A DNA stretch of 36,490 bases, from NCBI GenBank assembly GCA_022361215.1, contig JAKSBI010000846.1, positions 1 to 36,490 on the forward strand, given 5' to 3'. This document shows positions 1 to 36,490 of this stretch, in pieces. The stretch comes from Hyphomicrobiales bacterium. Lineage in GTDB: Bacteria; Pseudomonadota; Alphaproteobacteria; Rhizobiales; Methyloligellaceae. Numbering within the stretch: position 1 is the first letter of the stretch; every line of letters starts with the position of its first letter. Both the position numbers and the translations under genes were made by a program. The notes under the pieces are model-generated. The model was not told the DNA's origin and did not search any database. It worked only from the letters and a program-made list of their open reading frames with translations.

Positions 1-659
1 CCCGCTTTCGCGGGAATGACGGGAAGGGGGAGTGGGCCCCCTCGAGTCGAAGACGCTCTGGGGTCTGTTGCGAATCCTGATTCTCGACAGCCCTAAGGCC
101 TGTCCTGCTTAACAGGGCTCGTGCGACCGGACAGCCGCTCGTAAGGCCTCCTCCGGCGTCATCCCGACGCAGGCCCGCTGCTGTCCAATTCAACGGTCAT
201 GGCGTTCAAGCAGCGCCGCTGCCCTCCTGAGGCGTCATTGCCCGGCTTGATCGAGCCATCCAGTAACCTCGGGTTTTGCAAGGGGTTTCCGCCGTGCAAC
301 AGCTTCGAAGGGCGGTGGATACCGGGTCTTCCGGTCAAGCCGGAAGACGACGGCAATGGAGGGTATCCGCGCAGCGCGAAACAGCAAAGGCCCGCGAGGG
401 AACAAAGGCTTGCGCAGACACCGCCACGGGCGCCCAACCGGTCCTGTCGCCCGCCAGGATCGCAACCGCCGATCGGGGCTTCGCCGGCGCCGCCGACCCT
501 CCGACCGAAGCCCTCCGACGGCCATTGCGAACGGCCCTCATCGTCTTTTCCTATCAAAATCCGATCTAAGTTCGATTGGACCAATCAAGAAGCACGCGTC
601 ATATCGGAGTTCGAGACGCGTCTTCGGGCGCACAGGATTTCAAAGCAAGGAGACGAGCC
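1..659. repeat. Repeat-rich spacer without a convincing gene
   Basis: No open frame here looks like a conserved protein; the long frames on both strands overlap one another and are arginine/proline-rich. The first 23 bases (CCCGCTTTCGCGGGAATGAC...) match the extragenic element common in alphaproteobacterial genomes. Positions 233-264 and 315-353 look like two halves of another common element (CATTGCCCGGCTTGA... and GTGGATACCGGG...), and the second contains a perfect 9-bp hairpin, 326-334 paired with 340-348. The last bases lead into the coiled-coil gene. Confidence 0.6.
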
Positions 660-1472
660 ATGGTTTGGCGCTTCCTGAAGCATTACGGAATGAACAAGGC
701 GACCGAGATCCTCGACGAGTTCGCGACGGCGGTGGTCGCCTTCGATCCACAGGCCGCCAGTCACGCGCAGGTGGCCATGATGGAGACCGAGCTGGCCAAG
801 CTCGGCAACCGCCTGGCCGAGGCCGAGGCGGAGCTCAGGCGCGAGCACCAGGAGACCCAGGCGCTCAAACAGAGCTACGAGCAGTATCTGCAGGCCGCGC
901 AGATCCTCGAGGCCAAGCTGACGGACGGCACCGACGGTGCCGACACCGCGGAGACCGAGGCGAGCCTGGCCAAGATCATCGACAAGCTGGAGCAGATGAA
1001 GCCCGAGATCGAGCGCGAGGAGCGCGAGGACGCCGAGGTGGAAGCCTGGCGCAGCGAGCTGCGCCAAGCCTTCGAGGAGCTCGGTCAGAAGATCCGCAGC
1101 GCGCATACGGAGCTGCAATCGGCGCGGCGCCAGATGGACATGGCGAACCTGCGCAAGGATCGCGCGCTGGAGCAGGACCGCCGCGCCCGCGAGGCCGCCG
1201 GGCTGACCAGCTCGCTCAGCTCGCTCAGCGTCGCGCTCGATGCCATGAACCAGGAGACCTCAAAGGTGCGCTCCGAGACCGAGGCTCTGAAGCTGAAAGC
1301 CGGCGTGCTGCAGGCCGACCGCCTGGACAGCGACCCGAACGTCGCCGCAGCGCTGGCCGAAGTGCGCGGCAAGCCGGCCCTCGACCGCGGCTCCCTGTCG
1401 GAGCGGCTGGCCACGCTCGGATCTCCCCGCGCCGCCGCCAAGCAGCTTCCGCCGGCGCGAGCCAGTTCCTGA
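660..1472 (+). CDS. Coiled-coil protein of unknown function
   Basis: A 270-residue protein, mostly long charged helix. Roughly residues 35-200 are rich in Glu, Gln, Lys, Arg and Ala with heptad-like spacing of Leu and Ala, so a coiled coil is expected. There is no signal peptide or membrane segment. The short N-terminal stretch before the coil is loosely reminiscent of PspA/IM30 proteins, but I see no diagnostic match. The ATG at 660 was chosen because AAGGAG lies just upstream; the frame is open to 576, but those codons lack a ribosome site. It is followed after 50 bases by a DUF465-like gene, and the pair probably forms one transcript. Function is not known. Confidence 0.75.
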   Translation: MVWRFLKHYGMNKATEILDEFATAVVAFDPQAASHAQVAMMETELAKLGNRLAEAEAELRREHQETQALKQSYEQYLQAAQILEAKLTDGTDGADTAETEASLAKIIDKLEQMKPEIEREEREDAEVEAWRSELRQAFEELGQKIRSAHTELQSARRQMDMANLRKDRALEQDRRAREAAGLTSSLSSLSVALDAMNQETSKVRSETEALKLKAGVLQADRLDSDPNVAAALAEVRGKPALDRGSLSERLATLGSPRAAAKQLPPARASS

Positions 1473-1522
1473 CGGGCGGACCGATCGCCCCTATAAAGCC
1501 CCCATTAAGAGGAGACCGATAT

Positions 1523-1720
1523 ATGACGAGCAAGAGCCATCGCATCCCGCTGCGCAAGCTGACCGCACGGCATCGCGAGCTGGAGGCCTTGATCGCCGCC
1601 GAGATGCGGCGCCCCTGGCCCGACCTGTTCGCGCTGCAACGGCTGAAGCGGCTGAAGCTGGTGGTGAAGGACCAGATCGCGGCAGGCAGACGGCTTGCGG
1701 GTGAACCGCTGCACGCCTGA
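1523..1720 (+). CDS. DUF465/YdcH-like small protein
   Basis: A 65-residue basic helical protein with a strong ribosome site (AAGAGGAG) seven to eight bases before the ATG. The sequence has the YdcH/DUF465 pattern: an N-terminal RHRELEALI helix followed by a second helix ending in LKRLKLVVKDQI, the part that in this family reads L-K-K-x-K-L-x-x-K-D-x-I. DUF465 proteins are short helical hairpins without an agreed function, common in alphaproteobacteria. It lies downstream of the coiled-coil gene and upstream of a terminator-like hairpin, so the two form a small unit separate from the Mrp operon. Confidence 0.75.
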   Translation: MTSKSHRIPLRKLTARHRELEALIAAEMRRPWPDLFALQRLKRLKLVVKDQIAAGRRLAGEPLHA

Positions 1721-1749
1721 TCCGGTTCCCATGCGGCGCTTGTCCGCCG

Positions 1750-1780
1750 CGGCCCCGCCCGTGCGGCGGGGCCGTTTCCG
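1750..1780 (+). terminator. Terminator-like hairpin after the DUF465 gene
   Basis: A perfect 10-bp GC stem (1750-1759 with 1765-1774) with a 5-base loop is followed by TTT. It lies 30 bases after the DUF465-like stop and 70 bases before mrpA. This is a plausible intrinsic terminator separating the two units, although the T run is short. Confidence 0.6.
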
Positions 1781-1820
1781 TAGGGCCTAGGGCCAGCTTG
1801 GCGGGGGGATCTGAGGGGCC

Positions 1821-4121
1821 ATGGACAGCCTGAACACAGACGCAGACCGGCAGGAGGCCGTCGGCGAGGGGCACGAAGGCAAGCCGGGCAGCGGGCTCGG
1901 CTGGGTGCCGGCCCTGCTGCCGGCGCTGCTGGCCGTCGTCTTTGCCGCCTATCTCCCCGCCGTCGCCGGTGGCGAGCCGATCCGCTTCGTCTACGAGTGG
2001 GTCCCGAGCCTCGGCGTCAGCCTGTCCTTCCTCTTCGACGGTCTCAGCCTCACCTTCGCCCTGCTGATCAGCGGCATCGGCGCTCTGATCGTGCTCTATT
2101 CCAGCGCCTATCTCGCCGGGCATCCCCATTACTGGCGCTTCACGCTCTACCTGCTGGCGTTCATGGCCGCGATGCTCGGCCTGGTCCTGGCCGACAATCT
2201 GATCACCCTGTTCGTGTTCTGGGAGCTGACGACGGTCACCTCCTATCTGCTGATCGGCTTCGAGCACGCATCGGCCAAGTCCCGCCGGTCGGCGCTGCAG
2301 GCGCTGCTGCTGACGGGCGCGGGCGGCCTGGCCCTGCTGGCGGGGCTGGTGCTGCTCGGCAACGCGGCCGGCACCTTCGAGCTCTCGGCGATCGCCGCCC
2401 AGGGCGACGCGGTGCGCGAGCACGCGCTTTACCTGCCGATCCTGGTCCTGGTGCTGCTCGGCGCCTTCACCAAGTCGGCCCAGCTGCCGTTCCATTTCTG
2501 GCTGCCGAACGCCATGGCGGCGCCGACGCCGGTCAGCGCCTATCTGCATTCGGCCACCATGGTGAAGGCCGGCATCTACCTGCTGGCGCGCATGCACCCG
2601 GTGCTGAGCGGCACGGACGCGTGGATCTGGACGCTGACGCTCTTCGGCGCGGCGACGGCGGTGACCGCCTCCGTGATGGCGCTCCGCCAGACCGACCTGA
2701 AGCTCGCGCTCGCCTACACCACCGTGATGGCGCTCGGCACGCTCACCATGTTCCTCGGCGCCGAGGCCACGGTCGCGGTGGCCGCCGCGGTCACCTTCCT
2801 GATCGTCCATGCCCTTTACAAGGCGGCGCTCTTCCTGATCGTCGGCATCATCGACCACGAGACCGGCACGCGCGATGTGGCGGCGCTGCGCGGGCTCGCG
2901 GGCGCCATGCCGGCGACGGCCATAGCCGCGGGGGCGGCAGCGCTCTCCATGGCGGGCTTTCCGCCCTTTCTGGGCTTCATCGGCAAGGAGCTGAAATATG
3001 AAGGGGCGCTGGCCATCGCCTCCGAGCCGGTGCTGGTGGCGACCGCGGCGGTGCTGGCCAACGCGCTGATGGTGGCCGTCGCCGGCATCGTGGCGCTGCG
3101 GCCGTTCTACGGTCCGCGCGGCACGACACCGAAGCCGCCGGGCGAGGCGCCGGCGCGCATGTGGATCGCACCGCTGGTGCTGGCGAGCCTCGGGCTGAGC
3201 TTCGGCCTGGCGCCGTCGCTGATTGCGAACGCCCTGGTGCAGCCCGCCGTCACCGCCATTCTGGGCCGGCCGGAGGACGTCAAGCTGGCGCTCTGGCACG
3301 GCCTCAACGTGCCGCTTCTGCTGAGCGTGCTGACCTTCGCCCTGGGCGCGTCCATCTACGCCTTCCATGGCCGGCTGCGGCACGCGCTGATCGGCCTCGA
3401 GCAACGCCTGCCGGTCAGCGCCGACCGCGCCTGGGACCGGCTGCTCGACGGCCTGAAATGGCTCGCCGACTGGCAGACGCGCCTGCTGCAGAGCGGCGTG
3501 CTGCGGCGCTATCTGTTCATCGTCTTCACGACGCTGGCGCTGACGGTGGGCGCGGCGCTGGTCCTCACCGCTTCCGTGCGCCTGCCCGCGAGCTGGCCTC
3601 AGCTCCTGATCAAGGAATGGGCCGCCGTCGCCCTAATCGCAGGCGGCGCGCTGATGGCCGTGGCGACGCGCTCGCGGCTGGCCGCCATCTGCGCCCTCGG
3701 CGTGGTCGGTGTCGGCGTCGCCATTCTGTTCCTGATGTTCGGTGCGCCGGACGTCGCCATGACCCAGATGCTGGTCGAGACGCTGATCGTGGTGCTGGTG
3801 GCGGTGGCCATGCTCCGCCTGCCCGGGCTGGAGCCCGTCTCCGCCAAGCGCGTCCGCGTGCCCGACGCCCTGCTCGCGGTGGCCGTCGGCAGCCTGGTCG
3901 CGCTCACCCTGCTCGCCGTCGTCCACGGACCCATCGACCGCACGGTGACGGCCTATTTCGAGCAGAACAGCGTGCCGGAAGCCTTCGGCCGCAACATCGT
4001 CAACGTCATACTGGTCGACTTCCGCGCCCTCGACACGTTCGGCGAGATCGCCGTGGTGGCAGCAGCGGCGCTCGGCGCCTATGCGCTGATCCGCGGCGCG
4101 GCCCGGAGGGGGACGCCATGA
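1821..4121 (+). CDS. mrpA: Mrp antiporter subunit A
   Basis: A 766-residue polytopic membrane protein, the largest subunit of the multisubunit Na+(K+)/H+ antiporter (CPA3, Mrp/Mnh/Pha). The N-terminal two thirds is a NuoL/ND5-like proton-translocating module: E135 in [15 protein letters not shown]218 in [14 protein letters not shown], and [18 protein letters not shown] around residues 234-251 with K249. The C-terminal third carries the MrpA-specific extension, ending with the conserved block [20 protein letters not shown] near residues 714-733. The length is usual for MrpA. A short hydrophilic N-terminal tail of about 25 residues precedes the first membrane segment. The stop overlaps the mrpB start (ATGA), so translation is coupled. 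Confidence 0.95.
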
Positions 4122-4537
4122 ACTCGCTGATCCTGAACGTGGCGACGCGGGTGCTGGTGGCGCTCATGCTGCTGTTCTCGGTCTACATGCTGCTGCGCGG
4201 CCACAACGAGCCGGGCGGCGGCTTCATCGGCGGGCTGATCGCGGCCATCGGCTTCGCGCTCTACGCCATCGCCCATGGCACCGCCGCGGCAAGGCGCGCC
4301 CTCAGGCTGGAGCCGCGCGTCATCGCCATGGCCGGGCTGGGCCTCGCGCTCCTGGCGGGGCTCGGGGCGGCACTCGCGGCCGAGCCGCTTTTCACCGGGC
4401 AGTGGTGGTTCTTCGGCGCCGAGGACGGCGACAAGGGCCTACCGATCAGCACGGTGCTGCTCTTCGACATCGGGGTCTACCTGGTCGTGGTCGGCGCGGT
4501 GCTCACCCTGGTGCTGGCGCTGGAAGAGGAGGCCTGA
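4118..4537 (+). CDS. mrpB: Mrp antiporter subunit B
   Basis: A 139-residue membrane protein with about four hydrophobic segments. The hallmark motif [14 protein letters not shown] at residues 28-41 is diagnostic of the MnhB/MrpB family, as is the later [15 protein letters not shown] near the C terminus. MrpB is an obligatory small subunit of the Mrp complex and supports assembly with the C-terminal part of MrpA. The ATG overlaps the mrpA stop by four bases, and mrpC starts two bases after this gene's stop. Nothing appears truncated. Confidence 0.95.
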
Positions 4538-4539
4538 CC

Positions 4540-4938
4540 ATGGAGACGGTGCTCGCGCTCCTCGTCGGCGTGCTCGTCGGCGCAAGCGTCTATCTGATGC
4601 TGGCGCGGAACATTCTGAGGTTCGTCTTCGGCCTCGTGCTGCTCGGCAACGCGGCCAACCTGACCATCTTCGCCGCCGGGCGCCTGACCCGCGCCGAGCC
4701 GCCGCTGGTGCCGGAAGGGCTCGCCGCCCCGCCCGAGCTGGTGGCCAACGCGCTGCCGCAGGCGCTGATCCTGACAGCCATCGTCATCGGCTTCGGCCTG
4801 CTCGCCTTCGCGCTGGCGCTGGTCTTTCGGAGCTATCAGGTCACCGGCACGCTGGACACCGATGCGCCGCGGGAGACCCGGCCCGGGGCGGATGCTCCTG
4901 CCGAGGCCGCACCGCAATCCGAGGCAGCCAAGCCATGA
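4540..4938 (+). CDS. mrpC: Mrp antiporter subunit C (NuoK-like)
   Basis: A 132-residue, three-helix NuoK-like subunit of the Mrp complex. Recognisable blocks are [17 protein letters not shown] (about residues 30-46) and [22 protein letters not shown] (about 73-94), both conserved in MnhC/MrpC. The Ala/Glu/Pro-rich hydrophilic tail from about residue 105 is not conserved in the family and is presumably cytoplasmic. The ATG at 4540 follows GAAGAGGAGG in the end of mrpB. The frame is open further upstream, but that stretch is the shadow of mrpB. The stop overlaps the mrpD start (ATGA). Confidence 0.95.
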
Positions 4939-6437
4939 GCTGGCTGCTCGCGCTCCCGATCGTGCTGCCGTTCGCGACGGCCGTGCTGACGTTCCTGCTG
5001 CGCTCGACGGGCTCGGCGGCGCGCTGGCTCAGCGTTGCCGGCTGCGCAGGCCTGCTCGCCGCGGCGACCGCCCTGATGGTCCAGGTCTGGCGCCACGGCG
5101 TCATCGCCGCTCAGATGGGCGACTGGCCGGCGCCCTTCGGCATCACGCTGGTGGCCGATCTCCTGAGCGCCGTCATGGTGGTCATCACGGCGATCACCGG
5201 TCTCGCCGTCGCGGTCTATGCGCTCGCCGACATCGACGAGCGGCGCGAGGCGCTCGGCTATCATGCCCTGTTCCAGACGCTGCTCGCCGGCGTCTGCGGC
5301 GCCTTCGTCACCGGCGACCTGTTCAACCTCTATGTCTGGTTCGAGGTCATGCTGATCGCCTCGTTCGGCCTGCTGGTGCTCGGCAACACCGAGGCGCAGC
5401 TCGATGGCGGCATCAAATACGTGGCCATCAACCTGGTCTCGACGGTCCTGTTCCTCTCCGGCATCGGCCTGCTCTACGGGCTCACCGGCACGCTGAACCT
5501 CGCCGACCTGCACGTCGCCGTGCAGGCGGTGGAGAACCAGGGCCTGCTCACCGTGGTCGCTTCGCTCTTCCTCGTCGCCTTCGGCATCAAGGCCGCCGTC
5601 TTCCCGCTGTTCTTCTGGCTGCCGGCCTCCTATCATACGCCGCCGGTGGCGGTGTCGGCGGTGTTCGCCGGGCTCTTGACCAAGGTCGGCGTCTACGCGC
5701 TCATTCGCATGTTCACCCTGGTCTTCACCCAGGATATCGGGCTCACTCACGGGCTGCTGCTGGCGGTGGCCGTGCTGACCATGGTGACCGGCGTCCTCGG
5801 GGCGGCGGCGCAGAGCGAGTTCCGCAAGATCCTGTCGTTCCACATCGTCAGCCAGATCGGCTACATGGTGCTGGGGCTCGCCCTCTACACGCCGCTGGCT
5901 CTGGTCGGCGCGGTCTTCTATCTGGTCCACCACATCATCGTGAAAGCGAACCTGTTCCTGGTCAGCGGCGTCGCGCGCCGCCTCACCGGCTCGTTCGAGC
6001 TGGCGGCCATCGGCGGGCTCTACAAGTCGAGCCCGCTGCTCGCCCTGCTCTTCCTGGTGCCGGCCTTCTCGCTGGCGGGCTTCCCGCCGCTCTCCGGCTT
6101 CTGGGCCAAGTTCCTGCTGATCAAGGCAAGCCTGGATCTGGGCGCCTATCTTGTCGCCGCGACCGCGCTGGTGGTCGGCCTACTCACGGTCTTCTCCATG
6201 ACCAAGATCTGGGCCGAGGCGTTCTGGAAGCCGCATCCGGAGGGCCACGCGCCCACGCTCGCCCTGGTGACGAGGCGCGAGCGCGCCGCGCTCCTGCTGC
6301 CGGTGGCGGCGCTCGCCACGCTGACGGTGGTCATCGGCCTCTTCCCCGAGCCCTTCGTCGGCTTCGCCGAGCGCGCGGCCGGACAGCTTCTCGACCCGGC
6401 GGACTATGTCCGCGCCGTGCTGGGACAGGCCCCATGA
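4935..6437 (+). CDS. mrpD: Mrp antiporter subunit D (NuoN/NuoM-like)
   Basis: A 500-residue membrane protein, the second proton-translocating module of the Mrp complex, homologous to NuoM/NuoN. E137 lies in [17 protein letters not shown] and K219 in [17 protein letters not shown]. Both match in position the Glu and Lys known to be essential in characterised MrpD proteins. Further conserved blocks are [21 protein letters not shown] and the [15 protein letters not shown] helix. About fourteen membrane segments are expected. It starts inside the mrpC stop and ends inside the mrpE start, each with an ATGA overlap. Confidence 0.95.
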
Positions 6438-6907
6438 ACGTCTTCGCCCTCAACACCATCCTGGCGTTCGGCTGGGCCGCGCTGGTCGGGCAGTTCACCC
6501 TGGCGAGCCTGCTGATCGGCTTCGGCGTCAGCTATTTCACCCTCTGGGTGGCGCGGCCGCTGTTCGGCGACACGACCTATTTCGAGCGGGTCTGGCGCGT
6601 TCTCCGCCTCGCCGTGCTGTTCGTCTACGAGCTGGTGATCTCCAGCCTGCGCGTGGTCTGGGACGTGATCACGCCGAGCCATCTGAGCCGGCCGGGCATC
6701 ATCGCCATGCCGCTCGACGCCAAGGGCGAGGGGGAGATCCTGCTGGTCGCCAGCCTGATCTCGCTGACGCCCGGGAGCCTGAGCCTGGACGTCTCGGCCG
6801 ACCGCAAGACGCTCTATGTCCACGCCATGTTCGTGGACGACCCCGAGGCGGTGCGCCAGGGGCTCAAGCAAGGCATGGAACGCCGCGTGATCGAGGCAAT
6901 GGAATGA
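6434..6907 (+). CDS. mrpE: Mrp antiporter subunit E
   Basis: A 157-residue MnhE/MrpE family protein: two or three N-terminal hydrophobic segments, then a soluble domain. The block [19 protein letters not shown] (around residues 103-121) with the following [14 protein letters not shown] is the family signature. MrpE is needed for normal assembly or activity of the complex but is not thought to carry ions itself. The start overlaps the mrpD stop and the stop overlaps the mrpF start by four bases. The order A-B-C-D-E-F-G is the canonical one. Confidence 0.93.
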
Positions 6908-7227
6908 GCTTCGCGAACGGATCGATACTGGACTGGGCCGTGAACATCACCTTCGCCCTGCTGATGCTGGCGATGGTTCTGGCCTTCCTGCGCCTCGCCC
7001 TTGGCCCGAGCCTGCCCGACCGCGTGGTGGCGCTCGACCTGATGACCGTGCTGGCCGTGGGCTTCAGCGCGCTCTTCGCCATCTCGGCCGACGAGCCCGC
7101 GTTCCTCGACGTGGCCATCGCGCTCGCCCTGGTGGCCTTCCTGGCGACCGTCGCGCTGGCGCGCTTCGCGGAGCGGCACAGGGCGCGCCATCCCGCACCT
7201 CCGCCGCCCGAGGGACCGGACCCATGA
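6904..7227 (+). CDS. mrpF: Mrp antiporter subunit F
   Basis: A 107-residue, three-helix MnhF/MrpF subunit. The conserved core LGPSLPDRVVALDLMTVLAVG (about residues 33-53) is the family's hallmark, followed by the third helix VAIALALVAFLATVALARF. The C-terminal HRARHPAPPPPEGPDP is a Pro-rich tail of no known role. MrpF is a small membrane subunit required for antiport by the complete complex. It overlaps mrpE and mrpG by four bases each. Confidence 0.93.
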   Translation: MSFANGSILDWAVNITFALLMLAMVLAFLRLALGPSLPDRVVALDLMTVLAVGFSALFAISADEPAFLDVAIALALVAFLATVALARFAERHRARHPAPPPPEGPDP

Positions 7228-7592
7228 CCGAGATCCTGACCGCGCTCCTCGTCGTCACCGGCGGCCTCTTCGCCGTGGCGGCCGCGCTCGGCGTGCTGCG
7301 GCTGCCGGACATCCTGATCCGCATGCACGCCTCGACCAAGGCCGGCACGCTGGGCTGCGGCCTGATCCTGGTGGCCGTGGCGGTGCATTTCGGCGAGACC
7401 GGGATCATCGCCCGGGCCGTGGCCGCCATCGTCTTCCTGATGCTGACGGCGCCCGTCGCCGCCCACATGATCGCCCGCGCCGCCTATCGCACCGGCGTGC
7501 CGTTGTGGAAAGGCATGGTGATCGACGAGTTCGCGCCGCCCCGGCCCGCGACGAAGGACGCGGCGGGGGAACGCCTCTCGGACGAGCCGTAG
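7224..7592 (+). CDS. mrpG: Mrp antiporter subunit G
   Basis: A 122-residue MnhG/MrpG subunit with three hydrophobic segments. The family motif GVLRLPDILIRMHASTKAG lies at about residues 23-41, and the third helix contains FLMLTAPVAAHMIARAAYRTG. It is the last gene of the operon. A 9-bp inverted repeat overlaps its stop codon and may close the transcript. The complete seven-gene set predicts a functional Mrp complex for pH and Na+/K+ homeostasis, with no broken subunit. Confidence 0.93.
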   Translation: MTEILTALLVVTGGLFAVAAALGVLRLPDILIRMHASTKAGTLGCGLILVAVAVHFGETGIIARAVAAIVFLMLTAPVAAHMIARAAYRTGVPLWKGMVIDEFAPPRPATKDAAGERLSDEP

Positions 7593-7610
7593 CGCTCGCC
7601 CGCTCGTCCG
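7579..7610 (+). terminator. Inverted repeat at the end of the Mrp operon
   Basis: CGGACGAGC (7579-7587) pairs perfectly with GCTCGTCCG (7602-7610) across the mrpG stop codon. There is no T run, so it is either a rho-independent-like or a processing/stability hairpin for the Mrp transcript. Confidence 0.4.
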
Positions 7611-7637
7611 GGTGCGGCTCCGACCGGCCCAGTCGGG

Positions 7638-7778
7638 CTAGTGCTTCTGGAACAGGGACCGCAGGGCGGCAAGCAACTGCCGGAAATGCGCGACCATAGC
7701 GGCGCCGCGCTGGTTTCTCGCGTGGCCCATCAGGGCATCCAGCTCCTGAGGGTCCAATGTGGCGTGGGTCTTGTTCAT
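7638..7778 (-). CDS. Small hypothetical protein, 46 residues
   Basis: A 46-residue ORF starting MNKTHATLDPQELD and ending LLAALRSLFQKH, with GGAGA shortly before the ATG (ribosome-site side at 7786-7790). The second half is an amphipathic basic helix (residues about 20-44). It resembles in style the many short helical proteins of alphaproteobacteria with no assigned function, but I do not recognise the family. The frame is open upstream to 7889, but that part overlaps a spacer and lacks a ribosome site. It is convergent with the Mrp operon and followed by repeats. Confidence 0.5.
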   Translation of the reverse strand: MNKTHATLDPQELDALMGHARNQRGAAMVAHFRQLLAALRSLFQKH

Positions 7779-7929
7779 CGTCGTCTCCACGTTCGGTGGC
7801 TCAACGCCGTTCACTTTCCCGGGAAAGTATGAACGGATTGGAGACCCAGCCAGCCGCAATTGTGCAATGCAGCATTGCGGTTGGCGCATGGCAAACGGCG
7901 ACGATGATGCGCTCCCGAGGGCGCCGGCC

Positions 7930-8075
7930 TAGAGCGTGTCTCCCGAAAGTGGATACCGGTTTCGGGAAAAAAGACATGCTTCAACAAAGAACTAGAGCAT
8001 GGCGCGAATCAGAATGATCGCGACATGCTCTAGGGTCTCTCGGGTCCAAAACGTGAATCTCAACAGACCCTAGAA
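7930..8075. repeat. Alphaproteobacterial extragenic repeat block
   Basis: Three hairpins lie side by side. CCCGAAA (7942-7948) pairs with TTTCGGG (7960-7966) around GTGGATACC. CTAGAGCATG (7992-8001) pairs with CATGCTCTAG (8024-8033). CTAGGGTCT (8030-8038) pairs with AGACCCTAG (8065-8073). From general knowledge, the first two together form an intergenic element found in many copies in Hyphomicrobiales genomes. The block ends just after the stop of the acyl-CoA lyase gene, so it may also act as that gene's transcript end. Confidence 0.7.
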
Positions 8076-8077
8076 CC

Positions 8078-8944
8078 CTAGCCCGAGATCCGGTCGGCGA
8101 TGGCGAGGATGCGGTGCATGTCGCGCAGGACCGGCTTCTCGATCAGCTTGCCGTCGATCACCACCAGGCCCGTATCGGCCGCCTCGAAGGCGGCAATGAT
8201 CCTGCGGGCATGGTCGATCGCGGCCGCATCCGGCGTGAAGACCCGGTTGAGGGCGGCGATCTGCTTCGGGTGAATGGCGCCCTTGCCGCTGAAGCCCAGA
8301 TCGCGCGCCAGACAGGCTTCGCGCTCCATGCCGTCCAGGTCTTCGAGATCCAGATAGGGCACGTCGATCACGTCCAGGCCGGCGCCGGCCGCAGCATGGA
8401 CCACTCGCGAGCGCGCATAGAGCAGCGGCTCCCAGGCATTCTTGCAGCGCAGCTCCGCCGCCATATCGACGCCGCCGAAGAAAAGCGCGTCGAGACGGGC
8501 GCTGGCGCGGGCAATCTCCGAGACCGCCTCGAGGCCGGCATTGGTCTCGATGATGACATGCAGGCGGGTGTCATGGCCCCGCTCGGTCAGCAGCTCGTCG
8601 AGCCAGACGATCTCGTCCGCTCCCATCACCTTCGGCAGCATCAGGGCCGGCGGCGGCGTTTCGCTGGCCAGCACCGCTTGCACGTCGGCGAGGCCGAAGG
8701 CGGTCCTGAGGCAGTTGATCCGGACGATGCGCTCGACGCCGTCGTCGGCCTGGGGCCCGGCGAACAGCGCAAGCGCTTGGCCGCGCGCCTCGTCCTTGTC
8801 CTTCGGCGCAATGCCGTCCTCGAGCTCGACGCAGACGATGTCGGCGCCCGAGGCCAGCGCCTTCGGGAACATCTCGGGCTGGAGACCGGGCGAGAAGATG
8901 AAGCTGCGTCGCGGGCGGACCGCGCGTTCGCCTGTCGTGGTCAT
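8078..8944 (-). CDS. CitE/HpcH-type acyl-CoA lyase or thioesterase
   Basis: A 288-residue protein of the HpcH/HpaI aldolase, CitE subfamily (TIM barrel, Mg2+-dependent). Visible motifs are RSFIFSPGLQPEMFPKAL near the N terminus, VELEDGIAPKDKDEAR (residues about 38-53), LPKV, IETNAGLEAV, FGGVDMAAEL and GFSGKGAIHPKQI. These supply the metal-binding Glu/Asp pair and the CoA site. Family members cleave citryl-, malyl- or methylmalyl-CoA, or hydrolyse malyl-CoA, and sequence alone does not separate these. The ATG at 8944 was chosen for the GAGGA upstream; a longer frame to 9013 lacks a ribosome site. No CitD/CitF, MeaC or other partner genes are adjacent. Confidence 0.85.
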   Translation of the reverse strand: MTTTGERAVRPRRSFIFSPGLQPEMFPKALASGADIVCVELEDGIAPKDKDEARGQALALFAGPQADDGVERIVRINCLRTAFGLADVQAVLASETPPPALMLPKVMGADEIVWLDELLTERGHDTRLHVIIETNAGLEAVSEIARASARLDALFFGGVDMAAELRCKNAWEPLLYARSRVVHAAAGAGLDVIDVPYLDLEDLDGMEREACLARDLGFSGKGAIHPKQIAALNRVFTPDAAAIDHARRIIAAFEAADTGLVVIDGKLIEKPVLRDMHRILAIADRISG

Positions 8945-9554
8945 TCGTCCTCGCCTGCCTGAGCCCCGTAGATAGATGCGTCGTCGCCGGACCGGTCCGG
9001 CCATCGCTGCCAAATTGCTCCAATTGGAACGGGATGTCCAAGGGCCGATCCGCCCGATCCGTCGTGAGCGCTGGATCGCACACCCTCGGGTCCATTCACC
9101 GGCTTAGAAATCAACAGCTTCCACAAAGAGACACCCTCCGCCGCAAAACAAAAGCCGTGTTGTCAGGCGTCACACTTCGCCAAGCCGCTGCCCGTTTCTT
9201 AATCACGTCCTCGTGTGATCTGCGAACGTTTTCGCCGCGCCCTCGTCTTTAGGGACAGGTTCCCGGGAGCGACGGGTCCCCGGGAATGACAGGACCTTGG
9301 GTGTGATGGCCATGCGACAGCGTCGTCGCTGGCCTTGGCGTAGGAGGGGCCGTTGCGCGATCAACGCGACGCGTGTGCCACCGATCTCGGCAATGCTCAT
9401 CGCGCGCAGACGGCCGCGCGGCGACGGCGCCAAGCCTCGCCAAACGCATCTCACCCCACAGAACACATGACAAGACGCCGGCGCTCCGGGGGAGCACGGA
9501 GCCGCTGCGCGACCGTCACCCGATCAGGCATCACCAACCAGCGAGGAGGAGGAC
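8945..9554. other. Spacer between divergent acyl-CoA lyase and redox cluster
   Basis: No credible gene was found in this 610-base stretch. Positions about 9247-9292 hold an extragenic element (GGTTCCCGGGAGCGACGGG... and CCCCGGGAATGACAGG), related in its CGGGAATGAC core to the element at position 1. Promoters of both the lyase and the redox cluster must lie here, but I could not place either with confidence. Confidence 0.5.
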
Positions 9555-10151
9555 ATGACGGACCAATCGAACTCGGAGTTTTGCTTCAGCCGCCGAATGG
9601 CACTGCAGGGGCTGGCCGGCGGCGCCATGGTCATGACGTTTGCGCCGGGCGATGTGGTCGAGGCCGCCACCGGGGCGGCCGACCTGGCCCGCGACGTCTA
9701 TCCGGAGCTGCTTGTCGCGAAGGCCTCTCAGCTTGCCGAGGGCGAGCCGCTGGCCTTCGCGTATCCGCTGAAGCAGCAGCCGAACCTGCTGGTCAGGCTC
9801 GGCGCCGAGGCGCGCCGCGGCGTCGGACCCGGTCGCGACATCGTCGCCTTCTCAACGCTTTGCCCGCACATGGGCGGTCCGCTGCGGGGCCGCTACCGCC
9901 ACGACACCAAGGCGCTCGGGCCCTGCCCGATGCACTTCTCGACCTTTGACCTCACCAAGGGCGGCATCCCCGTGCACGCGCAGTCGACGCAGAACCTGCC
10001 CCAGATCGTCCTGCGCCTCGACGGCGACGACATCGTCGCCATCGGCGTGATCGGGCTGATCTACGGCCAGCGCAACAATCTCGAAGGCGGTGCCTTTGCC
10101 GACGGCGCCCGCAAGCCGGCCGGCGCCGGCCGCCGGCTCATGCGCGGCTGA
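9555..10151 (+). CDS. Rieske iron-sulfur subunit, arsenite oxidase small-subunit (AioB) type
   Basis: A 198-residue protein with a twin-arginine signal (SRRMALQGLAGGAMVMTF, residues 12-29), so it is folded before export to the periplasm. The [2Fe-2S] ligands are visible: C103-P-H105 in CPHMGGPL and C124-P-M-H127 in CPMHFSTFD, followed by LTKGGIPVHAQSTQNLPQI as in AioB proteins. The Cys pair that makes the disulfide in many Rieske proteins is absent (Gly107 and Met126), as in some AioB proteins. In arsenite oxidase and iodate reductase this subunit passes electrons between the molybdenum subunit and a cytochrome. GAGGAGGA precedes the ATG. The molybdenum subunit gene follows after 11 bases. 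The real substrate of this enzyme is unknown, so no gene symbol is given. Confidence 0.9.
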   Translation: MTDQSNSEFCFSRRMALQGLAGGAMVMTFAPGDVVEAATGAADLARDVYPELLVAKASQLAEGEPLAFAYPLKQQPNLLVRLGAEARRGVGPGRDIVAFSTLCPHMGGPLRGRYRHDTKALGPCPMHFSTFDLTKGGIPVHAQSTQNLPQIVLRLDGDDIVAIGVIGLIYGQRNNLEGGAFADGARKPAGAGRRLMRG

Positions 10152-10162
10152 AGGAGGAGACC

Positions 10163-12775
10163 ATGACAGGACAACCCAAGAAGACCCGCCGCGAGTTCCT
10201 GACCGCGGCGCGGACCCCGTCGCTCGACACCGGCACCTACGACGTGCCGGTGGACGAGGTGCCGATCCCGCCCGCGGATGCGGACGTGCTGCCGACGGCC
10301 TGCGAATACTGCATCGTCGGATGCGCCTACAAGGTCTATCGCTGGCCGTACCACAAAGAGGGCGGCGCGGCGCCGAACGAGAACGCCTTCAAGGAGCAGT
10401 TCCCGACGGGGCCGATCTCGGGCAAATGGGTCAGCCCGAACATGCACAGCATCGTGCAGCACAAGGGCGAGCCCCATCACGTCGTGATCGTGCCGGACGG
10501 CGAGACGGCGGTGAACCGCAAGGGCAATCACTCGGTCCGGGGCGGCACGCTCGGGCTCAAGCCCTACAACCCCACACGCCCGACCGCGGAACGGCTGCAG
10601 ACCCCGATGGTCCGCTCACGCGGCATGCTGCACGCCATCTCCTGGGACGACGCCACGACGATCGCCGCCGAGCTCGGCCGCTATGCCATCGACAAATGGG
10701 GCGTCGAGGCCTGGGGCATCAAGTATTACTCCTACCAGTTCTGGGAGAACACTTACGCGCTGACCAAATGGGCCTATGGCGCCGTCGGCACGCCGGCGGG
10801 CGCCGAGCACGACAAGAACACCGCGGCGAACGACGCCACGGGCGTCGACGATGCCGGCGTCGACGGCTTCTCCTACGGCTACCCGGACGTGACGGACGCC
10901 GACGTCATCATGGTGTCGGGCTCCGACCCCTACGAGAACCACACCATCCTGTTCACGGAGTGGATCGCCCCGGGCGGCGCCAAGATCATCCAGGTCAATC
11001 CGCGCAAGAGCCCGACGGCGGCCTATGCGGAACGCACCGGCGGCCTGCACCTGCAGCTCACGCCCGGCACCGACAGCGTCCTCAACAACGCCATCGCCCG
11101 CTACATCGTCGAGAAGGGCTGGGAGGACCGCGAGTTCATTACCAGATACACGGTCACCGAAGAGGATCTGGCCAAGGAGACCTCCTGGCGCCGCAAGCGC
11201 TATGGCGGCCCGTTCGAGGCGTACAAGGCGTTCCTGCTGGCGGACGACGCCTACACGATCGAGAACGCGGCCAAGATCACCGGTGTGCCGGCCGAGAAGC
11301 TGATCCTCGCGGCCGAGATGCTGGCCAAGCCCCGCGGCACGCTCAGGCCGAAGGCGTCGTTCTTCCTAGAGAAGGGCAACTACTGGTCGTTCAACTTCCC
11401 CAACACCTGTTCCTACTCGGCACTTGGGCTCCTCAACGGCGCTTCGGGCCGTCCGGGCCGCATTCTCGGCCGTCTCGGCGGACACCAGCGCGGCATGATG
11501 AAGGGCGCCGGCTATCCGATGAAGAAGTCGACCGACCTGTTCGTCGACCCCATCACCGGCGAGAAGACCAAGCACAAGAAGCCGCTGCATTTCGACCGGC
11601 ACGCCATGGAGGGCAACCTCCGATACACCCATGTCATCGGCCACACCTGGGTGACGTCGATGTCGGCGGGCCAGGCGCTCAGGCAGAAGATCCACGCGCT
11701 CACGCGCGGTCATGAGAAGCAGGTCAGCAGCCTGAAGCGGGACGAAATCATCGTTCAGCTCAAGGCGCGCATGGACGCCGGCGGCATGGCGCTGGTGGTT
11801 CAGGAGACCTATCCGAACGATCTCACCGAATATGTCGACCTGGTCCTGCCCGCCGCCACCTGGGGCGAGACGGACCTGACCCGCGCGCAGGGCGAGCGCC
11901 GGCTCAGGATCTACTCCAAGTTCTACGACCCGCCGGGCTCGGCGAAGCCGGACTGGTGGATCGTCGGTCAGATCGCCACCAAGATGGGCTACAAGGGCTT
12001 CGCCTGGAAGGACGGCAACGAGGTCTTCGAAGAGGCTTCCAAGCGGTCGAAGGGCGGGCACTACGACTATACCAAGCTCATCGCGTTCGCCCGCTCCAAC
12101 GGCCTTTCCGCTCACGAGCAGCTCCGCGCGCTCTCGACCACCGGCATCCAGCTTCCCGCCCGCATCGTCGACGGCAAGCTGGTCGGCACGATCCGTCTGC
12201 ACGACAAGACCATCGAGGATCCGGAAAACCACAACTGGAACGTCTCCAAGCACAAGACGAAGTCGGGCAAGGCGATCTTCATGCGCGGCGACTGGCGCAT
12301 CGCGGAGCCCATCTTCGAGGCGTTCAAGCCGAAGGGCGATGAGCTCTGGGTCCTGAACGGCCGGATCAACCACATCTGGCAGACCATGTATGACGACCTG
12401 CGCAAGCCCTATATCCGCGAGCGCTGGCCGATGAACTGGCTGTTCATCAACCACGCGGACGCCAAGGCCCGCGGGATCGAGAACGGCGACCTGGTCCACG
12501 TCACCAACGACGCGGTCGTCGACCAGCTCGGCGGCACCTCGAAAGGCGTGCTGTCGCTCGTGGCCTATCTCACGGACGAGGTCGCGCCCGGCGTCACCTA
12601 CACCTACGCGTTCTATCCCGGGCAGAACTCCAACACCGTGGTGTCGGCGGTCACCGATCCCGTGACCGCTGTCTACAACTACAAGATCGGCAAGGGCCGG
12701 GTCGAGAAGGCGGGCGAAACGCCGCTGAAGAGCGTCGACGCCGCCATGTCCTTCATTCCACGCAGCATCGGATAA
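10163..12775 (+). CDS. Molybdopterin oxidoreductase, AioA/IdrA-like large subunit
   Basis: An 870-residue DMSO-reductase-family enzyme closest by eye to arsenite oxidase AioA. CEYCIVGC (C47, C50, C54) holds an iron-sulfur cluster, and Ser124 in GNHSVRGG stands where the fourth Cys would be, as expected for the [3Fe-4S] cluster of AioA. GNYWSFNFPNT, GRLGGHQRG and NGRINHIWQTMYDDL match AioA blocks. Of the AioA arsenite-pocket residues, equivalents of His195 (H216), Arg419 (R437) and His423 (H441) are present, but Glu203 is Asp (D224), and the surrounding NRPAYNS segment is not conserved. The N terminus has TRREFL without a hydrophobic stretch, so export probably depends on the partner's Tat signal. 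AAGGAGGAG precedes the ATG. It could oxidise or reduce an oxyanion, and arsenite specificity is not established. Confidence 0.88.
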   Translation: MTGQPKKTRREFLTAARTPSLDTGTYDVPVDEVPIPPADADVLPTACEYCIVGCAYKVYRWPYHKEGGAAPNENAFKEQFPTGPISGKWVSPNMHSIVQHKGEPHHVVIVPDGETAVNRKGNHSVRGGTLGLKPYNPTRPTAERLQTPMVRSRGMLHAISWDDATTIAAELGRYAIDKWGVEAWGIKYYSYQFWENTYALTKWAYGAVGTPAGAEHDKNTAANDATGVDDAGVDGFSYGYPDVTDADVIMVSGSDPYENHTILFTEWIAPGGAKIIQVNPRKSPTAAYAERTGGLHLQLTPGTDSVLNNAIARYIVEKGWEDREFITRYTVTEEDLAKETSWRRKRYGGPFEAYKAFLLADDAYTIENAAKITGVPAEKLILAAEMLAKPRGTLRPKASFFLEKGNYWSFNFPNTCSYSALGLLNGASGRPGRILGRLGGHQRGMMKGAGYPMKKSTDLFVDPITGEKTKHKKPLHFDRHAMEGNLRYTHVIGHTWVTSMSAGQALRQKIHALTRGHEKQVSSLKRDEIIVQLKARMDAGGMALVVQETYPNDLTEYVDLVLPAATWGETDLTRAQGERRLRIYSKFYDPPGSAKPDWWIVGQIATKMGYKGFAWKDGNEVFEEASKRSKGGHYDYTKLIAFARSNGLSAHEQLRALSTTGIQLPARIVDGKLVGTIRLHDKTIEDPENHNWNVSKHKTKSGKAIFMRGDWRIAEPIFEAFKPKGDELWVLNGRINHIWQTMYDDLRKPYIRERWPMNWLFINHADAKARGIENGDLVHVTNDAVVDQLGGTSKGVLSLVAYLTDEVAPGVTYTYAFYPGQNSNTVVSAVTDPVTAVYNYKIGKGRVEKAGETPLKSVDAAMSFIPRSIG

Positions 12776-12789
12776 GGGGAGCTTGCGCG

Positions 12790-13545
12790 ATGAGATTCGC
12801 ATCCATTCTCCTGGTCGGCACCGCATTTCTGGCGTTCGCGGGACCGGCGGCGGCTGAGTACACGTCGCCCAAACCGGACCTTCTTGCCCGCGGCCAGGAG
12901 CTCTACGCCCGCGAGTGCGCCGTCTGCCACGGCGTCAAGGGCGAGGGGGACGGACCCGGCGCGATCTATCTGTCCCAACGGCCGCGCAACCTGACGCTCG
13001 GCGTCTTCAAGATCCGGTCGACGCCGACCGGCGAGTTCCCGACGGCGAAGGACCTGTTCGAGACCATCACGCTCGGCATTGCAGGGTCCACGGGCGCGCA
13101 GATGCCGAGCTTTGCGGCCCTGTCGGAGACGGACCGCTGGGCCCTGGTCGAGGTCGTTCGCACCTTCGCCTGGATGGACGAGGAAGGCACGCCGATCAAG
13201 GTGCCGCCGCGGCCGAAGACCGCCAACCTGGAGCTTGGCCGCAAAGTCTATGAGCGGCTGCAATGCGCCAACTGCCACGGCGTCGAGGGCCATGGCGACG
13301 GCCCCTCCTCGCTGACCATGAAGGACGACGACCGGCGGCGCATCTTCGCCGCCAGCCTGTCGACCGGCCGCTTCAAGCGGGGCGATACGCCGGAGCAAAT
13401 CTGGACGCGCTTCTACACCGGTCTCGACGGCTCGCCGATGCCTGCCTACGCGGGCAAGGCCACCGATGACGAGCTGTGGGCCCTCACCGAATTCATCCTG
13501 TCCCTCAGAGCCGGAGCGACGGCTTCGAAGATGGAGAAAAAATAA
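12790..13545 (+). CDS. Periplasmic dihaem cytochrome c
   Basis: A 251-residue protein with a Sec signal peptide (cleavage expected after GPAAA, about residue 22) and two class I cytochrome c domains. Haem sites are C43-A-V-C-H47 and C159-A-N-C-H163, each followed by a G-x-G-D-G-P segment. Candidate distal Met ligands are M105 (GAQMPSF) and M217 (GSPMPAY). It is the natural electron partner of the molybdenum/Rieske enzyme encoded upstream, in the role taken by cytochrome c or azurin in arsenite oxidase. AAGGGGA lies 10 bases before the ATG. The TAA overlaps the next gene's ATG by one base (TAATG). Confidence 0.9.
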   Translation: MRFASILLVGTAFLAFAGPAAAEYTSPKPDLLARGQELYARECAVCHGVKGEGDGPGAIYLSQRPRNLTLGVFKIRSTPTGEFPTAKDLFETITLGIAGSTGAQMPSFAALSETDRWALVEVVRTFAWMDEEGTPIKVPPRPKTANLELGRKVYERLQCANCHGVEGHGDGPSSLTMKDDDRRRIFAASLSTGRFKRGDTPEQIWTRFYTGLDGSPMPAYAGKATDDELWALTEFILSLRAGATASKMEKK

Positions 13546-14306
13546 TGATCGACTCTCTCACCAGGCGCCAAGCTCTGCTTGCGGGCGGCGCCGTTCTTGC
13601 CCTGGGCGCGGCGGGGTGGCCGAGCCTCGGACGCGCTTATACGCCAGGCGACGTGACGGACGGGGGACGTCTGAAAGGCGTCCTCCGCTTCACCGGCGAG
13701 CCGCCCGCGGAAGACGCGATCTCGATCTCGAAGGACTCGCACATCTGCGGCCATGGCAACGTCAACCCCAACCCGCTCACGCGCGGCGCCGACGGGGCGC
13801 TGAAGGACGGCGTCGTTGCGCTCCGCAAGGTGGCGGCCGGCAAGCCTTGGGACAAGACGCTGACCGAGCCGAAGATCGTGCAGAAGAAGTGCGTGTTCCA
13901 CCCCTTCGTGCAGATCGCGCCGAAGGGATCGAAGCTCACCATCGTCAACGAGGACCCGCTGCTCCACAACATCCACGCCTACGAGCAGATCGGACGGGCG
14001 CGGCGCACCTTGTTCAACATCGCCCAGCCGGCCGCCGGCCAGACCGACGTCGCGACCCTCAAGATGCGGCGGGGCTCGGTGGTGGAGATCGACTGCGACG
14101 CCCACAACTGGATGTCGGCCTGGATCTATACGGCCGACCATCCCTACCTCGCCGCGACAGGGCCCGACGGCCGCTTCGATATCGGCGACGTGCCTCCGGG
14201 AAGCTACGAGCTCGTGATGTGGCATCCGCTTCTCGGCGAGGTCACGCGCGACGTGACGCTGGCCGCCGGCGAAACACTCGACCTATCCCTGGACATGAAA
14301 GCGTGA
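13545..14306 (+). CDS. Tat-exported cupredoxin-like protein
   Basis: A 253-residue protein with a twin-arginine signal (LTRRQALLAGGAVLALG, residues 5-21). The middle part has a plastocyanin-like fold pattern: DPLLHNIHAYEQ gives a His ligand, and CDAHNWM gives the Cys, His and Met of a possible type 1 copper site in C-x2-H-x2-M spacing. The C-terminal part (DGRFDIGDVPPGSYELVMWHP) looks like a small carboxypeptidase-regulatory beta-sandwich. Database entries of this type are often called methylamine utilisation protein without evidence. Translation is coupled to the cytochrome gene. A copper electron carrier for the same enzyme is the simplest role. Confidence 0.8.
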   Translation: MIDSLTRRQALLAGGAVLALGAAGWPSLGRAYTPGDVTDGGRLKGVLRFTGEPPAEDAISISKDSHICGHGNVNPNPLTRGADGALKDGVVALRKVAAGKPWDKTLTEPKIVQKKCVFHPFVQIAPKGSKLTIVNEDPLLHNIHAYEQIGRARRTLFNIAQPAAGQTDVATLKMRRGSVVEIDCDAHNWMSAWIYTADHPYLAATGPDGRFDIGDVPPGSYELVMWHPLLGEVTRDVTLAAGETLDLSLDMKA

Positions 14307-14317
14307 GGAGCGCGCCA

Positions 14318-15472
14318 ATGACCCGCATCGTTCGCAAGACAACTTTCGGCATCATCGCATTCGCGGCCCTCACGGCCCTGGCGGTGACGCCCTTTGCCAT
14401 CGCTCAGAACAAGGCGCACGAGCCGCTCGCCGCGCTGCCTCCTATGCCGATCCCCAAGGACAACCCGATGACGGAGGCGAATATCGCGCTGGGCAAGCAT
14501 CTGTTCTTCGATGCGCGCCTTTCGGGTGACGCATCGATCTCGTGTGCCGACTGTCACGACCCGAAGCTCGGCTGGGGCGACGGGTCGGATCTCTCCCGCG
14601 GCTACCCGGGCACCATGCACTGGCGGAACTCCCAGACCGTGGTCAATTCGGGCTATCTGACCAAGGGCTGGTTCTGGACCTCGTCCGCCGCCACGCTGGA
14701 GGCCCAGGCCCATTCGGCGATCGCAGGCGCGCTCGCCGGCAACCTGAAGAAGGCGCTGGCCGAGGAGCGCATGAAGCAGGTGCCGGAATATGTCCGCCTG
14801 TTCAAGGAGGTCTGGAACGCCGCGCCGAACTACGACCAGGCGCTGGCCTCGATCGCCGCCTATGAGCGCACCATCATCTCCGACGACAGCCCCTTCGACC
14901 GCTACATGCGCGGCGAGAAGAGCGCGCTTTCGGAAGCGGCGGTTCGCGGTATGGCGCTGTTCGAGGGCAAGGCCGGTTGTGCTGCATGCCATAGCGGTCC
15001 GTTGCTGACGGACCAGAAGTTCTACAACATCGGCCTGCCCACCAACCCGGCCTTCACCGAGACCATTCAGCGCCAGATCGCGTTCCGCGAGCGCATGCGC
15101 TCATCCGGGTTCGAGGAGAAGGACTACCTCCATCTGGATCGCGATCCGGGCCGCTATCGCAAGACCAAGAAGATCGAGGACATCGGCAAGTTTCGCACGC
15201 CGCCGCTTCGCTACATCAAATATACCGCGCCCTACATGCACAACGGCGTGTTCTTCGATCTGCGCGAGGTGGTGGAGTTCTACAACAAGGGCGGCGAGAG
15301 CGAGCCGTTCGGCAACAAGTCGGAGAAGATCAAGCCCTTGGGGCTGACGGAGGCCGAGATCACCGACCTTATCGCCTTCCTCGACAGCCTGTCCGGCAAG
15401 GAACTCGTGGTCGAGCGGCCCAAATCCCCACCCTATGGCTTGCTCAAGTTCCCGATGAAGGGACAGTGGTAG
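14318..15472 (+). CDS. Dihaem cytochrome c peroxidase / MauG-like protein
   Basis: A 384-residue protein of the bacterial cytochrome c peroxidase/MauG family. The N-terminal hydrophobic signal (GIIAFAALTALAVTPFAIAQ) implies periplasmic location. Two haem-binding sites are seen: C76-A-D-C-H80 with the following DPKLGWGDG, and C221-A-A-C-H225. KFRTPPLRYIKYTAPYMHNG near residue 295 is the family's C-terminal signature. Family members reduce H2O2 with electrons from cytochrome c or, like MauG, oxidise protein residues. Iodate reductase clusters (idrABP1P2) also carry such proteins next to an AioAB-like enzyme, where peroxide removal is proposed. GAGGAG precedes the ATG, 11 bases after the cupredoxin stop, so it is the last gene of the cluster. 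Confidence 0.9.
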   Translation: MTRIVRKTTFGIIAFAALTALAVTPFAIAQNKAHEPLAALPPMPIPKDNPMTEANIALGKHLFFDARLSGDASISCADCHDPKLGWGDGSDLSRGYPGTMHWRNSQTVVNSGYLTKGWFWTSSAATLEAQAHSAIAGALAGNLKKALAEERMKQVPEYVRLFKEVWNAAPNYDQALASIAAYERTIISDDSPFDRYMRGEKSALSEAAVRGMALFEGKAGCAACHSGPLLTDQKFYNIGLPTNPAFTETIQRQIAFRERMRSSGFEEKDYLHLDRDPGRYRKTKKIEDIGKFRTPPLRYIKYTAPYMHNGVFFDLREVVEFYNKGGESEPFGNKSEKIKPLGLTEAEITDLIAFLDSLSGKELVVERPKSPPYGLLKFPMKGQW

Positions 15473-15484
15473 ACTAGAGCGACG

Positions 15485-15512
15485 GGACGCGGGCGCCTGC
15501 GCGTCCGCGTCC
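15485..15512. terminator. Inverted repeat between convergent genes
   Basis: GGACGCGG (15485-15492) pairs with CCGCGTCC (15505-15512). It lies 12 bases after the peroxidase-like stop and 5 bases before the stop of the opposing methyltransferase gene. It is a candidate bidirectional terminator, with no T run on either strand. Confidence 0.4.
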
Positions 15513-15517
15513 TCCCG

Positions 15518-16180
15518 CTACTGCCGCCGCTCCGCCGCGAAATGCCAGTGGCGGTATTCCGGCAGGTCGTCGACCGGACGGTCTTCCAGGTAGAGCCAGT
15601 CATAGTCGCGCAGGAAGGCGTTCAGGGTCCTGCCGTCGCAGAAATAGTGAGGGTGCCGGTGGTCGCCCTCGCCGTCTTCCCAGATATAGGTGTTGGGAGA
15701 GACCTCGACGCCTGACGACGGCGCCGTGCTGCGCCGCGACAGCAGCGTGGCCTGAAACACGCCGCCGATGCGCAGCACCCGCTGCACTTCCGCCAGCGAC
15801 CGCTGCACCGCGTCTTCGTCCCCATGGTGGATGACGTTGTAGGCGACGACGTAGTCGAAGCTCGCGTCGTCGAAGGGCAGCTCGGTCGACGCGGCCTCCC
15901 GCGTCGCGATCTGCAAGCCAGCCACCTCGGCGGCCCGGCCGAGGTGCTCCAGGCCGGCGCTCGCCAGATCGGTCGCCGTCGTACGGTAGCCGATACGCGC
16001 CAGCTCCAGCGCGTGGCGGCCGACCCCGCACCCCATATCGAGCGCCTGCCGATAGGCGCCGCCCTCGAACAGTCGTGTCGCAAGATCCGTCACCTCCGGC
16101 TCGGGGGCGAGCCACCCCTCGCGCCCTTCCTCGGTCGACCAGATCTCGTTCCAGGCTTCAGCGGCGGTCCCGTTGAGCAT
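15518..16180 (-). CDS. SAM-dependent class I methyltransferase
   Basis: A 220-residue class I methyltransferase. Motif I is LDMGCGVGRHALELA, followed by the acidic loop TATDLASAGLEHL and the post-motif block LPFDDASFDYVVAYNVIHHG, typical of the UbiE/Methyltransf_11 group. The ATG at 16180 was chosen because AAAGGGGGCGAGAC precedes it; an ATG at 16210 has no ribosome site. It follows the ABC binding-protein gene by 42 bases and may be cotranscribed with it. A C-terminal YFCDGRTLNAFL segment suggests a small-molecule or TehB-like substrate, but the acceptor is unknown. Confidence 0.8.
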   Translation of the reverse strand: MLNGTAAEAWNEIWSTEEGREGWLAPEPEVTDLATRLFEGGAYRQALDMGCGVGRHALELARIGYRTTATDLASAGLEHLGRAAEVAGLQIATREAASTELPFDDASFDYVVAYNVIHHGDEDAVQRSLAEVQRVLRIGGVFQATLLSRRSTAPSSGVEVSPNTYIWEDGEGDHRHPHYFCDGRTLNAFLRDYDWLYLEDRPVDDLPEYRHWHFAAERRQ

Positions 16181-16222
16181 GTCTCGCCCCCTTTCAGGCA
16201 GAGGTTTCATCGACGCGCAGGA

Positions 16223-17491
16223 TCACGCCTGCTGCAGAAGCGCCGCGACGTCCCGGCGCATGGCTGCGAGCGCCTTCTCCGGCGGCTCGCGCAGCGTGAT
16301 GACGCTCTGCAGGTGCCCGAAGATCACCTCGGTGATCTTCAGCGCATTCGGCCCGGGGAAGGTGTACCAGCCGGTCATGATCGGCACCTGCGCCAGACCG
16401 GCCTTCGCCTGCGGGTTCTTCGCATAGAAGTCCGACAGCCGGTCGACCGCCAGGGCGTTGCCGGGGACGGCGCCCGTGCGCTCGACGATGATGGATTGGC
16501 CGACCGGGCCGGTCGCGAACTTCATGAACGCCCATGCGGCCTTCTGCTGCTCCGAGCTGCCGCCCGTCAGGCTCAGGAAACCGCCGCCGACCGGCACCCG
16601 GCTGTCGGGCGACGGCGCCGGCAGCCGCACCGCGCCAAGCCGGAAGCGGTCGCCGATGGTCCGCTGGTAGTTGCCCAGGCGACGGGACGAGGTGAAGAAC
16701 ATACCGACGCCGCCGGAGACGAACATCTGGTCGGCCTGCTTGCGGGTCATGTCGACCTGGCCCGCCTTGCCGAACCCCTGAACGATCTCCATGGCCTTAC
16801 GGCCGGGGTCCCGATCGAACGCGATCTCCTTGTCGCCCTCGGACATCATGCGCCCGCCCAGAGAGAACAGCAGCGCCTGGAACATCCAGTTCCCGTCGGC
16901 CGTATAGTCGAAGAAGGAGCCCATCTTGCCGTCTCCGAGAGCGGACACCTTCGCGGCCGCGGCGACGACGGCGTCCCAGCTCCGGTTCAGCTCTTCGACC
17001 TCGACCTCGGCCTGCTCGAGCAGGTCCCGGTTGTAGAAGATCACCGGGTTCGAGATGGCCAGCGGCAGGCCCAACTGCTGCCCTTCGAGCTCGGCCATGC
17101 TCATCATCGCCTCGCCATAGCCCAGCGCGTCCCAGTTCTTTTCCGAGGCGATCAGGTCGTTCAAGGGGACCGCGGCCTTGCGCTCGGCCACCAGCCGAAG
17201 GCGGTTGTAGGACTGCACGGCCAGGTCCGGCGCACGCCCGGTGCGCAGATCGAGGACCGTACGCTGCAATTGATCGTCCCAGCTCTGCGCTGGCGCCTGC
17301 GTCTCCACGGCGATGTCCGGATGCGCCGTCTTGAAGGCATCGACGATGGCCTGGACCGTGGCCGGGAAACCTCCCCCTCCGCGGAAGGAAAGCCCGACGC
17401 GGCGGGCACTCTGCGCATGTGCGAAGCTGAGCCCGTAGGCCAGGTTCGCCATCGTGGCGGCTGACAATGCCAAAAAGGTTCGGCGCTTCAC
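16223..17491 (-). CDS. ABC transporter sugar-type substrate-binding protein (copy 1)
   Basis: A 422-residue family 1 (UgpB/MalE-like) extracellular solute-binding protein. The GTG at 17491 with AGGAGG upstream gives an N terminus KRRTFLALSAATMANLAYG, a twin-arginine-like signal ending near AHAQ. The fold's usual landmarks are seen: PDLAVQSYNRL, PLAISNPVIFYNRDLLEQA, and the C-terminal MKFATGPVGQSIIVERTG and PIMTGWYTFPGPNALKI blocks. The C-terminal half is clearly paralogous to the second binding protein at 31916-33184. No permease genes are adjacent; the nearest are at 23.1-24.9 kb. The divergent spacer to the phosphoesterase gene carries the palindrome described at 17606. Confidence 0.9.
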   Translation of the reverse strand: MKRRTFLALSAATMANLAYGLSFAHAQSARRVGLSFRGGGGFPATVQAIVDAFKTAHPDIAVETQAPAQSWDDQLQRTVLDLRTGRAPDLAVQSYNRLRLVAERKAAVPLNDLIASEKNWDALGYGEAMMSMAELEGQQLGLPLAISNPVIFYNRDLLEQAEVEVEELNRSWDAVVAAAAKVSALGDGKMGSFFDYTADGNWMFQALLFSLGGRMMSEGDKEIAFDRDPGRKAMEIVQGFGKAGQVDMTRKQADQMFVSGGVGMFFTSSRRLGNYQRTIGDRFRLGAVRLPAPSPDSRVPVGGGFLSLTGGSSEQQKAAWAFMKFATGPVGQSIIVERTGAVPGNALAVDRLSDFYAKNPQAKAGLAQVPIMTGWYTFPGPNALKITEVIFGHLQSVITLREPPEKALAAMRRDVAALLQQA

Positions 17492-17524
17492 GATATCCTC
17501 CTGAAACTGGGCAAGCGGTAGGTC

Positions 17525-17563
17525 GGGCTGTCGGCAGCCAAGCGTTCCCGGCACCGACAGCCC
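17525..17563 (-). other. 5-prime leader inverted repeat of binding protein 1
   Basis: GGGCTGTCGG (17525-17534) pairs perfectly with CCGACAGCCC (17554-17563), with a 19-base loop. It lies 33-72 bases upstream of the GTG of the binding-protein gene. It is either an untranslated-leader hairpin or an operator; no riboswitch class was recognised. Confidence 0.4.
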
Positions 17564-17605
17564 CGCCATATGCCCGAACAGTGTTTCAGATTTTTGACGT
17601 AGACA

Positions 17606-17620
17606 CGGAACATGGTTCCA
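17606..17620. promoter_or_regulatory. Putative RpiR-type operator, site 1
   Basis: CGGAAC-ATG-GTTCCA, a near-perfect 6-3-6 palindrome in the divergent spacer between binding protein 1 and phosphoesterase 1. The same form occurs at 28904 and 31711. A weaker copy, CCGAAC-AGT-GTTTCA, lies exactly 32 bases upstream at 17574-17588. Assignment to the RpiR regulator at 30829 is inference from co-occurrence. Confidence 0.55.
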
Positions 17621-17656
17621 GCCATGGTGCCACGCCACAGAACGGGGATTTCGCCG

Positions 17657-18511
17657 GTGCTGAAGCTCATACATCTCACGGACCTCCACTTCACGCCGCC
17701 GGGGGTCGATCACCTGGAATGCGAGCCGCGCCAGCGATTGGAACAGGCCATCGAGAGCATCAATGCCGAGCACGGCGATGCGGCCTTCGTGGTCATCACA
17801 GGGGATCTGGCGGCCCTGGGCCAAGCCGCGGCCTACGAAGACCTGAAGGACTGCCTGAGCGCCTTGCGCGTTCCCTACAGGCTGTGCCTTGGCAATGGCG
17901 ACCATCGCACGCGGTTCCGGGAGACGTTTCCCGAGATAGAGGTCGACGAGAACGGCTTCGTTCAGTCGGTGGTGGAGACGGCGGCCGGACGCCTGATCCT
18001 GCTGGATACGCTCTGCCAGGGCGTGCATTGGGGCGAGCTCTGCGCGCTTCGTCTCGCTTGGCTCTCCCGCCAGCTCGAGGCAAGCGGCAGCTCGCCGCTG
18101 TTCCTCTTCATGCACCACCCTCCCTTTCCCATAGGCATCGACCTCCTGGACGGCCTACGTCTCCGGGATGCGGATCGGCTGGCGGCTCTGCTGGAGGGCA
18201 GGACCGTGAGGCACATCTTCCTCGGCCACGCGCATCGTCCGGTGGCGGGATCCTGGCGTGGCATTCCTTTCTCGATCCTGCGCAGCACCGTCTCCCAGTT
18301 CGCGCTCCGCCTGGGCAACGCTCGGCCCGCAAGATGCTACGAGCCACCTTTCTATGCAGTTACTTTGTTGAGCAAGGATGACGTGATCGTGCATTTCCAC
18401 GATTACAGCTACGATGGGCCGGTGGTTGCATACGAGCCGGTCCCGGATATCGTGGTCGACGACGAAGCGACGGCGGCGGATTTTCAGAAGCAGAGAAAAA
18501 GTCCTCGTTAG
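17657..18511 (+). CDS. Calcineurin-like metallophosphoesterase, Icc/CpdA type
   Basis: A 284-residue cytoplasmic metallophosphoesterase of the class III cyclic-nucleotide/glycerophosphodiester phosphodiesterase group. Metal motifs in order: HLTDLHF (D9, H11), ITGDLA (D50), LGNGDHR (N80), FMHHPPF and LGHAHRP. The usual GNH[DE] reads GNGD, so the His next to the metal-ligand Asn is missing. The GTG at 17657 gives the typical family start and follows AACGGGGA by 8 bases. Frame-compatible ATGs at 17612 and 17624 would place the start in or beside the palindrome at 17606-17620. It is divergent from an ABC binding-protein gene; a second phosphoesterase heads the ABC operon at 26935. Confidence 0.8.
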   Translation: MLKLIHLTDLHFTPPGVDHLECEPRQRLEQAIESINAEHGDAAFVVITGDLAALGQAAAYEDLKDCLSALRVPYRLCLGNGDHRTRFRETFPEIEVDENGFVQSVVETAAGRLILLDTLCQGVHWGELCALRLAWLSRQLEASGSSPLFLFMHHPPFPIGIDLLDGLRLRDADRLAALLEGRTVRHIFLGHAHRPVAGSWRGIPFSILRSTVSQFALRLGNARPARCYEPPFYAVTLLSKDDVIVHFHDYSYDGPVVAYEPVPDIVVDDEATAADFQKQRKSPR

Positions 18512-19071
18512 GCCAAGCAGCACCAGCAATCGTATTAGTGCCGAAGTCACACCTCTAGCCATTCCATCACATCTTGTGAATGACTTTTAATCTACGATAC
18601 TCAATATTATACTATATTTTTCTCGACATGAGCATACATGGATCCATTAGCTGAATGGATGGGGTCAGCCGCACCAGCACCAAGGAAAATCTGCGACTGC
18701 CCAGCCGGCAGACTCGTTGACTTGCCAATGAAATCACGCCCTTCGACGCGGCGGATGGCGCCGCAGCGCTCTGCGCGCCGCCAAAAAAACAGTGCCCAAA
18801 CAGGCGCCAACCCGCCCCTCCTAATACATCGGCTTTAGACGCGAATATCCAACTTAGCTTAGACTTGACTATGACGATCCGCCGCTGTTAGGCTCTGCAA
18901 CAGAACTTTCAATTCTATGGAACAAAAGGGCGAGTTTTCAGGCGCGCGAGTGCTTGGAAAAGCCATGCCCGACTAAATCTGCCTGAACGTTCCAGCGAGA
19001 CAACCTGGCTCGAAGGAAGAACGTTTGCAGAGCACGTCTTCCTCGAGCACGTAACAAGCGGGAGACCGTTA
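18512..19071. other. Gene-poor spacer with an AT-rich island
   Basis: No convincing gene. Positions about 18588-18640 are strongly AT-rich (for example CTCAATATTATACTATATTTTTC) in contrast to the GC-rich surroundings. A 67-codon frame on the minus strand (18607-18810) has no ribosome site and no recognised motif. TTGACT at 18865-18870 could be a -35 box for the GntR gene, but the -10 box 17 bases later (TTAGGC) is poor. Confidence 0.4.
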
Positions 19072-19812
19072 GTGAGACATTTCGATCTGGGGGGCAACAA
19101 AACAGATCTTGCATACGAAAAAATCAAGGAACTGGTCGTCAACCTTCAAGTCAAGCCGGGAGAACAGCTACAGATCACAGAGCTATCCGAGCATCTGGCC
19201 GTCAGCGTCACGCCGGTGCGCGAAGCCCTGACCCGCCTTCATGCCGAGGGCTTGATCATGATGATCTCGAAGCGCGGCTTCTTCTCCAGAAACATCGACG
19301 TTCGCGATCTTCACGATCTCTACGAGCTGGCCTTCGTGATTCTCAAGCACTCGATCAAACGCGGCATCCAATCGTCCGAGTGCAACGGCATCTTCGAAGA
19401 GTTCGACTTCGACAGCGGCGGGTGGCCGCCCGACGCCCTGAACCCGAAGTCGCGCGTGCAGCGATACGCCAAGCAGCTCGAAACGTTCTATGAGAGCATC
19501 GTGCAGCTATCGGGCAACGCCGCGATGATCGCAGCCGTGAAGTCGTTCAACGACAGAAGCCATTTCATTCGGCTGGCGGACCTGAGCATCGAGGAGAATT
19601 TTCAGCTCATCCTCGCAGACATGGCGGAGCTTGTGACGCTTCTGGCCGCCAGAGACGCCAACGAGGCGGTTGCAAACCTGCGCCGGCAAACCAAGGCAAA
19701 GCTCATTCGCCTTCCGGCCCTGGCGCGGGATTGCCTGGCCAGCGCCTATCTGTCTCAGGTGTCGGACGACCCGGCCGCAGATCTTCCGGCGAGACCGGTC
19801 AATGTGAGCTAG
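19072..19812 (+). CDS. GntR-family transcriptional regulator
   Basis: A 246-residue regulator. The N-terminal winged helix is clear: LAYEKIKELVVNLQVKPGEQL (about residues 13-33), ITELSEHLAVSVTPVREAL (recognition helix) and LHAEGLIMMISKRGFFSRNI (wing). The C-terminal 150 residues are helical, as in the FCD effector-binding type, but lack the clear metal-site His pattern I would expect, so the ligand class is open. It starts with GTG at 19072 after GCGGGAGA. It is followed by a hairpin and then an aminotransferase and CDP-alcohol phosphatidyltransferase pair, which it may control. Confidence 0.85.
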   Translation: MRHFDLGGNKTDLAYEKIKELVVNLQVKPGEQLQITELSEHLAVSVTPVREALTRLHAEGLIMMISKRGFFSRNIDVRDLHDLYELAFVILKHSIKRGIQSSECNGIFEEFDFDSGGWPPDALNPKSRVQRYAKQLETFYESIVQLSGNAAMIAAVKSFNDRSHFIRLADLSIEENFQLILADMAELVTLLAARDANEAVANLRRQTKAKLIRLPALARDCLASAYLSQVSDDPAADLPARPVNVS

Positions 19813-20198
19813 GCGGATCGCTCGACTCAGTCGTCGCGAGGGCGGTTCTCGACCGCCCTCGTGCCGTCAAGACCGGGACAGCCACCGAAGCGAAGAACAT
19901 TATATCGATAAAAATACCCGAATAAATACATATTGAAATAGATTCTTCAACTTATACACTTGTTTTTGCGTTCGATTATCAGTATTCGGAGCAAAATTTG
20001 AGATAGCCGCAAGCAAATCGAAGATGCCGGAACGGGCGTCGTCGCCCCCCTGACGGAAATCGGGGCCGTGCGTCCCGGGCGTCGGACGCGACGCAATCGC
20101 CGAAGACCAGGGCTCGCCCCGGCACAGGCAGCAGGAACGGCACCTCGTGCTGCCGGGCCGAGGCATCTCGAAGAGCAGCCGGTTACGGGAGACACATC
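19813..20198. other. Spacer with AT-rich island upstream of the aminotransferase
   Basis: This 386-base gap has the GntR hairpin at its left end and a strongly AT-rich segment at about 19895-19985 (ATTATATCGATAAAAATAC and AAATACATATTGAAATAG). The GC-rich remainder (about 20010-20190) shows short protein-like minus-strand frames, but nothing I can identify. The promoter of the aminotransferase gene probably lies here. Confidence 0.4.
19837..19861 (+). terminator. Terminator-like hairpin after the GntR gene
   Basis: CGAGGGCGGT (19837-19846) pairs perfectly with ACCGCCCTCG (19852-19861) around a 5-base loop, 25 bases after the stop codon. The stem is strong, but no T run follows. Confidence 0.55.
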
Positions 20199-21443
20199 AT
20201 GCTGGCCCAACGAATGTCCTTGCTGTCCGGCTCAGGCACGGCCGCGGCGCGCGAAGCAACCAAGGCGGCCGCTGCGGCCGGCCGCCAGATCATCGACCTC
20301 GCGACCGGCGAGGTCGCATCCCCGCCGCCGCCGACGGTCCGGTCGGGCGCGATCGCGGCAGTAGAGGACGGCAGGAACCGCTATACGGAGTCCATCGGCA
20401 TCCGGCCTCTGCGCGAGGCGGTCGCAGGCAAGATCTCCGTGGAGACCGGCCAGCCCTGGGAGGCGGACGAGATTGCGATCACGGCCGGCGCGAAGCAGGG
20501 ACTCCTGGACGCCGCCCTCGCGCTGCTGAACCCCGGAGACGAGGTCATTATCGTGCAGCCCTGCTGGCCGACCTTCCCGGCGCAGGTGCTGCTGGCCGGG
20601 GCGAAGCCCGTCTTCGTCCAGGCCGAGGCGCCCACATACGTGCCAAGACTGGGCGCCATTCGCGCGGCGGTCACGCCATCGACCAAAGCGATCGTCGTGA
20701 ACTCGCCCAACAACCCGACCGGCGCCGTGTACGACCGCACGACGCTGTTCGATATTGCCGATCTGGCCGTAACCTACGACCTCTGGATCATCTCCGACGA
20801 ATGCTATTCGGGGTTCGTCTTCACGGGCCAGCAGCATCAGTCCATGGCAAGCGTTCATCCCGGTGCGCGATCCCGCACCGTCGTCGTCAATGCGTTCTCC
20901 AAGCAGCTTGCCATGACGGGCTGGCGGCTTGGATATCTTGCCGCCCCGCGAGAGCTGATTGCCGCCTCGAAGACGCTTCAGAGCCACACCACGTCGAACC
21001 CGAACGTGATCGCGCAATATGCCGCCCTGCATCATCTCCAGACCGGGGACGGCAGCTTCGAGCACGAGATGCATGCGATGGTGAATGCCAACAGGGCGGC
21101 CGGGCTGAAGATCCTGTCCGGGCTGGCCGTCGCGCCGCCACCGCCGGCGCAGGGCACGTTCTTCTTCTACCTGGATCTGTCGTCTTTGCTGGCCGCCCTG
21201 TCGCGGGACGGCACCGCCGCGACCGGCGACGACATATCCCGCATCCTTCTGGAGCAGGCCGATGTCGGCAGCGTCGCCGGCGGCAGCTTCGGCGATCCCA
21301 ACGGCCTGCGCCTGTCGTTCGGGGTTCCGCGCGACCAGCTCGAGCCCGGCCTGACGCGCGTGGTCGAGACGCTGAACGCCCTGGACGGAGACCGGACCGC
21401 GGCCTGCTGTGCTCCGCAACCGGAGCCGATCGCCCAGCACTGA
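20199..21443 (+). CDS. PLP-dependent class I/II aminotransferase
   Basis: A 414-residue fold-type I aminotransferase (AspC/AAT-I class). PLP contacts are intact: N171-N-P-T-G in NSPNNPTGAVY, D200 in IISDECYSG, the Schiff-base K235 in NAFSKQLAMTGWRLGY, and the C-terminal LRLSFGVPRD Arg for the substrate carboxylate. Family members convert amino acids to keto acids, and this gene's amino donor is not predictable. ACGGGAGA precedes the ATG. The CDP-alcohol phosphatidyltransferase gene follows after 136 bases on the same strand. That pairing, under a neighbouring GntR gene, hints at making or remodelling an amino-alcohol head group, which is inference only. Confidence 0.88.
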   Translation: MLAQRMSLLSGSGTAAAREATKAAAAAGRQIIDLATGEVASPPPPTVRSGAIAAVEDGRNRYTESIGIRPLREAVAGKISVETGQPWEADEIAITAGAKQGLLDAALALLNPGDEVIIVQPCWPTFPAQVLLAGAKPVFVQAEAPTYVPRLGAIRAAVTPSTKAIVVNSPNNPTGAVYDRTTLFDIADLAVTYDLWIISDECYSGFVFTGQQHQSMASVHPGARSRTVVVNAFSKQLAMTGWRLGYLAAPRELIAASKTLQSHTTSNPNVIAQYAALHHLQTGDGSFEHEMHAMVNANRAAGLKILSGLAVAPPPPAQGTFFFYLDLSSLLAALSRDGTAATGDDISRILLEQADVGSVAGGSFGDPNGLRLSFGVPRDQLEPGLTRVVETLNALDGDRTAACCAPQPEPIAQH

Positions 21444-21463
21444 GGCGGTCCGGCGTCCAGGGC

Positions 21464-21526
21464 TTGCCGGCGCGGCGCCATGGGAGGCGAGGAGCTGCGT
21501 CCCGAGGCTCCGAACCGCGCCGGCAA
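21464..21526 (+). other. Long-range inverted repeat between the two genes
   Basis: TTGCCGGCGCGG (21464-21475) pairs perfectly with CCGCGCCGGCAA (21515-21526), a 12-bp stem with a 39-base loop. It lies in the spacer between the aminotransferase and the phosphatidyltransferase gene. It may attenuate or stabilise the transcript. Confidence 0.4.
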
Positions 21527-21579
21527 CCCAGGCGCGCGCCACGGATCCGACGACGCAATCCCGGCAAGGAGACCAGTCC

Positions 21580-22200
21580 ATGCTTCGATACCTTCGCGAC
21601 GCCGCCAACATGATCACGGCCGCCGGCTATCTGTTCTGCGCCTTGGGGCTCTATCTCGCCTTGAACGGCCGGCCGGAGCTCGGGATCGCCGCGGTCTTGT
21701 GGGCGTGGTTTCTCGATCACTGGGACGGAGAGGTGGCGCGGAGGACGCAGCATGCCAGGCCCGAGGACGTGGCGCGGTTCGGAAAGAGCTTCGACGGGTT
21801 CTGCGACCTGATCCACGGCGTCCTGTTCCCCGCAACCGTCGTGCTTGTGATCAGCGACGGCTGGATCCTGTCGCTGCTCACGGTCGCCGCCCTGGTGCTG
21901 CTCGGCTCCGTTCGCCTGAGCTATTTCAGCGTGGCCGGATTGACGGAGACGCACAGATTCAGCGGGCTGCCGGTGTCCTACGAGATGCCGTTGCTTGCGG
22001 TCCTGTTTCTGGCGCGCCCCGCGATACCCGAGGAGAGCTTCATCGTTGTCGTCAACGTGGCGCTTCTTGTGCTTGCCGGACTGCACGTCAGCACCATCCA
22101 GGTGCCGGCCATCCGCGGCGCGGCGGTGCCGATTGCGACGGTTCTGGCGATCTGCGGCTCTGCTCTGCTGGCCGCGGCCGACCGAGGCTACTTCTCCTGA
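21580..22200 (+). CDS. CDP-alcohol phosphatidyltransferase
   Basis: A 206-residue membrane enzyme with about six hydrophobic segments. The catalytic CDP-alcohol phosphotransferase motif is present: D46-x2-D49-G50-x2-A53-R54 ... G68-x3-D72-x3-D76 (LDHWDGEVAR and GKSFDGFCD). The spacing from Arg54 to Gly68 is 13 residues, longer than the usual 8 to 9. The family joins a CDP-activated lipid or head group to an alcohol, as in phosphatidylserine, phosphatidylglycerol or phosphatidylinositol synthesis; specificity cannot be read. CAAGGAGACC precedes the ATG. It ends 7 bases from the convergent alpha/beta hydrolase gene. The 3-prime end of a nucleotidyltransferase gene lies at the window edge, about 14 kb away. 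Confidence 0.85.
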   Translation: MLRYLRDAANMITAAGYLFCALGLYLALNGRPELGIAAVLWAWFLDHWDGEVARRTQHARPEDVARFGKSFDGFCDLIHGVLFPATVVLVISDGWILSLLTVAALVLLGSVRLSYFSVAGLTETHRFSGLPVSYEMPLLAVLFLARPAIPEESFIVVVNVALLVLAGLHVSTIQVPAIRGAAVPIATVLAICGSALLAAADRGYFS

Positions 22201-22207
22201 GTCGGAT

Positions 22208-23086
22208 CTATTGCGGCGACGGTGCCAGGTGCCGGGCGAACCAGTCCTGGGTCGCCGCGCTTGCCGCCTTGAACTCACGCACGTAAGCCGCGTAGTGGCC
22301 GCCGCGGATCATCACCAGATGCTTGGGCTGGCGCGCCCGCTCGTAGGCCTCGAGCTGCAAGTCGGTGAGGCAGCGGGTGTCCCGATCGGCCACCACCATC
22401 AGCAGCGGCGTCGGCGCGACGCGGTGCACGTAGTCGCCCGGCTCGAACTCCATCATCATGTCGTGGGAGAGGACCGAGATCCTGTTCGTCCAGGTGCCCT
22501 CCGGGTCGACGTCCTTGTACCAATCGACGGTCTCCTGGACGGTCGTATGCTGCCGGTACTGCGTCCCGTCGCCGCGCATTTCCGCCTGCCGGGCCTCGTG
22601 GAACGTCGCGAGGTGGCTCTCGAGATTCGCCTCGCCGACATGGCGGCGCGCCATGGCGGAGCCGCTGATCAGCGGGCCGACGGCGACGACGCAGGCAACG
22701 CGCCGGTCGACGGCGGCAACCATCAACGCCGTGCCGCCCGAGTAGCTCGTCCCCCAGAGCCCGATGCGGCCGGGGTCGACCTCGGGGAGCGTGGAGGCGA
22801 ATGTGATGGCGTCCCGGATGTCGTGCATCTGCTGGAAGGGGTCGGTCTCGCAGCGCGGCTCGCCCCCGCTTCGGCCCCAGCAGCGATGGTCGTAAGCGAG
22901 GACGACGAAGCCCCGCTCGGCCAGGTCCTCGGCGAACCAGGCCAGCCCATGCTCGATCTGGACCGTGAGGCCGTGGGTCATGACCACGCAAGGGTTCCGC
23001 TTCGCCGGCCCGTCGGGATGGAACAGCCAGCCGCCGAGCTCGGTGCCGTCGCGGGCCTGAAAGCGGATGTCGGCCCTCGTCCCCAT
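22208..23086 (-). CDS. Alpha/beta hydrolase, S15/dienelactone-hydrolase-like
   Basis: A 292-residue soluble alpha/beta hydrolase. The oxyanion strand is VVMTHGLTVQIEHGL, the nucleophile elbow is LWGTSYSGGTAL (Ser in G-T-S-Y-S, as in X-Pro dipeptidyl peptidase/FrsA-like proteins), the acid is probably VVADRDTRCL, and the His is in GGHYAAY. The start at 23086 is the first ATG with the expected N-terminal strand, but its ribosome site is weak; TTG at 23134 and GTG upstream are alternatives. It follows the second ABC permease gene by 25 bases as the last gene of the operon. Esterase or amidase action on the imported compound is plausible but unproven. Confidence 0.8.
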   Translation of the reverse strand: MGTRADIRFQARDGTELGGWLFHPDGPAKRNPCVVMTHGLTVQIEHGLAWFAEDLAERGFVVLAYDHRCWGRSGGEPRCETDPFQQMHDIRDAITFASTLPEVDPGRIGLWGTSYSGGTALMVAAVDRRVACVVAVGPLISGSAMARRHVGEANLESHLATFHEARQAEMRGDGTQYRQHTTVQETVDWYKDVDPEGTWTNRISVLSHDMMMEFEPGDYVHRVAPTPLLMVVADRDTRCLTDLQLEAYERARQPKHLVMIRGGHYAAYVREFKAASAATQDWFARHLAPSPQ

Positions 23087-23111
23087 CCGGCTCGTCACGG
23101 CCGCAGCGCCG

Positions 23112-23948
23112 TCACTTGACGCTCCCCGTGGCAATGCCCTCGACGAACCAGCGCTGCGCGACCAGGAAGGCGATGATCAGCGGCGCGACGACGAGGGTCG
23201 CCCCCGCCATGAGGGGGCCGTAGTCGGAGCCGGCCTCCTCGTCCTTGAAGGCCATGATGCCGAGCGGAGGCGGCATCAGCTCCTCGGACCGGACCGCGAT
23301 CAGCGGCCAGAAAAGATCGTTCCAGTGCGACACCACGGAAAAGATCCCAAAGGCCGCGATCGCCGGCCAGGCGATGGGCACCATCACGCGCCAGATGATG
23401 CCGAACTCCGACAGACCGTCGAGGCGGGCCGCATAAATCAGATCGTCCGGCACCGTCTTGAAGAACTGCCGAAACAGGAAGATCCCAAACGGCGAGACGA
23501 TGAAAGGAAACACAAGTGCCGCGTAAGTATTCAGGATCCCGATCTGATAGGCAAGGATGAACAGCGGCAAAGCCAGTACTTGATGCGGGATGAGAAGCCC
23601 GATCAGCACCAGCGCGAACAGCGCGTCGCGTCCGCGGAAGGAGAGCTTGGCCAGCGCGTAGGCGGCCGGGGCGCAGACCAGGATCTGCAAGGCCAGGATC
23701 GCCCCGCAGACGATCACGCCGTTCAGCATGAACCTCGGCAGCGGCGCGGCGGTGAGCGCCTTCGTATAGTTCTCGATGGCATGCCACTGCACCGGCAGGA
23801 GCGAGAAGCTCGATTGAAAGATCTCGCCGGGCGGCTTCAGCGACAGGCTGACCATCCACACGAAGGGAAGCAGCATCAACGCCCCGCTGAGAAGCAGTAT
23901 CAAGTGGCGCAGCAGACCGTGGGGAGAGACCGGGCGCAGGCGGCTCAT
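23112..23948 (-). CDS. Sugar-type ABC transporter permease, MalG/UgpE class
   Basis: A 278-residue inner-membrane permease with about six transmembrane segments. The EAA-type cytoplasmic loop that contacts the ATPase is ARLDGLSEFGIIWRVMVPIAWPA (about residues 187-209), and the MalG-class start PFVWMVSLSLKPPGEIF is visible. It starts inside the stop of the first permease gene (ATGA overlap), so the two are translationally coupled. They form the heterodimeric channel of a family 1 carbohydrate, polyol or glycerophosphodiester importer. Confidence 0.92.
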   Translation of the reverse strand: MSRLRPVSPHGLLRHLILLLSGALMLLPFVWMVSLSLKPPGEIFQSSFSLLPVQWHAIENYTKALTAAPLPRFMLNGVIVCGAILALQILVCAPAAYALAKLSFRGRDALFALVLIGLLIPHQVLALPLFILAYQIGILNTYAALVFPFIVSPFGIFLFRQFFKTVPDDLIYAARLDGLSEFGIIWRVMVPIAWPAIAAFGIFSVVSHWNDLFWPLIAVRSEELMPPPLGIMAFKDEEAGSDYGPLMAGATLVVAPLIIAFLVAQRWFVEGIATGSVK

Positions 23949-24877
23949 GTGTAATGCACTCTCTTGTCCAGGACCTTCGCCTGCAGCAGGGTCAGCGTCA
24001 CGACGATGACCAGGAAAACGATGGTGACCGCCGCCCCATAGCCCGTGCGCAGGAACTGGAAGCTCTCCACGTAAAGCGTGTGGAGCAGCACCTCGGAGGC
24101 GTTGCCGGGACGGCCCTGGGTCAGGATCTTCACCGTGTCGAAGACCTCGAAGGCCCTGAGCGCCGTGACGATGACGACGAACATGGAGACCGGGCCGAGA
24201 AGCGGGAGCGTGACGGCCATGAAGCGATCGAGCATGCCATCGGCGCCGTCGATCTCGGCGGCGTCGTAAAGGTCCCTCGGTATGGCCGTCAGACCCGCCA
24301 GGAAAAGGACCATCGCAAAGCCGAGATTCTGCCAGACGCCGATGGCGGCCAGCACCGGCAGCACCGTGCTCTCGTCTCGCAGCCAGTTGGCGGTGGGCAG
24401 GCCCAGGCTCTCCAGAGTCTCGTTCACCAGGCCGATGGTCGGGTGCAGCAGCGCCTCCCAGGCGATCGCCATGGCGGCGAGGGTCGCCATGTAGGGGACA
24501 AAATGAACCGCCCGGTAGAAGGCGCGCAGGCTGGTGCCGCTTTCGATGAGGAGCGCGATGGCGAGGCCCAGGACCAGCGTCGATGGGACCACGATCAGGA
24601 CGTAGACCACCGTGTTGAAAAGGGAGGCGCGAAAGACCGGATCGCCGACCAGCTCCGCGAAGTTCTGCAGGCCGACATAGGACAGCGTGTCCGCCCCGAA
24701 CTGCCAGTCCGTGGCCGCGATGACGAACACCGCCAGGGTCGGCAGGATGAACAGCACGAGCAGGAGCGCCACGGCCGGCGCGATGATGACATAGGCCGCC
24801 AGGGCGTCGGCGACGAAGATGGCGCGCTTCGGGCGCGAGCGCCCGACGGCGAGCCCGTCCGCAGTGGCCGTGGCCAT
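23945..24877 (-). CDS. Sugar-type ABC transporter permease, MalF/UgpA class
   Basis: A 310-residue inner-membrane permease with six main transmembrane segments. The coupling loop is DAAEIDGADGMLDRFMAVTLPLLGP (about residues 211-235), the EAA motif of MalF/UgpA proteins. Its start codon overlaps the ATPase stop by one base (TGATG), and its stop overlaps the next permease's start. The N-terminal 30 residues are hydrophilic and basic, as usual. It pairs with the MalG-class permease downstream. Confidence 0.92.
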   Translation of the reverse strand: MATATADGLAVGRSRPKRAIFVADALAAYVIIAPAVALLLVLFILPTLAVFVIAATDWQFGADTLSYVGLQNFAELVGDPVFRASLFNTVVYVLIVVPSTLVLGLAIALLIESGTSLRAFYRAVHFVPYMATLAAMAIAWEALLHPTIGLVNETLESLGLPTANWLRDESTVLPVLAAIGVWQNLGFAMVLFLAGLTAIPRDLYDAAEIDGADGMLDRFMAVTLPLLGPVSMFVVIVTALRAFEVFDTVKILTQGRPGNASEVLLHTLYVESFQFLRTGYGAAVTIVFLVIVVTLTLLQAKVLDKRVHYT

Positions 24878-26061
24878 CAGGCGGACCTGCGCAGCTCGGC
24901 GACGGTCGCGCGCTCGTGCCGGATGCGCCGGCCCTCGGCATCGAAGGCGACCATGCGCGCCGGGTCCACGCCGAGATGCACCGTTTGCCCGAGCTGGATC
25001 TCCGGTGCGCGTTCCGCAGGCAGACGCGCCACAATGGGCTCGCGCGCCCCCGGACCGTCCAGATGGATAAAGAGATCGGAGCCCATATGTTCGACCAGCC
25101 GGACGCTGCCCGTCACGATGCCGCGCCCGGCATGCTTGGCGAGATAGAACGCCTCCGGCCGAATGCCGATGGCGACCGCGGTCTCAGGCGCCAGCGTCGG
25201 CGCGGCGGCCAGGCGGAAGGTCGTGCCCGCGGCCGCGATCCGGCCCTTGTCGCCGACCAGCCCCTCGAGCATGTTGATCTTGGGCGAGCCGACGAACTCG
25301 GCGACCTGGCGGTTGGCCGGGTCCGCGTAGATCTCCTGAGGCGGCGCGACCTGAAGCACCTCGCCGTCGAACATGACCGCTACTCGGTCTGACATGGTCA
25401 TCGCTTCCGCCTGGTCGTGCGTCACATAGATGAACGTCGCGTCCAGCCGCCGGTGCAGCTCCTTGATCTCGGCGCGCATCTGCACGCGCAGCTTGGCGTC
25501 CAGGTTGGACAGTGGCTCGTCCATCAGGAACACGGCCGGATGGCGCACCATGGCGCGGCCGGCCGCCACCCGCTGGCGCTGGCCGCCCGAGAGCTGTCCC
25601 GGCTTGCGGTGCAGCAGGTGCTCGATCTCCAGCGCCCGCGCGGTCTGCTGCACCTCGCGGTCGATCTCCTCGAGCGCCGCCTTCCGGCCCGGCACGAAGC
25701 GGCCGAGCAGCGGCAGTCGCTGCGCCAGGCTCAGCCGGCGCATGCGCAGGGGCAGGGCGATGTTCTGGCCGGCCGTCATGTGCGGATAGAGCGCGTAGGA
25801 CTGAAAGACCATGGCCACGTCGCGAAGCTTGGCCCGCAGCCCGTCGACGATCCGCCCGCCGATCGAGATGGACCCGCCGTCCTGGCGCTCCAGGCCGGCG
25901 ATCACGCGCAGCAAGGTGCTCTTGCCGCAGCCCGACGGCCCGAGCAGCGTCAGGAACTCGCCCGCGCCGATATCGAGAGAGACGCCCTTAAGCACCTCGG
26001 TGGAGCCGAACACCTTGGTTACGGCCTCGATGGAGACACCCTGCCGCTGCGGATCAAGCAT
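24877..26061 (-). CDS. ABC transporter ATPase, MalK/UgpC class
   Basis: A 394-residue nucleotide-binding subunit with a regulatory C-terminal OB-fold (TOBE) domain from about residue 290. Walker A is GPSGCGKST (41-49), Q-loop FQSYALYPHMT, signature LSGGQRQRVAAGRAM (from 156), Walker B VFLMDEP and the switch His in YVTHDQAEAM. An extra stretch of about 25 residues (LAQRLPLLGRFVPGRKAALE) sits in the helical subdomain. The ATG at 26061 lies 8 bases inside the end of the phosphoesterase gene. It powers the two permeases; the binding protein must come from elsewhere. Confidence 0.92.
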   Translation of the reverse strand: MLDPQRQGVSIEAVTKVFGSTEVLKGVSLDIGAGEFLTLLGPSGCGKSTLLRVIAGLERQDGGSISIGGRIVDGLRAKLRDVAMVFQSYALYPHMTAGQNIALPLRMRRLSLAQRLPLLGRFVPGRKAALEEIDREVQQTARALEIEHLLHRKPGQLSGGQRQRVAAGRAMVRHPAVFLMDEPLSNLDAKLRVQMRAEIKELHRRLDATFIYVTHDQAEAMTMSDRVAVMFDGEVLQVAPPQEIYADPANRQVAEFVGSPKINMLEGLVGDKGRIAAAGTTFRLAAAPTLAPETAVAIGIRPEAFYLAKHAGRGIVTGSVRLVEHMGSDLFIHLDGPGAREPIVARLPAERAPEIQLGQTVHLGVDPARMVAFDAEGRRIRHERATVAELRRSA

Positions 26062-26935
26062 GGCCCTGCTCCCAGAGGGCCTGCATCCGCGCATCGAAAT
26101 CGGCGCGGGACAGGGGCTCTCGCCAACGGGCGCTTTCCGGCTTTATCGGCGCCGACCATCGGGCGGTCTCTCGCCCGAAGACGTCCAGGGAAAGCTGCCC
26201 GTCGCCGGCAAGCTCCAATGCCGCCCATGTCTCGGAGGGCTGGGCCGCCGTCGAAAGGAAGGTATCGGTCAGCGCCGCCAGTGTCCGATAGTGAACGCCG
26301 TCGATCGTGCTGCCGGCGTTCCAGTGCACATGCCCGGTCAGCACCAGCACGACCTTCCCGCTCCGCTCGATCTCCCGCCGCGCCTCGGCCGCATTGGCGT
26401 AGCTCGCCAGTTCGGGGCAGTTCTGAAAGTAGTAGTTGCCGACCATGGAATGCTCGTCGATCGGCACGTGCAGGAAGAGGACGGCAGGATAGCTCGCGGC
26501 CTCGAGCGCGGCGCGGAGCCAGGCGAGATCGGGGGCGCTGAGACGCAGCCCCTCCTGCAGCGACAGGGTGCAGCCCGGCCGCCAGAAGATCAGGGTCCAG
26601 CCCTTCACCCGGCGCACTTCCGATTGGGCCGAGCACCCGAGCGCGGCGGCGACCTCATCGGCGTCCAGGAACTTCAGCTCGTTGTTGCCGAAGAGCGGCA
26701 CCGCCGGCGCATCCAGGCGGCTGAGCGACGTCCCCACTTCGCCGAGCCAATGACGGTCGTGCTCCGGGTCCGTTGCGTTCACGTTGTCGCCAAGCGTGAC
26801 GAACAGGTCCAGAGCCCTGTCGTTGGCCTGACGCACCACGTTGTCGAGCAGCGCGATCGCCTCCCCGCTCTTGATGTTCGAACGCTGGTTTCCGGCATGG
26901 ATGTCCGTCACCAGGCCAACTCTGAGTGTCTCCAT
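26054..26935 (-). CDS. Calcineurin-like metallophosphoesterase at the head of the ABC operon
   Basis: A 293-residue soluble metallophosphoesterase. Motifs in order: LVTDIHAGNQ (D11, H13), LGDNVN (D50), FGNNELK (N84), FLHVPID and TGHVHWN. The typical GNH[DE] reads GNNE, so the His beside the metal-binding Asn is replaced, as in the other phosphoesterase of this window. Absence of a signal peptide points to the cytoplasm, acting after uptake. AGGGAG precedes the ATG. It is the first gene of a five-gene operon (phosphoesterase, ATPase, two permeases, hydrolase) with overlaps throughout. In Ugp-type systems a phosphodiesterase cleaves the imported diester, and this enzyme could play that part. 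Substrate unknown. Confidence 0.85.
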   Translation of the reverse strand: METLRVGLVTDIHAGNQRSNIKSGEAIALLDNVVRQANDRALDLFVTLGDNVNATDPEHDRHWLGEVGTSLSRLDAPAVPLFGNNELKFLDADEVAAALGCSAQSEVRRVKGWTLIFWRPGCTLSLQEGLRLSAPDLAWLRAALEAASYPAVLFLHVPIDEHSMVGNYYFQNCPELASYANAAEARREIERSGKVVLVLTGHVHWNAGSTIDGVHYRTLAALTDTFLSTAAQPSETWAALELAGDGQLSLDVFGRETARWSAPIKPESARWREPLSRADFDARMQALWEQGHA

Positions 26936-26991
26936 GGCAGGCTCCCTCTGCGCAGTGTTCCGACTGACTTGGCTGCCGGTGCAGCGAACGC

Positions 26992-27198
26992 TTACCGCCC
27001 CGGGACCGCGAAAAAGCGCGATTCCAGAACGTCGTCTGCTCGGCTTAGGCCGACCGGATGCAAGGCGCTTGCATCGCGGACCGTCTGTGGTGTGACGCCG
27101 ACCCTGCTCGGCCGGTCTTTGGCAGGTCTTTGTTTCGATGGCGCGCAGAGCGCGGTCGTCGCGGCCGGTGCCGCCGATCTCACCGCGAAAATGCGCAT
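26992..27198 (-). CDS. Possible small protein, 68 residues
   Basis: A 68-codon frame starting MRIFAVRSAAPAATTALCA with an excellent ribosome site (GAGGAGAC) just before its ATG. It ends 56 bases before the phosphoesterase/ABC operon. No family is recognised. The N terminus could be a short signal-like segment; the rest is hydrophilic. It may be a leader gene or the remnant of a binding-protein gene, which the operon lacks. The strong ribosome site is the main reason to list it. Confidence 0.3.
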   Translation of the reverse strand: MRIFAVRSAAPAATTALCAPSKQRPAKDRPSRVGVTPQTVRDASALHPVGLSRADDVLESRFFAVPGR

Positions 27199-27401
27199 TC
27201 CCGTCTCCTCAACACGTGTGCTTGGCTCCCCGGTTGGGCGCGCCTCGACAGCCGCTGCGGCGCAGCGACGGCCGGGCCCTTGCAGCGCCATCGGCCATGC
27301 CTAAAAAAATATTGTTTCATATATGCGACAGTGCACGAGAATTTAGTTTCATGCCCACAGCTTGCCCGAGCCGGCCGGTCCGGCTCGGGCAACCCGGCCT
27401 T
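27199..27401. other. Spacer with AT-rich stretch between MFS gene and ABC operon
   Basis: Positions about 27299-27352 are AT-rich (CTAAAAAAATATTGTTTC, then GAGAATTTAGTTTCATG). Two GTTTCA half-sites, at 27314 and 27346, are 32 bases apart. That is the same spacing as the two palindromes upstream of phosphoesterase 1. The hairpin closing the MFS gene is at the right end. Confidence 0.35.
27362..27392 (-). terminator. Terminator-like hairpin after the MFS gene
   Basis: TTGCCCGAGCCGG (27362-27374) pairs perfectly with CCGGCTCGGGCAA (27380-27392), a 13-bp stem with a 5-base loop. It begins 10 bases beyond the MFS stop codon in the reading direction. No T run follows, but stem strength suggests a transcript end. 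Confidence 0.6.
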
Positions 27402-28613
27402 TCAGCGGGGCTGCCAGCGCCAGGTGTGGAGCGCCGTCAGGCAGAGCGCGAAGCTGACCGTCGAGAGCCCGACAGCGACTTGGAGAGATGCTATCGGGCC
27501 TGACACCGCCATCATCTGGGCGAAGGCGAACGGGGCGGCGGCGCTCATGATGCTGAACGGGAGGGTCAGCCAGCCATGGCCCGCGCCATAGATCTGCGAG
27601 CCGAAAAGCGCGAGCGGAACGGAGGCGCGCGCGATGGCCATGAGGCCGTTGGACACGGCACAGACGATGGCGAACATCGCTGCGCCGACCGGGCCCTGCG
27701 CCACCAGCACGACCAGCAGGCCCGGGACCTGTAACGCGCAGGAGATCAGGAGCGTGACTGTCGCGGGATAGCGCCCCGACAGCAGAACCTCCACCAGCCG
27801 GGTCAGCATTTGGACGATGCCGGCCAAAGCCATGATCGTCACGGCGGCGCTGCGCTCGATCCCCAGGCTCTCGTAGAGGGCGATGAAGTTGAGCGCCAAG
27901 CCGTTGGCGATGAAGACGTGCAACGCAAACACCGCCGAAAGACACAAGGCCACCACCCGCTGCCGACGCCCCTGGAGAGCCGGCTCGACCGCGGCGTCGC
28001 GCCGGTGCCGGCTGCCGGCGCGCTTGGGAAGGACGGCCAGGAGGATCGGCAGCGAGACCGCCAGATGAAGGGCGGCATAGAGGAGGAAGGTGACGCGCCA
28101 GCCGAACGCCTCGTCCAGCAGATAGGTGGTCGGATAGAAGACGGTGATGGCAGAGCCGCTGAAGAGCGTGAGGCTCGAGACCGCTTGGCGGGACCGCGTG
28201 CCGGCGAGCTGCGACAGGGCCGGATAGCAGCCGTTGGAGAGGATCAGCGGCGCCGAGACGCCCAGCACGATCCAGGCGGCCCAAAATGCGAGCCGGTCGG
28301 CGGCGAGCGCCAGGATGGCGAGGCCGAGGCTCGTCATCACGGTGCCGGCCGCCATCGGCACCCGCCCGCCATAGCGGTCCACGAGATCTCCCAGCCACGG
28401 CCCCGCGAAGGCGTTGATCAGCAGCATGATGGTGATCCCGAGGAACACCGTCTCGGGCCGGATGCCGAAGGCCTGGCCGACGGGCGCCGCAACCACCGGC
28501 AGGGCAAAGAAAACCGTACCCCAGCCGATCAGCTGGGTGACGCCCAGGCCGCAGGTCGCGCGTATGAGGTGAACCCTTGGTGCGCCGGAGCCGGCGGCTG
28601 TATCGGCAACCAT
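27402..28613 (-). CDS. MFS transporter
   Basis: A 403-residue major facilitator with about twelve transmembrane segments. The loop 2-3 motif A-like stretch GPWLGDLVDRYGGRVPM (residues about 72-88) matches the G-x3-D-R-x-G-R pattern, and a basic central loop (PKRAGSRHRRDAAVE) divides the two halves. The ATG at 28613 was chosen; the longer frame begins with GTG at 28670 without a good ribosome site. It is divergent from the deacetylase genes and shares their AT-rich spacer. It may export or import a metabolite of the same pathway, but the substrate cannot be inferred. Confidence 0.87.
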   Translation of the reverse strand: MVADTAAGSGAPRVHLIRATCGLGVTQLIGWGTVFFALPVVAAPVGQAFGIRPETVFLGITIMLLINAFAGPWLGDLVDRYGGRVPMAAGTVMTSLGLAILALAADRLAFWAAWIVLGVSAPLILSNGCYPALSQLAGTRSRQAVSSLTLFSGSAITVFYPTTYLLDEAFGWRVTFLLYAALHLAVSLPILLAVLPKRAGSRHRRDAAVEPALQGRRQRVVALCLSAVFALHVFIANGLALNFIALYESLGIERSAAVTIMALAGIVQMLTRLVEVLLSGRYPATVTLLISCALQVPGLLVVLVAQGPVGAAMFAIVCAVSNGLMAIARASVPLALFGSQIYGAGHGWLTLPFSIMSAAAPFAFAQMMAVSGPIASLQVAVGLSTVSFALCLTALHTWRWQPR

Positions 28614-28976
28614 GCTCTCGTTTCCGAACCAGGCCGAAGCGAAACCCAGCGGCCTCTCACACCCAAGCACCGCGCAATATTCTCATGGTTTCAGAATATA
28701 TCTCACTATATATATCTGGATTTTATTGGCGCACACATGCTTCATTGAATTCTAAATTTCCATTATTTATTTGAAAAATAGGGCTCTAGCACAAAAAATC
28801 ACAAGCATCAGCGAGCAGAGAATTGGTTTGGCGTTGTGATGCTGCAGTCCTGGCCGGCAGTTGGCGGAAGGCGTCTACGAAGCGCTGTCTGGAGCGAATC
28901 AGCCGGAATCGTGTTCCATACAGGCTTCACAGAAGGGAAATACTGTGTTGGTTTTGGATTCGGCAGATCACCGATC
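28614..28976. promoter_or_regulatory. AT-rich divergent promoter region
   Basis: This 363-base region lies between the divergent MFS and deacetylase genes. About 28676-28805 is strikingly AT-rich (TATCTCACTATATATATC, ATTCTAAATTTCCATTATTT), so promoters in both directions are likely. The palindrome at 28904-28918 lies 58 bases before the deacetylase ATG. No gene is seen. Confidence 0.5.
28904..28918. promoter_or_regulatory. Putative RpiR-type operator, site 2
   Basis: CGGAAT-CGT-GTTCCA, followed by TACAG, just upstream of the deacetylase-deacetylase-rpiR gene series. It matches the perfect palindrome at 31711 (TGGAAT-AAC-ATTCCA, followed by TATAC) at ten of twelve arm positions. Autoregulation of the operon containing the regulator would be usual for RpiR proteins. 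Confidence 0.55.
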
Positions 28977-29879
28977 ATGAGACAGGATTTGCACCGCATC
29001 GATCACGTTCCGCCCGACAGGCGCCGCAAGCTGACGCTGCCCGGCGGGGCTCGGCTCGCCCTTTGCGTCTTTCCGAACCTGGAACACTACGAATTCATGC
29101 CGGCCCGGCTTGGACCGAGAGACCCCTGGCCCCGGACCCCTCATCCCGACGTCCTCGGCTACGGGGTCCGCGACTATGGCAATCGCGTCGGCGCCTGGCG
29201 CCTGTTTCGCGTCTTCGACCGGCTGGGGATGCGCTGCACGGCCTGCTTCAGCGCGGCCGCGTTCGAGCATTTCCCCGAGATCCTGGAGGCCTGCGAGCAA
29301 CGCCAATGGGACTATATGGGTCACGGGGTCTACAACACGCGCTACCACTGGAACCTGTCGGAGGACGAGGAGCGCATCCAGATCAAGGATTGCGTCGAGA
29401 CCTTTCGCCGCCTCACCGGCCGGCAGCTCTTGGGCTGGTTCTCACCCTCGGCGACCTACACCTCGCGCACGCCGGATCTCGTGGCCGAGGCGGGCATCCG
29501 CTATATCTGCGACTTCCACTTCGACGACGAGCCGGTCCCGGTGCGGGTTTCGGGAGGGCGCCGTCTCGTGTCCCTGCCCTATCAGATGGACCTGAACGAT
29601 TCGACGCTCTATCGGGCATCCGACGAAGGCGCCGAGTTCCTGCAAACCGCCCGCGACATGTTCGATACGCTCTATGCCGAGGGCGCCGAGAGCGGACGGA
29701 TCATGACGCTGGCCGTGCACCCTTTCATCATGGGCCGCCCGCATCGCGTGCGCTATCTCGAAGCCGCGCTGGATTACATCGTCTCCCATGATGGCGTCTG
29801 GGTCGCCACCGGCCGCGAGCTCGTCGACTGGTACGACGCGCAGCTTCGCGAGCCCGCCGGCGCCGCCCACGGCAACTGA
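28977..29879 (+). CDS. PuuE-like polysaccharide deacetylase family protein (copy 1)
   Basis: A 300-residue NodB-fold (carbohydrate esterase 4 superfamily) protein of the cytoplasmic PuuE-like branch, without signal peptide. Landmarks are CVFPNLEHYEF (about residues 30-40), YGVRDYGNRVGAWRLFRVFDRLG, MGHGVYNTRYHW with H116, GWFSPSATYTSRTPDLVAEAG and LAVHPFIMGRPHRVRYLEAAL. Members with this HPF(I/M)xGxPHR ending are widespread in rhizobia and relatives, and few have a proven substrate; PuuE itself is an allantoinase. The ATG at 28977 fits the family start, but its ribosome site is weak. A paralogue follows after 19 bases. Confidence 0.8.
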   Translation: MRQDLHRIDHVPPDRRRKLTLPGGARLALCVFPNLEHYEFMPARLGPRDPWPRTPHPDVLGYGVRDYGNRVGAWRLFRVFDRLGMRCTACFSAAAFEHFPEILEACEQRQWDYMGHGVYNTRYHWNLSEDEERIQIKDCVETFRRLTGRQLLGWFSPSATYTSRTPDLVAEAGIRYICDFHFDDEPVPVRVSGGRRLVSLPYQMDLNDSTLYRASDEGAEFLQTARDMFDTLYAEGAESGRIMTLAVHPFIMGRPHRVRYLEAALDYIVSHDGVWVATGRELVDWYDAQLREPAGAAHGN

Positions 29880-29898
29880 CAACCGGGATATCTGAAAG

Positions 29899-30816
29899 AT
29901 GGATGCAGACGTTCGGCGCGAACGGGGCATGGATCACAGTCTCTATGCCTATGAGACCGACGCGCAACGGCCCGCATGGGTCCTGCCGTCGCAGAAGAAG
30001 ATCGCCTTTTTCGCGCTTCTTTACATCGAGCACTGGGAGCTGGATCCGCCGCCCGGCGCCTATCGCGATCCGCGGTTCCGGGGGGCTTACGGCGATTTCG
30101 CGCCGGACTACTGGACCTGGAGCTACCGGCTCTACGGCAACCGGGTCGGTGTCCACCGTGTTCTGAGGCTTCTGGACCGCTTCGAGATCCCGACCACCGT
30201 GGCCTTCAATTCCATGGCGCTCGATCTCTATCCGGAGCTGGTCGACGCAGTTCGGGCGCGTCCCGGATGGGAGGCGGTCGCCCATGGCGTAGCGGCCACG
30301 CGGATGATCACCGCCAGGATGTCGGAGGACGAGGAGCGCGCGCATATTCTGAGGGCGCGGGACACCATGACCGCCGCCACCGGAGAGCCGCCGCGCGGCT
30401 GGGTCGGCCAGGACTATGGGGTGACGGAACGGACATCCCGGCTGCTGGCGGATGCGGGCTTCGGCTATACGCTGGACTGGCCGAACGACGAACGGCCCTA
30501 CACCCAGCTTTCCGACGGTCGTCTTCTGGCCATCCCGAGCCAGCCGGACTGGGACGATGTCCAGACGCTTTGGCTCCGACGGGTGCCGGTAACGCGCTAT
30601 CCGGATCTGGTGGCCGAGGCCGCCGATGAGCTCGCGGACGGACGGCCCGAAGGGCGCCTGCTGGGCCTCGGCCTGCACCCCTGGATGATCGGCGCGCCCC
30701 ATCGCATCGTTTATCTTAGACGCGCCCTTGCGCGCCTGCGCGAACGGGACGATGTCTGGTTTGCGACCGCCGGGGCTATCGCCGATCAGTTTCGCAGTCA
30801 GATGTCAGAGACTTAG
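29899..30816 (+). CDS. PuuE-like polysaccharide deacetylase family protein (copy 2)
   Basis: A 305-residue paralogue of the preceding protein. It shares the layout LLYIEHWEL, YGNRVGVHRVLRLLDRF, VAHGVAATRM (H129), GWVGQDYGVTERTSRLLADAG and LGLHPWMIGAPHRIVYLRRAL. Sequence identity to copy 1 is modest, so this is an old duplication or a two-enzyme set rather than a recent copy. Both lack an obvious second His of the CE4 H-x3-H metal motif. It starts 19 bases after copy 1 and is followed 12 bases later by the RpiR regulator gene, so all three are probably one transcript. Hydrolysis of a C-N bond (amide, cyclic ureide) is the expected chemistry. Confidence 0.8.
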   Translation: MDADVRRERGMDHSLYAYETDAQRPAWVLPSQKKIAFFALLYIEHWELDPPPGAYRDPRFRGAYGDFAPDYWTWSYRLYGNRVGVHRVLRLLDRFEIPTTVAFNSMALDLYPELVDAVRARPGWEAVAHGVAATRMITARMSEDEERAHILRARDTMTAATGEPPRGWVGQDYGVTERTSRLLADAGFGYTLDWPNDERPYTQLSDGRLLAIPSQPDWDDVQTLWLRRVPVTRYPDLVAEAADELADGRPEGRLLGLGLHPWMIGAPHRIVYLRRALARLRERDDVWFATAGAIADQFRSQMSET

Positions 30817-30828
30817 GGAGGGCCGCCC

Positions 30829-31677
30829 GTGGCGGATGTTCCGATAAGCGAGACCAGTCCACACCGGCCGTTCCAGGCCTTGCCATTGGTGCGCGCGCAT
30901 CTGCCGACTCTGCCGCACGCGCTGCAGAGGATCGGCAAGTACGTTCTCGAGAACCCCGATCTCGTGGTCAGCCAGACCGCGCATCAGCTCGGCCTGGTGA
31001 CGAGCAGCGGGCCGGCCAGCATCGTGCGCTTCTGCCGCGCGATCGGGTTCACGGGGCTGCAGGAGTTCAGGCTGGCCCTGGCCGGCGATCTGGCCGCGCA
31101 ACGCTTCGCCATCTCGGAGGAGAACGACGATACGCCCGCCAGCAGGCGCATTACCGACGCACTGGCGGAGCGTGCCATCCGCGGCGTTCGGGAGACGCAG
31201 TCGATCATGGACCAGGGCGCGGTCGAACGGCTCGCCGACGCCCTGCTCGCCGCACGGCGCATCGACGTCTACGGCGCGGCCGTCTCCGGCCTGGTGGGGC
31301 AGCATCTGGCATTTCGCCTCCTGCGGGTCGGCTTGCCGGCCCATGCCATCGTCGACTCGACATACGCCGCCTATGTGGCGAACGGCCTCGGCCCCGACTG
31401 CGTGGCGATCGCGATCACGGAGTCCGGCATGACCGAGATCACGGTCGAGGCCTTGAGCCGGGCGAAGGCGGCAGGTGCCAAGACGGCGGTGGTGACCCAT
31501 CGCCAAGACGGCCCGATCGTGAAGCATGCCGACGAGGTGCTGCTGACCGCCGCCGTCGACTCGCCCGTCACAGGAACGAAGTCCGTCATCGCCTTTACGA
31601 ATCTGATCGCGATCGAAGTGCTCGCATCCGTGCTGACACTCAAGCTCGGGCTCCCCGACGACGCTGCCACCGACTGA
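30829..31677 (+). CDS. RpiR/MurR-family transcriptional regulator
   Basis: A 282-residue regulator with an N-terminal HTH_6 domain (LPHALQRIGKYVLENPDLVV, then SQTAHQLGLVTSSGPASIVRFCRAIGFTGLQEF) and a C-terminal SIS sugar-phosphate-binding domain (about residues 130-260; IDVYGAAVSGLVGQHLAFRLLRVG). SIS ligands are usually phosphosugars, which fits a pathway with sugar-type ABC importers. It starts with GTG at 30829 behind AGGGAGG. Its recognition site is probably the YGGAAY-N3-RTTCCA palindrome, present upstream of its own operon and of the two binding-protein genes. Confidence 0.88.
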   Translation: MADVPISETSPHRPFQALPLVRAHLPTLPHALQRIGKYVLENPDLVVSQTAHQLGLVTSSGPASIVRFCRAIGFTGLQEFRLALAGDLAAQRFAISEENDDTPASRRITDALAERAIRGVRETQSIMDQGAVERLADALLAARRIDVYGAAVSGLVGQHLAFRLLRVGLPAHAIVDSTYAAYVANGLGPDCVAIAITESGMTEITVEALSRAKAAGAKTAVVTHRQDGPIVKHADEVLLTAAVDSPVTGTKSVIAFTNLIAIEVLASVLTLKLGLPDDAATD

Positions 31678-31710
31678 CGTCCGCACCGACGGCGGTCCAG
31701 TCCGCAGGCA

Positions 31711-31725
31711 TGGAATAACATTCCA
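31711..31725. promoter_or_regulatory. Putative RpiR-type operator, site 3
   Basis: TGGAAT-AAC-ATTCCA, a perfect 6-3-6 palindrome, lies 33 bases after the regulator stop and about 190 bases before the ATG of binding protein 2. This is the cleanest copy of the motif and the best template for a search of the genome. Confidence 0.6.
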
Positions 31726-31915
31726 TATACCTGTCTCATTTCTGCAATGTCGTTCTGATAGCCGTCGCCCGGTCGCGAGCCCCTCGACCTTGCCGGCGGT
31801 CTCGCCGGAACCCAGGGCAATGTCCTGCACCGCTCCGGCGAGGTCGGCAGCCGAAATGCGGGGCATCGTGCGACGTGAACCGCGATGCAAATGGATGAAG
31901 ATGAAGGGGAGCACC

Positions 31916-33184
31916 ATGCGGGCACCAACGATCTGCTGTCTGGCTTTCGGAGCGGGCCTGTTCGCCGGCGGCGCGCAGGCCGGCACGACGCTGGACGTCG
32001 TCTACGCCTTTCCCAACAACTACAAGAAAGTTCAGGAAGAGATCGCCTCGAGATTCGAGACGGCCAATCCGGGCATCAAGATCAAATACAGGAGCCCGGC
32101 AACCAACTATGACACGGCGCTCGCGCAGGTCCTGCGCGAGTCGATCATCGGTGAAACGCCCGACGTGTTCTTCACCGGCGGCAACTACATGCGGGTGCTG
32201 GCCGACCAGAAGCTGGCGGTGCCGCTCGACACCTTCGTCGAGAGCCCCGGACAGTGGCAGGAGATGGGCTATCTGGACTCCATGCTGTCGCTCGGCCGGC
32301 TGAACGGCAAGATCTACGGACTGCCGTTCGCGACATCCATCCCGGTGCTCTACGTCAATCTGGACATCGTCAAGAAGGCCGGCGGCTCGGTCGAGAAACT
32401 GCCGCAGGACTGGGGCGAGCTGGCGCGCTTCGGACAGCAGATGAGCAAGCAGGGCGAGGACGTCATCGGCTTCTATCACGACTACGCCGGGGCCGGGAAT
32501 TTCAACTTCCAGGTCCTGCTGAACAGCAATGGCGGCGTCATGGGGTCTGAGGACGGCTGCACCGTCGCCTTCAACGGCCCCGAGGGCATGCGCGCCCTGC
32601 AGACCCTGGAGATGTTCGTCGAACGCGGCATGCCGAAATACTCCCAGAACCAGATCCGCCAGGCTTTCGCCGCGGGCAATGTCGGCATCTGGATGAGCTC
32701 GACGTCGAAGATCGCCCAGATGGAGAAGGCCTCGGCCGGGACGTTCGGGTTCAGGGTCCTGCCCTACCCCCTGCCGACGAAGCAGGGGCGGCTTCCCGCC
32801 GGCGGCGCCATTGCCGTGATGACGACCAAGGACGCGAAGAAGCAGGCCGCAGCCTGGAAGTTCATCGCCTTCGCCACCGGCCCCATCGGGCAGACGCTGG
32901 TGGCGGAATACACAGGCTATATGCCGAACAACAAGAAGGCGGTCGACGACCCGAAGCTGCTTGGCCGCTTCTACGAGAAGAACCCGAACAAGCTCGTCGG
33001 CGTACAGCAGATGCCGGTCCTGACCGGATGGTACAACTGGGCCGGCAAGAACAGCGTCAAGATCGTGGACGTCATCCAGAAGCACGTCGACAGCGTCGCT
33101 TTCGGCAAGCGGAAGGCGAAGGACGTCATGCCGGAGATGGCGGAAGACGTGCAAAAGCTGCTCGCGAAGGCGTGCAGCAGCTAA
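31916..33184 (+). CDS. ABC transporter sugar-type substrate-binding protein (copy 2)
   Basis: A 422-residue family 1 extracellular solute-binding protein with a Sec signal (MRAPTICCLAFGAGLFAG, cleavage near AQA-GT). It reads PDVFFTGGNYMRVL, PFATSIPVLYVNLDIVKKAG, AFATGPIGQTLVAEYTG and PVLTGWYNWAGKNSVKI, aligning along its length with copy 1 at 16223-17491. The two have equal length, but their signals differ (Sec here, Tat-like there). AAGGGGAG precedes the ATG. It stands alone between the regulator gene and a convergent operon, with no permeases beside it; it probably serves the ABC operon at 23.1-26.9 kb. Confidence 0.92.
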   Translation: MRAPTICCLAFGAGLFAGGAQAGTTLDVVYAFPNNYKKVQEEIASRFETANPGIKIKYRSPATNYDTALAQVLRESIIGETPDVFFTGGNYMRVLADQKLAVPLDTFVESPGQWQEMGYLDSMLSLGRLNGKIYGLPFATSIPVLYVNLDIVKKAGGSVEKLPQDWGELARFGQQMSKQGEDVIGFYHDYAGAGNFNFQVLLNSNGGVMGSEDGCTVAFNGPEGMRALQTLEMFVERGMPKYSQNQIRQAFAAGNVGIWMSSTSKIAQMEKASAGTFGFRVLPYPLPTKQGRLPAGGAIAVMTTKDAKKQAAAWKFIAFATGPIGQTLVAEYTGYMPNNKKAVDDPKLLGRFYEKNPNKLVGVQQMPVLTGWYNWAGKNSVKIVDVIQKHVDSVAFGKRKAKDVMPEMAEDVQKLLAKACSS

Positions 33185-33203
33185 CCGATTGAAGATGGGT
33201 GGT

Positions 33204-33231
33204 GGGTCGCCGGCGCGGTCGTCGGCGACCC
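33204..33231. terminator. Bidirectional terminator-like hairpin
   Basis: GGGTCGCCG (33204-33212) pairs with CGGCGACCC (33223-33231), 19 bases after the stop of binding protein 2 and 20 bases before the stop of the convergent deacylase gene. It could serve both genes. Confidence 0.5.
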
Positions 33232-33251
33232 CTCCCTGGCCGCAAGCGGTC

Positions 33252-34388
33252 CTATGCCATGGCGTCCGGCCACTGGCGGCCCACGACCGCCAGGCAGTCG
33301 CCGCATTCGGTCCGCGCGGGAAAACGCCGGCAGAGCAGAATGCCGTCGTGCTGGATCTTCACCACGGTCGCGTCCTCCCAGGGCGCGTCCGTCCTGTGAA
33401 TGGCCCCGGCGGCCTGGCCGGCCTCGACCCGGTCGCCGACCTTCACATAGGCCTCGAAGATGCCGGCCTCCGGCGCATAGAGAAACTGCGACGGCGGGAC
33501 CCGGTAGTAGATGCTCGTCTTCGCGGGCGGCTGGTCCGACAGGTCCCGGCGCACGACGCCGAGATGACGAAAGAGCCGCAGCACGCCGTGACGGGCCATG
33601 GCCAAGGCCTGCTCCGATACGCCGCCGCCGCCGCCGAGCTCCGTCGAGAGGCAGGGGATCCCGCCCGCTCGCGTGCAGGCGCCAGCGAGACTGCCGCCGC
33701 CGCCGGTCGGCGCGTCCGTCACGAAGCTGGCGGGGAGGCCGAAGACGTGCAGGAGCTCGATCTGCGCCTCTAGCTGCCCCGGATCGTCCGGGCGGACGAT
33801 CACCGTCGAGGGCAGGTATTCAAGCGAGCGCCCCCCGGAATGCAGATCGAGCACGAAATCGAAGCCGGGCAACAGGACGGTCTCCAGCAGGTGGGCGATC
33901 ATCTGAGTCGGCGTGCCGTTCGGATGGCCCGGGAAGAGCCGGTTGAGGTTGCCCTGGTCGAGCGGCGACACGCGGCGACCCGCCTGGACGGCCGGCGCGT
34001 TGGCGGCCGGGAGCAGCGTGATCTGACCGCTGACGTCGTCGAGCTCGAGGGTCCGGATCAGCTTTCTGATCAGGATCTGACCCTCGTACTCGTCGCCGTG
34101 ATTGCCTGCGACGACGAGGACGCGCGGGCCGTCGCCGTTGCGATAGGTGACGGCGGGGATGAGGATCGAGCCGTAGGCCGAGGCGTCCGTGGAGATCGGC
34201 AGCCTGAAATAGCCGTGCGCCCGTCCCGGTTCGTCGAGGTCCGGCCCGGTCAGAAGCTTCAGAGCGGACGTCCCGGACCGCTGCCGTCCGGCCCGGAGCG
34301 CGAGGCTGCGCCGCCCACGCGACGCGCCGCCCTTGTCTCTCTTGGAGGGCGCCCGGCGCCGCCGCGTCAGGCCGTGCTGCGATCTCAT
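33252..34388 (-). CDS. Succinylglutamate desuccinylase/aspartoacylase-family deacylase
   Basis: A 378-residue zinc carboxypeptidase-like N-acyl amino acid hydrolase. Metal and catalytic motifs are VVAGNHGDEYEGQ (H97, E100), the family N-R-L-F-P-G block, VLDLHSGGRSLEYLP (metal His) and the C-terminal beta domain with RVPPSQFLYAPEAGIFEAYV. It resembles the DoeB/RimK-associated deacylases that remove N-acyl groups from amino acids. Homology begins around residue 50; the first 45 residues are a basic Arg/Lys/Ser tail, which may be a mis-set start, although no better start codon is seen. The start overlaps the methyltransferase stop (ATGA). Last gene of a three-gene operon. Confidence 0.83.
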   Translation of the reverse strand: MRSQHGLTRRRRAPSKRDKGGASRGRRSLALRAGRQRSGTSALKLLTGPDLDEPGRAHGYFRLPISTDASAYGSILIPAVTYRNGDGPRVLVVAGNHGDEYEGQILIRKLIRTLELDDVSGQITLLPAANAPAVQAGRRVSPLDQGNLNRLFPGHPNGTPTQMIAHLLETVLLPGFDFVLDLHSGGRSLEYLPSTVIVRPDDPGQLEAQIELLHVFGLPASFVTDAPTGGGGSLAGACTRAGGIPCLSTELGGGGGVSEQALAMARHGVLRLFRHLGVVRRDLSDQPPAKTSIYYRVPPSQFLYAPEAGIFEAYVKVGDRVEAGQAAGAIHRTDAPWEDATVVKIQHDGILLCRRFPARTECGDCLAVVGRQWPDAMA

Positions 34389-35236
34389 GCGCCGTCGTTC
34401 CACGTCTCGGCCTCGCCGTCGCGTCTCACCGCCGATGTGACCTCGGCGACATAAGGTGCGATCAGGGTCCCGTCCTCGTGGGAGAAGCGCCCGACAAGCT
34501 CGCCGAGCGCCGCCATGACCGGCTCTTGCCCATGGGTCTCGATGGCCTGCTGCACCTGTATGGTCGAGCGGGCGAAGCGCTCGAACTCCGCGTCGGCGAA
34601 GCGGCGGTCCCAGCGAAAGAGCTCCACCGTGATGTCCGTATACTGCGCCTGCCCGGCCAGCTCCTCGTGAAAGGCGACCGGCGCGTAAGCGCCGGTCCGG
34701 TCGGCGAAGGTGCCGGTGGCATATCCGGGAACCCAGTCCTCGAGCAGATCCTCGAAACCGCTGAAGAAGCCGCCCTCGGAGCAGTGTCGCTTGTTCTGCA
34801 CGAGCGCCAGCGCACCGCCGGGCTGAAGAACCCGTGCCGCCTCGCGGAAGAAGACGTCGCGGTCGAAGAGCTGGGCCGATCCCGCCGCCGTCGCCAGCCC
34901 GACGGACGCGGTCGCGAAGGGCAAGGACTCGGCCGGGGAGCAGGCGTAGCAGACGTTCAGGCTCTCCGGCGTCACCGCCTCGGCGCGCGCCACCATCTTG
35001 TCGTTGGGCTCGACGCCGACCACCAACACGCCGGGAAGCGCCGCTGCCAGGAGGCGCGTGAAGATGCCTGTGCCGCTGCCGATATCCGCCGCCATGGCCG
35101 GCACACCGGGGTGCCGCGGCATGCGCGATGCCACCGCATGGAGCGCGGCCTCCGGATAGCCGGGACGCACCGCGTCGTAGTGGTCGGCCAGTACGAAGTA
35201 GGGCTTCCATGCAAGCTCGGTCTGGATGTCGGTCAT
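34385..35236 (-). CDS. SAM-dependent class I methyltransferase
   Basis: A 283-residue class I methyltransferase (Methyltransf_11/25 type). N-terminal FVLADHYDAVRPGYPEAAL is typical, motif I is ADIGSGTGIFTRLLA, the acidic loop VVGVEPNDKMVARAE, and motif IV region GLATAAGSAQLFD; the C-terminal half is variable. CAGGAGACC precedes the ATG. It lies 26 bases after the acetyltransferase gene and overlaps the deacylase gene by four bases. The acceptor is unknown. The setting suggests it acts on the same small molecule as the deacylase. Confidence 0.82.
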   Translation of the reverse strand: MTDIQTELAWKPYFVLADHYDAVRPGYPEAALHAVASRMPRHPGVPAMAADIGSGTGIFTRLLAAALPGVLVVGVEPNDKMVARAEAVTPESLNVCYACSPAESLPFATASVGLATAAGSAQLFDRDVFFREAARVLQPGGALALVQNKRHCSEGGFFSGFEDLLEDWVPGYATGTFADRTGAYAPVAFHEELAGQAQYTDITVELFRWDRRFADAEFERFARSTIQVQQAIETHGQEPVMAALGELVGRFSHEDGTLIAPYVAEVTSAVRRDGEAETWNDGA

Positions 35237-35262
35237 GTCGGTCTCCTGGCCGCCAGCGTCCG

Positions 35263-35805
35263 CTAGCGGCCCTCGAGGATCTTGACGCAATGGAAGTGCG
35301 GCTGAACGCCCGGCAGACGGCGTTCCTCTCCGATGCGGCTGAAGCCGTGGCGCAGGTAGAAGTCGAGAGCGGTGGTCCGGCCGTTGCACCACAACAGCGC
35401 GGCCGCCCGCTTACGGATCAGCCTGATGCCGTGATAGAGGACCGCGCTGGCAAAACCCGATCGCCGGTATTCGGGCCGCGTCGCCATGCCTCGGATACGC
35501 CAGTGCCGGCCCGATGCCGCGGGGCCGGTCTCCATGTCCTCGAAGGGCTCGACCACGAAGGCCGCGACGGATACGAGCTGCGCGCCGCAATAGGCCCCGA
35601 CATGGACGATCTCCTTGGCCTCGGGATAGGCCGGCGGGCGTTTCGGCCGAGCGGGCGCCAGCCCCAGCCGTCGAACCTCGAAGGCGTCCGTCTCGTCGAC
35701 GAGGCAAAGACGGACATCCAGGGCCTCGAGGTCCCGGCATTCGTCTTCGAGGGCGATTGTGTGACCGGAGCCATCGCGCTCCGGCAGCGATCCCAGCGTC
35801 GGCAT
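35263..35805 (-). CDS. GNAT-family N-acetyltransferase
   Basis: A 180-residue GNAT protein. The acetyl-CoA pyrophosphate loop is RGMATRPEYRRSGFASAVL (R/Q-x2-G-x-A type) at about residues 105-123, preceded by the strand LVSVAAFVVEPFED and followed by LLWCNGRTTALDFYLRHGF, typical of motif B. The ATG at 35805 was chosen for GGGGAGAG upstream. It is the first gene of the acetyltransferase-methyltransferase-deacylase operon. Having an acetyltransferase and a deacylase in one operon suggests handling of an N-acylated amine, which is inference. Confidence 0.83.
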   Translation of the reverse strand: MPTLGSLPERDGSGHTIALEDECRDLEALDVRLCLVDETDAFEVRRLGLAPARPKRPPAYPEAKEIVHVGAYCGAQLVSVAAFVVEPFEDMETGPAASGRHWRIRGMATRPEYRRSGFASAVLYHGIRLIRKRAAALLWCNGRTTALDFYLRHGFSRIGEERRLPGVQPHFHCVKILEGR

Positions 35806-35862
35806 TGGCGCTCTCCCCAAAGGTCATCGTCCACCGTCCAGGCAGCACGGCTGCCCCCAAGT

Positions 35863-35909
35863 GAGGAGGTGTCGAAGCGGTGGGCGGCTCCGACACCTCC
35901 TCGGAGCCG
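35863..35909 (-). terminator. Two overlapping hairpins downstream of the aminotransferase remnant
   Basis: A perfect 12-bp stem, 35863-35874 with 35891-35902 (GAGGAGGTGTCG), overlaps an 8-bp stem, 35885-35892 with 35902-35909 (CGGCTCCG), so both cannot form together. They lie 5 bases past the stop of the aminotransferase-like remnant and about 58 bases before the acetyltransferase ATG. A leftover terminator is the simplest view. An attenuator for the acetyltransferase operon is possible because the stem buries AGGAGGTG. Confidence 0.4.
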
Positions 35910-35913
35910 GGGG

Positions 35914-36126
35914 TCAGTACGGCTCATCTCCTAGCAGGGTGACCAGTGTCCCGAGGCTGTCTCGCAACGTCTCGCGGCCGAGACCGACGCGGAAGTTGTC
36001 GGGCGCTGTCTCCTCCGGCACTGCGAAGGACCGGCTCGACGAGATCGAAGTTCCCAGCCGCCGCATACGGTCGGCAAAGGCATCCGACGATCAGCCCGAG
36101 GGCAGCGACGCCCAGATGTGACTGTT
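35914..36126 (-). pseudogene. C-terminal remnant of a PLP-dependent aminotransferase (class I or MocR type)
   Basis: Reading down the minus strand from 36126, the frame gives NSHIWASLPSG, then an in-frame TGA (36091-36093), then SSDAFADRMRRLG, ISSSRSFAVPEETAPD and NFRVGLGRETLRDSLGTL up to a stop at 35914-35916. This is the usual end of fold-type I aminotransferase domains, where the motif reads W-x-x-L-P-x-G-W-x-x-x-x-F ... F-A-V ... N-x-x-R-x-x-L-G. The TGA stands where the Trp codon is expected. Upstream the homology stops at the AT-rich island (from about 36150). It is a dead, truncated gene unless the TGA is a sequencing error. Confidence 0.6.
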
Positions 36127-36359
36127 TCATTGCCGGACACGATCCGATGTTACTCCCCAATCTCGATATTGCTTACGATCGCCGGATACATGAAAATATT
36201 CAACAATACATTCCGATATTGATATAAAAATATTCGTGGATGTAATTTGAATATATTTATATTTACCTGGAATTTCATAGTCATATATTCAAAGCGGACT
36301 TGGCAATCGAACGCCTCGAGGCGTGATCGCCAAAGCCCCAATCCGCCCGGCCTGCGACG
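36127..36359. other. AT-rich island between gene remnant and nucleotidyltransferase
   Basis: About 36150-36300 is the most AT-rich stretch of the window (for example ATTGATATAAAAATATTCG and GAATATATTTATATTTAC). It directly abuts the broken end of the aminotransferase remnant. No coding sequence or inverted terminal repeat was found in it. Confidence 0.5.
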
Positions 36360-36490
36360 TTACGGTACCGCGTGCGCATGCACCGGCCTGAGCCGCGCCG
36401 GCTCGGAGGCGAAGATGCGCTCGGCAATACGGAGGTCGTCCGGGCTGTCGATCTCGAACCACTTGAGGTCCCCGCACTGGGTGGTGGCGA
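36360..36490 (-). CDS. Nucleotidyltransferase, C-terminal fragment (cut by window edge)
   Basis: The last 131 bases encode, on the minus strand, the end of a protein: TTQCGDLKWFEIDSPDDLRI, then AERIFASE, closing with a short tail before the TAA at 36360-36362. The pattern K-W-x-E-I-D-x-x-x-D-L-x-x-A-E-x-I-F is typical of the C terminus of NTP-transferase-family enzymes such as phosphocholine or aminoethylphosphonate cytidylyltransferases. Only 43 codons are inside the window, so specificity cannot be judged. The gene may supply CDP-alcohols to a phosphatidyltransferase like that at 21580. Confidence 0.6.
   Translation of the reverse strand, partial: ATTQCGDLKWFEIDSPDDLRIAERIFASEPARLRPVHAHAVP

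Follow-up and report, generated by a model that had tools for sequence, protein, structure and literature searches.

The conversion of iodate to iodide drives marine iodine chemistry, and IdrA is its metagenome marker gene. A role of IdrA in iodate reduction was proven by a knockout in Denitromonas IR-12 (PMC8692401; also stated in PMC11445184), and in an aerobic alphaproteobacterium, IdrA was found in a gel band active on iodate (PMC11445184). The published IdrA profile is used with a threshold score of at least 640 (PMC8692401). An unassigned clade next to IdrA, with members in Halorubrum and Dehalococcoidia, was reported to lack peroxidases (Reyes-Umana et al. 2021).

The window analysed here, i.e., the whole stretch of 36,490 nucleotides of contig JAKSBI010000846.1 from a Hyphomicrobiales bacterium, contains five intact ORFs on the forward strand (positions 9555–15472), B, A, C, Cu and P. 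This cluster resembles the Idr systems (Denitromonas IR-12, Pseudomonas SCT, Roseovarius azorensis) in its heterodimer of a Rieske and a Mo/[3Fe–4S] subunit with a Tat leader on B only, in its Idr-type substrate loop, GHQR and [3Fe–4S] cysteine motifs, and in its IdrP1-type peroxidase, which is lacking in three relatives. Relatives of its cupredoxin and dihaem cytochrome are also found in many idr neighbourhoods. However, A lies outside the Idr clade, with 41–49% identity to Idr, and the gene order is B-A-C-Cu-P instead of P2-P1-B-A. The window cluster has one peroxidase gene, placed after Cu, and no P2, which does not match the two-peroxidase idrABP1P2 synteny. The clade to which A belongs is further distinguished by a fixed dihaem C and Cu, by an ECF sigma/anti-sigma pair in the relatives, by the lack of a HEAT-repeat gene after A and by an RR motif on A. 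The clade from Halorubrum and Dehalococcoidia also lies outside the Idr clade, and it differs from the window's clade in its reported lack of peroxidases.

With the arsenite oxidase AioBA, the cluster shares the subunit plan, the [3Fe–4S] cysteine motif, the catalytic His/Arg/His positions and a cytochrome c or blue copper protein as partner. In contrast, A shows 29–37% identity to AioA and has lost its substrate loop and GHQE motif, and the cluster lacks aioXSR and includes a peroxidase gene; a separate canonical AioBA is present in the same genome. A sequence-only reading had suggested that the cluster mixes Aio and Idr features and matches neither. The position of A outside both agrees with this, but the features thought foreign to Idr are not, as P is IdrP1 and homologues of Cu and C occur beside idrP2P1BA.

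Gene anatomy and export

The gaps between B-A, A-C, C-Cu and Cu-P are 11, 14, −1 and 11 bases, respectively (Table 1), and the start of P was set at ATG 14318, with GTG 14303 as a possible alternative. B exceeded the cut-off of TIGR02694 (127.5 vs. 96 bits), matched Pfam Rieske, and has a Tat-type leader, FSRRMALQG, and the cluster motif CPHMGG...CPMH. A exceeded the equivalog cut-off of TIGR02693 (435.7 vs. 359 bits) and passed Pfam Rieske_3, Molybdopterin and Molydop_binding. The export signals were judged by eye, without a signal-peptide program, as RR-type on B and Cu and Sec-type on C and P, with none on A. The cluster is flanked by a RipC/CitE-like lyase gene (opposite strand, upstream side) and a methyltransferase gene, and neither aioXSR nor other arsenic genes were found beside it. 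The sequence-only reading of five close genes on one strand, all exported (two Tat, two Sec, A leaderless) and free of arsenic genes, is therefore confirmed in its coordinates and gaps and agrees with the leaders and the flanks.

Farther away in the window, Mrp/Mnh-type Na+/H+ antiporter genes (1–7600) lie upstream and UgpABC-like ABC transporter genes (16226–26094) downstream, both probably unrelated neighbours. An MFS transporter gene at 27405–28670 (−) gave a sub-threshold match to ArsK, an arsenite efflux protein (205 bits vs. a cut-off of 400).

Table 1. Positions of the cluster genes and of motifs in A, numbered from the first letter of the window.
Feature	Position	Strand	Basis or remark
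RBS-like purine-rich stretch GCGAGGAGGAGGAC	9541..9554	+	Directly 5' of B; read in sequence
B, Rieske [2Fe–2S] small subunit	9555..10151	+	TIGR02694, Pfam Rieske; kept in 10/10 loci
A, 870-aa molybdopterin/[3Fe–4S] large subunit	10163..12775	+	TIGR02693, Pfam, trees
TRREFL motif near the N-terminus of A	10184..10201	+	Twin-arginine-like, without hydrophobic core
[3Fe–4S] cysteine motif CEYCIVGC of A (C47, C50, C54)	10301..10324	+	
Substrate loop of A, HDKNTAANDATGVDDAG, residues 216–232	10808..10858	+	Idr-type, in place of AioA HNRPAYNSE
R437-LGG-H441-Q-R443 of A	11471..11491	+	GHQR as in Idr, vs. GHQE of AioA
C, dihaem c-type cytochrome	12790..13545	+	Pfam Cytochrom_C, two CxxCH
Cu, cupredoxin-fold protein	13545..14306	+	AlphaFold, Foldseek
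P, dihaem cytochrome c peroxidase, IdrP1 orthologue	14318..15472	+	Pfam CCP_MauG, tree with IdrP1 and IdrP2

Lineage and active site of the large subunit

Scanning 84,980 species genomes yielded 28 loci, of which nine grouped with the window. The identity of A to that of the window is 89% in Pelagibius sp. Alg239-R121 and an uncultured Kiloniellaceae genome, 74% in Minwuiaceae, and 60–64% in genomes labelled Proteobacteria, Hyphomicrobiales, Geminicoccaceae, Alphaproteobacteria and Granulosicoccaceae. The Granulosicoccaceae member is a gammaproteobacterium by its title, making transfer between classes likely. Among a spread sample of 385 alphaproteobacterial genomes, the clade type was found in the window's own genome only, and Idr-type proteins were found in ten others. 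The cluster is rare but conserved in bacteria.

Trees of A were built with the AioA of NT-26 and HB8 as references and with Idr sequences recognised by the published idrABP1P2 neighbourhood (PMC8692401). The ten A sequences (window and nine relatives) are monophyletic with full support and sister to all idrP2P1BA-locus sequences plus a peroxidase-free group (that group 100/100). AioA, including NT-26 and HB8, is separated from the A clade at 100/100, and a constraint joining the A clade to the Azonexus Idr group was rejected (p-AU 0.004). The earlier claim that A belongs to neither the AioA nor the Idr clade is thus upheld, with Idr defined by neighbourhood and with the IdrA of Denitromonas IR-12 and Pseudomonas SCT outside the trees. 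The mean identity of A is 68% within the clade, 45% to Idr and 32% to AioA. The identity to Idr is just under the minimum inside Idr, 47%, so Idr could equally be defined broadly, with the clade as its deepest branch. Judged by sequence, the A clade is the nearest known relative of the iodate reductases and not one of them.

Two other lineages appeared on the Idr side. The BA pair of an Acidimicrobiia genome (L075, 9435–12529), which has no adjoining peroxidase, falls outside Idr and also outside the window's clade, and it is a likelier member of the Halorubrum/Dehalococcoidia clade than the window's clade is. The peroxidase-free clade (L073, L074, L076–L082, L088; Sulfurimonas, Thiomargarita, Alteromonadaceae and others) has B-A, with A of about 950–1000 aa, followed by two further proteins, one small and secreted and the other porin-like (378 aa in L080); a description of it was not found in the literature consulted.

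When A is aligned with AioA, the substrate residues of the latter correspond to H216, D224 (where AioA has Glu), R437 and H441. This assignment presumes the alignment to NT-26 AioA together with general knowledge of the A. faecalis structure, and numbered arsenite-binding residues were not found in the literature consulted. An AlphaFold model of A, made from ten sequences, had a pLDDT of 50 and was discarded. The His, Arg and His positions are conserved across the A clade, Idr and AioA. In the A clade, HDKxTxxND replaces the AioA loop HNRPAYNSE, and GHQR replaces GHQE; the two AioA forms occur in 16 of 16 AioA and in none of the ten A sequences. Of 32 sequences on the Idr side, 31 share the GHQR state. 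The window loop HDKNTAANDATGVDDAG nearly equals the Idr-type loops of Azonexus (HDKCSATNDATGLDDAG) and Thiothrix. Azonexus hydrophilus NCP973 may be a proven iodate reducer, but confirmation of this was not found in the literature consulted. It is chiefly on account of the Idr-type loop and GHQR that A is expected to share the chemistry of Idr and not to act on arsenic or antimony. The loop argues for a halogen oxyanion, iodine being among the substrates guessed earlier, and against arsenic as well as antimony, another of those guesses.

These data bear on the proposal that BA is an ordinary arsenite oxidase in an unusual operon. Passing the TIGR02693 and TIGR02694 equivalog cut-offs would agree with it, but an Azonexus Idr-type protein bears the same product name, so the name does not discriminate; TIGR02693 cannot tell AioA apart from Idr or from the sister lineage of Idr. 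Idr-type proteins are annotated as 'arsenate reductase (azurin)', as seen at L009 (6977–9655). The position of A outside the AioA clade, the loss of the AioA loop and GHQE, the lack of aioXSR nearby and the canonical AioBA on another contig of the same genome all disfavour this proposal, as does every sequence test made, and it is highly improbable.

All ten members of the A clade have an N-terminal RR motif, in most of them of the SRRxxL type, and after it A(A/Q)R(T/S)P(S/T), with no hydrophobic core. The IdrA and AioA sequences used for comparison do not have this motif, which may represent a vestigial Tat leader or else a chaperone site; a comparison of it with NarG was not found in the literature consulted. 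The motif, several clade-specific residues in A, the separate position of the clade in the trees and its coexistence with Idr and Aio in the same genomes would fit a different oxyanion (selenium, antimony, bromine or chlorine) and a substrate class of its own, in line with the sequence-only reading. However, the first-shell loop residues are inside the Idr-type range, and the identity to Idr is little under the Idr minimum, leaving a separate substrate class quite unlikely.

Partner genes, regulation and host genomes

The order B-A-C-Cu is conserved in ten of ten loci, and its recurrence in the nine loci other than the window argues that the cluster is not a chance arrangement. P follows Cu in six loci (window, L061, L063, L066, L068 and L069). 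In L062, L064 and L065, Cu is instead followed by CtaG/Cox11, DUF4382, CcoN, a FixO fusion, DsbD_2 and a P-type ATPase (Pfam run on L064), which form a cbb3-oxidase module; the fusion partner of FixO in these three is a dihaem C homologue. The L067 locus ends in Cu. No IdrP1-like protein at E ≤ 1e-40 was found in the genomes of L062, L064, L065 and L067, and P2 is absent from all ten loci. The expectation that all five genes stay together in relatives thus holds for B-A-C-Cu but fails for P, which is kept in six of the nine testable loci. P and the cbb3 module thus substitute for one another. As each accepts electrons and reduces an oxygen species, the two may serve either to remove by-products or as electron acceptors.

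P has the haem motifs CADCH (14543) and CAACH (14978) and contains TAPYMHNG. A tree built from 53 dihaem proteins separates P1 from P2 at 100%, and P falls in the IdrP1 group at 100%, where the P sequences of the clade join (99%) at the base of P1. By this phylogeny, P is an IdrP1 orthologue. MauG and MbnH belong to the same CCP_MauG superfamily; however, P missed both curated cut-offs by far (MauG, TIGR03791, 224 vs. 444; MbnH, TIGR04039, 228 vs. 363), keeps the TAPYMHNG methionine as in IdrP1, and has neither methylamine dehydrogenase nor an MbnP partner nearby. Among relatives with solved structures, cytochrome c peroxidases rank first and MauG later. The label 'MauG-like' given to P earlier is therefore replaced by cytochrome c peroxidase/IdrP1, and MauG-like protein modification as its role was rejected on scores and phylogeny.

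The haem motifs of C (CAVCH at 12916, CANCH at 13264) are kept in all ten loci. No Pfam cupredoxin model matched Cu, and its AlphaFold model (pLDDT 89) gave a Foldseek probability of 1.00 to purple cupredoxin, amicyanin and plastocyanin. The predicted ligands H141, C184, H187 and M190 (H/C/H/M) are invariant in 13 relatives. Cu also has a C-terminal carboxypeptidase-regulatory-like domain, and its leader is Tat-type in the window. Relatives of Cu occur near ordinary idr clusters in eleven loci, immediately 5' of peroxidase genes in L057, L070, L072 and L084, and relatives of C occur in six idr neighbourhoods. A cytochrome-Cu pair without BA is present in L121, and a Cu relative lies near cbb3/SCO/Sox genes on S. 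meliloti pSymA (L120). These contexts indicate that the cytochrome-cupredoxin pair is a reusable electron-transfer module and not the hallmark of a new substrate. Separately, bd-type-oxidase-like subunit genes, identified by eye, were seen near idr clusters in L046, L051, L056, L057 and L083, hinting at terminal oxidases as Idr partners; in four of these five, a dihaem cytochrome carrying an additional C-terminal domain also lies near idr.

The main rival explanation starts from these partners. BA would oxidise a periplasmic donor (iodide, arsenite, antimonite or other) and pass electrons to Cu and C and then to a cbb3-type oxidase, or to P as a sink, on the model of arsenite oxidase, which passes electrons via cytochrome c or azurin. 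The clusters of L062, L064 and L065 run straight into the cbb3 module, Cu relatives occur near cbb3/SCO genes and in a pair lacking BA, and AioA, the other sister branch, is an oxidase, all of which would fit. However, the loop and GHQR of A are Idr-type, more than half of the clade has an IdrP1-type peroxidase and no linked oxidase, and a terminal oxidase could as well remove O2 or protect the system. This oxidising role is possible but on balance somewhat unlikely.

In nine of nine relatives, the genes directly upstream of the cluster code for an ECF sigma factor and an anti-sigma factor of the zf-HC2 type (Pfam run on L061); they lie on the opposite strand in L065 and in two copies in L066. 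The pair is absent at the window cluster, where the RipC/CitE-like lyase gene stands, and it is probably the regulator of the relatives' clusters. Contig C470 of the window's genome encodes an anti-sigma homologue (E 1.5e-49, 38%) with a sigma factor, beside other genes; its position there leaves a link to the window cluster unproven, and it was set aside as a dedicated regulator. A defence against hypochlorous acid is under ECF sigma/anti-sigma control, in which the anti-sigma factor, NrsF, is of a different type (PMC8315932). This precedent makes a halogen-stress signal plausible and no more.

The window's genome contains three separate systems: the window cluster, an idrP2-P1-B-A locus followed by a HEAT-repeat gene (contig C152, L043, 2041–9412), and canonical aioBA (contig C141, L044, 1845–4979). 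The genome was assembled as a fragmented bin, in which contamination amounts to 6.2%. Bin contamination as the cause of the three paralogues would be unlikely, as GC and tetranucleotide composition agree across the three contigs, and the related genome G509 also has all three kinds. Idr-type A is present in three of the ten host genomes (the window's, G508 and G509), and the other seven, including the Pelagibius isolate (G502), have only the clade's A at E ≤ 1e-40. The coexistence with Idr suggests a role distinct in substrate, affinity or direction, though the three genomes are closely related. As a side observation, a HEAT-repeat protein is encoded directly after the large subunit in L046 (6771–8969, −) and in 14 further idr loci, i.e., in most alphaproteobacterial idr clusters, and it is absent from the window's clade.

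Proposed function and its meaning

The anatomy, lineage, conserved neighbours and active-site type of the cluster are established at the level of sequence. The cluster is genuine and conserved and forms a separate lineage beside iodate reductase, with very good support for both lineage and anatomy. As a whole, the explanation that we narrowly favour is that of a deep sister of iodate reductase, most likely a reducer of halogen oxyanions (iodate first) with C, Cu and P as partners. The best single function would be the reduction of iodate or another halogen oxyanion, a substrate and direction in which our confidence is about even. In support, the A clade is sister to Idr-type A, with AioA apart, its substrate loop and GHQR are Idr-type, P is in the IdrP1 group, relatives of Cu and C occur in idr neighbourhoods, the action of IdrA on iodate is proven, and the ECF control of hypochlorous-acid defence offers a precedent. 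Against it, Idr-type A is also present in three of the ten genomes, so the clade copy may do something else; the cbb3 module in three relatives would fit an oxidising enzyme at least as well; and P2, present in every published Idr cluster, is absent, with four of the ten genomes lacking a close IdrP relative.

For the electron path and the role of P in such a reductase, we infer the following. A and B would form a periplasmic heterodimer exported via the Tat leader of B, with a Mo-bisMGD site and a [3Fe–4S] cluster in A and the Rieske cluster in B, and C and Cu would link this dimer to the respiratory chain as electron carriers. At low oxygen, electrons would flow from bc1 to C/Cu, the Rieske cluster, the [3Fe–4S] cluster, Mo and finally the oxyanion. 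P, as an IdrP1-type peroxidase, would remove H2O2 or related oxidants arising during the reduction, and relatives without P have a cbb3-type oxidase module in its place. A third enzyme of the Aio/Idr group with a physiology of its own, in which an Idr-type site is run oxidatively (e.g., on iodide) with the dihaem cytochrome and cupredoxin leading to a dedicated cbb3 oxidase or peroxidase, is conceivable but rather unlikely.

As a sister lineage with the same active-site type and another gene set, the clade bears on where the line of the IdrA marker should be drawn, and also on the divergence of arsenite-oxidase-type and iodate-reductase-type enzymes. It further shows that the partners, i.e., P1, cupredoxin, dihaem cytochrome and cbb3 oxidase, are exchangeable. 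The cultured marine Pelagibius isolate has this cluster and no other AioA or IdrA, making both the substrate and the direction of the reaction directly testable.
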